Assembly (NCBI RefSeq): GCF_020520425.1
Contig: NC_079491.1
Coordinates: 32,107,449-32,171,448 of the forward strand
Reading direction: 5' to 3'
Source: Spinacia oleracea
Lineage: Eukaryota > Streptophyta > Magnoliopsida > Caryophyllales > Amaranthaceae
Length of the DNA stretch: 64,000 nt
The notes beneath the pieces were generated by a model. It was not told the DNA's origin, made no database searches, and was given only the letters and a program-made list of their open reading frames with translations. The position numbers were made by a program, and so were the translations under genes. Positions 1-64,000 of this stretch are shown here, in pieces; position 1 is the stretch's first letter, and each line of letters starts with the position of its first letter.

Positions 1-1300
1 ACCAATATGTGATCTTTTTTATACATTCTGATGGAACCACAATACTCATAGTAATCACTAACTTGCAATTATACATTACAGCCAGTATGCACTTCCTTCT
101 CGTCTTCTCCCAATCTCCCGTTCCCATCATTTTTTCTTTTGGAAGGAGGGGGAGTAGTTCACACCTCCATTTTAGTACTTTTATATCAAAAATCTTATTT
201 TAAAAGACATTGTCACTGATCACGTCATGTTTGTGAGGCTTCCAAAATGAGGTGGAATAATCTGCACTTCTTTTTTCTTTTTCTGTCTCATGCTACCAAA
301 TGAATTTTATACGGAGTAACCCTCAGATATTGCAAGGCTTGTATCTTAAGATACTATCTTGTCTACAGTTTTTTTTCATGCATTGTTACACTGACACATT
401 ATAGATGTGAAATTGTCTAGAAATATTTTGAATATCATCACGAGTTAGTGTCCTTCCATAACATAAATCATGTGAGAATAAGCAATAAAACTCGCGAGGA
501 AGGTTTTTTTTGTGAGTATTCATCAGAGTATAACAGATATGTAAATATGATAAATTAGAATTTATCAATTTCCTAATCTCTTACTCTTTGAAGAACTTTG
601 ATGAACCAGTCTAGATTTGGTCCAAATCTAGTGCCGGGCTTGTGCTTCTTATATGATGTTAATTGTTTTAGATTTGACTTTAATTTATTGAGATATGACT
701 TATGTTTGTTTATACCATAAGATATTGTATTACCGCTATTATATATATCTGGGTTTTGACTACTGCTTGTAATATTTTCTTTAGCAGGTCGAGCCACAGA
801 CAGAGCAGCCACAAAAAAAGCAGCGGAAATAACTAGTTGAGTTTTGTACCTTAAAGTGTAGGGTTAGGATTTGGCTTCCAATAGGTGTGATTTTCTTCAA
901 CTAGTTAGGTTTTCTTTGTTTCTTCCCCTTCTTTTCCAACATTTCAATTCAAGGCCATAAGTATATACAAAAGTCTGCCATTTTTTGAACAGTTGGAATG
1001 GAGGTACTAGCTTTGTTTCATAGCGGGTAAGGTCACTTTGTACATGTCTTTTTACATTCATTAGTGTGTAACCATATCATTGGTCTTTGGTATTCGTGTG
1101 CTCCTATAAACTGATGCGCAGATTTCTGAATGTTACTCAATGTGAAATATGTTTGACGCTCAATTCACTTGAATAAAAACTTGAAATTTATCCAAGAATT
1201 GTTTCAATCAGGAACTGGTGGTTGCTTCTGACCACTAAAACACTTATGCTGTGGGATTGAGAACATATCTTTCCATAAACTTGTTAGTCCACTTTTATGC
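1..1300. other. Intergenic AT-rich stretch, no convincing gene
   Basis: I see no supported gene here. The only candidate is a short minus-strand reading frame ending at 573. It would read from about 840 and begins with a hydrophobic, signal-peptide-like run (LVISAAFFVAALSVA), followed by a basic C-terminal part ending near FIKVLQRVRD. It has no in-frame ATG, and a stop lies just upstream, so it could only be the last exon of a small secreted-peptide gene or chance. Its function is not recognised. Confidence 0.35.
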
Positions 1301-1304
1301 ACGG

Positions 1305-1492
1305 GAACTAATTAGTTATGCACTTTAACTAATTAGTTAACCACTGAAACCAATTAGTTAAGTCTGAAATTCAATTAGTTAAGCAACGTTATCAATTAGT
1401 TATGCAACTGAACCAATTAGTTAAGCACTGAACTAATTAGTTAAACAATAAAACTGATTAGTTAAGCAATGAGATCAATTAGTTAAGATTTT
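1305..1492. repeat. Degenerate minisatellite, about 23-bp unit with AATTAGTTA core
   Basis: The motif CAATTAGTTAAGCA recurs about eight times at 21-25 base spacing, with short variable spacers. Unit length and sequence drift between copies, so the array is old. It lies downstream of SERRATE and has no visible coding role. Confidence 0.75.
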
Positions 1493-1782
1493 ATGACTTT
1501 TAATTAAAAATAAGTTCGTTAAAAAATAATAACTACTCACTATTTGTCTTTATACCTTAATTATTTTGTTATTCAATTAGTTATGATTTATTACTTTTAG
1601 TTATGTTTAACACTAGTTTAGTTAGTACCAAAAAAAAATGGTTTTGAGCATAAAACTAAAGCTAAGTGGGGATTTGGGTTTTAATCTTTCCCTTTACTGC
1701 TGAGTTTAACACCTAAAAAAAGTGCGTGAAGTCCTTAAAAAAAAAAAAAAAAGCGTTCGGATTACTACTTTGTTAGCATATA

Positions 1783-2103
1783 CTCCCTCCGTATTTATTT
1801 AAGAGATACACTTGGACGGGCACGGGTATTAAAAAAAGAATAATGAAATAAAATAATAAAACAAGTGGGGTTGGATAGATATTTTAATAATTAAACAAGT
1901 GGAGACCATGTCATTTTGGTGGGTGGGAGTTGGGATGGGTTTATGAAATTATTTGTTTAATAGGATGGTGGATCATAGGGTAAATTTGATGTATTATTTA
2001 ATTAGATGGTGGGGTTGATAAGTTACTAAAAATGGCAAGTGTATCTCTTAAATAAATACGGCTGAAAAAGACAAGTGTATCCCTTAAATAAATACGGAAG
2101 GAG
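1783..2103. mobile_element. Stowaway-type MITE (Tc1/mariner), TA target duplication
   Basis: A 321-bp element is bounded by near-perfect terminal inverted repeats of about 32 bases. The left end begins CTCCCTCCGTATTTATTT; the right end is its reverse complement with two mismatches. TA flanks both ends (1781-1782 and 2104-2105). A second inner copy of the right-end motif lies at about 2041-2062. It has no coding capacity. It would have been moved by a mariner-like transposase; an MLE with related ends lies at 47081-53570. Confidence 0.9.
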
Positions 2104-2667
2104 TAATGCACTGTAATCCTCGTCAGATGCAGGAAAACTTGGATGTTAAACTTGGATGTTCGGGTAAACCAGCAATCGAATATTTGAAGGCTCGGATAAA
2201 TCAGCCTTTGGAAGAGAAATCGAATTATCTTTCCAAAAATACTAATTTACGGTCTCTTATAATAATAGACAAAGATCCTCTTAATTGATTATTTTAAGTA
2301 AAGAGTGAAAAATAAAATAATGAGACTCGACTAAGTCCTAAAAATCTGAGTCTCTTGTAAAGATATAACTGACAATAAAAACATCAGGAAGGCAAATCAA
2401 TGTATCTTTCATACTCTATGACTATGTAGTCAGTCTCTGCTTCTCTTTTCAACAACTGGCTTATGAAATCAAATACGAAATTGCAAAAGTGAAAAGTGCC
2501 TCCAAAAATGATGACAGCAGTCTTAATTTACACAAAGTACCAATCCATGGTTTCAAGTCCAGATTCGATCTAAATCACATACACATCACTGCCAAATTCT
2601 CAAAACCCAGCGCAATTACATCAGTAAAACAGCAGATGGCACAACTATTGATGTCATCTCATCAACT
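2104..2667. other. Probable SERRATE 3' flank and 3' UTR, no gene
   Basis: These bases lie immediately downstream of the SERRATE stop codon (minus strand). They should include its 3' untranslated region and polyadenylation site. No reading frame here looks like a real protein. Confidence 0.5.
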
Positions 2668-5600
2668 TCACAAACTCCGGTAGTCTATTACAGTGACTTC
2701 ATCTTCTGGTGCATCCAAATCTTGGTAGCTGCATCAAGAGCATTTATTTTAAGTTAATGTAGCAAAGTTAATTCCTAGTCAAGTTAGAAATAAAACCAAA
2801 TTATCAAACACTTTAGCAGATGACAAGAATAAGTATGACACCGCACTAATAACTCTTTTCTGAGCATGTCCTATCGCATTTCTACTCAACTCTGCGCGCT
2901 AAATAGTACTCCAATTATAAGTCGACTTCAGATTAAGATTCAGCATCTGCATATGGCTTATGGTTTCTCAGGGAATAATTTCAATCAAAGACAAAATAAG
3001 ATTACAGCACAATTCATCCACAGATGACAATATGCCATGTCCCTCGTTCAAATTTATGTCATCCTCCAAAAGAGGCATCCCAAAGACACCAAGGACGAAC
3101 CTTTTCCGGACAAGAGTTAGCCAGAAAATAATTACAAGAAAGAAAACCATACTTGAGCCTAAAAAAGGACAGTAACATTTTCAAATATAAGTACCTTCGC
3201 AGACGTCTAGGATCCTGCCGAAAAGAAGGCGGTAAAATAATTGGAGGTGCACCCATCCCATTTCTCCCTGGACCTTCAAAAGGAGAGGGTCCACCCTGCT
3301 CACGTAGCATCCGCATTGCAACTTCGGGAGGAGCTGGCACAAAAGGTCCCAGTGGACTGCATTTACAAACACAAACTATTAATGCTGAAATCTCAGACAT
3401 GAGTTTCTAACAGTGAATACTACAACACTAACCATCATCCTGGATAGTGATCCTACATATAAGTAGCTAGTATATAACTTGTAAACTTCTCTCAAAAGTC
3501 TAAAACTCTAGAGCATAACAACGATTCACAGACTATGGAGAATTATTGCCAGACCTTAATCTCCCATGAATCCTCTTTTTCGGGCTAAGCATCATTACAA
3601 TAAAATAAAATAAAATGTTCACAAGACAACTAAGGGATGGGAAAAGAATGAACCATGGAAGAGGAGAGGAGAGAGTAGGTAAATAACTAGTTCTCCTATT
3701 TAAACTATCTCAAGAACCCTCTTATTGGACTAACAGGTAATGGTTCTTTACAACGAGAGAAGCTTAGTCTCTAAAAAGATGGAATCTTTCATCAAATTTT
3801 ACGAAGGCAGCTTACTCCTTCCACCCACATACACACAGAAAACATAGATAACCATACATACCCAGCACCAGGAACAGGCATCAATACAGGTGGGGGTGCA
3901 ATATCAGTTGCGAAGGGTGCAACATGCATGCCCTGTCCGCCAAAATTATCAAAAATTGGTTCATCGGAGTTGCCCTTGTCCGGGCCATCTTTGTTGGGCG
4001 GGAAATCAGCCTGAGGATTCTCTGGTCTTTCAAATCTCTCACCACCATTTCGGTCTCTTTCTCTACGGTTACCCCGATCATCTTTCAAACGGTTGTCTGC
4101 TCCCGGTCTTCGTCTTTGCAGCTTGTCTTTCTACATGAAGCAAGGAATAGTTAAAAAATAAACGTAAAATATCAACATAGAAGGCCAAGCTTGAAAATCT
4201 GAGTTGAAGCACCAGGAAAACTACTCATGATTTAACATTTTAGAAACAAGTATTGAGCTGATGCTGCATCAATGAGACTATGACTTGTATCCCTTTTCAG
4301 GGTAGGGATAACTATTTTATATGAAGGAGTATTGATCATATCCATCTATGACACCATAATAAACTCAGAGGAATTTACCGGTACAAATTGCTGCATGACA
4401 GGTTGCCCACCAGGAGCATTTGGATCACTGCAGAAAGAAAAATTCTAATCAGCTCAAGATCCTGCAACCAACATAACATGGGAAGAAGAAAAAGGGCAAG
4501 CCATACTTCATGTAGTTCTGGAAGTATATCTCTTCTCGTACTTTGGTTGTAGCATCTATCGAGAGTTCTGGATGTTTAAGTTTCAAATGCTTGTGGACAT
4601 ATTCAGCAGCATGGAAGAGCTTTGTGCAACTCTTAGCACCACAACCATACTTCCACCCATACTTTTCATCCCTAATTTTTCTCACAAAAGGATCCAAAGC
4701 TTCAACAGCGGCAGCATCTATCTTTTCCTTTGCAGTCATGACCTCAAGTGGATCCAGACTCCGCAACCTGTCTTGCCAATGGGAATCGAGCTTCTTTTCC
4801 CATTCTGCAGCATTAGTAGAAACATCAGAATTTTTCCCCTCGGCTCTCACATGCCGGAGGCCCTTAGGTTCTGCAGTTTCAATCATGCCATAATAATCAA
4901 CCCCATGAACACGCCAAAGGTAAGTTGCAAGAGTATCTAGAAGCTCAATGCCCTCAAGACCCTTAACAGAAGTTAATCCGCGTATGATAATAACTGGACC
5001 AATTGATCCACTGTGTGATCTATCTCTACTCATTTTGTCAGTATCATCTTTGGATAAGATATTGTCCTCAATTCGCTTTTCAGAGTCAAGTTTTGTGACA
5101 AGTGCTTGAGCTAAATCAATATCGATCTGAATTCGTCTTGGCTCGGAACTAACAAGATGAGCCTTAGGGGCAGCTGATATATCAGCTTCCTTCGCCTGAG
5201 CTCGACCATGGCGCCTCCGTTTACCATTAACATCTGTCTCATCCTCAGAGTTTGGTTCACTAGTCTGGCCTGATTTATTCATGGTTGAGGCATTTGCACT
5301 AGGACCCCTGAAAAAATATCGACAAAGAGTAAATATCTGCTTGCAATAGTAAGGCGGCAAATTTTGACTCAGAGAAAAAAAGAGATCTCACATATCAAGG
5401 CTCCCACTGTGCAAGTCCAACAAAAAATCTTTTGCAACTTTGCGTGCAAGTTCGTTCCTCCTACATTACGGAGTATGAATGTCAGAGGCATTTAGAGATC
5501 AATAACAAACTAATTATATAATATAAATACATCTTTTACCAAATAATCAAACAAGTCACCAGCAGAAGACCATGATCAAAATGGTAGAGAAGTACACTTG

Positions 5601-8196
5601 AACATAAATTCGACGAAAGAGCATGCACTGACAACCTGGGATCACCATGCTCCAAATAGAAATGAAGCATACCTTTCTATGACAGTCAATAAATTTGCGG
5701 GGTGATATTTATTCTTCAACCTGAGTATTCAGTTAAAGTGCAATTAGTAAACTCAACACTTAAAACAGTATATTGCCTAAAAGAAGATAGAAAGATAAGT
5801 ACCAGTCTTCATCTTTGTGAGATTCAAAGTATGTACGTTTTTGAGTTGAAATGTACTCTGACTTGTACTCCTGATACCTGGATATCATCAAACAATAACA
5901 TCAGGTACAAAACATTAATGTCAATACCTTCTATAAGACAAATAGACAAACTAAAGTTGTCCATACCTACGCTCCGCTTCTGCTGGTAACACATCATCTT
6001 CAAGTTCCTGAATAAATTGCTTGTAACTCATCAAACCTTCTCTGGAATTAAAAAGAATTGAAATCATCATATTAGTTTAAAACTAAAAATAAACCAACGT
6101 AAAACGCAGAAAGTAATGAAGGATAACAACTAAATAGTTGATTACAAGCCCTAAACTGCTGCAGATATAAGTGAATTAGTATTTCAACCATCAAAAAATA
6201 GAAAAAAGGCAATGAGATAACTAGTTTGCTCCCACGACTTGCACTAGGCAATAACAGCTTTGTTAATGTTGCAAAGTTGACGGTTGGGTGTCAATTGAGA
6301 TGCAACAGTGATCAAGTAGTGTTTACTCACATCATAATAGTCCAAAATACTGAGGACACAGGTTCACAACCCCGAATAATACTTTGAGCGCTCGAAACCA
6401 TTGCAAAGATAGGGGGGGGGGGGGCCCGCACACATCAGCAAAATGAGATCATCTAACCACTAAGTAACACAACATCTCTTACTCTATTAGAAGAATGAAA
6501 GCAACAGAAACAATATAGATGAATGTTAAAGACTTGCATAAGACTGAAAGCAGAGGGAAAATGCAATAGGCAAAAAGAAAGACAAAGGGAATAAGCCTAA
6601 ATGTACTATTTTCTCTATAATCTATACAGCTAAACAACTAAAAAGTTGTGCACACTGGACCAAAGGCCTTCCAACATGCACTATTTTTCTTGCCTTTTGA
6701 GGTAACCACAATGTGGGTTACTATAGTTATGTAAGTAGGGCTAGTGTAGACAGCAGACAATAAGAAAAGAAAACCCATAAATAAGCTGGCTATTTTGCAA
6801 TCGTAATTTGTCAAAGAAATCAGAATAAAGTTCCCGCTCTACAAAGGGTTCATGTACAATCTATGGGTTCTGTAGTCAGGAAGGAAAAACATACTTCTAT
6901 AATGTAAATGAGATGCAATTTATATAGAAGTATAGTTATTATCAGACACTAAAATACTGACCTCTGAGCATTCCCTGGATTTGACGAGTCACCATAACCC
7001 CCACGCCCGGAATCCCAATCTGGCACGTTGAAAAAACAACTTATTTAGAACAAATAACAGTAGTTTCAGCAAGTAAGGTGAGTGCATGGAGGCAGTGGCC
7101 AAATCATTATCTGATCCAATGAAAACCAATATTCTTTACCAGGCATGAATTTGGGGCTTGAGATAAATCAGCACTATGCCTGAACACGAAATTTGGTTGC
7201 GGACAAGGGTGGAAATAAAATAAGAGGAACAGTGGGAAAAGGTATAGAAAAGGATGGGGCACAAGCAGACAAAGAAAGGTATATCTCTGGACCACTCACA
7301 ACAGTCATACCTGCAGCCAATTTTTTAGATCACTTGCATAAGGGGTACTTTGATAGTATATCACCAAGAAGAATGACTAGATCTGGCCCACTTGGGCAAC
7401 GTGGACTCAGCTTGGAAAAATAGTATCACAAATGGTTGAAGAAATCATCAATCCAACCATTTAAAACACTATTTCTTCAAGAACTGTCCTAGGCCAACAT
7501 TCATAAGATATCCTCAAAAGTGTCATAACTCAGCAGCCAACATTCAACAAGTGTAGAGCTATGTTCTAAGTGACGGAATCAATATGCATGTCTCTGAACC
7601 AAATGCAGTCTTGCGATTTTTGACAAGGGCCATAAGAGCTGGCAGCACCATTTTACATAAAAGATCAAAAGTCTGGAACCAAGTTCAGAAGCCCAGGTGA
7701 TTCAGAGCAATATTTGTTAGTTTCAGCCCTAAATCCATGATCTATTTCTTTGCCTTGAAAGGCGACAGTGTTCATAACATGTCCACACTCAATAACCCAA
7801 AGGAAAGTAAGCAACTTCAATAAAAAAATCTGGATGAACCTCTTAACAGCCTTCCAGAGACGAAGAGCATCTACAACAAAAAAATGAGGGAGAATAGCAG
7901 GAAATTTTTTTGAAGGATCTCACAGACTTCATTTCTATGTTCTGGTAGCTCCCTTTATTCAGAGAGAGAAGATAAAGATGTAAAGAAATGGTAGATGCAC
8001 TACACTTCTCATGTCTAAAGGAAACTATAGTCAATTTGTAAACACAAACTATCTTAAATTAATATATTTAACAAGGCTTTCAGAAAAGTGATAGTCTTTC
8101 GTTCCAAAAAACTTGAAAGATTATTAGATTTCTTAGAACTTGTAAAGTTGTAGGAATACTTCATATTCTTTTCAAATTATCTTTTTGTGAGAAAAA

Positions 8197-8234
<38 letters not shown>

Positions 8235-11200
8235 GAGGCATATTTGCTGAATTATTAGAGCGCCACGTAAGATTACTATTGATTTCGTCCAATGAAAAAT
8301 AAGATTTCTAATTTATTTTTGAATTAAAAAAATTGATTGCCACGTAGATAAATAATTAGGTGTCATGCAGATATTTTAGTTAATTAATTACTATATATAC
8401 AAATCCATGCAAAATCAAACGCTCTAAAATTTAAAATAAAATCTAAAATAAAATTCAATCCAAAATCAAATTTCTAATTTAATTTATAAAATTCAACCCA
8501 GCGAGTACTAATTAAAAAAACTACTCTATGCATGTACGGAGTAGACATTTTAATGAATATATTACTTAAAAAAAATTAAGTGATAGCATACATGTAAATA
8601 AGCTGGATTAAGATACGAGTACTACTTATTCACATTGACTTATTAGATTTTTTTTATTAAATAAAATAACATAAAAGCTTTATTCAATTAAAAGAATTTA
8701 ACATATGTTAAACTTTTTCAATAACAATAAACAATGTAAATATATTTGATTGGTGTTTAAGTTTAATCATAGCCCATCCTCCTCCAATCCTATCCCTATA
8801 CCCAAAAAAATAGGAAAAAAACATATATTACGGATTGAAAATTATTCTAAAAATTGATTACGTAGCGCAACAAATCAAATCTAATACATATATAGGGGTA
8901 TTATTTTCTGAATTATTAGAGCGCCACGTAAGAAATCTAATGGTTTCGGCCAATGAAAAATAAGATTTATAATTTATTTTTGAATTAAAAAAATCAAGTG
9001 CCATGTAGATAATTAATTAGGTGCCACATAGATATTTTAATTAATTAATTACTAAATATATACAACTCCATCCAAAATCAAACACTCTAATAATTAAAAA
9101 TAAATCTAAAATAAAATTCATCCAAAATCAAACACTAATCTAAAATAAAATTCAACCCAAAATCAATCACTAATCCAATATTATAGCGCCACGTAGAAAA
9201 TCTAATGGTTTCGGCCAATGAAAAATAAGATTTTGAAATTATTTTTGAATTAAAAAAAATTGAGTGCCACGTAGATAAATAATTAGGTGTCACATAGATT
9301 GTTTATTAATTTCATCCAAAATCAAACACTCTAATAATTATAACATGAAGTTTATACCAAAATCAAAACTGATCTAATTTAATATATAAAAATATAGCAG
9401 TTGGTATACATAGGAGTTTTATTTTAGCTTAACAATTTAATAGAAGCCGTGCATCGCAAGGGCTAAAATCTAGTGAATAATTAAAAGTCGGATCCTAGCA
9501 ATTCCATGAAAAGCAAACACTTAAGTTCTAAAAAAATTGGGATTGAAAAGAGATCTCCAAGAAATTAAAAAAAGCATCTGTAAGTGAAGTTCCACAGTTT
9601 CACTAAACAGCCAAACAACAATGTAATATCTCGAAATTTTGAAGAACGAAGAACCAGATAATTACCAGATGGGCCACCAGGATAGCCACCGGAACGAAAC
9701 CGACCATGCGGCCTATCATCCGCATAACCTGGCCTGCCTCCCATTTCACGGTCATACCCACCAGGGTGATCATAGCCAAACCTGTTTTCAGAAACAATTG
9801 GCCTATAAATAACACTATTGAGACTTAGCTGCGCAAGGATAAAGTTTAGTACTGTATCTGTCACAGACAAGAAATTTTAAAACAAGCAATAGAAAAACAA
9901 ATGTGCATAGATGCACCCTCTGAGGATGGAATAAATCAATGCATGGGTGATGGGAGTTATGCATGTGTAGCCAACACGATTGATAATGTGGAACCTTTTA
10001 ACGACTTGAGAAGGAAGATAAATTTTCTAGCAATTCCTATTACATACCTAGGTCACATATTCATCAAGCATGAGTTTATTAGCACAAATAAACATTCACA
10101 ATGAGAGAGTTGTTACAAAATACAACAGCTGCTAAAGGGAGAATAGATTAGGACTACCTAGGAAATTCAAAAAAATGTACATAATCTATACTCTTGGAGT
10201 CTGGGTAGCTCGATTGCAATTAACTCTTACCATAAAAAAAAGGTACATTATACTCTTGGAGTTGTATACATGATGAACTCTTCCCAACCTTCCAAAATAA
10301 CACCCCCCCAAAGGTGAGTTTATCCCTCACAATCTGCCACATTATATACTTTAATATTCAAACTCTCCCTACTTTTACACTTTATCCCCATATTCACTCC
10401 TAAATTCCTAAAAACATTATGTAGTGGTTAGTATCCATTTTCTGGCAAACCCACTTGAATGGGCCCACCAATGAGTCTTGAGTGGAGTTTAAAGCTTCAG
10501 ACTGTATTGAGTTTCTCTATAAGCAAGAGTCTTGCATGAAACTCACCTGAAGACTCACCTCCATACTTCAGATAAAGTCATCCTTACTCCGTGAATCATA
10601 TGATCCGTAGTAGAAAATATTGAGTGGAGTTTGTACCTTACTGTATTGAATTACTCTATAACCAAGAGTCTTGCATGAAACTCACCTGAAGACTCACCCC
10701 ATACTTCGGATAGAGTCACCCTTACTCCGTCAATCATATGATCCGTAGTAGAAAATATACTTCAAGCAAGTCGGGAAGCATATTGATGCATAAACATACC
10801 TTAATCAACTATTCCTTATGGCTACGGCTGCAAATCCTATTACCGAATCAAGAACTTGAAAGAGAATTGTACTCACACTAAATTCTACCCAACAAATGAC
10901 TGAAAATTAAAATTAAAATAAACACAATTTCATTCAATCTAAATAAAAATTTAAAAAGAAACAAAAAGTCACAAATTCCCAATAAAACAATCAAAACTCC
11001 GCCAAAAAAAATGCCTAACCTCACTTGTATAGTTGTACATGTATCAACAACACCCCAATTCATCAAAATACATCAAATTAAACTGCCAACTCAACTTCAA
11101 TGGTCATTGAACTAAATCAAATCACCAAGAAAATATCCAAACTACCGTAAATTCACAAAGGACAAACCTTCGATCACCGGGGCCGTAACCGCCACCACGG

Positions 11201-11628
11201 GGGCTCCCTCTTCTTCCATCATATCCACCTTCGTCTCGTCTCGAACGCTTAAATGGAGGATAAGGAGGAGACCGTCGAGGAGGGGGAGAATAATTATTAC
11301 GTCGGTTATCTCGGTAAGGAGGGGGAGGATGAGGAGGGCTAGGGCTAAGTCCTCTATTTCGCTTGTTGTTGTTGTTGTTGTTGTAATCTCTGTCTCTCTC
11401 TCCTCCTCCTCCACCACCACCTCGATTATTGCGATCATAGTAGCGATTAGGTGGAGGACGATCGAAATCTCGGTCGTCTCTTCTCTCTCTAGAATCGCGA
11501 TCTCGGCGGCGGTTAGGTGGTGGTGGTGGTGGAGGGGGGGAAGAGTCGGTGGGAGGTTCGTCGGGTTTGTCTTTGTTGCGACGGCGATTATCGATGGGTT
11601 CGACGGGCATGTTCAGCACTTCCGCCAT
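2668..11628 (-). CDS. SE: SERRATE (SE/ARS2 homologue), 12 coding exons
   Basis: Zinc-finger scaffold protein that works with DCL1 and HYL1 in pri-miRNA processing and with the cap-binding complex in splicing; nuclear (known for the family). Exons on the minus strand: 11628-11168, 9781-9666, 7019-6962, 6041-5967, 5877-5803, 5720-5673, 5460-5392, 5307-4507, 4427-4379, 4130-3862, 3356-3195, 2728-2668. All junctions are GT-AG, phases match throughout, and the sum is 2244 bases (747 aa; Arabidopsis SE is about 720 aa). The N-terminus is Pro/Arg/Gly-rich low complexity. The conserved SERRATE/Ars2 helical region covers about residues 193-300. The C2H2 zinc finger starts with CGAKSC at about residue 523. 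The C-terminus ends VTVIDYRSL, the family signature. I chose the ATG at 11626-11628; an in-frame TTG nine bases upstream is not a plausible start. Introns 1 and 2 are long and hold repeats. Confidence 0.97.
6411..6423. repeat. Poly-G tract in SERRATE intron
   Basis: About 13 G residues run together before CCCGC, within the intron between exons 3 and 4. It is simple sequence, prone to length variation. Confidence 0.7.
8197..9473 (+). mobile_element. Compound non-autonomous Helitron in SERRATE intron 2
   Basis: The 5' end is TCTAATATATATAT, preceded by A. The 3' end is an imperfect hairpin (GCCGTGC, loop, GCAAGGGC) followed by TAAAAT and the Helitron terminus CTAG at 9470-9473, then T, as expected for insertion between A and T. 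A second head with the same sequence (TCTAATACATATAT..., then GAATTATTAGAGCGCCACGTA) starts at 8880, and a third partial head lies at about 9181. One tail therefore serves two or three heads. It has no coding sequence. It lies in a spliced intron, so SERRATE coding is unaffected. Confidence 0.85.
8200..8231. repeat. (TA)n microsatellite at Helitron 5' end
   Basis: About 15 TA dinucleotides directly follow the TC start of the intronic Helitron. Confidence 0.9.
10478..10760. repeat. Tandem duplication of about 139 bp in SERRATE intron 1
   Basis: Two adjacent copies share the run from TTGAGTTTCTCTATAA (or its variant) through GTCTTGCATGAAACTCACC to CATATGATCCGTAGTAG. They differ at a handful of positions. 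Neither copy has an open frame. Both lie in the first intron and do not touch the splice sites. Confidence 0.8.
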
Positions 11629-11639
11629 TGCTGACAAGG

Positions 11640-11760
11640 TTGGAAAAATTTGGAGAAGGAAACGAAACCCTAGGAGAGAGAAAATGTGTGGTGATTTTGG
11701 TGGTGAGGGGGAGTGAAGAAAGCGCGTTAAGTTGGGTTTTGCGGGACAACCTTTTTAGCT
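11640..11760 (-). promoter_or_regulatory. Likely SERRATE 5' UTR and core promoter region
   Basis: These bases lie immediately upstream of the SERRATE ATG. On the minus strand they read into a purine/pyrimidine-skewed leader with CTCTCTCCTAGGG, typical of plant 5' UTRs. I cannot point to a clear TATA box, so the transcription start is not placed. Confidence 0.4.
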
Positions 11761-11906
11761 TTGGTGAAATTGCTCCTCTGTTTCGAATTTCAAAATAACG
11801 AGTACCATTGATTTTTTATGTTCGTCAATGTAAATGTTTGGATAATGACAATAATAATAAAAGTAGATTTTTATTTAGGGTCTCTTAATCTCTCATATAT
11901 GTTGGT

Positions 11907-12294
11907 CATGTTCGGCAAAATTAACGAGGGTAGCGGTTAGCGGTTAGCGATTGAGTAACGGGTAGCAGTTAGAGTGGCGGGTAGCGGTGAATAGTAGCGG
12001 ACTAGTGGGTAACGGTTAGCTGTCAAAGTAGCGGCTAACTGATATTTGTATTCGGTAAAAGTAGCGGAATTATAAAATAAAATAAAAGGTAGAATATTGT
12101 TTAAAACTTTATTATAAATTTGTCAAAAGCTAAAAGCTAATCATTTTAATGTTTGACAAAAGTTACTCAAACGATACCTCTACCGCTAACCATTACCTAA
12201 ACCGTTATCTTGCCAAACACTTACAAATTTTACAAGTAGCGTCTTGATTAGGTCAAAACGTTACCCGCTACTTCAAACGCTACTGCCGAACATG
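11907..12294. mobile_element. Small TIR element (MITE), ends CATGTTCGGCA
   Basis: The ends CATGTTCGGCA and TGCCGAACATG are perfect inverted repeats. Subterminal GCGGTTAGCGG-type repeats on the left are mirrored by CCGCTAACC-type repeats on the right, so the element folds into a long imperfect stem. There is no coding capacity and no clear target duplication. The superfamily is not certain; hAT-like or MULE-like are both possible. Confidence 0.7.
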
Positions 12295-12325
12295 CTCGTC
12301 ATCTAAGCACCAACTCAAAATAATA

Positions 12326-12584
12326 CTTTCTCCGAGTTTTAATACTCGCAACGTTTGTGATTTCTACACTATTCACATATTATACTTTGATCTATGTTGG
12401 TGATTTATACGTAAGGTAAAACATAGTCATGTGGGATCTTGTTAGATTCGTCTTAATGCGTATTGTCAAAATATTAACTTTTTATAATTTTTGCTTAAAG
12501 AGAATTAAAGATATTAATTATCAAAGTTGTGCATTGGCATGCGTGAAAGTGACAAACGTTGCGAATAAAAATGAACAAAGGAAG
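12326..12584. mobile_element. Stowaway-like MITE upstream of SERRATE
   Basis: Ends CTTTCTCCGAG... and ...GAACAAAGGAAG are imperfect inverted repeats. Subterminal CGCAACGTTTGT and ACAAACGTTGCG are perfect inverse matches. TA flanks both ends (12324-12325 and 12585-12586). It has no coding capacity. Confidence 0.8.
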
Positions 12585-13152
12585 TAGTATCTTCCCAAAA
12601 TTTGTGGAAATTGACAAACATTTAACACTAGCTCTTATTCTCACTTTCACTTTTTTTTCATGCAAAAAAATGATGTGACACTAGCTCTTATTTGTAAGAG
12701 ATAACTCTTATTTTTGAATTTTATCTTACAAACTCTAATAAAGAGCATCTCATTTCCCAACTAAGAGCTAGCTCTTTTTTCCCCTCTCAGAGACTCCCAT
12801 TATTCATGCTCTAATATATCTAATTTGTATTCGTAAAAATTATAAAAAGTTGATATTCTGAAATTACGTATCAAGACGAATCAAACAAGACCCCACACTA
12901 CTCTATTTTTCTTACCCATAAATCACAAATAATAGTCAAATTGACATTTGTGAATAGTATCAAAAGGTGTCCTTACCGAAACTTTCTTAAATTAGTTTAG
13001 GTTGACTTACGAGATTGGACTAAGTTTTCACATAAATCACCAACCAGTACCTTAATCTTATTTACTCACCAATTGGGACCTAATGTTAAGAAACCGGCAA
13101 GTTAACCCATGTTTAACTCACCGGAGCATGACCGAAAAACACAAATTAGGTC
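12585..13152. other. Gene-free SERRATE upstream DNA with MITE fragments
   Basis: From about 12826 to 12970 the sequence is an inverted, diverged partial copy of the MITE at 12326-12584 (shared blocks such as AAAAAGTTGATATT and ACGAATCAAACAAGA). Between 12615 and 12790 the motif AGAGCTAG or its complement CTAGCTCTTA recurs in both orientations, suggesting another small hairpin element. No gene is visible. Confidence 0.55.
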
Positions 13153-13157
13153 CTTTT

Positions 13158-14537
13158 TGAAGGAAATAATGCCCTTGGTCCAAGTATGCATTTAATGTTA
13201 AGTCTAATAAATGCGGTTCAATATTAATTAACAAGTTAATAATTCAGTGAGATCAAGTGAGCTGAATGCCTAGCTAGAGGCCGCTTCAGTTCAAGTGGAA
13301 TTAATGATATTAATCCACAGCTTACTCTTGACTGAACCCGTAGGGTCACACAAATAGTACGTAAACGGATCAAGTATTTAATGGCATTAAATACTCTATC
13401 TATGGATATTCGGAATCGACGGATCTTGGTTTCAGTGGGAGCTGAGATCGTCACAAGCAACTGAATACTCCGGAAACGATGATATTGCCGGAAACGGAAA
13501 TATGGATCGTATCGGAAATATAAATATTATCCAAGTCGTAGATGTTGCCGGAAACGAAAACATGGTACGTATCGGAAAATATTATCGGAAATGGAAATAT
13601 TGTCGGAATCGGAAATATTGCCGGAAACGGAAAATATTGTCAGAATCGGAAATATTATCGGAATCGGAAAATAATTCCGGAAACGGAAATATTAAATATT
13701 TGTTCGAAACGGAAATTAATTCCGGAATCGGAAATATTAAATATTGTTCGTATCGGAAATGAATTCCGGAATCGGGAATTTAATCGGAAGCGTATCGTAC
13801 GAATTAGCATCGGACGAGGCCCGCTAGACGAAGGCCCAGCACGAAGCCAGGCCATCGCCCAGCGAGCCACATGCACCATCGCACGCCAAGCCTTGACCAG
13901 GCCCAGCGCAAGGCCAGGCCCAGCCAAGGCCTGGGGCGCGCGCGCGAGAGCACAGCAGCAGTGGGCCGAGCGTTGTGCGCCTATCGTGGGCCGCAAGGCT
14001 TGCGCGGGTGTACGGTGCTCGTGCAATGCTCGTGCGGGAATCCTAAAGCAATCGGGATTCGAAATATGATTAAATCCTAAAACTATTAGATAATGATTAT
14101 TTAATAGAGTCCTAGCAGGATTCTAATTAAACTAATTAATATCCTAATAGGATTATAATTCCTTTTCCATACCTCTATAAATAAGTGCCTAGGGTCATAA
14201 TTTATAGATACGATTGAAGTATTCAAAGGGTAAGTTTTTGAAAGAAAAATCAGCCATACACTTGCAAACACAATAGCCGAAATTCCTAGTAACCTTAAGG
14301 GCGATTCTAGTTGGTCTAACTTGAGGCGGATCCGGACGTACTGTGGACTATCTACGGAGGGACGACATTTGGAGTCCTAAAGACTTGTTCTTGTTCGGTT
14401 CGGGCGCAGCTAGGGAGGGCACGCTACAAAGTGTATGCTCCTAAATTATGCTAAATGATTATGTGTAAATAATATGTTTCCTGGCATTAAGGTTTTCCGC
14501 ATGATTTATGTTTTGTCATATGTATCATATCCTAACA
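13158..14537 (+). repeat. Left LTR, 1380 bp
   Basis: It begins TGAAGGAAATAATG and ends TATCATATCCTAACA. It has the same length as the right LTR. A TATA-like CTCTATAAATAAG near 14172 marks the probable U3 promoter, so R would start about 30 bases later. The U3 part holds a dense array of CCGGAAACGGAAATATT-like direct repeats (about 13467-13790), followed by a GC-rich block (13800-14040). Confidence 0.95.
13467..13790. repeat. LTR-internal short direct repeats, GGAAATATT / CCGGAAACG
   Basis: About twenty variants of a unit such as CGGAAATATTGTCGGAATC recur at 10-25 base spacing; the array is repeated identically in the right LTR (about 41883-42206). It lies upstream of the LTR TATA box, where enhancer arrays of plant retroelements often sit. 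A regulatory role is inference. Confidence 0.8.
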
Positions 14538-17506
14538 GTGGTATCAGAGCCTCTTATTATTTTCATAATCTAATTGCATGAACATGGTTAAATTATACAA
14601 ATTTGCAAGAAATTAAAAGGGGTGATTAATTTTCGTAATTGTTAATTAATTGCAAATTGCGTTTATTTAATTATATGTACGCAGTTTTTCGGCAGAATAT
14701 TCGTTACTCAACCAAATTGAGTGATTTTTGAGTCAATTCCGCATGTAAAAGGCATTATAAAATTTTGACAAAAATAATCTATTTCTCCGAAACCCAGAAT
14801 TTCCAAATTCGAAGCCTAACTATGACTTTTCGGAGGTTTTAGTTTTTCGAACGCAAAAGTTTGTAAATTTAAGATGTTAAATTAAATATTTGCGATTCTT
14901 GTTGATAAATCTTGAATTTTTGATTGACCTACTGTATATGTTTAACAAGTTTGAATGCCTAGCCTTGTTAATTATGCAATCTAATTTGTAATTATGAATA
15001 ATTTGTTGAAAATTGGAATAATTTAGAATTAATTTGATTTTCATAATTAATTAATAATTTAATTAGATACCTATGATTAAAAACCACCATAAAAATTGTA
15101 AATTTGTGTTAAATTTTAAATTTTTATGACCTAGACTTGAATCCATGTTAATCGGAAATCAATTAATTAATAAATTTTCGATTTTTCGCCCTAAAATTAT
15201 GAAATTAATATGATTTATTAATTTGTCATTAATTTTGAAAATAAAATTTTAATTTTTATGCGATTCGCTCATATAACTTGCACGCACAAAGCAATGGACG
15301 CTACGTGTTACCCTTAAGGGGTGTTGTATAGTGCGGGCATGCGACGACGAGCAAGGGAGCTCGTCGCCCATGCGGTACGAATGCAACGAGCAAGGCTATG
15401 GTGCACGAGCACAAGGCAGCAGCCCTGCCTTGTGTCGTGTGCTATGTGCGATGGGCGAGTGGGCAAGGGCGAGAGCAAGGCAACGACAGTCGCGTGTGGG
15501 CAGCAGGCGAGCTGCGCCACGACGCAACTGCCTCTCGCAACGTGCGAAGCCTCGCGCGCAGCGTGCGCAAGCTCGCGTGCGACGAGCGCTACGCCCAGTG
15601 ACGAACGCTCGCGCGCAGCGAGCGCTTTCTCGCAAGCTACGAGCACTGCCTCGAGCAGCGAGCGCAAGCTCGCATGCGTCGAGGGCAGGCGCGCGCAGCG
15701 AGCCAGAGGCCAAGCGTGCCTCGAGGCGCCTTGCGATGGTGTGCAGTGATGGATGCGACGCAGCACATAGGCTGCGCGCACATGGCCAGCGATGGCTGCG
15801 TGCGTGTGGCCTATGGTTGTGCGTTGCGTGGTGATGTTGCGTACCTTGTGTTACGATTAGATCGTTTTAAAATTTTAATTTGAAATTTTCAGTTTATGTA
15901 ATTTTAATTAATTTTAAAATTAATAATTTAAATTGTTTTCTTGGATTTTAATTTTGAATATTATAATTAGAATAAATGAATTATTACTAAAATTAAAATC
16001 ATTTACTAATTATTTTACTAAAATTAAAATCATGAATTAATTTAAATACGACTGAAAATAAATTAAATATGTGGATTCAATTATAAATTTATATGAGCTT
16101 TAAATTTTAATTAAATTTGTATGTTTCCGGTTAGACTAGAAATACATTTTTATGTTTAAAATTAGTAAAGCATATGAATTTATTGGTTTAAGTGGGAGCC
16201 CTTTTAGTCATAAACTCTTGATTAGGTCTACAAATCCTTAAGGTTAAAACAACTTGATTAGAATTAATAAGGACTGAATAATTTGTAGTTTATTGGTGCC
16301 CTTGATTAATTGCTGCAAATATTTATGTGATGCATAACGTGTTTTACTAACCAGCTATGTGGGCCATTCATGATAATGAATGGGTGAATGGTATATATTG
16401 TATATGTACTGTTTTGCAGGTTATGAAGTGACTAGTATGGCCCAAATAGGATAGAAAATATGGTCTGCGTACCATTAATTTGAATGTAATTGGTCTAAAG
16501 TACCAAAATTATTTTTCAATTCAAATATGGTCTGCGTACCATCAAATAGTTGTAATTAGTTTAATTATAGCTTATCCTATTTGAAGAAAATGGTGCCTCC
16601 CACGGAGATTTTCGAGACGGACTTTGAAGCTGAAGCTTCAAGATGAAGTTGGGCCATACTAGATCACATTTATCTTATGCATGCTTTAAGTTATTTATTG
16701 CTTTAAATATGTCTTAATAATGCATGAGATTGTGGCTTGATTATGTTGCATGATTAAGGATTTTAGTTCACTTAAAATCTAACCAACATAGTAAGAGCCT
16801 TAAATTCCAAACTTAAAAATTGAGTTATAAGGTGCCATGCCAAAATAAACACTTACTTGGATATCCTTTACATCAATCTAGTAATAGTTTTCGCTCAGCG
16901 AGGTGTTACTTATTGGTCCTAAAGGGATAAGGTACACAAATAATTGTGAGTACATGTTAGTTTTGGTGAAACTCAACGATATAAGTAAGGAGTCCTTTTA
17001 TGTCGTGGCAAAATCGATAGGTTTACCTAATAAGTTCTTAGACGTACCTATCAACCAAGAATAGTTTCTAGACTATTAGCAAAAGGCTTTTTCTTACCTA
17101 AAATGTTTTAGAATTGAGTCGACAAACTGTGCTTAATTCTTCAATGGTTTTAGGGTCTTGGAATCATTTTATTCACACCTGCCGGAACACATAATTCGAA
17201 TAAAATGCTAATGACTTGTTTAAATTGCATGATTGCTTTCATTTTCAAGTTATTATTCATGATAAATGTTTAGACTTTGCATGCTTCAATGAATGTTTTA
17301 ATTATTGTTTATAATTAAATATCTTGCACTGCAATAAATCCTTTTAGAAAGGTAACAGTAAATTTCCTCGATTGGTAGTGAATCCAAGAACGATTCATGG
17401 AAATCCCAAACCTTTAAAATGTGTGGGATGGAAACACTATGCTTATGCATAGTGTTATGAGTCTTATATCCTTGATTTTCACTATTCATAAGGAATTTTC
17501 CCTACA
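14538..17506 (+). other. LTR element internal region, left part: primer site and untranslated leader
   Basis: TGGTATCAGAGCC at about 14539 is the plant initiator-tRNA-Met primer-binding site. After it comes about 3 kb of mainly AT-rich sequence without a recognisable gag. The exception is a GC-rich low-complexity block (about 15285-15850). The phrase TGGTCTGCGTACCAT occurs twice near 16462 and 16528. I see no convincing gag domain, so the family may be a non-autonomous one. Confidence 0.7.
15285..15850. repeat. GC-rich low-complexity block with CGAGC/GCGCAGCGAGC repeats
   Basis: Base composition jumps sharply between AT-rich flanks. Short words such as GCGCGCAGCGAGCGC, GCAAGCTCG and CGACGAGC repeat in both orientations. 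Open frames exist on both strands at once and are Ala/Arg-rich, which is what repetitive GC-rich DNA gives by chance. It is not called as a gene. Confidence 0.7.
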
Positions 17507-18412
17507 TCCCTTCCCTTTGTTTGCTCTATGCTATTTGCTAAGCCACCCAAGGTTCAAACCTTGATTCAAGCATTTTCCCAAATTCCTTTTCCTTTCTTTA
17601 TTTTTCCTTCTTTATTTCCTGCTTTCTTAATTTACTGGCGGTTCTCTTTTCTTTCTGTTTCTTCCTTCCATTTTTCTCTCCTCTGTTTCCCCTTTTGCCT
17701 CACCTTCTCCGCCTGTGTCTCCTTCTTCGCTTTGCTCCCTTTGATCCAGCTTGTTGCTTCTTCGCAGTTCGTCTTATCTTGTGCGGCGGCGCTATTCTTC
17801 TACGACGATCGGAACTCTTCCAGCCTGTGGGAAGCATTGAATTCATTACCTGACGCAATTGAATTGGTTAGTTAGGCAAACCTTCATTCCTAGATGATCA
17901 TTCGATTGGTAAATAGTTCATTGCTTCCCACATGCTTGAAATCTTTCCGCCTTTGGTTACTGGTTAGGATGGTGGTTTGATTAACAACTTGATAGGTTGT
18001 TAACAGGTATGTTCTATATTTATCATCTACTAATTTTGAGTTTTTTTTGCGATTTAGGGTTTTTTCGATTAAATCTTGAATCTGGAAATTGTTGATTCAG
18101 AGTAATTTTGGGGGTTTTCTTTTGCAATTTACCTCTTTTTCGATTGCATCTGTAAATTGTTGATTCTGGTGCATTAATCATCTTCAGCCTTATGTTATTT
18201 TTTGTTGCTTCCATTAATTCTCTTGATTACATGTTCATTCGTAGGTTGGAGTGTTAACTGTGGTGTTTTCTCCCCTTAACTGTGGTGCATTAATCCTTTT
18301 TCTCTTGATTTTGGGTTCTGGAATTAATCCTCTTCATTACATGTTAATTCATACTCTACAGTATTACTTATGGTGTTTTAGCTTCACACTTAGATTTCTA
18401 AGACAACCCTGT

Positions 18413-18538
18413 TTTTTGGGTTCAACTTGTGCACATCCCTCTTTTTCCTGGGATAGTACAACCTTCCCCTTACTCTTGGGTTCGGCTTGTGCACATCCCT
18501 CTTTTCCTGGGATAGTACAACCTTCCTTTTACTCAAAA
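18413..18538. repeat. Tandem duplication, about 63-bp unit, in Helitron 5' region
   Basis: Two copies of CTTGGGTTC..CTTGTGCACATCCCTC followed by TTTTCCTGGGATAGTACAACC lie head to tail with few differences. They are upstream of the probable first promoter of the Helitron. Confidence 0.8.
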
Positions 18539-18654
18539 TCACACCATGCTGCCTTTTTTTATTATCCCTTTTTTTGTGGCTGTGTGTGTTAGAGGGCTTT
18601 ATCAGTTGTCCTTTTTCCAATTTCTAGAACTGCTGGTTTCCAAAAGTAGACACC

Positions 18655-18665
18655 TATATATAAAG
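18655..18665 (+). promoter_or_regulatory. Candidate TATA box for the first Helitron gene
   Basis: CCTATATATAAAGGGAGG is a near-ideal plant TATA box. A start about 30 bases downstream would give a leader interrupted by one or more introns before the first ATG (20979). The acceptor CACAG just upstream of that ATG supports a spliced leader. The assignment to this gene is inference. Confidence 0.5.
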
Positions 18666-18704
18666 GGAGGGGGGTTCTCTTTCCTTTTTAGGGTTTTGCT
18701 TCAC

Positions 18705-18814
18705 CGGTTGTTTTTCTTTGTTTGGAAAGGTAGTGCAATCAACTTTGCTCCCTTTTACCAGTTGTTTTCCTTTGTTTGGAAAGGTGGTGCAATCAGCTTT
18801 GCTCCCTTTTATTA
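18705..18814. repeat. Tandem duplication, about 57-bp unit, after the TATA box
   Basis: CCGGTTGTTTTTCTTTGTTT / CCAGTTGTTTTCCTTTGTTT followed by GGAAAGGT(A/G)GTGCAATCA is repeated twice in tandem. It would lie in the transcribed leader or first intron. Confidence 0.8.
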
Positions 18815-20978
18815 CTCATACTAATAACAAGGTTAAGATTAGCTATGTGTTCATGTTAACTCACATAATTAGAGTGGTTGTAATGTTGCTTCTTGATGCT
18901 CGTTTGTTGTCAATCTAATGTAATCTGCCTATTTAAAATCCCAAGCCATATGATCTACCAGAAATTTTGTCTACCCTTGACGGAAATCCTCCTACGATCT
19001 ATGGACATGTATCGGTGAATACTGAATGTGCACTCCTTGGTCCTTTGCTGGTGTTTTTAAAAAAGAACATCCGTTTTTTTCCCATTTGTTTAGTGTTATT
19101 TTGTATACTCTGTGCACATACTTGTAAATTTATTGTCCGTTCTTCTGGGGTGCCATTCTTTCAGTTAACACAAGTTTCTATATAATACAAGATGAGGATC
19201 ATTATGCACTAAGGTAGTTATGTAGTCATATCCCTAAGCTGTGATGAAATATTGAGATGTTTATGCATTGAGATCCCTAATTCAGTTTGCCGTCTTTATT
19301 GGTAACGTCCCTGAATTTTGAGGTTCAATGCTGTAACAAGTTGCCTTGTTGCTTGGTCTTTGTGTTGGCTAGGTCGTCGTGTTGCCTTTTACTGCACTTT
19401 TTCCCTGTCACTTGTGTGTGTGTGTGCGCACATACACAATATAGAACTATTTTGTCTATGCATAACTGCCCTTTGATGCTAATTTTTATCCGTGTAGTTT
19501 GGAGCGAACACGTGCCTCTGTTTCCAATTTTTGTAATTAGGCATGTTTTATCCAGTTGTTGTTTGGCATATATTTGCTAGAGTAGTTAGCTAGCTAATTT
19601 ACGTAAACTGATGTGTAACTGCCGTTTGTTACTGTCTAAGTTTTGCATTTTGGATCCGTGTTTTTATCTGGGGACAACTAATTTAGTCATTTGTTCTTGT
19701 CTGTTGTTGCATAGGCAGGACAGGTGTTGCAAGCATCATTGCTCGGTTTGGTTCCGAGTGTTTCCGGCTATCCTTGCTTTGCCTCTTGAGTGCGTTAGGT
19801 TAGTGCCCGAACTATTCTGCCTGCTGTTCATTGTGCCGGTTATTATAGTTTTTCCGTCCTGGCCTGCAATACAGGCAGCGTTGGTTTGAATAGATTGTGT
19901 TCTTGTTGCTTAGTTGTATGCATATACATGTTTTGCCATTGCCTGCTGGTTTATTAACTCTCTTGGGGGTTACCAAAGCATTCATTTCCGTCCGAGTTTC
20001 CTCTTTTTCCCTGTAATATTTGGGTCACAACATTAGAGGTAGTCAACCCTTCAACCGCCCTCTAGCCTTATCCTTTTATGCTTATAGTGTAAGCCCTAGG
20101 TGTGCATCCATGTGTGTGGTGATGTTTTGTCCATTGACCTGATTATATATTTGTCTTTGGCTTGTTGTGATAGCATACTGAAATGGGACAATTGGGTGGC
20201 AGTTAACATAGCATTGCAATTTTCAGCAGTCACACACTAATTACTACGGGGTGATTCGGGGTATCAATCTGTTACTATTGGTATGTTTAGTCGTAATATA
20301 GATGGAGTATCGTGTATTGTGTGTTTGTTGGTAGTGTTTAAGGTTTACACACTGAAGAGAGTTCAACTGTCCCTGGATATACAGTGCCACTAAAATCCCA
20401 AACATATAGGATAGCTCAATATCAATCGAATCCTAATACTATAAGTAAGTATGGCTGACGGAGTCACTGTCTCCATGTAGTCTGCCTGACTGAATAGCTA
20501 CCTATAGTGTGCTTACTTGAATCAGACTGTGACCTATAGTGTGGTTGGCTACAAGAGTTAACGAGAACCTAAGTCTTTTGGAACCGACTCACCTTTTTCA
20601 ATTGGTCCTAACTGACAACACGTACACACAGCTAATAGTGGTGAGCCCAGCAAGGTTTCCCCCCTTTATGTTTATCATACACTTACATCCCAATATTTTA
20701 AAAAATCCAGTGTTAGGTCTAGGTTTGTGCTAGGGTGGTTAGCCAACATTTGAGTGTTTTAGTTTTTGTTGCTGCCTGTAGAGCAGTTGTATAGTGGGCT
20801 AACAAGCTAATTGCCTTGTTCATTTTGCATGGTCATCTGCAATCCTGATTTTAAGTCCAACAGCGAGTTCTTGTACTTCTTGCTTTCAGTGACTAACCAT
20901 ATACGTGCCCAGTCTCAGACTGTTTGCTTGCTTATGTGCCTAAAATCCCCTTAATTTAGCCTTTTCCCATCACAGGTT

Positions 20979-21959
20979 ATGGCAGTGCCGCCCGCACAAA
21001 TCCGTATTCCTTTTCAGCCTCTTTTGAGGCAGGTTGTAGAGTGCTTGCACTTTCCAAAGCCAATGTACGATATGTTAGATATAGATAAAAATAATGTTTG
21101 CGTGGCGGTGAGGCCGGGAACGAGTGCAATTGCTTATGTGTACATTGGCGGAGAAGCTCCTACACTGGAGGAGTCTTGCGAGAGAGCTGTTGAGAAGGCT
21201 GTCCGTAGCCTTATAAAAAAATATGATGTTGTTGTTGAGGATTTTACTTCTGCTAGCAATAGGGCCCTTGAAAGATGTGCGAGGTTGTATCGTCTCAAGA
21301 GAGTTGAGTTAGAGGGTATTGAAAGCGGACATCCACAGGTCCTGCCTCCAGAACATCATTGTATGGACATTCGAGTTTCTGTGAAACACGTGCGTCTGGA
21401 TTATATAGGAGTATTGCGCACCGTGGTTGCCCAGACTCAAGTCTTGCTTGCTCCTATTGAGCATCTCCAGTTTGGGCCTCACACTTGGGTTTGTTGGTTG
21501 ACATTCACAAGTCCGCACAAGAGTAATGCTATGGAGTCTGTTGTTGGGGATTATACAGAGACTCTTGAGGATGCTAAGCAAAGTGTAGCAAAGAAGGCCA
21601 TCTATTGCTTGATGCGCCTCTATGCTTTTGAACTTGTAGATGCGAACTATGGGTCTGGGAAATACGCTGCTGTTGTGTATTCTCTTGAACAAGAAAGTTG
21701 CTCGACTGTGAGGGAGCGCATGTCCGGGGTTAAAGAAACTATTCAGCCTAGCGCCCTTGTGATTGAGCAAGACTGCTTGACTCCCCGTGGTTGTCCATTT
21801 CAGATACCCTCTATGATTACTGCTCCTCTCCCCCCCAAAAAGCGCATGTCCAGACCCTCTTTTGTCAGGCCATCTGTTCCTGGTTCTACTTCTGCAACCC
21901 CGGTCTTCTTTGTTCCACCTGAACTTGACACTGTGTTCAAACGCCGGAAGACTGTTTAA
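20979..21959 (+). CDS. Unrecognised 326-aa Helitron-borne protein with two dsRBD-like repeats
   Basis: I do not recognise a named family. Residues about 15-93 and 140-222 look like two copies of one fold. Each has a helix (PLLRQVVECL; GVLRTVVAQTQ), beta-like strands (AYVYIGG; WVCWLTF), then an acidic loop and a long C-terminal helix (TLEESCERAVEKAVRSLIKK; TLEDAKQSVAKKAIYCLMRL). The shape resembles double-stranded-RNA-binding domains, whose last helix has the A-K-x-x-A-A-x-x-A-L pattern. This is inference. The tail is Pro-rich and ends in basic FKRRKTV, a possible nuclear signal. A splice acceptor (CACAG) lies seven bases before the ATG, so the leader is probably spliced. It is followed in the same direction by Rep/helicase, about 860 bases from stop to start, suggesting an accessory role or a captured host gene. 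Confidence 0.75.
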   Translation: MAVPPAQIRIPFQPLLRQVVECLHFPKPMYDMLDIDKNNVCVAVRPGTSAIAYVYIGGEAPTLEESCERAVEKAVRSLIKKYDVVVEDFTSASNRALERCARLYRLKRVELEGIESGHPQVLPPEHHCMDIRVSVKHVRLDYIGVLRTVVAQTQVLLAPIEHLQFGPHTWVCWLTFTSPHKSNAMESVVGDYTETLEDAKQSVAKKAIYCLMRLYAFELVDANYGSGKYAAVVYSLEQESCSTVRERMSGVKETIQPSALVIEQDCLTPRGCPFQIPSMITAPLPPKKRMSRPSFVRPSVPGSTSATPVFFVPPELDTVFKRRKTV

Positions 21960-22821
21960 CCTACCGAAATAGTTCAACCTTTGGGGTGTGAGCACACCGT
22001 GCTCTGTTTCGTGAAACTGCCTCCTCTTTTGATGGGACAAGCCTAGATGTATTCCTAGAATTTAGGTGGCTTGTATATGTAATGTTTGGGGTGATAGTTC
22101 TCTTTTGGTTCCCTCTTGCTGTATCGCCATACAGTTTCTCTTTTGTTAGCTGTCAAGCTTGTTAGGTAGTTCAAGTTGTAATGGTGCTATGTTTAGAAAT
22201 TCTGGTTCGTCGTATATGGCGATCATATGTATGCTTTTAATAGCAGTCAACTTTGTATTGAATCCTTATGTTTAAATGAAATTCAGTTTGTTTTGGAGCA
22301 CTCTTCTTTGTATCCTGCTTTACAGTGCTTTTCCCTTTCCTTGATGTATCGTGTCTCACTTCCCTGATGCTGCCTCCTGCTCATGTTTCTTATTGTTAAT
22401 TGCATTCTAAATTTACCTAGGGTTGTATGATATGTAACTGTAAGTTGGTGGACACACCAGACTAACATGTATGTCTATTCAGGTCTGTAGGTTGTGTTCT
22501 CAGTTATTGAATGTTGGGTTTTGGTTGAGGAGAGGCTCTCACTTGTGTTGTTCGTTTTGTACACAGCGTGTTCTTTGTGCCTTTGTTTGTCGACTTAGCT
22601 TATTTTGTGTTTGCAGATTAAACAGCTGATGGTTTGTGCAGGGAACTGAACATTTGGAAATAGGTAGCGTGCCAACTTATGTGATGAGTAAGTTCCTCCG
22701 CCTTTTCATGCGTGTGGTTCTTTTTATTAAGTGTCTTACACATAGCCTGCTATGAATTCTGTTAAACATAGATCAATTCTTGAGTAGTTCGTATGTAAGC
22801 CGTCCAAGATGCAGCAAGCGC

Positions 22822-25800
22822 ATGAGGAGTGTGCAGGCCATGGCTGAGCCTACAGGTTCATGCAGGTAATGGTATATAACAAAGCCATGTTCCATAGTTA
22901 CTTTTCATGTTTATAAACAGGCTTATTCGTTGTTTTACAGTGAGTTGCCTGAGGTTAGAACACAACCACCCAAGAAACCGAGGGCAAAGAATACTAGGCC
23001 AAAACCACCAAGTACTTTTAAACATGTCCTTAAATCATCTTAATTATTAACACCTGGTTAAATATCCATCGCTAATATGTATACCCTGTGAACCAGAGGT
23101 GCCTGCTGCAGTGATTGGACAGCCATTACCGGCTGCACCTCTTGCACTATCTCCACCTGAATATTGCCCAAAATGTTGTGCAAAGAAGTTCCAATTTGAG
23201 TCGCTGCACTTTTGTTGCGGCAATGGAGAAATTAAACTAGCTTCCAATGCATACCCAGATGAGCTTGTAAAGCTATTTGATTCCCGAGACAGTGATGCTG
23301 TGCATTTCAGAACATATGCACGGCTTTACAATAATCTATTTGCTTTTAGCTCCCTTGGGGGGGACTTAAGTTCGAAGACCGAAAAAGGCATATATGTATT
23401 TAAGCTACATGGGCAAATATATCACTATCTCCCTAATTTGCTTCCCACTAATGACAACCCTAAATATTTGCAACTATACTTTTATGATGGCCAACACGAG
23501 GCTGAAAATCGGGTAGGCTGTTTCCCAGAATTAAAGCCAGAAATTATCGCTATCCTAATGAATGTCATGCAAAGAAACCCATATGCTAGATTTTTTAGAT
23601 CCTTACAAGAAATGGAGGTCCATGAAGATACCCAGATTTTACTTAACAAAAACACTGTGCTAAATCAGAATGTCTATAACGCTCCTACATCCGATGAAGT
23701 TGCAGTCATTTGGTCTGAAAGCACATCTTCCAGTACAAGTAGAAGTCCACATATATTGGTTTCCGGAAAATCAAACAGTTCCCATAGAATAATGCATTAT
23801 TATGGTTGTTATGATGCACTTCAGTATCCGCTCTTATTCCCATTTGGAGATTGTGGATGGCATCAAGGGCTTAAAAAGATGTCAACGGGTGGGCAACAAC
23901 AGCTTGCCACTCATCAGGATCCTGTCTTATCGTGTGCTGTCCACACTGTTGAAGACTTCTTGGCTCAAGAAGATAACCGTATGCCTTACTAATTTCATTT
24001 ACTTTGTTCTACCCATGGCTACATTCTTTTTTTAGCATATCTCTTTTGCATCTGTAATAACATATGGCCTATTGTTTTGCTTACCAGTTGCTCATCAAGG
24101 TCGGGAAGGATCAGCTAAGCATATCTCTTGCAGAGAGTATTATGCTTATAAGCTTCAGATACGCCCTTGTAACATGCTGCTAAGGGCAGGGAGGTGCTTC
24201 CAACAGTACATTGTTGACATTTACGTGAAGATTGAAAACACTCGCTTGGACTTTTTCCGAAAGAACCAGCAAACTATCAGGGCAGATTTGTACCAAGGTA
24301 TACTCGACACTGTCGAGAGCGGTGAAAACAGTGCAGCTAATGTGGGGCATCGAGTTGTGTTACCACCAAGTTTTCTGGGGGGGCCTAGGGATATGAAAAA
24401 GAGGTATTTGAATGCGATGTCCTTAGTTAAGAAGTATGGGAAGCCTGATTTGTTCCTTACAATGACGTGCAATCCTAATTGGCCAGAGATTAAACAAGAG
24501 TTGGCTGTCGGAGAGGAGGCACAAAACCGGCCAGATTTAGTTTCAAGGATTTTCCGTGCTAAACTGATAGCGCTAAAACACCATATCATGAAAAAAAAAA
24601 AAATTGGTGAAGTTGCTGCTATGATATATGTTGTTGAGTTCCAGAAACGGGGGTTGCCGCACGCTCATTTCCTTGTTATCCTTAAACCCAATTCTAAGAT
24701 TAGAAGCCCTGCTGACTTTGATAAGTTTGTTTCTGCTGAGATCCCTCCTCTTGCCAACCCTCACTTGAGGAAGATTGTTCTTCAACACATGATGCATGGC
24801 CCATGTGGACAACTGAACCCTGATTGTGCGTGCATGAAACGGAAAGGTAATGAGGGGCACTGCAAGTATGGATATCCGAAAAAATTTGCTGCCGAGACAA
24901 CTAACAGCAGCGATGGATACCCACTTTATAAAAGGATAGATACTGGAGAAAGTGTTTGTATTCGCAGGGTTAATATGGATAACAGGTCAGTTATTCCGTA
25001 TAACCCGTACCTATCATCACTTTTTGATTGCCACTTAAACGTTGAGGTTTGTTCGACCATAATGGCAGTCAAATACCTGTACAAATATGTGTACAAGGGC
25101 CATGACAGGATCTCATTCAACGTGCAGGATGGTAGCACTGCTATTGTTGATGAGATACAACAGTACCAGGCTGGGAGGTGGGTTTCCCCGTGTGAGGCAG
25201 CATGGAGAATTTTCGGGTTCGATCTGTTTGAGATGTTTCCATCGGTGTTGCCTCTGCAAATACATCTGCCTAACTTGCAGACAATCCAGGTAATGCCTCA
25301 TGAGAATTTAGACGAGATCATTTTAAATGATAAAAGATCTCGAACTCAACTTACAGAATTCTTTAGGATGAATGCTGCCACACCTGATGGAACGGGCTAT
25401 ACATATGCAGAATTTCCAGAGCATTATAAGTGGGAGGGTAAAGAATGGAAAAAAAGAAGCAACAAGACCGTTGTTGTTGGCAGGCTCACTTTTGTAGCAC
25501 CTGCTGAAGGGAAACGTTACTTCCTCAGATTATTACTGATGCATGTGGATAGCCCGCGATCCTTTGATCATCTCCGAACTGTTGATGGATATAAGTGTGC
25601 CACTTTTCAGGAGACAGCTCTGCGGCTGAAATTGCTAGAGGAAGACAACGCTGTCGACTTGTGCTTAGCTGAAGCGTGTGAAGTGCAAATGCCGACTGCA
25701 TTCCGACAGCTCTTTTCAACAGTGCTGATCTTCTGCCAGCCAAGTGACCCCAATGCCCTCTGGTTAAAATACTACGACGCTCTCTCTGAAGATTATAGGC

Positions 25801-27407
25801 ACCAGTATCCGAGTTCTGATAGCAGGTCAAGGGAGCTCACTGTTAGATCTGTTGAGCAATCTCTTGAAGCAATGGGGAAATCATTTAGAGACTTTGGCCT
25901 ACAACATTTAAATGATTTTCAAGATGAAGAGTTCAGGCGAACAAAAGACATTATCGATGCACTTGATGCACCGATACCTCGGGACTGTATTGATGCCCGT
26001 AACACATTAAACCAAGCACAGCAGGAGGCATTTGACAGCATTATTGACCACGTTCTTAAAGGGAAACCTGGTGCATTCTTCATAGACGGGCCCGGAGGAA
26101 CAGGTAAAACCTTCCTATACAATGCTCTCTATGCAGAGGTTCGTTTGATGAACAAGATTGTCCTACCAACTGCGACATCTGGAATTGCAGCATCAAATAT
26201 ACCTTCTGGGAGGACTGCTCACTCTCGGTTTAAAATACCGATAGATTCTGATGCTTCCCTTGCTTGCGATGTTCCTAAACAGGGCAGTCTTGCATGTTTA
26301 CTAAAAGAGACATCGTTGATTATTTGGGACGAAGCTTCAATGGCAAGGAAAGAAAATGTTGAGTCATTAGACATGCTTCTACGAGACTTGTGTGATGAGA
26401 ATACCCTTTTTGGTGGCAAGCTTGTGGTTTTTGGTGGCGACTTCCGTCAGGTCCTGCCCGTCCTACCCCGCAAAACACAGCGAGAAGCTGTTGCTGCTAG
26501 CTTAGTGAGTTCTGTTCTTTGGCCTCGGTTCATTAGGTTCAATCTCACTGAAAATGTTCGGGCAAGAGAAGATCCCTACTTTTCTGCGTTTTTGCTTTCT
26601 CTTGGAAATGGTGAGCTGCAAACCGGCGAGAATGACCTTGTGCAATTGCCAATGCAGATAGTACACCCATCTGTGGTCGCTTCTGATCCTATTGCCGAAC
26701 TTACTGCAATTGCATTTCCCGAGGTAGATGTTTCCAGGTCCACCCCAGGAAATTTCACAACAACGGCTATACTGACCCCCCTGAATGAAGATGTTGATGA
26801 TATCAATGCTACCCTGATAGACAAATTCCCTGGAGAATCTGTTATGTACAGGAGTTTTGATACAGTTCTTGATGATAATAGCGCGATCTATCCTCCTGAA
26901 TTTATACACACCCTCTGCCTAGGTGGAATGAGCCCATACAAGCTCGTCTTAAAGAAAAATTGTCCAGTTCTTCTGCTTCGCAATATCCTGCCTTCGTCTG
27001 GCCTGTGCAATGGGACACGTATGATATGCAAGAATTTCTACCCGAATCTGATTGAATGCATGATCACGACTGGGCAGCACAGCGGAAGCCATGTTTTTAT
27101 ACCCCGAATTAGGCTTCGGCCGTCTGCATCTTCCAATTATCCTTTCCAATTTCAGAGGAAACAATTCCCTATAAAACTAAGCTTTGCAATGACGATAAAC
27201 AAGTCACAAGGGCAAACACTAAGCCAAGTCTCCATCTATCTTCCCCAGCCGTGTTTCTCCCATGGTCAGCTTTATGTGGCACTGTCTCGTGCTAGAAAAG
27301 CATGTAACGTCAAAGTTGTTTCAAAACAATCTCCGGGACACCAACCTGAGCACCATGTTAGAAATGTCATCTCTTATGATGTGCTCAGATTAGCCGGTAT
27401 CATATGA
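22822..27407 (+). CDS. Helitron Rep/helicase (HUH nuclease + PIF1-type helicase), 4 exons
   Basis: Catalyses rolling-circle transposition: the Rep domain nicks and joins single strands and the helicase unwinds them. Exons: 22822-22865, 22941-23011, 23097-23978, 24088-27407. Phases fit, giving 1438 aa with no internal stop. The N-terminus is basic/Pro-rich, then a CPKCC cysteine motif near residue 65. The Helitron-like N-terminal domain contains SCREYYAYKLQ. The HUH motif is LPHAHF (His at about 524 and 526). The paired tyrosines are about 662 and 666 in KYLYKYVYKG. Helicase: Walker A GPGGTGKT at about 1000, Walker B WDEASM at about 1080, GGDFRQ, and the C-terminal INKSQGQT and ALSRAR motifs. 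Length is typical of plant Helitron proteins. The start ATG at 22822 is the first in frame after an upstream stop; an unseen 5' exon is possible. Confidence 0.95.
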
Positions 27408-30070
27408 TATACAGGTAATCTATCACAAACCTTTTTATCTGCTTCCTGATTGTGCATTTACAGCTTGCTTTGTTATTATTCTTGTACGGCTTACTGTAAC
27501 CAAACATGTTCATGCCATGCAGTTGTTGCTCCTTTTTGTGCCTTTTGGTTTGTGCTGCAAATATGCCCGTGAAAAACAGCCCACCTGTGTAGAAAATCAT
27601 GCAAGCACATGCATTCTAATGTCATATGCAGGTTCCTGTTGCAGAGGAAATGATAAATAAGGTATATACCCTCTTCAGTTCTGTATGCCCTTACTTTGCT
27701 GCCTTTGATTCTGATTTATTTTAATTGAATACATCTTTGGTGAACATTCGTTGTTTTAGTGCGACTAAGTAATCTAGCATCACCCCTTATTTTCACCAGT
27801 CAATAAGGCTAGCTTATGTATAGAGACAGAAAACTTTTAGCTACAAGAAATTGAACAAGTTTGGCATAGGATCTTTCAAAAGTATTCACCCCGCATTTCA
27901 ATGTTGCTATCGTCAAGTATATATATACATGCTCTTATTTGTTCTTCCATTCAACTGCTAGCAGTTAATACACACTGTTTTGCCGTGCGCATCATATATA
28001 GGAGTTGAAATTATAATTCTCGGTTTCCTTCTGATTCCTAATAGACTTAACTGTTTGGTTTATTTAATTCAAATTTTGACTAGCTCTTCTCTCAAAAACT
28101 GGCAAAAACTCATAGACACATTGGAAACCTGGTGTGTCCCTTTATTCCGGATTTTGTACCTATGATCCAATGGTGTCATGCCAAATAATGTGCCAGGTAG
28201 ATGTCCATCCTCTAATACTAAGCTTTAAGCTTTGTTTTGATGCAGATCAAGAAATTTTTGGTGTTCATATATGCCAAGTGAGGGCTCTGATAGCTCATAC
28301 AACCTCATATTATTCTTTCTGTAAGTTCATTACACCCATCTGCTTAAATATCAACTTGCACATTGGAAGTAGCTAACTGATAAACACGTTTGCATATGTG
28401 CTATTTTGGTAGTATTTTGTGAGTCCCTTTGTGTTCTACTCTCATTATTAAAGCACCTAAGCTCAAGCGATTGGGTGACACTAAAACCAGTGTTATTAGG
28501 TCGTTTAAATGCAAGTCCTTAAACTTTAACATGGAGTTATTATAATAGCCAAAGAGATTCTATATTTTTCTGTGTTGCTCCCTCTTCGTTAATCCTTCTC
28601 CTTTTTGGTTTTCCAAAATAGAAATGCATATCCTGACAGAGTACTTTCAATTAGTATCTTCCTGCTATGCTTAACTGAATTATAGCTTGTACACCAGAGA
28701 TAACCTCCTTTTTTTGTGCACAGACCCCGGGTTCCAGTAACTGTTGTCAAAGGTTCTTTCTGTAGGATATTAGTATTTATAACCAGCCCGCTTAGATTTA
28801 TGTGGGCTCTTTTGCTTGCCTGTTTGGTCATTGTAGTTCAGATTCAGAACAACCAAATTGCACACGTTTGCTGATTAAACCGGTATTATGAAATACATTC
28901 ATATTGTAGCTTACTTAACACATCCATTGTAGGTGAGACATATTAATCACCACTTCCAGGTGAAAGAAAATAAAGTGCACACTTGTCTAATTCAAGCAGT
29001 ACAGTGCATTACAGAGAATCAAAAAACTACAACGAAATAATACGGACTGTCATTGGATTCTTGTTTCAAAGTAATATGAACTACATGTGAACATAAAAAA
29101 ACCTCATCTTTCTTTATTTTGAGAGTGAACCAAATGTAAACTGAAAGTTAGACTGTCGTTGCTTGCAGGTATGAGCGAGGTTCATGACGTATCCCCTCAT
29201 TTTGCCCACAGTTCCAATGGTGTATGCATAATTTAGTGCGATCAAGTTGTAAGAATAGACTGCTGAATTTGGTTTTGAGATTTGTGTTCTAAACTGTTAT
29301 AATGTCGTGAACATGCATTTGTTTCTGTATAGTAAGCATCCTATTAAATGTAGCCGTTCTCTTGGTCAATCTTCAAAAGGTTAACCACCAATTTTAGCAA
29401 GTTTCCTAATCGAGCCGGTTTTGTATCACCACTTTTACCCACTTCCCTACTCGAGTATTCCTAATTAAGGCGTTTTTTCCCCTGTCAACTTAGCTTGAGA
29501 ATATCACTTTAGACGCTTGCAACTTATCTATTACTAACTTCTTTTGAAATATACACTCGGAAACTGGTTATACGAATGTAACCATCATGGTTCTACAGAT
29601 GTTGCTCACCGTAATATAGGATGTTCCGTAACCCTTTAAATAGAAAATCTCGCAGAAATCTATGAAGCACTAAACTTTCATCATGATATTAATACTTCAC
29701 ACTAATTTTTCCAGCCTAACCTTATATAATGTTATTAATACTTCAGCCTCTTCCAAAGGTGTTTGTTTTTTTCTCAGGAAATAAAAAACCAGCAGACCAC
29801 AGTACATGGTCATACCCATTAGAGAGGTATGTATCCTTTTATATTGTAGTCCTTAAAATCAGCTGTACCTGGTAAAGATTTCCCTCTTAAAGTTTAAGGC
29901 AACACGTTTTTACATAGCAAAGTATGGTTTAAATAGTGTTAGGACATGGTAATACAAGACTTCACCTGCTACAAGGACAATAAAACACTATTCTGAATAG
30001 TTGATTTGCTGTTTTGCCCATGCCTCTTTGCTTACTGCTGTGCCTTTCTTTTGAACCACAGGTTTTCCTT
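27408..30070. other. Gene-free spacer between the Helitron Rep and RPA genes
   Basis: This is about 2.6 kb of AT-rich sequence with no supported coding region. Short frames on both strands show no recognisable domain. It probably holds the Rep 3' UTR and the distal promoter of the RPA-like gene. Confidence 0.5.
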
Positions 30071-30074
30071 CCCT

Positions 30075-30085
30075 CTATATATGAA
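30075..30085 (+). promoter_or_regulatory. Candidate TATA box of the RPA-like gene
   Basis: CTATATATGAAG is followed about 30 bases later by a leader (around 30105) that ends in TTTGTCAG|GTATGACC near 30177, a good donor. The leader thus appears to contain an intron (about 30178-30545) before the ATG at 30551. The placement is inference. Confidence 0.45.
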
Positions 30086-30284
30086 GATGTAGCACCCTCT
30101 ATTCAGTCCCAATCTTTTACAACCTAAGCAGAATTTTACAGCTTCCTCTCCACAATCAGAATCTGCAGTTTGTCAGGTATGACCAAATCAAATGGAATTT
30201 ATTGCTTTGATGTATAAGATCATAAATGTTTGCATTATTGTTTTTTAAATGCCTGCCAATTGAATATAGATTTGTTTTACTAGG

Positions 30285-30530
30285 TTTGTATTCTCTGCAT
30301 AACTGATAATTCAAAGTTATACAGTTACAAAAAAAGATGATGTTGTTATGTTAGCTAAAACAGAATTCATGATTATTTCTGTGGGATTAATCATATTTCT
30401 TTTCTTTGTATTCTCTGCATAATTGATAATTCAAAGTTACACAGTTACAAAATAAGATGATGTTGTTATGTTAGCTAAAACAGAATTCATGATTATTTCT
30501 GTGGGATTAATCATATTTCTTTTTCTTACC
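30285..30530. repeat. Tandem duplication, about 122-bp unit, in RPA leader intron
   Basis: Two head-to-tail copies run from TTTGTATTCTCTGCATAA through ATGATGTTGTTATGTTAGC to GTGGGATTAATCATATTTC. They differ at very few bases, so the duplication is recent. It lies between the leader donor and the start codon. Confidence 0.9.
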
Positions 30531-30550
30531 ATGTGTACAAACTCTAAGAA

Positions 30551-33500
30551 ATGAAGCCTGAACGCGTGTATCTGGATCAGCTAACCGAAAAAAGCAAGGG
30601 CTACAAGGTTAAGGTCAAGGTCGTAGAGAAAGGACCGGAAAGGAACTCTCCTTCAAAGGGAATCCTATTCCAAGGACTTGTGATGGAAGATGACAAGGTA
30701 TAATTGTTTCATTTCGTTTCCCTTTTTTTCATGCTTGCTTACATGTTCTCTGCCAAGTTTATTTCCATCTGTTTTTTCCCCATGCCTTTACTAAGCTGCT
30801 GACTTTTAGTTGCCTACTGAGTGTTCTATCTTTTAGAGTTAGTTCTAAGATGCTGCTTATTTCTCAAGCAGCAGTTGGTGTTGATTTTTCCTCTGAATCT
30901 GTCAACACATAATAATTTTTTAAAAAGGAAATTCCTAATATCTCCTTTACACACTCAGTACTAGAATGCTAATAATCTGTCAACACATAATATATTGGGA
31001 AAAAGGAAATCCCTGCTAATCTGTCAACCTGGAAATGATGAACACATAGTAGTATAACAAATATGAGTATCACAGACACTTCAGATCTGAAAAAGAGTTT
31101 ACATTATGAATATCGTCCAGGAGTTTTTTTTCCTGTAAACAATAACGATTTCCCGAATATGACTGCATGTTTAGTCACACGTGTTCACCACTGAAATTAA
31201 GTATATGGGGTTCCATGTTACTCTGTAATCATACATGTTTTATGTCGAATTGTATGCATGCAACTGCTATGTTTACATTTTTTCCCCCTGGTGTACTCTC
31301 ATTTCCTTCCCTGTTTGTGGTCTATGCATATGGTTTCCTATTCACGCTGCCATTCTGTTAACTTATTTAGTATTGATAGATACGTTAGATACGTTAACAT
31401 AGTAGCATCGTCCAGTGATTAGAATTTTTCATTCCGTAATACCGTCCAGTGATTAGAATTTTTCCCATTATAAATACCGTCCAGTGATTAGAATTTTTCC
31501 CATTATAAATACCGTCCAGTGATTAGAGTTCCCATTATAAATACCGTCCAGTGATTAGAATTTTTCATTCTAACTCCTTTCACTTAGTTGTCCATTCAGA
31601 AGAATAACTCGTAAAGTTGTACCTCCTCGCTCTTTAAAAAACATATGAACTCCTTACACTTAGTTGAAAAACATAAACATCCTACCTTCTTACTCTTCAA
31701 AAAACATAAGAACTGCTGGCCAGCGTACGTCATCTATCAAATTATTGGATTTCCTGGATACGACTGCATATTTAGTCGCACGTGGTCACCACTGGAATTA
31801 GGTTTCTGGTAATAACTCTTTAATCATCAATGTTTTATATCGAATTGTATGCATGCAACTGCTGTTTTTTAAAAAAAAATCTGGTATAGTCTTATTTCCT
31901 TGGCCTGTTTGTGTTTTTTGCATATGGCTTGCTATTTAAGATGCTATTCCGTTAACTTATTTAGCATTAATAGATACCTTAAATAAGTTAACGGAATAGC
32001 ACCGTCATAAGGCATAAAACTATAATGTAAAAGCAAATAGATAAATACATACAACACTTGCAAATTTAGGGGACATGAATAACACTGCTTCATTAATAGG
32101 TCTAACATTAGGATACATTGGATCGAAGGTAGCTCTCTATACATTATGGGGGCAAGACATGACGGACGGTCTGATCAAGCCTGTGCCCGGGGAGGGCCAG
32201 CCACAGGGCAACCAATGCAACCAGGACAGGCTCATAATAGAGCTGTCCAGCGGTTACCTCTTGTTGCTCATATAGTGCTGGTCCTTAGGTGGTTTGTAAT
32301 TCTGAAGGCGCATACCTTGGGGGGACAACCAATCGAACCAGACATTCATGGTGTCAACCCTCAGTTTCATAAACCTTCATCTCATCAAACCTACACATGG
32401 CCTGGTAATTTAACTGTATGTCGTGTTAGTATCGACAATACATCAGACCATGGTACTTAGTATCGACAATACATCAGAACATTCATGTTAATTGTGATAT
32501 TTCTGTAAGTATCCAGGTATTCATACACCATCTAAGCATGCTGAACATGATATGTTGTGTACCAAAGGGTACAACAGACGACTCGATCTTCACATCACTT
32601 GCCATTTGAGGAGCGTTTAGTTTTGAGGCTTTTAGGTGAATAGGGATTTATTTCCCTTCAGAAAACAGTATACCTGAATAGAGGATAGGTAAGAGAGTGA
32701 GTTGGAGAAGGTTGCTTTTTATAGGGGAGTATGCCCATACAGTTGTTAGTTTATATTAAATTATGATGCAAAGTCATTGGTGAGCTTTATCTATTCACAC
32801 AGTGGAGGGCAGGGAGGCCCAACCATGAATAAGGTTGGATGCCATGTGTATCAGTCTGATTTATGCAGTAAAATCAGCAGTTTTAGGCCACCCAGATTAG
32901 TGATTTAAATGTAATATTGACCAGAATCAGCTATTCCCAAAATGCATGTTTTCTATGTCAGTCCTATACATCAATGTTCCCCCACAGGTGTTAGGCTTTC
33001 TTCTGTTGCTTCATTCCCAATGCATAGCTGCTATCTAGAAAGGATTCAGTTCTGCCTAAACCCGTTGCCTTAGGAAAATAGGCCTTTCGACTATGCTCCC
33101 ATATTGTTGACCATGTATAGTTACGGTTTTATTTATCAAATATGCACACATGTACTGGTGGTAGTTACTTATTTAAGCTGTTGTATGCTATTGCTTTATG
33201 CAGGGAAATCGAATGCGTGCTGCACTTTTTGGAAATCAAATTGATGTCTACAAGGAAGCTATTGAACACTTAGGGAGTTATGAGATAGCTAATGCTACGA
33301 TTAAAGCCAGCGATGAATATTGGAAAGCCAAAGACGCGAAATACGGTCTGCTTGGATACCAGATGAGCTTTGGCTCACAGGCGGTAATCCAACGAATGAA
33401 TGCTGAGTCAGGGCCAGTATTACCGGAATACCAATGCCTAGCCACCATCCCAAGAGTGTATGATCCAACTGACAGATTTGGTAAAGAACCTACCCTCTTC

Positions 33501-36290
33501 CCTACTATGTTGTGATACTATACACATGCGCCAATACTTATTTCTATGCTCCTTTTATTTGCAGATATTGTTGCTGTTGTTCTATACCTCGAAGAAGAAG
33601 CACGGAAAGTCACTGGATTTGAACAACGCGAATACTTAGTTCGTGAAATTGTGGTGACAGACCATAGGTACGACTCATACTCTATTTAAAAATCTAAACA
33701 TCTTGCGCTTTAATCATCAGTGCCAAACCTTCGCCACTTTTGCAGCAATGAGCAGCCAATCACAATTACTGTTTGGAACGAGCTGACTGGAGAACATTGC
33801 AAACCGCTCTCCTCATGGGCAGAACAGTTCACTATTTTTGGATTCACGGCTTTGAGAGGCAGCTTTCATAAAGGTTTTGATTACCTTAATCCTCCATTAG
33901 TGTCTGAATACACAGTTTCAATTATCTTACAAAAGACGCTGCGAAATGTACAGGATTTTCCCTTGGTTCCACCATGTCTACTAGAATCATTACTGATCCA
34001 AAAGGAGAAAGAGCAGACGCATTGAGGGAATGGTAAGACAGCACATGTCATTCCTTATCCTTTAAAAACACAACATAAAATACCTGGCAACTAACCTCGA
34101 TATGTTTTGTAGGGTCAAAAATCGCACCGACTGGCTGAGTGACAGGCAAGCAAGGGTATTGGATGTCAGGAACCCTACGAAAGAGAAGGTGATCATCACA
34201 CTGGACTCCCTGAAGCTGAAAAGGGTATAAACCTTTGCTTTTGTCCTATGTACCTTGATTATCGTCTACAATTATTAAAACTCCAGTCAATGACACAATA
34301 ATCTCAGATGATTTCATATTCCCAACAACAAAAAACTAATATTTCTAGGCTGCCATATCAGTGTTGGACTATGTTTGCATTGCATAACTGCTAAGCTAAG
34401 CTAAGCTAAGTAAGGAAAAAATGTCAGCAAAAAGAAAAAAAAAAACGGATAATGGAAGGAACATCAAAGATATTACATAGCCTAAACTAAATTGCGTTGC
34501 ATAGCTACTAAAAATAGATAGGGAATTTAAGGACTGCTACAACATCATCATTGTGTTTACATTGCATTGCATAACCTAAACTATATTGCATTGCATAACT
34601 GCTAAACTAAGTAACGACAAAATACCATCCAACCAACTACGCTAACTTTACATTCAGTGAGAACAGAAATACATGTGACATAAGTAATACACAGGTAGTT
34701 TTTGTCTGATTAGAGCTGTTATAATGTTGCTTCATAATAAAGCGATCATATGCGAAAAAGTGACGGCCTCAAGAAAGTGGCCCGGGGTAACTGAGCTTAA
34801 ACCTGTTGGAAACCCACACTCATATGCGAAAAAGTGATACACAAATAATGTATGTCTTATTGTTCCGGTAATGTAGATGCACTTCAGAATATAAAGAAGT
34901 GTGCCTGACTTGTGAACCTGTCGGATTTTTTCCCTAGCCTTACAACACCTTGCAAGAGCAACGCCATTGGCTCAGGGTTACAATACCCAACCCTCAAATG
35001 AGCACGATCAATGCATACCTGGGGTGCTCTGCTTGTGGACGGCGTGGAGACATTCCAGCAGGGACATCCTACACTTGCACCAGATGTAAGGCAGATACCG
35101 TGTCTACTCCAAAGTAAGCTGCAAACTTTAGAATGCTTTGTTACAGACGAATACATGTAATGCTGTGTCACACTTTTGCAAATGATCATTGCAGGATTAC
35201 CTACAATTTCGTGGCATCTGATGGGACTGGCACAATGGAATGCACCTCGTTCACTGAAGATTCTGAAAAGTTGTTCAGGATGACGGCTGCAGACACGTTC
35301 AGGATGAAGCACAGCGTAAGCCTATCTCCCTTAGACTAACAAGTCAACCATGGAAGAATGTTGCAAAACCCATTAGAATGTACACATATACAAATTTAGA
35401 AAGAAAAGAACGCAACGCTGCACATTGTTATAAAATTAGGCGACCACTGTAAAAAATCAACTTTAAATTTATCAGGTTAAAACTGCAAATTACATAAGAA
35501 ATTAAAGACAAACAGAGACCACACAAAGGGCATTCGAACTTGTTATACACACTTCCCTGATGACATTTAAATTCTTACAGTGGACTATCAAAAACTTAGT
35601 AGGTAGATAACTTATTAAACAATCAGCCATATACTTGCATATGAAATTAGGAGCTTATTGCAGTTTGTGTTGCCTTTATTAATCCTTCGGTGTCAATTGT
35701 TTCTTCTACCATACATAGGCTGGAAAACGTTTCCTAAGCTTAACAAACACCTGTATTTCCAGAATGATGCAGCGACCTTTGAACAGCTCCAGGAAATGCT
35801 CAAGTCCAACCACTTTCTGCTGGAAATCGGTCCAACAATGGGCCTTTCAAAGAACGGCGTGCTTGAATGGTGCTTGAAATCGATTGATTTGGAATCTGGG
35901 GAGGCCCAAGCAGAAAATGTTGAGCATCACTTTGCTGATCAGCAGGCTGAACAGGGTCCGAGTGCCAGCCAGGTGCTTGCACAAGCAACAATTGCTAGGC
36001 AGCAGCTTGAACAACCAACACTTCGTAGGAAGAACCCTGAGCAAGCAATGGTTACTGGGAAGCAGCCAGAGCAAGGAGCCATTCCTCAAAAGAAACTGAA
36101 GCAGCAGCTTGAACAACCAACACTTCGTAGGAAGAACCCTGAGCAAGCAATGGTTACTGGGAAGCAGCCAGAGCAAGGAGCCATTCCTCAAAAGAAACTG
36201 AAGCAGGAATTCATAGCTGAGCTCCATGCTGCACAGGGGAGTATTGCAAGACAATCAGACGAAGAGGAGGATGACTCCTCTGGTAAGTAA
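30551..36290 (+). CDS. RPA70-like single-strand DNA-binding protein of the Helitron, 9 exons
   Basis: Replication protein A-like genes are known cargo of autonomous plant Helitrons and probably protect the single-stranded intermediate. Exons: 30551-30697, 33204-33480, 33565-33667, 33746-33873, 33954-34032, 34113-34224, 34938-35113, 35195-35315, 35763-36290; phases fit (about 556 aa). Successive OB-fold regions are recognisable: one around LLGYQMSFGSQAVIQ, one containing ITVWNELTGEHCKPL and RIITDPKGERADALREW, and a C-terminal one. The C-terminal OB fold has a zinc ribbon, CSACGRRGDIPAG then YTCTRC (C-x2-C, 13 residues, C-x2-C). The tail is Gln/Glu/Lys-rich with a perfect 34-residue duplication. 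The final TAA at 36288-36290 lies inside a consensus donor (CTG|GTAAGTAA), so a short further exon is possible. Confidence 0.88.
31149..31972. repeat. Segmental duplication within RPA intron 1 (31149-31382 and 31746-31972)
   Basis: The two segments share blocks GACTGCAT(G/A)TTTAGTC, CGAATTGTATGCATGCAACT, TTTCCTT, CCTGTTTGTG and GTTAACTTATTTAG, at roughly 80% identity with small gaps. Between them lies the minisatellite at 31400-31565. The spread suggests an old duplication inside the Helitron cargo. Confidence 0.75.
31400..31570. repeat. Minisatellite, five copies of CCGTCCAGTGATTAGA unit
   Basis: The unit ACCGTCCAGTGATTAGAATT plus TTTCCCATTATAAAT is present about five times, with unit lengths of about 28-36 bases. 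It lies within the 2.5-kb first intron of the RPA-like gene. Confidence 0.9.
31943..32000. repeat. Perfect 21-bp inverted repeat with 16-base loop
   Basis: The left arm 31943-31963 (GCTATTCCGTTAACTTATTT plus A) and right arm 31980-32000 are exact reverse complements. The left arm is the end of the duplicated segment 31746-31972. It could be a foldback from replication-fork template switching. Confidence 0.9.
34391..34412. repeat. (GCTAA)n short tandem repeat
   Basis: Four copies of CTAAG lie in tandem in the intron before exon 7 of the RPA-like gene. A related phrase, TTGCATTGCATAAC, recurs nearby at about 34376, 34564 and 34588. Confidence 0.7.
36001..36206 (+). repeat. Perfect 102-bp in-frame tandem duplication in RPA-like exon 9
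   Basis: Bases 36001-36102 are repeated exactly at 36103-36204, adding 34 residues (each starts near QLEQPTLRRKNPEQ and ends near QKKLKQ). Identity is complete, so the duplication is recent. It keeps the frame and lengthens the Gln/Lys-rich tail beyond the zinc-ribbon OB fold. Confidence 0.95.
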
Positions 36291-36604
36291 TTCAAGTGCA
36301 TCATTAGTTGTCCCTTTTGCTTAGGATGAAGAAGCCAGATCCTCTGGTATGTAATTCAAGTCAATCAGTCATCCACCATTTTGCTTAGCTAAGATTAATG
36401 TCTTGTAAAATAATTAGTATTGTAGTTGATCTACCTTGGAAACTTGTAAGATATAGGTAGTCTCTACTTAGCCTGGAATCAACGAGTCCTACACTTCATG
36501 CCAACAGAAATAGCTTCTGTTGCGATCGTATAGAAGGTGGGAATGAAGCCTCACTATCTAGAACCCCTTACATATTTTGTAATATAAACATAAGAACTCT
36601 TGTT

Positions 36605-36740
36605 CTATTCTAACTCGGGCACTATGCCGAGTACCTTATATTCTAATTTGCACGAGTGCTTTGTATCTATATTCCATTATAACTCGGGCACTATGCCGAG
36701 TACCTTATGTTCTAATTTGCACGAGTACTTTGTATCTATC
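36605..36740. repeat. Tandem duplication, about 70-bp unit, near Helitron 3' end
   Basis: Two copies of AACTCGGGCACTATGCCGAG, then TACCTTAT(A/G)TTCTAATTTGCACGAG, lie head to tail. Each contains the small palindrome CTCGGGCACTATGCCGAG (CTCGG / CCGAG). They lie about 170-300 bases before the terminal hairpin. Confidence 0.85.
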
Positions 36741-36901
36741 TTCCATAGACAAAATTATGATGGTCGCCAATTCGTACGGTTCCATAACTTCGTGATTGTT
36801 TGTGTCATCTTTTACCATTTGCAATTGTTTTGAGCTTAATGGTTAGCTCGGTGTTTGAAGCACGCTAATTAAATATACCAAACCGATTCTAATATCTTGG
36901 G

Positions 36902-36936
36902 GGACCGCGCGCGGTAGCGCGCGGTCCAACAACTAG
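36902..36936 (+). terminator. Helitron 3' terminus: GC hairpin plus CTAG
   Basis: A perfect 11-bp GC-rich stem with a 4-base loop is followed by AACAA and CTAG, abutting host T at 36937. In Helitrons this hairpin acts as the transposition stop signal. The stem-to-CTAG gap of five bases is shorter than the usual 10-12. Confidence 0.95.
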
Positions 36937-39900
36937 TGAGAGAAAATGAGCAATTTAAATTGTACGTTTCTTTTAGCGACTTTTATGGTTGTTTTCGAGT
37001 ATCAAAGTCGAATGGCAAAACGATTGGTGCTTGTGAATTCAAAATACAATGTAGTTTTGAGATCATAAAGCATTGAGTTTAAACGCTCAGCTTTACCAAT
37101 GATTAACAACCTAATATCTTTGTCCATTTAATTCTCGAATGAGTCTAGTCCCTAGACATTTGAATAGATCGATGCTTAGAGAACTTTAGAAGCCTCTGGT
37201 AAGATCATCTAGTTGAAACAGAATATTCAACATTAAATGGTAAGAACTTTGTTGGATTGACATTGGACATGTCTAAACAAAATATAAAAGTCAACACTAG
37301 AGAATTCAATTCTTAAGGCTATTAGAAAGGGTACAAGAAATAGGAAAACAAAGGAACAAATGAACGGAATTTACAATTCCGTTTCTACCTAAAAGTTAAT
37401 GTTTAAAGAGAAGTGACCTAGCAATCAAACATCCTTGGTATCATATACCGCTTGAGGTTCTTACTTCGGTAATAACTCAAACAATGGAAGCTAGGGTACA
37501 CTAATGACATACAAGTGGGAAATGAAGCATGGCATTGCTACATTAGTTGTAGGGTCATCTAGTTTGTTTTAAGTCCTTTCAGAGGTTGGAACTTAATGGC
37601 TATTTTGTTCCAAAATCAGCATACCTAAATTTCTGTTTCAAACACAGAAAGACTCACATTCAAGAAAGACAAAAACAATGTTTGTTTGTTATTTGAATGA
37701 AATGGTCAATTACGGGTTGAGTCAATATGCTTGATTAAAACAAACAACTCTTTAACAATAAAAACTTTACTAGGTACAAATCAATCTCTTGATTTGAGTT
37801 CCACTAATCTTTGGCATTGTTACTTAGACCATGTCAACAAGTTAACATTCAAAAGCTCTAATTTGATGGACTTTTGAAAGTTGATTGATTTCTAGATCAT
37901 TCAAGGCGAGCTAGTCTTACTTGTTGAAAGTAACAAAAGATATGAACTATTGTTAGAACGCCTAGACAATAGAGTTCAAAAGCTAAAGAAAGATTTTATG
38001 ACTTTATTATTTCACATGGATTTGAGTGAATATAGGTTTATTTACTCAAAGTGATATACACTTGAATCTGTTTGGCTAGTTCAAAGATTCAAAAGTATAA
38101 AATCCCCTTGGCAAGAAATCATAAAGATCTAGGATAGATCATGTTAATGATTACTTGAGACCAAAAATGATCATCAATGATTGTGTGTTGTAATTTCACG
38201 ATCTAGTTCCATGAGATATGGCATATCTAAGTTGGAACGATCGAAGTCAATTAGTACTTGATTCGATCAATGATGAATCATGAATACTTTTCCTATAATT
38301 TCTAAAACAAAATGCTCAACTACCACCAAACTAAACCAATTCGTCAAAGCTATTGAAAAGTAATTTCAGAATATCTTTTCAATAATATATATCTAGAGAG
38401 TTGCTAAACTCAGTGGGAGCTTAGTGTTTGTTATTCGACAAACTAAGGCCCAAGTATGGATATATGTTTCATTGTGATTCAAATGAGACACACGGGTATT
38501 GTTTCTACCACGAATTTTTGAGAACATAATGTTTGTTTGCTCGAAATAATGTCCTTTTGGAGATTCGTTTCCAAAATGACAAGTGGGAGAAAATAGACCT
38601 CGAAAGTCTTCGAGGCGAACAACAAACATAAACGGACATTCTGGAGGCTTTTCGAAGTGCTTTAGAAAATCCGAACACTTATTCTTTAAGGACTTTAGAA
38701 GTGGCTTTAAAGAATAGACATCTCTTAGAAGACTTTACAAGTGCTTCAAGGAGAACAGAATATTCAAAGGACTTTTAAGTGGCTATTGATATTCTATTGT
38801 TTGATACCCAAGTAGGCATAGAGTTCAAGTCGCTGGAACTATGAGATTCTTCTATTAGATAGTGAAGAAACATATAGATCAGGACAATGAAACTATGAGA
38901 TTCTTCTATTAGATAGTGAAGAAACCTGCAACTTCCAGTCAAACTATTATCATGTAGATTAATGAGTTTGTGACTTGTAAGAAAGCTATGACGAAACCCA
39001 GATTCCCTAAAATGGTTAGAGGCCATATATAGACTCAAATGTTTAATTGGTTAAAGGCCATAAAACATACTCAATGTTTTGATGACAAAATTGAAATTTT
39101 GTTGATTTGCAAGAATAAGTTTCACACCTATTGGTTGCAAGTTTGTTTTAAGGACAAAAACCATCAAACATGGAATTGTGTTCACACACAAAGCTAGATC
39201 AGTTGCTAAAGGTTACAAGCAAATTCATGGCATGGATTGTGTTGAAACCTCATGCATAATCATAATGCTCAAGTCTATAATTCAAGCAATGATTGCATAT
39301 TGGTACATATGGCAATTGGATGACAAAGTGTATTCCTCAATCAGATGTTGGAATAAACTATGTACATGGTATGTCATAGGATTTGTGGATCCAAATAAAT
39401 GCTTAAAAAGGAAAGCTAGCTTATGAAATCTAAGTACAAATTTAAGCAAGCAAATGGGAATTGGAACTGTATTTTAGTGAAATTAATAAATATTTTAGTT
39501 TCATAAAATATACATGAATCTTATAGATATAAGAAGTTTAGTGGGAGTACATAAAAACTTAATTGGTCCTATGTGTATCACACACATATCTCTCTGTTAT
39601 GAAATAACATTCAAATGGTAATGACTTAGATTTGAAATTATTCATCAATGACGGACCATGGTGAAACTTAGTGCATACTGGGTATTAAGATCCTTTTACA
39701 AAGATCTTATGATATTGTTTTAGATTAAGTAATGACATTTACTAAATCAAACACGAAAGAATCCATTGGAGATATTCGACCCATATGAATAAACCTAAGT
39801 AAAGAATGTTTGAAATATGCATAAGCATTTACTAAGTTAAACATCAAAGAATCTAAGTAAGATTCTTAACCTATATTATATGTCAAAGAATTTAGCTGGA

Positions 39901-41573
39901 TTCAGTATCTACTGAAATTGAATGAGCTAAAGTTACATGAATAGAATTCAATTGGGAATTATTCTGCAAAAGAATTTATCATGTATGATATAATATGAGG
40001 ATCGCCAAAAACGTATCGTATGACTTTAGGCATGACGAACATATACCAATCTCTATTGATCTAAGTGAAGATCAACTAGATTGAGATCAAGAATAATTAT
40101 GGTACTTGAAAAGGTACATAGGAATAGTTCTTGATTCAAGGAAATAAAGATATGCTGAATATTGATGCTACACGCATAAACACTGGCAAAGGATCAAGCA
40201 AGACCCTTTGGAGTTAACCATTGATAAGGACGAGCTATAGAGCATCGTGTTTTGAAATGGCAACATGGATTGGAGACCATGAGTTGTTGCGTGGGAAATT
40301 AATTATTAATTTCTATGTTCTAAGATATAGTTGGAAAGTCTTCCACATATCTGTGAACTGCTTGGATAAGTAAATCCAACCAAAGCATCACTAGCAACCT
40401 ATACAATTGAAGTAAAAGTTCTTATTGCCTAAGAAGCAATAAAACGGGGTTGTTTATGTTAAAGAGTTCTTCACTGAACTTGGGTAGATCACATGTCTGC
40501 TGACTTGATGATTCTTCATTGAAAAATGCGTAGAACCACTCTTGTAGCTGGACAGACTAGATCACAAAATAAACATACTCAAAAGATCTTATCATCATAT
40601 CTCGAAGAACTTTCGATGAAAAGGATATTAAGATTGGAAAAGCATGATGACAAAACCTATGCAACAAGTAAGAGACAACACTCACATTGTGGCACCGGAA
40701 ATCAAACATTCCATGAATTGTTTTAAAGATGGGTTTGAGGCCCATGGTTGTAAAACATTGGGGTTGAACATTTATCATATATGAAATGTATTTTCATATT
40801 CCATTTAATCTTGGTTTAGTATTAGATGATGAGTACCTTCAATTTGACGATATATTCAAGATAGACTGTCAGGACCAGTCCTGTGACTAAGAAATGTCTA
40901 TCAAGTGAACTTGAATGTCAAAGGTTGAAAATGGTCCCTGGTCGGAGTTTTCTATAAAATTGGACGCATAGAAAACGTTAGACGACTAGAATGCAAGATG
41001 ACTAGTAGTTCTGTTTCTTGAACTATGTGGACATGGCAATGTCATAATCATTTGCATAGATACTTACTTTGGGAAGACTAGTATCGGACAGACCTATGAA
41101 ACTTTACTGTTAGAGATGAAAATCTGCCATAAGTAAATTTCATTAAAATTGTTAGACACTAAATCCTCAATACCTGAGTGATTTGAGATTACTTGTTTGA
41201 GAACTGGTTGCTTTGACGTTGACCAACCGTCACACCGTAAAAGGAGGCTATAAAGGCAACGCTCAGGTAATCGCCTATCAAACGAAGTCTAATCTCAAGA
41301 TCGCAAGATTGGGATTGTCCTCCCATAAATCGGGATGAGATGCTTAAAAGTTGTACAAGGCCACTCGGAGAGCTAGAAATTGTAAAATGCATGGCCGTGC
41401 TCAGATGAATCATAGGCTATGATTATCTGTTTATTTGATCAGTTGAACTCTGAAACCGAGAAACACCTCTGGACATAATAAGGATGACAACTCTTACCTT
41501 ATGTTCAAGAGCAAGCATCGAGCGACAAAGGAATTAGGAAATGCACACTTGTCCCTAAGGACAAGTGGGAGAC
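36937..41573 (+). pseudogene. Decayed Copia pol region (fossil) and polypurine tract
   Basis: This is the LTR element's internal DNA resuming right after the Helitron end. Recognisable relics in Copia order: GAG-pre-integrase-like sequence near 37800-37870, reverse transcriptase near 39180-39330, and RNase H-like sequence near 40370-40450. The region is broken many times over and makes no full protein. A purine-rich AGGACAAGTGGGAGAC at about 41558-41573 is the expected polypurine tract next to the right LTR. Confidence 0.85.
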
Positions 41574-42953
41574 TGAAGGAAATAATGCCCTTGGTCCAAG
41601 TATGCATTTAATGTTAAGTCTAATAAATGCGGTTCAATATTAATTAACAAGTTAATAATTCAGTGAGATCAAGTGAGCTGAATGCCTAGCTAGAGGCCGC
41701 TTCAGTTCAAGTGGAATTAATGATATTAATCCACAGCTTACTCTTGACTGAACCCGTAGGGTCACACAAATAGTACGTAAACGGATCAAGTATTTAATGG
41801 CATTAAATACTCTATCTATGGATATTCGGAATCGACGGATCTTGGTTTCAGTGGGAGCTGAGATCGTCACAAGCAACTGAATACTCCGGAAACGATGATA
41901 TTGCCGGAAACGGAAATATGGATCGTATCGGAAATATAAATATTATCCAAGTCGTAGATGTTGCCGGAAACGAAAACATGGTACGTATCGGAAAATATTA
42001 TCGGAAATGGAAATATTGTCGGAATCGGAAATATTGCCGGAAACGGAAAATATTGTCAGAATCGGAAATATTATCGGAATCGGAAAATAATTCCGGAAAC
42101 GGAAATATTAAATATTTGTTCGAAACGGAAATTAATTCCGGAATCGGAAATATTAAATATTGTTCGTATCGGAAATGAATTCCGGAATCGGGAATTTAAT
42201 CGGAAGCGTATCGTACGAATTAGCATCGGACGAGGCCCGCTAGACGAAGGCCCAGCACGAAGCCAGGCCATCGCCCAGCGAGCCACATGCACCATCGCAC
42301 GCCAAGCCTTGACCAGGCCCAGCGCAAGGCCAGGCCCAGCCAAGGCCTGGGGCGCGCGCGCGAGAGCACAGCAGCAGTGGGCCGAGCGTTGTGCGCCTAT
42401 CGTGGGCCGCAAGGCTTGCGCGGGTGTACGGTGCTCGTGCAATGCTCGTGCGGGAATCCTAAAGCAATCGGGATTCGAAATATGATTAAATCCTAAAACT
42501 ATTAGATAATGATTATTTAATAGAGTCCTAGCAGGATTCTAATTAAACTAATTAATATCCTAATAGGATTATAATTCCTTTTCCATACCTCTATAAATAA
42601 GTGCCTAGGGTCATAATTTATAGATACGATTGAAGTATTCAAAGGGTAAGTTTTTGAAAGAAAAATCAGCCATACACTTGCAAACACAATAGCCGAAATT
42701 CCTAGTAACCTTAAGGGCGATTCTAGTTGGTCTAACTTGAGGCGGATCCGGACGTACTGTGGACTATCTACGGAGGGACGACATTTGGAGTCCTAAAGAC
42801 TTGTTCTTGTTCGGTTCAGGCGCAACTAGGGAGGGCACGCTACAAAGTGTATGCTCCTAAATTATGCTAAATGATTATGTGTAAATAATATGTTTCCTGG
42901 CATTAAGGTTTTCCGCATGATTTATGTTTTGTCATATGTATCATATCCTAACA
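41574..42953 (+). repeat. Right LTR, 1380 bp
   Basis: It is the same length as the left LTR and differs by about two substitutions, both in the last fifth. It holds the same repeat array, GC-rich block and TATA-like sequence (about 42588). The near-identity dates the insertion as recent. Confidence 0.95.
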
Positions 42954-42958
42954 CTTTT

Positions 42959-43400
42959 CACAACAACTTCGACAACATAGGTCATTACTGCTCAATTACA
43001 CATGAGTTTTCCAATATTTAAACTCCTAAAGCAAAGTTTGGAGATCACCAAATAATATTGTCTGCTATAAATGTTGATGCACTACTGCACTCTTCCGCGC
43101 AAAACCAACTGATGTAATTTCCTTTTGACATATAATTATTTTTTAATCGATATTCAAGTATTATTTTTCCATATATAAACAGTTAATAATAAAATAAAAT
43201 AAAAAGTTATTTTTTAGGAAATATTTTTTTGGCGGGAAAATTTCACACCAGGAAGTGACATGTGTTATTTCTGATGTCTGTTTTAGTATAATGTAATAGA
43301 TAGATAGATATAGATAGATAGATAAATTTATTTTAATAAGTAAACGTTGGACTAAAAAAACGATTTAGTAACAACCGTGTTTATACGTGACCAAACCTAT
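42959..43400. other. Gene-free intergenic DNA with a GATA microsatellite
   Basis: Nothing coding is visible. A (GATA)n-like tract (TAGATAGATAGATATAGATAGATAGATA) lies at about 43298-43325. The left edge, after CTTTT, continues the pre-insertion sequence that stops at 13152. Confidence 0.6.
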
Positions 43401-43554
43401 TAAGGGGCGTTTGGTTCACACGGGTTAAACGGAATGTAATCAAGAATGGGATAGAAGGGGAATGGAAATGAAACCCTTTGATTTAAAAAGTTGTTTGGGG
43501 ATGTTTTTATTCATTTCCCATTCATCTTCTCTCTCATTGCCTCTCTTTCTCCCT

Positions 43555-43640
43555 CTGCCGCCCACCAAACCGCCTTCTCTTGCTCCCTCCGCCGCCCACC
43601 AAACCGCCTTCTCTTGCTCCCTCCGCCGCCATGTCTCCGT
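43555..43640. repeat. CT-rich tandem repeat, about 34-bp unit
   Basis: GCCGCCCACCAAACCGCC then TTCTCTTGCTCCCTCC is repeated twice in tandem, with a partial third copy, inside the Harbinger-like element. Confidence 0.75.
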
Positions 43641-43859
43641 CTTCTCTTGCTCCCCCTGTCGCCCTCCCTCTACCTCTTATTTTCTCGCAATTTTATGGAT
43701 GAATTTGATGTTTAAATGTTCTAATTCGACTATAAAATCCTCAGATCTATTGATTTCATGACCGAATTTGACCATTTCAAGACATTATTTGCACAAAAAA
43801 GGTAATTTTCATTCTAATTCTTGTTTTTCTTCAAATTTGTAGGCTTTGGGTGGATTTTA

Positions 43860-44225
43860 GGGTGGTGGTGGTGGGTTTCGGGGTGGTATCGGGTGGTGAC
43901 GGGTATGGGGTTGGTTTCGGGTGGTGGTTACGGGTCTGGGGGTGGGGGTGGTTTCGGGTAGTGGTAGTAGGTCTGGGGGTTGTTGCGGGTGGTGGTGGTT
44001 TTGGGGGTGGTTACGGGTGGTGGTGATGGGTATGAGGGTGGTTTTGGGTGGTGGTGACGGGTCTGGGGGTGGTTTCGGGTGGTGGTGATGCGTATGGGGG
44101 TGGTTGCGGGAGGTGGTGGCGGGTTTGAGGGTAGTTGCGGGAGGTGGTGGCGAGTTTGAGGGTGGTTGCGGGTAGTGGTGATTGAGTATGGTGAGGTCCG
44201 TGTGGGGGTGGTGCAGGTGGCTAGG
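43860..44225. repeat. G-rich imperfect tandem repeat, possible G-quadruplex former
   Basis: A unit of about 27-60 bases, GGTGGTGGTGACGGGT(A/C)TGG plus GGGTGGTT(T/G)CGGG, recurs many times with drift. Runs of three or more G are spaced by 3-9 bases on the plus strand across the whole stretch. The opposite strand gives a Pro/Thr/Arg/His-rich open frame that is a by-product of the repeat. Confidence 0.8.
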
Positions 44226-44305
44226 TGGTGGTTCAAGTGACCTTTTGGTGTTATAAGGCGGTCAAGGTTAGTTGAATGGTGGTGAATGTTTATGAGGGGT
44301 GTTGG

Positions 44306-45205
44306 TAGGGGTGCAAATGAGCCGAGCCGGTCAATATACTACTCGGGATCGGGCTCGTTTAAAGCTTGTTCATGTTCGTTCATTTATTAAACGAGCCGAG
44401 CTTGAACAACTTTTGAAGCTCGCTTAATAAACGAGCTTGAACATGAACCTAAGTATGCTCGTTCATTTAAGTTCATGAACAACTCGTTCATTTATGTTCA
44501 TGAACAACTCGTTCATTTATGTAAATGAACAACTCTTCTTTAAAAATCGTGAGGGTTCAAGTCCCTATATCCCCAAAAGAGTTTTTTACTTCCTAATTTT
44601 TTTTTTATTATTATTATTAACGGGTTGAAGGCGGTTATATCCCTAATTTTCTCTTTTCACAAGTCTTGTGATATATATGATAAACATACAAATAAATATT
44701 TTTGAATAAGGAGTACTCAATTTAGTGATATGTTATGTATCATATTTTACCATATATACGTTTTTCAAATTAAATATAAATAAAAATCATGTTTTTGACT
44801 TTTGAAATCTATAATAGAATAAAAATATTTTGAAATAAAATTTTACTCCGTAATTGCTAAATTAGTGCTCTTTGACTCTTTCTAAATTATTAGTTTGTTT
44901 ATCAAGTAAAGTAATGTACTTTAATCATTATTATTAGATATGATTATAATTTGTTAGATTTTCAAGTGGTTATACTCTAAAGCTCGTTTAAGAAAGCTCG
45001 TTCATGAAAAAAGCTCGTTAAACTCGGCTCGATTAATAAATGAGCCGTTCACGAACATTTCGCGAACACAAAATCTTTTAAACGAACTGAGCTTGAACAG
45101 ATTTTTGAGCTCGGTTAAAAGCTCGGGCTCGGGCTTAAGCTCGCATAAGTTAAATGAACATGAACAGGGTAAAGCTCGGCTCGGCTCGGCTCGTTTGCAC
45201 CCCTA
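44306..45205. mobile_element. hAT-like non-autonomous element nested in the Harbinger-like element
   Basis: Ends TAGGGGTGCAAATGAGCCGA and TCGGCTCGTTTGCACCCCTA are inverted repeats. The 8-bp flanks GGTGTTGG (44298-44305) and GGTGTTTG (45206-45213) match at seven of eight positions. Subterminal AAGCTCG / CGAGCTT and GTTCATG / CATGAAC motifs recur in both orientations, as in hAT elements with many transposase sites. It has no coding capacity. Confidence 0.8.
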
Positions 45206-45518
45206 GGTGTTTGGGGAATGGGAATGAAAAAGTCTAGGGGGGTGGGGAATCAGGGTAGAAGGTTTTTGGGGTAATCCAAAAATAAATTTGGGTCAAGGGA
45301 ATGGTGAAACATGTCAAACAACCAATAACAAAGGGAATGATATCACCATTCCCTTTCTCTTTCCCTTTCCTGAAGATCCCCAACCAAACGCCCTCTAAGT
45401 TCCTGAAATAAGGTGAACTACATGGGCCTCAGCGAACACCGCACTCCTGTAATAACCCCAAACTGTTGTACCCGGGTACAACCAGCTCTGGCTGTACCCC
45501 CCAAAAAACGACGCGCCT

Positions 45519-46350
45519 ATATTGTTTGTTCTTTCTTTTCGACTGTTTGTTCTTTCTTGTTGTACTGTTTGTTCTTTCTTGTTGTGTTGTTTGTTCTTTC
45601 TCGTTGTACTATTTGTTCTTTCATGTTGTTTTTTAAATTCATCATCAAATTTTCATAATTGTTGTATTTTTTATTCTTCATTTTGGAATTTTATGTTCTT
45701 TTTTATATTGTTTGTTCTTTCTTGTTTATTTGTTTGTTTATAATAATCATATGGTTAATGTTCATAATGAAATTAAACTCTTCATTAATCTTTTATGTTT
45801 TCACAAGCGTCAGTATTGTTTATTCTTTCTTTTTGTATTGTTTGTTCTTTCTTGTTGTACTGTTTGTTCTTTCATGTTATTTTTAAAATTCATTCATCAA
45901 ACTTATTGTTGTATTGTTTGTTCTTTCTTCTAGAATTTTATGTTCTTTTTTATATTGTTTGTTCTTTCTTGTTTATTTGTTTGTTTATAATAATCATATG
46001 GTTAATGTTCATAATGAAATTAAACTCTTCATTGATCTTTTATGTTTTTACAAGCGCCAATATTGTTTATTATTTCTTTTTGTATTGTTTGTTCTTTCTT
46101 GTCGTACTGTTTGTTCTTTCATGTTGTTTTTTTAAATTCATCATAACATTGTACATAATTGTTGTATTGTTTGTTCTTTCTTCTGAAATTTTATGTTCTT
46201 TTTTATATTGTTTGTTTTTTCTTTTTTTGAATTGTTTGTTCCTTGTTTATTTTTTATTCATATTAATCACCTGGTTAATGTTCATAATGAAATTACATGT
46301 TCATACTTTTTATTTTATTTGTTCACACCTTTAGTATTCTTTGTTCGTTA
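45519..46350. repeat. Tandem repeat, about 250-bp unit, three copies, TTGTTTGTTCTTTC-rich
   Basis: The phrase GGTTAATGTTCATAATGAAA occurs at about 45753, 46000 and 46273, each in the same surroundings. Inside each unit TGTTTGTTCTTTC repeats every 18-21 bases. The Phe/Leu/Cys-rich frames here are by-products of the repeat. Confidence 0.85.
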
Positions 46351-47078
46351 TTGTTCTATTAAGTCCACTTATGTAAACAATACCAGATTGACACCGGAAG
46401 AATTTGAAGGAATTATCAATATTTTCAATTGTGGTCATTTCCTGTAGTCTTTCACCTATAGAAGAATAGAGTTGGTTGTTCACGAGAAAAATGTAGATAA
46501 TCTGCAAGTCTCTTCTCTTAGAAGTTGTTTAGCTTGCCAACTGATCCTGGCTTTAGACCATTACAATTTTTTTGATCAATTTAGAGAAGGTGCAAAACAG
46601 ATAAACTTATGAACCAAAACACAAAGTCTCTACACCTTAATCTTAATCACTACTACACATAAAGGTAATGCCTAATTGTCCAGAAATGAAATAATGCCAA
46701 TCTTCCCGAGTTAATGACTAAGATGAACAAGCTCAGAAGCATCAATGTGTAGAACCAACAGTCGGACAAATTCAAAATCCAACGGTGTTCTATAAGGATT
46801 TTATTTCGAGATAATGTAAACATATGTTCAAAGTAATAACATCGTAATGCAATAACTAAGTTCATTTTAAAATTAGTAAATACTCATTTCACAATCAGTA
46901 GATAAATGCATTTCTAAATTGGTTAAATAAATAAGGATTGTCAAATATTAGATAAACGTTCATATTCGAATGAGTAGATATATGTTCATTTACAAATAAA
47001 TAAATAAATGTTCATTTTCGAAATAGTAAATGTTCATTTCCAAATAAATAAATAAATAAATGTTCATTTTCGAAATAG
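46351..47078. other. Gene-free AT-rich DNA with TGTTCATTT repeats
   Basis: No gene is seen. From about 46970 the phrases AAATAAATAAATAAATGTTC and ATTTTCGAAATAGTA repeat two or three times just before the mariner-like element, making a small tandem array. Confidence 0.5.
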
Positions 47079-47668
47079 TACACCCTCCGTTTCTTTTTGT
47101 TGTATCCGTTTCCTTTTTAGTCGTTTCATAATGTTGTATCCACTTAGAATCTTTCCATTTTTGGACATACTTTTTTTCCTAAAATACCCTTATATTTCAA
47201 TCTAATAACCAAAAAACCTAAAGAATCTACCCATATTCCCACCTAATTTTCCCCACCCATAATATTTTATTCATTTAACCCACCCACCTCCCTTATTAAA
47301 TTAATAAAACCCTAACGTCACTCTCACCTCTCTCTCCTTATAACCCGTCCCTCTCACCCTCTCTCTCCTCATTCTCTTCGGATCCCTCTCTCCTCCTGTC
47401 TCCCTCTCTCTCCTCAAGAAATCTCTCTGTTTCTCTAAAAACCCTAACCTTCTCCGCCCCTGTTCTTCGTTTTTTTTGGTGAGATCTCTCAGATCTTTGG
47501 GGTTTTCGCTCAAAATTGTTCTCAAACTTTAACCGGAACGACATTCCGGTGAGATCCCCTCTAGTTTTGTCCCCTTTGTCGTCCCAAATCCCGGTTGGTA
47601 ATCGATTCTCTGGTGAAATTTTTTTGGGGATAAAATCGGAGTTTTATTAGGGTTTTATTAATTTCTTA

Positions 47669-48797
47669 ATGGGATCCTCTTCCTCCAAATATCTTCCGAC
47701 TTATTCGGTTGGTACTTCTGGGCAACGAATTCCTGACTCAAACTGTGATTGGGGCTCGAAATGCATTTGTCCCAACAACGAGCACTCGTATTCTGGCGAG
47801 TATCTGAATAATTTGTGGTTGGCCCAGAAGGAGAACACGAGTACCCGAAATTATCTCAAAGCTTGGTTTGAGAAAATGGAAGTGGAGCCTGGTGAAGAGG
47901 TGGAGTCCAAATACGACGATCGAGTCCCCACACCAGCAGATCTGAGATTCTTTGGAGGAGACGAATCTGATGAGGTATATTTCCTTATTTTTGGGTTTTT
48001 TTTTCCTGATTTTTCGAGTTAATTAGGGTTTACTCTGTTTTTTGGATTTTTTGTGTTTCTTGGAGAAAATCTGTGATTTTTGGTTGAAACGTAGGTTTTC
48101 TAATAAAATTAGGGTTACTCTGCATGTTCTGATTTTTTGAGATTTTTTGTGAATTTTAATGATTTTTTTTCATTTGTTGATGATTTTTGTGAATTGTTTT
48201 AGATTTAACATTGGTTCATTTTTTGTGATCATGCATGTCCCATAAATGTTTGATTTTTGTGTTAAATGATGAAGTTTTCGAATTGCATGTCAGAGATTCG
48301 TTGATAATTTTTGTTAAATGATGAAGTTTTCTAATTGCATGTAAGAGATCCCTTGATTTATTTTGTTAAATGATAAATTTTCGAATTGCATGTCAGAGAT
48401 CCCTTGATTTTTTTGGTTAAATGATGAAGTTCATGAATTGCATGTTAGAGATCCCTTGATTTTTCTCGATTTTTATGAGTTTATTTAAATTGCATGTTGA
48501 ATACCATGAATGTTGGTCTGTTTTGGTTGATTTGGATGTTCAATTCCATGATTACTTTGATGATGTTGTTCTTTGATCTTGTTAAGTTGATGTGAAATAT
48601 ATTAAACATATTTTATGTCCCCTCTTGATTGCAAGAAACCCAATCACTCTGATTCATTCGACCTATACTATGTGGGTGAGTGTGAGAACACAACTGCTGG
48701 TCCAGAGGTTTCTGATGGGCAATGTTCGGTTTCGTCCCCAAACGTGAAGGAAGATGAAATAAAAAAAAAGCCACCTAAGGGTGTTGATGATGCTTAG
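47669..48797 (+). CDS. Unrecognised accessory gene inside the MLE, two exons
   Basis: Exons 47669-47974 and 48636-48797, both frame-consistent, give 155 aa. The donor is GATGAG|GTATAT and the acceptor TTGCAAG|AAACCC. The N-terminus MGSSSSKY fits an N-myristoylation signal (Gly2, Ser6, Lys7). A cysteine pair in CDWGSKCICP follows at about residues 28-36, then an acidic middle part and a Lys/Pro-rich C-terminus (EIKKKPPKG). No domain is recognised. A CT-rich leader with an intron-like GTGAG lies at about 47330-47660. It faces the transposase (convergent). It may be captured host sequence or a second MLE gene. The exon 2 acceptor is weak, so that junction is provisional. Confidence 0.6.
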
Positions 48798-48899
48798 AGA
48801 TAAGTGTGTCTTCTATAAACCCTCTTTTAATTATATTTGGATTGCTGGTTAGCTGTGGAGACATAAGGTGGAGTAGCCAACAACTGTGATCTGTTGTTG

Positions 48900-49085
48900 G
48901 CAAGGGGTGTTGTTGTTTTGTTGATGATGTGATAGGGTTTGGAGTGTATTCATGTCCTCTATTATTGCCTTGTTGCTTGAAACATGTTGCCTTGTTGATT
49001 GATGAATGTTGCCTTGTGTGCTTGCTGATTTAATAATGTTGCCTGTTGAAACTGTCATATGTTTGCTGGTTGATTAGTGTTGCCT
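48900..49085. repeat. TGTTGCCTTG-rich degenerate repeat in the MLE
   Basis: The word TGTTGCCTTG or TTGCCTTGTTG recurs five or six times with GATT/GATGAA spacers. Further copies lie at about 50052, 50463 and 51000-51050, between the RNA-like modules. Confidence 0.6.
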
Positions 49086-49223
49086 TGAGAGGGGTGAAAG
49101 CATATGGGATGGGTTTATGAATAAAATTTTAACATGTGATTGGAAAAAAACAGTTTCATTAAAGTCCCCTCTTATTGTTTGTCTTTCCTGAATGCTTGGT
49201 CTGTGATGTTAGGGTTTGAATGA

Positions 49224-49377
49224 GGTCTATGATGAGTCTTTCAGTGCTGAGAAACTATCCATGTTTCATAAACCACAGTGCGCCATTAGCATCCAGCCGT
49301 AGGCTGTATGAGGCTTTTGTGTGCTAATGGTTTGTGAACATGGTGTGGTTCAATGAAGCTTGGGGACATCTGAGACC
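49224..49377 (+). ncRNA. C/D-snoRNA-like module 1
   Basis: The terminal stem GGTC (49224-49227) pairs with GACC (49374-49377). It is directly inside by C box TATGATGA and D box CTGA. An internal CTGA at about 49247 could be D'. Between them lies an arm CCATGTTTCATAAACCAC... that pairs with GGTTTGTGAACATGG. At 154 bases it is longer than most C/D snoRNAs. It is called from boxes and stem only; expression is unknown. Confidence 0.4.
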
Positions 49378-49444
49378 AAATTTAACATGATGATGAGTCT
49401 TTCATATGCTGAGTCTTTCATATGCTGAGAAACAATTCAAGTTA

Positions 49445-49593
49445 CATCGATGATGAGTCTTTCATATGCTGAGAAACAATTCAAGTTACCTACACTCACT
49501 CGTGCTGCCATTAGTATCAGTGATGATGCTTCTCAGGCGCTAAGTGTGTGTAGGTTGAATTTGTTTCAATGATGCTTGGGGACATCTGAGATG
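49445..49593 (+). ncRNA. C/D-snoRNA-like module 2
   Basis: The closing stem CATC (49445-49448) / GATG (49590-49593) differs from module 1 but still pairs, a covarying change. C box GATGATGA and D box CTGA sit just inside. It shares GAGTCTTTCATATGCTGAG with the other modules and has an internal arm CCTACACTCACT... / GTGTGTGTAGG. A truncated extra copy of the 5' half lies at 49386-49430. Confidence 0.4.
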
Positions 49594-49626
49594 AATTTTG
49601 ATGTCATGCATGTTTTACTTTTGTTA

Positions 49627-49720
49627 GTTAGGTGGTCCTTCAAAGGGGATTGACTTATTTTTAAATATCCAATGCGATAGTTCACAATTTGTCAATTCCC
49701 TTTGGAAGGACCACCATGAC
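49627..49720 (+). ncRNA. Long-stem hairpin A (miRNA-precursor-like)
   Basis: Arms 49631-49654 (GGTGGTCCTTCAAAGGGGAT plus TGAC) and 49691-49715 pair with one bulge and one mismatch across about 24 bases. The loop is about 36 bases. It resembles a plant miRNA stem-loop. No mature sequence is recognised. Confidence 0.45.
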
Positions 49721-49801
49721 ACTTAAACAACATGTTTGATTGTGGTGTTAATGATAATCAATGATGTTAAAGGTTGATATCCTGAGATTTATGTTTCAAT
49801 A

Positions 49802-49905
49802 CTTGTCCTTTAACTCCTTTTGTCGAATGGAGTGATTGTCATTTCACATGATCAGTAGTGAATATCAATCATTCCGTTCGGCAAAAGGATGTTAAAGTTG
49901 AGAAA
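49802..49905 (+). ncRNA. Long-stem hairpin B
   Basis: Arms 49808-49838 (CTTTAACTCCTTTTGTCGAA...) and 49866-49897 pair across about 31 bases with a few mismatches; the loop is about 27 bases. It resembles hairpin E in the stem motif AATGGAGTGA, so the two may be paralogues. Confidence 0.45.
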
Positions 49906-50091
49906 ATATTGATACAATAGATCAATGATGCTATTCAACAACTCTGAGATTGGAACCCTAATGTTTGCTAATGTCCCATGTGTGAGTTTGGTCATTGTTA
50001 AAATTTGGAAACATACTACATATATGCTGTAAATCAACCTATCTGAGATTGTTGTGCCTTGTCCATTGCTGCCTTGTTATTTGTTTTGAGT

Positions 50092-50236
50092 CATCTATGA
50101 TGAGTCTTCATTTGCTGACACTCAAACCCTATATTCCATTAACACTCATGCGCCATTAGCATGAATAATGCTTCTCAGGAGCTAAGTGTTGGTGGATGGG
50201 GTTTGTGTGAGGGATGCTTGGGGACATTCTGAGATG
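50092..50236 (+). ncRNA. C/D-snoRNA-like module 3
   Basis: CATC (50092-50095) / GATG (50233-50236) closes the module, with C box TATGATGA and D box CTGA directly inside, and an internal CTGA after ATTTG. It shares GGGACAT before the D box and GCGCCATTAGCAT with module 1. An internal arm CAAACCCTAT... pairs with ATGGGGTTTG. Confidence 0.4.
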
Positions 50237-50330
50237 GTTGTGTGTACTTGCTTCTATGTACTTGATGCCTTCTTCTTCATGCTTTGTTCAATGATGAATT
50301 GGTTTAAGCATATCGAATTTTACTTTTGTT

Positions 50331-50412
50331 GACGCATCGGTATCTAGGTGGTAAGATTTTCCATCTGAAAATGATGTGATATGCATTCTTTCCACTTAGA
50401 TGCCGATGTGTT
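50331..50412 (+). ncRNA. Long-stem hairpin C
   Basis: Arms 50331-50356 (GACGCATCGGTATCTAGGTG...) and 50387-50412 pair over about 25 bases; the loop of about 30 bases contains CCATCTGAAAATGATGTGAT. Confidence 0.45.
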
Positions 50413-50548
50413 TAGAGAAGTGATTTTGCATATGACTTTCTAAGTATGTTGTAAGTAAATACCTTGCCTTTGCTGCCTTGCTCATGGCCTTGTTTTTTTG
50501 AGTTGTTCAATGATGAAATGATTTAGTAACTCGAATATTACATCTTTT

Positions 50549-50630
50549 GACGCATCGGTTTCAAAATGGGAATAAATTCCATCTGAAAATGATGTGATAT
50601 TCATTCTTTCCATTTTGAAGCTGATGTGTT
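50549..50630 (+). ncRNA. Long-stem hairpin D, paralogue of C
   Basis: Arms 50549-50573 (GACGCATCGGTTTCAAAATG...) and 50605-50630 pair over about 24 bases. The loop is almost the same as in hairpin C while the stem middle differs on both sides and still pairs, suggesting duplication followed by paired change. Confidence 0.45.
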
Positions 50631-50660
50631 TAGAGTTGTGATTTTGCATGTCCTGAGTTT

Positions 50661-50766
50661 CCTACACTTTTAGTATCCTCTGTCAAATGGAGTGACTTTC
50701 CTTTCCCATTTCTGTTTGTGTTAGTCATTCACTCCATTTGGGAGGAGGATATTAAAGTTTAGGATT
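50661..50766 (+). ncRNA. Long-stem hairpin E
   Basis: Arms 50661-50700 (CTACACTTTTAGTATCCTCT...) and 50721-50763 pair over more than 30 bases with small bulges around AATGGAGTGA / TCACTCCATT. Confidence 0.45.
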
Positions 50767-51369
50767 CAATGATGATGAACACATACAAACTGAGAACAAC
50801 ATGTCCCCATGCTTTGCCTTGGCTTGAAAATGAATTCATGTGTTGCCTTGAAAACATAAAGTTGTCCCCTTAATGGTTTAAGGAATGGCTGACTCATTAA
50901 ATTGGTGTTTTGTGTTTCAATTACAACTACAAATAAGAAACATGATTGTGAATATGATGAACAAAAACTAAACTATGATTGTGATAACCTAGTTATTGTT
51001 GCCTTGTTGATGCTGTCTTGTTCATATTGCCTTGTGCATTGTTGCCTTATGATTTTGACTTATCCTGAAATCATATGTTAATATGCAATGTACATGTTCC
51101 CTTATGATTTTGAATAATCCTGAAATCATATGTTAATATGCAATGTACATGAATAACTACAAATATGTGAGTATGATGAACAAAAACTAAAGATTAACAA
51201 CAACAAATTGATTCATTCATTCTTCCAGTTGATATGTTGCTTCCAAAATGTTTTAAATACATGTGATGCTTTCATTCAAGCTTACAAAAGTGACATTTTG
51301 TTTGCTCTTGTAACTTTTAAAACATGTTCCCAAAACACAAAAAGTAATCTCTCGTTCTTGCTCTATACT

Positions 51370-53016
51370 TCACTGATTTGCTCTCCATTCATCAACAAGT
51401 TGTTTGCATTCATTCACAGCCCACCTTGGGGCCTTAACTTGTTCTGGCAGATTCCCCTCATCTTCTAAAATCTTTTTCTTGTTGTGTGGGAGTTGGTAGT
51501 CATTGTCCCCCTTGTGTTTCAAAATTTCATTTCCAACATATTGAAGTGACATCCACACATTAGATAGAGTCTTTGCATGCAGTTCATTATATGCCTCAGT
51601 CACAGCACCACTTAAATCTTCAACTGTTTTAGGCATCTTTTTGTGCATTAGTGATTGAATTGACCTAAAGAACCCCAAGTCTAATATGTTACAATCTGGA
51701 CTGTTTGCTGGCTGCTGAGTCAATATCAATGTGAAGCCATCTTGCTTGTAATGTTGCTGCCATTCTTGATCATTTTGCAAAATGTGTGCCTTTGCATTGT
51801 CTTGAATGATGTATATCACCCTTTCCCCCTCATGTGGTGGCCATTTCTCTTTAATTGCTGGGATTAGGTAGTTGATTAGCATGGCCCTAGTTGCAATCTG
51901 ATTAACTGACTTGATTGGTTTAGTCTCAATTGTCCCCTTGACTCTATTTTTGGATGTTCTCTTTGCTGCCACTGCATCTGTGAATGGAAATATACCAAGT
52001 TTCCCATCCCACTCACACTGCCCATCTTGTCCCCACCTTGGCCTTGCTACTGCTGCCATAAACATGAACTTTGGAATCTTAGTTCTTGATTTTCCCTTCC
52101 TGTGTGGAAATGGTTCATTGTTTGCTAAATAAACTCTTTGACTTTTTTGTGTAAGATAGAACCATTTCTCATCGATGTGAATGAAATCATACATGCTGTA
52201 ATATGTGGGATCATTTGGTATTGAGTAGTCCATTAAGAGACCAAGTACCCACTTCATCCTTGCCATCTTGCATTCTTCTGAAATGCCTGGATTCAATGGA
52301 CTTGAATGTGGTTTTATCTGTTTTCTTTTCACCATTCTCCAAACTGTTGTGGGACTCAAATTGAGCATCCTTGCTAGATCAATAATGGTTGTTCTATCCC
52401 CCATGGCTATGGAGGCTATAGACTCATATGTTACTTGAATTCTCTTCCTCCCACAGTTGTGATATTTGCTATCATAGAAATACGAATCCATGGCTGCCTT
52501 ATGTGCCAATGCTCTCTGCCATATTAGTCTAATTGTCTTCCTTGTGTAACCAAACTTTATAACAGCCTGCCTATTTGTCCCATGAATGAGTTCATCTGAA
52601 TGCTTTTCTTTTCTTAAGAGAAGGAACAACAAGATTTCCAACCTTAATTCGTTGTTAATCCTTGGGGTTCTAGGCTTATGATGATTTTGCTCTGTTTCTG
52701 TTTGATGAATTGGAGATGGTGGGAACTCTTGTTGTGTTGGCATGTTCAAATCAAACAAAAATGGAACTGAGTGGTTATCTGATATACCTGATGTATGCTG
52801 TGGTCCCACTTCACATTCTTGTGCATATTCTTGTCCCACTTCATTCAGATCTGGCAATTGTTGATTTTGCTCAAAGTCCCCTATTTGATGAGCATTTACT
52901 TCACTTACAGCATTTTGGGTTGCTTCATCATCATCATAATCTGAATCAGAGTTCGTGCCGTCTCCTTCATCATCGGAAAAACCGAGGAACTCGTCCTCCT
53001 CTTGATCTGAAGCCAT
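51370..53016 (-). CDS. Mariner-like transposase, DD39D, 548 aa
   Basis: Cuts and pastes mariner/Stowaway elements at TA sites. Start ATG 53014-53016, stop TGA 51370-51372, one uninterrupted exon as usual for plant MLEs. The N-terminus is acidic and Asn/Gln-rich. The DNA-binding helix-turn-helix part spans about residues 120-250 (for example GDRTTIIDLARMLNLSPTTV). Catalytic Asp residues: 282 in HIDEKWFY, 406 in IIQDNAKAH, and 446 in NSPDCNILDLGFF. The spacing of 39 residues between the last two is the plant MLE signature. Length is usual for the family. The Stowaway-type MITEs in this window (1783-2103, 12326-12584) have related ends and could be substrates (inference). Confidence 0.96.
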   Translation of the reverse strand: MASDQEEDEFLGFSDDEGDGTNSDSDYDDDEATQNAVSEVNAHQIGDFEQNQQLPDLNEVGQEYAQECEVGPQHTSGISDNHSVPFLFDLNMPTQQEFPPSPIHQTETEQNHHKPRTPRINNELRLEILLFLLLRKEKHSDELIHGTNRQAVIKFGYTRKTIRLIWQRALAHKAAMDSYFYDSKYHNCGRKRIQVTYESIASIAMGDRTTIIDLARMLNLSPTTVWRMVKRKQIKPHSSPLNPGISEECKMARMKWVLGLLMDYSIPNDPTYYSMYDFIHIDEKWFYLTQKSQRVYLANNEPFPHRKGKSRTKIPKFMFMAAVARPRWGQDGQCEWDGKLGIFPFTDAVAAKRTSKNRVKGTIETKPIKSVNQIATRAMLINYLIPAIKEKWPPHEGERVIYIIQDNAKAHILQNDQEWQQHYKQDGFTLILTQQPANSPDCNILDLGFFRSIQSLMHKKMPKTVEDLSGAVTEAYNELHAKTLSNVWMSLQYVGNEILKHKGDNDYQLPHNKKKILEDEGNLPEQVKAPRWAVNECKQLVDEWRANQ

Positions 53017-53572
53017 TAATGTCCCCTTGCTGATTAATTGTAGTGCATTTATTGCCTTTGGTTTTTTGTTGTTGTAACTGATATTAAAACAGTTGGAATT
53101 TATGAGGGTTTTTGGGTAGAAATTGTCCCCTATTTATAAAGGGTGGTAAATGTATAAAGTTTGGAGGGAAAAAGTTTGGAGGGAAAACTTTTTGGTAAAT
53201 TTCTGTTTTTGGAGGGAAGTGTAAAAAGGGAAGTGGACTTTCCCAATTTGGGAAGTCTTCCCTCCGTTTTTTTCTGTTGCTGTAATCTCATTGGATGAAA
53301 TAAATCCACCTCATGTACTTTGGTCCCCACTTCAATCAGATTTTTTCTGATTTTTGATTAATTAAATGAAAATATCCCCTTTCCCATAATTCTTTAATAT
53401 TTTCTCTCTCCTTACTTTAATCTTTAAAAAAGAATCTTTTACACATTCTTACACACAATCATTTCTCTTACACCCAATCATTACACTTATACCCATACAA
53501 ACCAAGATTCTATTTTTCTTAAAAACCCCCCAAGATTCCAAATGGATACAACATTTAGAAATGGAGGGAGTA

Positions 53573-53856
53573 AATGTTAATTTTCATGCCAGTATATTAA
53601 TGTTCATCTTAAACAACATAAAACGACGTCGTTTTGGATTGGGGTACATCCAACTCTTACTGTACAGGCAAAAATTTGCGCTCCTGTAAACCAGTTGCAT
53701 ACCTTTTGCCTTATTGGGTATTGGGCCAGAAAGGGAGAGCCCAACATAAAACTCTTACTAGTATGAGTCAGCTTTTGTTCACTCGTTCCTGTGTTGTTCA
53801 TCTTTATTTTTGAAGCATTCTCTCCCTCACCAGGCGCCGCCGCCGCCGACGTCGAG
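53573..53856. promoter_or_regulatory. RPL30 upstream region
   Basis: It contains the palindrome AAAACGACGTCGTTTT (53622-53637) with an ACGT core, a bZIP-type site. Just before the start codon lies a pyrimidine tract TTCTCTCCCTC and a GCCGCC repeat leader. Most of the stretch is the edge of the older repeat element. No clear TATA box is assigned. Confidence 0.45.
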
Positions 53857-55726
53857 ATGGCTCCATCTAAGAAGACGGTAGCCCTAACTTTCTCTCTCGA
53901 ATATTCTCATCATCGTTTCCCTTTTCATTTACTTGATTGATGATAAAATCAAAAATTAATGGAGGTTGGTTGAATTTGCAGAAGAAGACTCATGAGAGCA
54001 TCAACAACAGGTTGGCTCTTGTCATGAAGAGTGGCAAGTTCACTCTTGGTTACAAAACGGTCCTCAAAACCCTTAGATCTTCAAAGGGTAAACCCTGTCC
54101 TTTTAACATTTCCCAGTTTGTACATTTTTGCAATTTTTTTTTGTAAAAGGTCCCTGTTTCCTTGTTCTATTTTTTAAGAAATGACGTATAAAACTGTATT
54201 ATTGTATGATATTAACCTGATTGGGGTTATTTAGATCTGCGTGTATTTAAAATTTCGGGGTAATTGTTCATTTTCTGGATTTTAAGTAAGGGTTCAGTTT
54301 AGGGTTTTGGAGTTTGTAGCTTTGTTAATATGTTAATATTCAATTCTTGGCATCGTAGATTTGTAAAATCGCAACATTTTATTTGAAACTTGATTTGTGA
54401 AATTACTGATCTTCAGTGGTTTTCAGCTGATAGGTTTAGCATACTCGACAATTGGTTATAGTACACATTGTTTAGAAAAGAATCAATGATGTGTCTAGTG
54501 TACTACGGAGTAGTGCTGTAGCGTTCTAGTGTTCTAGTGCTGTAGCGTTCTAGTGTTCTAGTGCTGTAGCGTTCTAGTATTACAGGGCTGTATCAGATTA
54601 AGCCAGCAAAGTGATAACATCAAACTATGTCGAGAGCTTTACAGATAGTCCACCCTAGCATGCCTAGTTAGAACAAAATAGAACCTTGCTTGCCCCTCAC
54701 TTTCTTGGTTTCTTTGTTTAGGATCACTCTAACGTGTATAGAACAAGACAACATTTTGCATTCATTGGATATAACTGCTGGGAAAATCTGGTTACTGGAT
54801 GCATGTTTGGTCTTCTATTATAGTGGTTCGTAGGTTGATATTTATATAATTGTTATTTTTTACGAGGTTTCTGATTAGAATTATGGAGTTATACTGGTGT
54901 GAATGTTCGCAGTAATGTAGTGTTTTGGTCAATACTATGTTATAACATTGATACTTTACTTTAATTTGTTAGAATATTTATGGGGAATAGGGGAGAAATT
55001 GCAATTTTTTTGTATCTTTTGGCTATGATTTGTATTGCTAAACTGTGCAAGATAGGGTATAGAAACATTTTGTTGAGATGGTTCGGAAATGTTTTGTTGA
55101 TGCTGTACTCTGGGTTGTGACGGCCTGATTGTTTGCAGTCATGTATAATTGGTGTTGTTGGATATGTGGTTTATTCTACTTTTTATTGCCCATTTCGTCA
55201 ATGTTGCCATCGAATTAGTCTTAGTTTGGTCTCACATTTATTGGGTTTCCTGTTTCATGGCTTTTTGAATTTGGTGTAAGATCTTTTTTTAAAAAATTGA
55301 ACTTGCTGTTTTATTCTTGACTTGTGTGAAATGTAATGGTAAGATATGCACTTGTTATTTCTTTCAGCAAAGTTGATCATCATCTCAAACAATTGCCCAC
55401 CCCTAAGGAAGTCTGAGATTGAGTACTATGCTATGTTGGCTAAGGTCGGAGTTCACCATTACAACGGAAGTAAGTGTTTCTTGGTATTGAATGGTATTTT
55501 GTTATTAATAAACCTTCCTTTGATATTTAGACATGTTTTTATCTGATTCCTTGTCTTGAATTCTCTCCCCGAACCCAATGTCAGTAGGATGTTAAACTTA
55601 TGATGATGTTGGTTTACAGACAATGTTGATCTTGGAACTGCTTGCGGGAAGTATTACAGGGTGTGCTGCCTCAGCATTATTGATGCAGGTGACTCAGATA
55701 TCATCAAGAGCATGCCCGACCACTAA
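53857..55726 (+). CDS. RPL30: Ribosomal protein eL30 (RPL30), 4 exons
   Basis: Protein of the cytosolic large ribosomal subunit. Exons 53857-53877, 53982-54087, 55368-55469, 55620-55726; phases fit, giving 111 aa (family about 112). The start reads MAPSKKT then [19 protein letters not shown], all family-typical. [20 protein letters not shown] and [18 protein letters not shown] match the conserved core. The protein ends [10 protein letters not shown]. The short first exon and long second intron (about 1.3 kb) are ordinary for plant ribosomal-protein genes. No damage is seen. Confidence 0.97.
54511..54580. repeat. 24-bp minisatellite in RPL30 intron 2, three copies
   Basis: TAGTGCTGTAGCGTTCTAGT plus GTTC repeats at 54511, 54535 and 54559 with almost no variation. 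Confidence 0.9.
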
Positions 55727-57063
55727 ATTTGCTGCCTTGTAGAAAGAAGTTTTGAGGTTTATTCATAGGAGCTTTGTTTCTGTTTCAGTCTCTTGGACCC
55801 GTTTGTTTGTAGACATTCGACTTCTATAGATTCATGTATCTCGTTTAAACTTGGATGCCACTTTTCTCTTGTGCTCTTTTGATATGAGTCTCTTGCTGAT
55901 CAAGTAATATGGGTTTACAATGGTCTGTCACTGTTGTCATGAACTCATTGGTTGGGACACTGATGGACTCCTCTAAGCTATATCCCATGTTTTTATTAAC
56001 GTCTGAAACTTTCTCATATGCACAAGTCCAACATTCCGTCAATTTGGAGTAGTCGAGTAGACCTACTACATGTATGTAGATCATTTGACCTTTTTATTAA
56101 CGTCTGAAACTAACTTGAGGTTTGGTGTTTGATCCTTGCTTCTACCTCTTTGGGTGTAATATTTTAACGTGGAAGTTACTAAAAAGATAATGTAATTCCT
56201 AAAAATACAGCCATAAATGGTATACGTAACTCCCGAGAAAATACTGTGGGAGCACTAAACATGTTTAGTGGTTGTCAATGACATGCTATGTGATGTTGAT
56301 TAGTGGTGACATGGCATAATATTACTTTTTTTATAACAGCTTTTAATACAATCCATCTGTTCTATATTAATATTTCAATTTGGAATTTTGACACTATTTA
56401 CAATTGAAGATAATTAAAGAGAATTTTCTAAATTGTTTTTAATACATAAGAAAAACATATTCATACAGGGCGTTGTTTGATTCATCTCAATTAGTACTTT
56501 AATAATATCAAATTTATAATTTTGGCTAACATATAAATAGAGATTAAATGATACAAAATTCCACTGACAAATGTAATCATTATGATAAACCTATTATTAT
56601 CATAATGATTACACCCTGCATGTAAATATTACCCTGCATGTAATTGTGATCGGAATATACTTTACGGGTCCTTAATGGTGAAAAAAAAGATTTGGTCCTT
56701 AACAGTGAAAAATTGCAAAGGTGGGACCCCATTCTTTATCTTAACTCAGAATCAGAATATATGTAGCTGCAGGGGAGGAGGAAAATTGGTATTTTACTTT
56801 TAGTTTGTTAGATGGGAGAAAATCAAGCCTCTTAAAATATACTTGTATTTAAATTTTATGATTTCCCGCGGTTAGAGAAAATTTCAGGTTGATGACCTTA
56901 TCTTGTATGACCTGAGTTATTCATTATTAATATATTTCCTATCTTAGAAAAAATGGAGCATTTCTTTTTCTCTAACTAGTTGCTCCGAAATCTTTATTTA
57001 TAAGCAACAGAAATGGTCCAGCATGGATCTTGTCTCTCGGATGATTGAGATAATATACTATGC
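55727..57063. other. RPL30 3' flank, no further gene seen
   Basis: The first few hundred bases should be RPL30 3' UTR. A 79-aa minus-strand frame at 55845-56084 has no recognisable domain and overlaps this UTR. Around 56660-56750 lie GGTCCTTAATGGTGAAAAA-type phrases related to the ends of the MULE-like element at 57074. Confidence 0.5.
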
Positions 57064-57073
57064 TCTTATAATG

Positions 57074-58497
57074 GAGTTAAGCTAAAGGTTGGGGTCTAAC
57101 CTTTTGGTTTTTTCACCCTTTAGGACCTCAACTTTTTTTTTTTCACCTTTTGGGGGCTCATGTTCATTTTCCGGCCAATTAACCATAGTTTAACTCACCG
57201 TTAACCATACTATCACTCAAACAATAAATAAAGACAAAGGTTAGGGTCCAACTTTTTGATTTTTTCACCGTTTAGGACCCGAATATTTTTTTCCACCTTT
57301 TGGGACCTCATATCCATATTTTGTATACCAACGTTATTTACTATAAAAAAAATCAGGAAATGCAAAAAAAAAGTTATCGCTCAAATTAATAATTATAATA
57401 AAAGTTATTAATATTTTTATTTTTATTAATTATTGTGTAATAATTGTTATTAATATATTTAACAATAATAATAATAATAATAATAATAATTCATCTTTCC
57501 CAAACCCCATCATACAATTAAAACTACATAGTACTCTTCTCCAAACATCATAGATAATATTTACTCATTCATAAGACCTTTAATAGTTCAAACTTAATTT
57601 ACGTAATCCAATAACAACTGATTTGAATATGTTTATAGAAAATTTGAGGTCAGCAATTTTAATTCGGAAATTGCTGATTAATTTTGATCGAGTTAAGCAT
57701 ACATCATTTAAGTACCTCATCAAATATGAGCATCAATAATCCAATTGTCTTTACTGTCATAAAACAATCAAGAAATAGTATGATATATTAACTTGTGATC
57801 AAAATCAGAATTCGTTTAAAATTAACCTATTTTTATTATTTTTACGTTTTTGTGTGGACATTATTAATATTCTTCAAACAAACCACAAATAATTGTGAGG
57901 ACATACCATCAATTGCGGATCTTCCTAACAACTTGGGTCCCGGGGAGGAAAATTCTTTAGTGTATTTTTAGTTCCACCATCCCCGTAAACCTTTGAGTAT
58001 AATTGTATGAATATCGTACTCTACTATATAAATTGCTTAATTCTTCTATTGTCATTGGACACCATAACCGAATATATAAAATATGATCAGCTTGTAAATA
58101 ATTATTTGCTTCTTTATTCATTAGATTATTTGATACCCAAATCAATTTATATATGGGCTAAATTTATGAATTAAGTTACATATCATTTCAATTTGAACTT
58201 ATTATATGTTAATGATTAGAAACATTAATAATTGAATTGGAATTACATGAAAACTTGAATGAGGTCTCAAAAGGTGAAAAAAGAAAGTTCAGGTCCTGAA
58301 AGGTGAAAAAACGAAAAGGTTAGTCCTCAAACTTTTGATTTACTTTAACCTTTTAACCCAATGACCTAACCTTTTAATGTACTCTAGTTAAATTTGGCAG
58401 GAAAAGGGGAATGAGGTCCCAGACGGTGAAAAAAAAAGGTATAGGTCCTAAACGGCGAAAAGTTCAAAAGGTTAGACCCCATTTATTAGCTTAACTC
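57074..58497. mobile_element. MULE-like non-autonomous element, 10-bp target duplication
   Basis: Ends GAGTTAAGCTAA... and ...TTAGCTTAACTC are inverted repeats that extend imperfectly for about 45 bases (GGGGTCTAACCTTTTG / CAAAAGGTTAGACCCC). TCTTATAATG lies exactly on both sides (57064-57073 and 58498-58507). The subterminal motif TTTTTCACC(G/C)TTTAGGACC repeats at both ends in inverse orientation. The interior is AT-rich with an (AAT)n tract at about 57466-57492. It has no coding capacity. A 9-11 bp duplication is typical of Mutator-like elements. Confidence 0.85.
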
Positions 58498-58710
58498 TCT
58501 TATAATGAGAGTGTCAAAATCAACTTTTGGAGTGACAAAATTATTTCTCTTATAAAATTGCTTGAAAATTGAAAGACATAAGTGAAATAATAGTAAAAAT
58601 GTATTTGACATGAATCAATATTGCTAAGGCATCATAAATATATAAGAAAATGTGATGATACATTATTTTTGGGAAGTTACATGACTTTTTTGTCTAATTA
58701 TTTTTTTATA

Positions 58711-58960
58711 CTCCCTCCATTTCTTTTTGTTGTATCCGTTTTCATTTTAAGCGTTTCTTTTTGTTGTATCCGTTTCTATTTTTGGACATACATTTTATCC
58801 TAAAATACCCTTACATTTCTATCTAATTACCAAAATACCTAAAGATTCTACCCATATTCCCACCTAAATTTCCCCACCCCTATTATTTAATTCTTTTCCC
58901 TTCCCCATATACCCATTCTTTCACCTCCTTTATCACCCATCATTATCACTCCTCTGGAAG
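58711..58960 (+). mobile_element. Left end of a second mariner-like element
   Basis: After TA, CTCCCTCCATTTCTTTTTGT and about 230 bases inward match the left end of the MLE at 47081 (shared blocks TTTTTGGACATAC, CCTAAAATACCCTTA, TCTACCCATATTCCCACC). No matching right end with its inner sequence is seen downstream, so it is a partial copy or a rearranged one. It runs directly into the FAR1-type gene's probable first exon. Confidence 0.75.
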
Positions 58961-58982
58961 ATGATACACATACATTGGGTGT

Positions 58983-61900
58983 ATGTTGAGTCAACATACC
59001 CTGCTATTTGGTTGGGCCAAATCAGCAATCATTTTTTCAGTTTTGGGGGGAGATGGGTTACAACATGGGGGAAAATTTTTGGGAAGTATTGCGCCATTAG
59101 AGAACCTGAGCGGGACTTATTGCGCCATTAACACCTCCCAAAAATTTTCCCGCTCACACCTTCCTAAAAAAAAAAAAAATCCAAAAAAATCAGATTTGAG
59201 CTTCAACCATTTTTGGCTGGGTGTCTGGTTTTTGAAGACGAAGTTGAACCAGTTCCTAACTCCCATTTTCATTGAAGACGAAGCTCAAATTGTTGCAGGT
59301 AATTTTTTCAACAAAGTTTAGGGTTTTATCTTGTTACTGTAAATCTTGAAATTATTTTGATGAAGTTATGATTTTGTGATTACTACTGAATGCATGTTAT
59401 CTGATCAGATCTAAGTTCGTGAATTTTGGGTGGATATTACGAAGTTGTGTTATTATTTTAGGGTTTATAGTTACGTAGTATTAAACTTGCAGTACGTAGT
59501 ATATTGAAAAACCAATTACGTAGGTTTTAATTATAATTATTGCGTTTCGTTTTATAAAAAATGCCGTTATTATATTAATGTAGAACGTGCTATCGTAATA
59601 ATAAATACGTTTCGTTATATTAATTTAAATATTAAATGTATCACGTTTTTAATAATGTGTCGTAAAATATTACAGTGTTATACGCTAGAGCCATTGAAGG
59701 AATAGACCTTAATGAAACTGTAACAATTGAAGATTGTAATGAGGATACCGGTGCAACTGATAAGAACTCCAATCCCCCTACCGTAGGTATGTGCTTTACA
59801 ACGGGTCAAGAATTTTTCGATTTTTGTAATATGTATGCGTTTAAGGAAGGTTTTGAGATGTTTATGAAAAGTAATAATTTGAAACAAGAGTATAAGGCTA
59901 TTGGAGTGAATAGGAAAGGTACTGGAGATCTTGAGCCAAAGCATCACATGATGGAATTAATAAGATTAAAATGTAAGAAGGGAGGCACGAACGTTGGGTC
60001 CAATGTAACTGGTTGTAAAATGTTCGTTTATGGTAAATTTAAAGACGATAAGTTTACCATATTGAAGTGTGAGTTGGAACACAATCATGCTCTAAATCCA
60101 GATTGTAGTAGAATGATGGTTAACTATAGGAATATTGATAGTACGACGTTTAAAAGAGCGATGATTAATGACATGGGTGGTGTTAGCATTAGCAAAAACT
60201 ATGGTACTCAATTGATTGAAAAGGGTGGGTTTGACAATATCGCATTCAACCAGAGGGACCTTAGGAATGCGATAAGTGTAGAACGGCGTAAGTCTAGGTT
60301 TCAGGATTCTGATGCAGCAGGATTAGATCAATATTTTAAAGCGCAACGGGAATTGAATTCTGAATTTTATTGCTCCATCCAAAAAGACGATGAAGGTGTA
60401 TTTACAAACGCATTTTGGTCCGATGCGCGAAGTAGAGGGACATGCAAGTATTTTTGAGATGTAATCACATTCGATACAACCTTTTCATGCAACAGGTATT
60501 TATATAATTATAATTTTTTGCAATCGTTATTTTTATTTTTTTACATATATTTTTTTAATTGACTACTTAACAATTTTGTACTAGGTTCCGTATGCCCTTT
60601 GCACCATTTATTGGTGTAAACCACCATGGAAAGTCAATTATATTTGCGGCAGCACTTATATCCCACGAAGATGCGCCAACATTTGTTTGGGTGTTCGAAG
60701 AATTCCTGAAGTGTATGGGTAAGGCTCCTAAGGGCATCCTAACGGACCAAGACAAGGCAATAGGTAAAGCAATTAAGCAAGTGTTCCCTGGCGTGCCGCA
60801 CAGACTATGTCTATGGCACATGCTCCAAAATGCTAAGAAAGCGCTTGGTAGTCGTAAGGACTGGCCGAAGATTGATACCCTAATACGTACTGCCATACAC
60901 GATTTTCTTGATCCTGACGAGTTTGATGAAGCATGGACTCATGTGATGGAAGAATACCGTCTAAGCGGTGCTGGGTGGATGAAGGATGCGTACGAACTGA
61001 GGCGTCAGTGGGCTCCGGCGTACAACAGAGGAAAGTTTTGGGCTGGTATGTCTTCTACACAAAGAAGTGAAGGTATGAAACGATTCTTCAAAACTCATGT
61101 TAACTTAGAATGCGGTTTGGTTTTGTTCATTAAAAATTATGAGTGGTGCATGAGGATAAAAGCTGAGGAAGAGAAGCAGGATAATTATGATAGCATTGAT
61201 AAGATTCCCCGTCTTGAGCCGGATAAGAGTGTGTTAGTTGAATATGTGCTGGTTAAGTCGTACACTAATGAGAAGTTTGCGGAGGTGGTGGCAGAGCGTA
61301 AGGGGTTGATGCACACTAATGTCACTAAAATCGATGCTCTCGGTACCGTGTCATTCTATAGAGCAGATGAGAAATTGACATCCCCATTCTGGCGGAAAAG
61401 GTTCAAACAGTACAACGTCAAAGTGGATAAGGTTAAGGGTGAATTACATTGCTCGTGCAACTTGTTTGAATTCACGGGCATACTATGTAGGCACATATTG
61501 AAGGCAATGTATGTTGAAGATTTTCAAGTTCTTCCTGAAAAATACATTTTACCACGTTGGATGAAACAAGTGAGGTCGTATGAAAGTCTTCAGGTTTCTT
61601 ACTTTGACCCATTAGAGTCATCTCGGTTAGCGAAAGCCAAAGAGTTGTCACAAAGGCAAAATTACCTGTATGAGATGATCATGCATAGTGAAGAAGCTTT
61701 GAAATTGTACAAAGAGGCTATGGATGTTGTTCGTCTTAAAATGGAGGATGCAATCGGAATACGAAAGAGGGGTGACACGGGTGACGATTCAATATTTTGG
61801 TGGGATCCCGATGCCCGTAATGTGTTTGGTCGTCGTAGGCTACGACCAAGAGAATTCGACGAAAGGGCTCTTTTGAGGAACGCTGAGGAGGTTGTTGGCG

Positions 61901-62343
61901 AAGACGTCTTAAAGACCCCGGTTGATAAAAGGCATACTGGAAGGGCAACGACTAAAAGAAATACGCCATTTGATAAAAGTGCTGCTGGGCCGTCGAAGAA
62001 GAACCAAACAACACAAGAGGAATTAGCCGCGAAAGAGGTAATTACTTTCTATGAAACATTGAACTTTAATTGTTTTTTTTCACCATATTATTAAATTATA
62101 TGTCTGGCTAATTTTCGTATATAATTATTTCAGGCGCTAATTTCCTCCGCATTTGGTAACATTCCTAGTTATCGTGCTAGGCGTGACCACGCAAATAACG
62201 TGGCAGGACCGTATCTGGATACGGGCTTGAACAACGGAGTTTTGTTCGAAGATATTCCTCAAGGGTCCCAAATCAACTTTTCTCAAGATAATTCACAAGC
62301 ATTCAGTAATCTTGAGAGTTACCCGTGGTGCACAAGACTATGA
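58983..62343 (+). pseudogene. FAR1/FHY3-related (MULE-type) gene with one in-frame stop
   Basis: FAR1-family proteins are DNA-binding factors derived from Mutator transposases. Exons: 58983-59298 (provisional), 59676-60495, 60585-62037, 62134-62343; all phases fit. Domains: FAR1 DNA-binding zinc-ribbon region (about 59790-60110), MULE transposase core (PFAPFIGVNHHGKS, ILTDQDKAIGKAI, HRLCLWHML; about 60440-61150), SWIM zinc finger CSCNLFEFTGILCRHIL near 61450. A TGA at 60455-60457 replaces the usual Gly codon of the YFGDV motif. Everything else is open. A donor at CAA|GTATTT (60447/60448) would splice out the stop in frame but would lose the first catalytic Asp region. The provisional exon 1 overlaps a hairpin and may be non-coding; without it no ATG precedes the FAR1 domain near its start. 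Confidence 0.8.
59064..59150. repeat. Inverted repeat with internal TATTGCGCCATTA direct repeat
   Basis: GGGGGAAAATTTTTGGGAAG pairs with CTCCCAAAAATTTTCCCGC around a loop in which TTGCGCCATTA occurs twice. It lies in the provisional first exon of the FAR1-type gene. GCGCCATTA also occurs in C/D-like modules 1 and 3 of the MLE. Confidence 0.7.
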
Positions 62344-62519
62344 TGCATGTTTTTTTTTAATGTAGTTAAAGACGTTAATTGAATTATTTTCTATATGCAA
62401 TCAAGGTTTTAATGCAAAGATGTAACTTGAATTTATTTATAAATCTAATTATGGATTGCAATTTCATATTTATTCGTTGTTAACGATACGGAGTAAAACA
62501 TTTGTAACAGGAATTAGAG

Positions 62520-63330
62520 TAGTGAATATTGTGTGTAATCGTAAAACAATTGTTGTGACCAAGTTTTGAATTTTAAAAACTGCATTGAATTTTAAAAAAT
62601 GAAAAGGGAGGGGGGGGGGGGGGGCAGTTATGTTCAAGCGTGGATTCGAACCCGTGACCATAGAGTAAAGCGCGCCCTATTATGAGGCAAGTAATGTGAC
62701 CAAGTTGACGGTGAGGCAAAGCCATTAGCAGTTTCGAATTAATATAGTACTTAAGCCTCCGTCCTTTTTGGAAATTGAATTAAATCGTAAAACAATTGTT
62801 GTGTGTTTATATAAAACAAAATAGTAAAAAAAAAATGTTAATAGTAGAAACGACTGCAGAAAATTTTAAAAAATGAAAAGGGATAGGGGGGGGAGGGGAG
62901 CAGTTATGTTCAAGCGTGGATTCGAACCCGTGACCATAGAGTAAAGCGCGCCCTATTATGAGGCAAGTAATGTGACCAAGTTGACGGTGAGGCAAAGCCA
63001 TTGGCAGTTTCGAATTAATATAGTACTTAAGCCTCCATCCTTTTTGGAAATTGAATTAAATCGTAAAACAATTGTTGTGTGTTTATATAAAACAAAATAG
63101 TAAAAAAAATGTGAATAGTAGAAAAGACTGCAGAAAATTTTAAAAAATGAAAAGGGATGGGGGGGGAGGGGAGAGTTTATGTTCAAGCGTGGATTCGAAC
63201 CCGTGACCATAGAGTAAAGTGCGCCCTATTATGAGGCAAGTAATGTGACCAAGTTGACGGTGAGGCAAAGCCATTGGTAGTTTCGAATTGATATAGTACT
63301 TAAGCCTCCGTCGTTGTAGCCATTTGAATT
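62520..63330 (-). repeat. Tandem triplication, about 275-bp unit, with tRNA-like B box
   Basis: Three copies share GTTCAAGCGTGGATTCGAAC (starting about 62630, 62906 and 63181), ACCATAGAGTAAAG(C/T)GCGCC, GAGGCAAGTAATGTGACCAA and TTGACGGTGAGGCAAAGCCA. On the minus strand each holds GGTTCGAATCC, a perfect RNA polymerase III B box, preceded by GGTCACG as in a tRNA T arm. A poly-G tract precedes each on the plus strand. I do not see a complete tRNA fold or a clear A box. A tRNA-derived SINE fragment that was later amplified is likely. Confidence 0.7.
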
Positions 63331-63897
63331 AGGCCGTTTCTTACAATTGTGTTTCTTAAAGGTTGATACTAGAAGCCACACAATTCATGATAGTAAACTA
63401 GATTCGTGGAAATGTAGCGTCATTTTCTATCGTCGACCCTTGAACTTGTATCACAATACTTATTGGAATCGATAAAACCTTGTTTTATTTGTTGTGACGA
63501 TATATTGAAAGAGTAGAATACATATTTGCATAGTTTAAAATGTTTTACCAATTTTACACACAAATTTTCTCCATCGACATAACGTACTCGGAACTGTTTA
63601 CGTGCATTATTTTTCCCTTTTTCCTCTTCTATTAAAATAAGATATAATTACTCACTCGCCAATGTTATATTGTCAATTTGTAAACTTTATAAGATGTTGT
63701 AGTTTCAATATATAACGAAAAGAGAATTTTATAAGATAACATCAAAATGTTATAAATTAAACGCTTTGTCTGACCCAAAATTAGACGATAGAAATCACAT
63801 TAAAATGTCAAAGTACTGACCCAAAATGAGTAAAATTCAAAATATCCAGAGTGCAACAAAAACATAGAAATTGTTTTGAAAATTTTAAATCTGATCC
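63331..63897. other. Gene-free AT-rich DNA
   Basis: No coding or repeat signal is visible beyond simple AT richness. It may include the 3' UTR of the minus-strand gene suspected at the window edge. Confidence 0.4.
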
Positions 63898-64000
63898 CTA
63901 TCCAGCAACATTTGAGACAATCCTTAAAACTTCTTTTGGACTCTTCTCGTTGTTCGAGTGTCCAAGTAGACGTCCAAGGATGTAGGCGCGAACTTGCTTG
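63898..64000 (-). CDS. Possible 3' end of a minus-strand gene, partial
   Basis: The minus-strand frame from the window edge reads KQVRAYILGRLLGHSNNEKS, then PKEVLRIVSNVAG and a TAG stop at 63898-63900. Composition is protein-like and richer in GC than the flank. The family is not recognised, and the fragment is too short to be sure it is coding. Confidence 0.35.
   Translation of the reverse strand, partial: KQVRAYILGRLLGHSNNEKSPKEVLRIVSNVAG

Follow-up and report, generated by a model that had tools for sequence, protein, structure and literature searches.

A 19.5-kb spinach Helitron inside a young LTR retroelement: evidence for a recently multiplied family with a third gene and a phased target-site pattern

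The window analysed here is a stretch of 64,000 nucleotides from spinach, Spinacia oleracea (C5:32107449-32171448), and all comparisons described below come from one assembly. It contains an LTR retroelement with a Helitron inserted in it, the genes of the Helitron lying in the order extra gene, RepHel, RPA-like gene. The relevant features are the following.

13158-42953, + strand: host LTR retroelement, with the target-site duplication CTTTT at 13153-13157 and 42954-42958
13158-14537, + strand: 5' LTR, 1380 bp
17404-36936, + strand: Helitron with corrected ends, 19,533 bp, preceded by A at 17403 and followed by T at 36937; copies share the ends and differ in the flanks
17404-17456, + strand: 5' end of the Helitron, terminal TC and two hairpins
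20979-21959, + strand: extra gene, 326 codons and a stop, its ATG directly 3' of a CAGGT acceptor-like site
23051-23989, + strand: N-terminal open stretch of RepHel, splice sites inferred, no Pfam match
24036-27407, + strand: main open stretch of RepHel (Helitron_like_N, HUH, Y2, PIF1-type helicase)
33204-36290, + strand: RPA-like gene, eight inferred exons, a single open frame of 507 codons once spliced
33204-33480, 33565-33667, 33746-33873 and 33954-34032, + strand: RPA-like gene, four of the eight inferred exons
34113-34224, 34938-35113, 35195-35315 and 35763-36290, + strand: RPA-like gene, the other four inferred exons
35999-36206, + strand: tandem repeat in the last RPA-like exon, 102 bp, in frame, two identical units here
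36902-36927, + strand: 3' terminal hairpin, 11-bp perfect stem, 9 nt from the 3' end
36937-36947, + strand: target side of the insertion, T at +1 and AAA at +8 to +10 (36944-36946)
41574-42953, + strand: 3' LTR, 1380 bp

The two LTRs (TG...CA) differ at 2 of 1380 bases, both G/A, in agreement with the original prediction that the Helitron is nested in a young LTR element whose LTRs carry about two differences. The PBS is of the methionine type (TGGTATCAGAGCC), and no gag or pol domain was found in the frames scanned. LTRs, PBS and target-site duplication are all present; as the scanned frames are without a gag or pol domain, the host element is probably non-autonomous, and its reading as an autonomous element is rejected on these frames. 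A search for the empty LTR-element site, in which the flanks of the Helitron were joined (300 + 300 bases), returned full 600-base matches at 98% in 40 of the 40 places scored (2,292 candidates in the same assembly), so that the site is vacant in every relative scored; these empty sites belong to further retroelements of the family and do not represent the orthologous locus. In the four that were read base by base the junction is as in the window, with 3-5 mismatches per 120 bases. The empty sites place the insertion of the Helitron between A and T, with no target-site duplication.

Comparison from copy to copy fixes the outermost bases of the Helitron as TCCCAAACC...CTAG. Terminal inverted repeats are absent, and the 5' TC and 3' CTAG (CTRR) ends are those of a canonical plant Helitron. 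A 5' boundary near 17.5 kb, at position 17507, had been proposed; the other copies in the genome move it by 103 bp, to 17404. These 103 bp are present at 97-100% in all seven other fully read copies, which diverge from the window copy no more than 3 bases from 17403/17404, and six further copies whose 5' ends were read share them and diverge there in like manner. With 17404-17506 as the query, the best 40 of 167 candidates include 14 places that match at 97-100% along the full 103 bases, and the next-best match there is 87% over 92 bases; position 17507 is thereby ruled out as the 5' end. At the other end, position 36936 was correctly placed: the CTAG|T terminus is preceded by a perfect hairpin, as predicted, with a stem of 11 bp, and copies diverge directly after CTAG. 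The element is structurally complete, as had been claimed, over an extent that starts 103 bp earlier than supposed.

The 3' hairpin has a fold z-score of −5.85 and lies one base closer to the end than the maize range. The 5' end is also structured (z-score −4.95, with 0 of 200 shuffles as stable): a first, imperfect hairpin (17404-17428) is followed by a second (17433-17456) with a perfect 10-bp stem and a TTAT loop. Among six older, diverged copies the second stem is retained over all 10 bp in C4_162 and C5_113 and over its inner 8 bp in C2_32 and C4_171, and is lost in C3_112 and C3_60. A perfect 22-bp inverted repeat with a 16-nt spacer was also noted in the interior of the Helitron, at 31942-32001.

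The main RepHel stretch matches PF14214 (E 3.3e-56) and PF05970 (E 2.5e-64), and its alignment with the Helraiser chain (PDB 7lcc) covers residues 23-1111 (E 1.8e-240). An uninterrupted Rep/helicase with HUH, paired tyrosines and helicase motifs had been predicted. The protein (P0003) has the HUH motif in the form HAH at residue 209, the paired tyrosines in YLYKYVYKG from residue 347 and Walker A at residue 685; 'uninterrupted' holds only in the sense that the frame is open on either side of an inferred intron, the gene comprising at least two coding stretches. Helentrons (HLE2) carry an endonuclease domain in RepHel, insert at T|T and have sub-terminal inverted repeats. At E 0.001 the Pfam matches found for P0002 and P0003 include no endonuclease domain, the insertion is at A|T, and the 5' palindrome pairs with itself and forms no inverted repeat with the 3' end, all of which speaks against a Helentron/HLE2 identity.

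The spliced product of the RPA-like gene contains Rep_fac-A_C (PF08646) above cut-off (E 2.1e-7), with REPA_OB_2 (PF16900) just below it (4.4e-5), and the spliced frame is open in all seven aligned copies. The prediction of an RPA-like gene with consistent exons is therefore borne out in that eight exons join into one open frame; it falls short at the first exon, which was not found by motif search or tblastn. The 102-bp repeat of the last exon varies from one to three units across copies, each encoding about 33-34 residues.

The extra gene upstream of RepHel has an open frame in all 14 family copies, and its ATG is preceded by CAGGT in the window copy as well as in 8 of 10 relatives. Its homologues in the genome amount to 82 matches, which merge into 54 places. 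At 36 of the 41 merged RepHel places the nearest extra gene lies upstream and on the same strand, with spacings that range from abutting (one 15-base overlap) up to 85 kb; this does not hold for the other five, which comprise the most distant RepHel (47%) and four at 69-75%. When only the RepHel places of 47-75% identity are counted, the extra gene is present at 17 of 22, the chance expectation being about 0.06 of 22 by hand calculation. In an alignment of eight extra proteins, which share their start, 67 columns are invariant (the frame of L063 is lost near the end). The ratio dN/dS is 0.17-0.28 in seven older pairs and 0.42 and 0.48 in two closer ones, these being the 9 of 45 pairs that gave a value (the other 36 gave none, mostly for saturation); judged by these ratios, the extra gene is under purifying selection in the diverged pairs. 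Identity to the extra protein of the window is 42-49% in seven diverged relatives, and RepHel identity is 64-75% in 21 of 22 diverged places; the lower values of the extra protein would be as expected for a faster-evolving accessory protein. Additional ORFs are possible in Helitrons (PMC9033089, figure legend). The portions of the literature on Helitron accessory ORFs that were surveyed do not describe a conserved third gene in plant Helitrons, and such a gene appears to be new.

What the extra protein may be was approached by sequence and profile comparison. Neither method gave a domain at curated cut-off in Pfam or a significant match in the PDB. Pfam Dicer_dimer, which we take to be a dsRNA-binding-like fold, was hit by three of eight sequences at E 0.035-0.05, below the cut-off, and in genome searches with PF03368 and PF00035 the extra-gene places are not among the matches listed. 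Against a profile of 17 dsRNA-binding domains from the same genome, the extra protein aligned over 61 columns with its first 100 columns and over 66 with its middle 105, and the two halves align to each other over 97 columns. The both-half and half-to-half alignments beat 100 of 100 column shuffles, at an hhalign probability of only 6-8%. Under other hhalign settings the middle windows reached 32-39% over 19 columns only, the first window 6% and windows outside the two halves 0.1-3.5%; a separate profile comparison gave 12.8% over 25 columns. A reversed dsRNA-binding profile, used as a control, still scored 13.4 and 16.0 against the halves, close to the 18.2 of the true profile for the first half. 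Taken singly, 5 of 8 sequences exceeded the top-scoring of 50 RepHel windows with the first half, 7 of 8 with the middle and 0 of 8 with the C-terminal part. A single-sequence AlphaFold2 model had a mean pLDDT of only 31.5. The resemblance is faint, and on balance we lean slightly towards reading the extra protein as a tandem of dsRNA-binding-like domains.

A search for copies that share the 5' TC end and the 3' hairpin end gave 14 in the same genome, with both ends at 89-100% identity and differing flanks. Their size is variable (C6_57 is about 12 kb, and C6_3 measures 29.3 kb between its ends). The main RepHel stretch is open and of full length in 9 of the 14 (41 of 534 candidates scored); three copies are frame-shifted, C6_57 is truncated and carries a stop, and the RepHel of C6_3 is absent from the places listed (again 41 of 534 candidates scored). 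In the group that we call A, a deletion of one base in a homopolymer is found in two copies, and the first stretch of one copy contains both an additional base and a stop; these changes may be real or may be sequencing errors.

The alignment used for divergence consists of seven of the eight fully read copies, C6_3 being left out. The seven A-group copies differ pairwise by 36-109 substitutions (0.18-0.60%), with single-copy branches of 0.09-0.26% in their tree, and nearly identical copies occur in the B-group described below; both observations agree with the earlier view of a young element in a recently moving family. In the seven aligned copies the window copy has 30 private substitutions over 17,332 ungapped columns (0.17%), a figure that sums the time spent in the donor lineage and the time since insertion. 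We converted divergences into years at two rates, of which 7e-9 is the alternative. The other, 1.3e-8 per site per year, is the rate applied to spinach LTRs (PMC6337768). The private changes of the window copy then correspond to about 133,000 years at 1.3e-8 and 247,000 at 7e-9, and the divergence of the LTRs to about 56,000 years at 1.3e-8 (95% 7,000-201,000) and 104,000 years at 7e-9 (95% 12,500-374,000). By point estimate the Helitron lineage is older than the LTRs, as it is free to be with donor-lineage time included, and the intervals overlap. The jump had been dated to within about 0.1 My from the age of the LTRs, and with values of 56,000 or 104,000 years this is a fair bound.

The youngest part of the family is a sister group of copies, B, defined as follows.

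B-group members: C6_124, C6_57, C4_166, C4_8, C2_39 and C1_105, marked by a 15-bp insertion after 17628

Six of these copies, compared over 1,700 bp of the 5' end, differ by 0-1 base; five differ by 0 over 1,700 bp of the 3' end, and five by 0-2 over 2,001 bp of RepHel; the comparison covers 3.4-5.4 kb per copy, omits the 3' 1.7 kb of C1_105 and the RepHel of C6_57, and does not count gaps. Over the 28,705 copy-sites compared, 3 changes are private, which puts the mean private divergence about 16 times below that of the window copy. The corresponding age is about 8,000 years (1,700-23,500) at 1.3e-8 and 15,000 years (3,100-43,600) at 7e-9. Their six locations are spread over four large contigs (C1, C2, C4, C6); the flanking sequences are unrelated, and the junctions are A|T. 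As a separate observation, three loci (C4:9033367-9035001, C1:124693687-124695321 and C5:11917359-11919864) have a 5' match (65-66%) and a match to the last 74 bases (87-89%) on one strand and 1.6-2.5 kb apart, and are likely short non-autonomous relatives.

The target sites were examined in 33 distinct 3' flanks, 14 from family copies and 19 from other Helitrons with related 3' ends, one of which follows CCAG instead of CTAG and was kept in the counts. The non-family ends taken were 19 of the 21 reaching the last base on the 3' side, and 20 of 26 on the 5' side. The base at −1 is A in 33 of 34 5' flanks, and the base at +1 is T in 33 of 33 3' flanks; the exception, C1_87, is inserted at T|T. 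Of the 33 3' flanks, 26 carry A at +8, 31 carry it at +9 and 31 at +10. Both +9 and +10 are A at 29 of 33 sites (13 of 14 in the family), as opposed to 11.6% of the 12,037 A|T sites of the window, and AAA stands at exactly +8 to +10 at 22 of 33, as opposed to 4.3% of those A|T sites. Weaker peaks occur ten bases further on (A at +18 in 22 of 33, T at +20 in 21 of 33); on the 5' side the only strong signal is at −1. Insertion is thus phased: A^T, then A at +9 and +10. The downstream A-tract is also present in all four empty-site relatives read, which rules out that it is part of the Helitron. No account of a phased A-tract at Helitron targets was found in the running text of the portions of the literature surveyed (logos, being figures, fall outside this coverage), and the pattern appears to be new.

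With the ends, gene content, empty site, copies, divergence and target pattern as observed above, the window very probably holds a complete plant Helitron of a family that multiplied within about 0.1-0.4 My, one subgroup having done so about 8,000-15,000 years ago (upper 95% bound 44,000). The element is of a known kind, and the family is more interesting than the copy in the window. The extra gene, the 5' hairpins and the phased target site go beyond the original description. Transposition by rolling circle would most likely follow the chemistry known from Helraiser and wheat Feng8. RepHel would nick the element at the TC end, its helicase would peel off one strand, and the RPA-like protein would coat this strand; peeling would halt at the 3' hairpin and CTAG, and the strand or a circle would be joined into a target A^T that has an A-tract about one helical turn downstream. 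With less support, the extra gene would provide a tandem dsRNA-binding-like protein that helps the element to evade small-RNA silencing. A bolder proposal combines these elements: the third conserved protein of this Helitron clade, with its two dsRNA-binding-like domains, would shield it from RNA-directed silencing and help to explain how 20-kb copies multiplied within a few thousand to tens of thousands of years, while the transposase would read a phased A^T and an A-tract one helical turn downstream. We put this forward tentatively, as a possible but rather doubtful whole.

Other readings of the same data have to be weighed. The window copy had been put forward as a candidate for current activity, and one may ask whether it drives the family at present; its host retroelement is young, and its two RepHel stretches, extra gene and spliced RPA-like frame are all open. 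Against this stand its 30 private substitutions and its 9 private replacements, one of the latter at RepHel residue 962, which is a proline in the other six copies and in Helraiser. The nearest of the seven aligned copies differs by 0.30%, so that no recent daughter of the window copy is seen, and the B-group is about 16 times less diverged. The replacement load itself is ordinary: the extra gene, RepHel and RPA-like exons of the window copy have 9 private replacements against 4 silent changes, the private coding changes of all seven copies amount to 43 replacements against 17 silent, and by these counts copies drift nearly neutrally after insertion. Because of this drift an open frame partly reflects mere youth, and it is therefore no proof of a working RepHel. 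That the window copy is the active driver seems improbable to us, and the B-group is the better candidate for recent movement. The near identity of the B-group could in turn be due to gene conversion or to duplication in the assembly instead of recent jumps, given that it rests on one assembly and on 3.4-5.4 kb per copy; but the six places lie on four contigs with unrelated flanks and A|T junctions, and conversion would need to have reached the 5' end, the middle and the 3' end equally. We regard this explanation as very improbable.

The extra gene might be a passenger, a piece of host DNA that was picked up a single time and is carried along with no function. Capture of gene pieces is common in Helitrons, and the protein has no domain at curated cut-off. 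Yet the gene has the same position and orientation at 36 of 41 Rep places, and still at 17 of the 22 in which Rep is only 47-75% identical; the 67 invariant columns in eight proteins (one with its frame lost near the end) and the dN/dS of 0.17-0.28 in seven older pairs also speak against a passenger, which is hardly to be expected. The target pattern, finally, could be nothing more than the AT-rich preference that Helitrons are known to show 3' of the insertion, as Helraiser prefers AT-rich DNA within about 20 bp, mostly in the 3' flank (PMC4778049). This is unlikely, since A is found in 31 of 33 flanks at +9 and at +10 but in only 13-15 of 33 at +4, +6 and +7: because A peaks at +9/+10 and not at these nearer positions, the signal is positional. 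Our further suggestion, that the extra protein counters small-RNA silencing, is made by analogy with the VANC proteins of other transposons, which act on DNA motifs.

The VANCs of VANDAL transposons are accessory proteins encoded by a transposon and counter silencing (PMC5735166, PMC10398659, PMC13317346); VANDAL is another transposon class, and VANCs are sequence-specific (PMC5735166, PMC10398659), whereas the spinach extra protein is faintly dsRNA-binding-like. Among known Helitrons, rice Mothra and its sister family (PMC4683698) likewise have TC/CTAG ends, a 3' hairpin, A|T insertion and an RPA-like gene, and a RepHel is described for the sister family, as in the spinach element; the size of 19.5 kb, the third gene, the 5' hairpins and the phased A-tract are seen here and not in the accessible part of that paper. 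Wheat Xuan-Feng (PMC13286980) also has a RepHel with HUH, two tyrosines and helicase motifs, inserts at AT, and has some copies that are >99% identical, as here. Feng8 was shown to drive mobilisation (PMC13286980), whereas the spinach family is only putatively active; RPA has no mention in the available text of the Xuan-Feng paper (PMC13286980), and the spinach element has an RPA-like gene. To Helraiser/Helibat1 of bats (PMC4778049; 7lcc), a reconstructed element, 1,089 residues of the spinach RepHel align with the catalytic residues kept. Helraiser shares the preference for an AT-rich 3' flank, described without a phased motif, and neither RPA nor a third gene is mentioned in the portion of PMC4778049 consulted. 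Proven-active plant Helitrons are rare, wheat Feng8 being the autonomous example found in the cited papers as far as these were available. A family with many open, nearly identical copies, probable short non-autonomous relatives and a precise target pattern would allow tests of what a plant Helitron needs and how it chooses its target, and the conserved third gene would allow a test of whether Helitrons carry a counter-silencing factor of their own.

The 64-kb window contains no RNA family at gathering score and no tRNA. Upstream of the retroelement, at 4452-5387 on the − strand, an open frame matches ARS2 (PF04959, E 1.3e-29) and may be all or part of a SERRATE-like gene. Adjoining frames with FAR1-like (below cut-off) and MULE transposase/SWIM matches, at 59666-62094 on the + strand, probably represent a Mutator-like element or a FAR1-type gene. 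Tandem arrays are found at 62588-63312 (276-bp units) and 45562-46240 (247-bp units).
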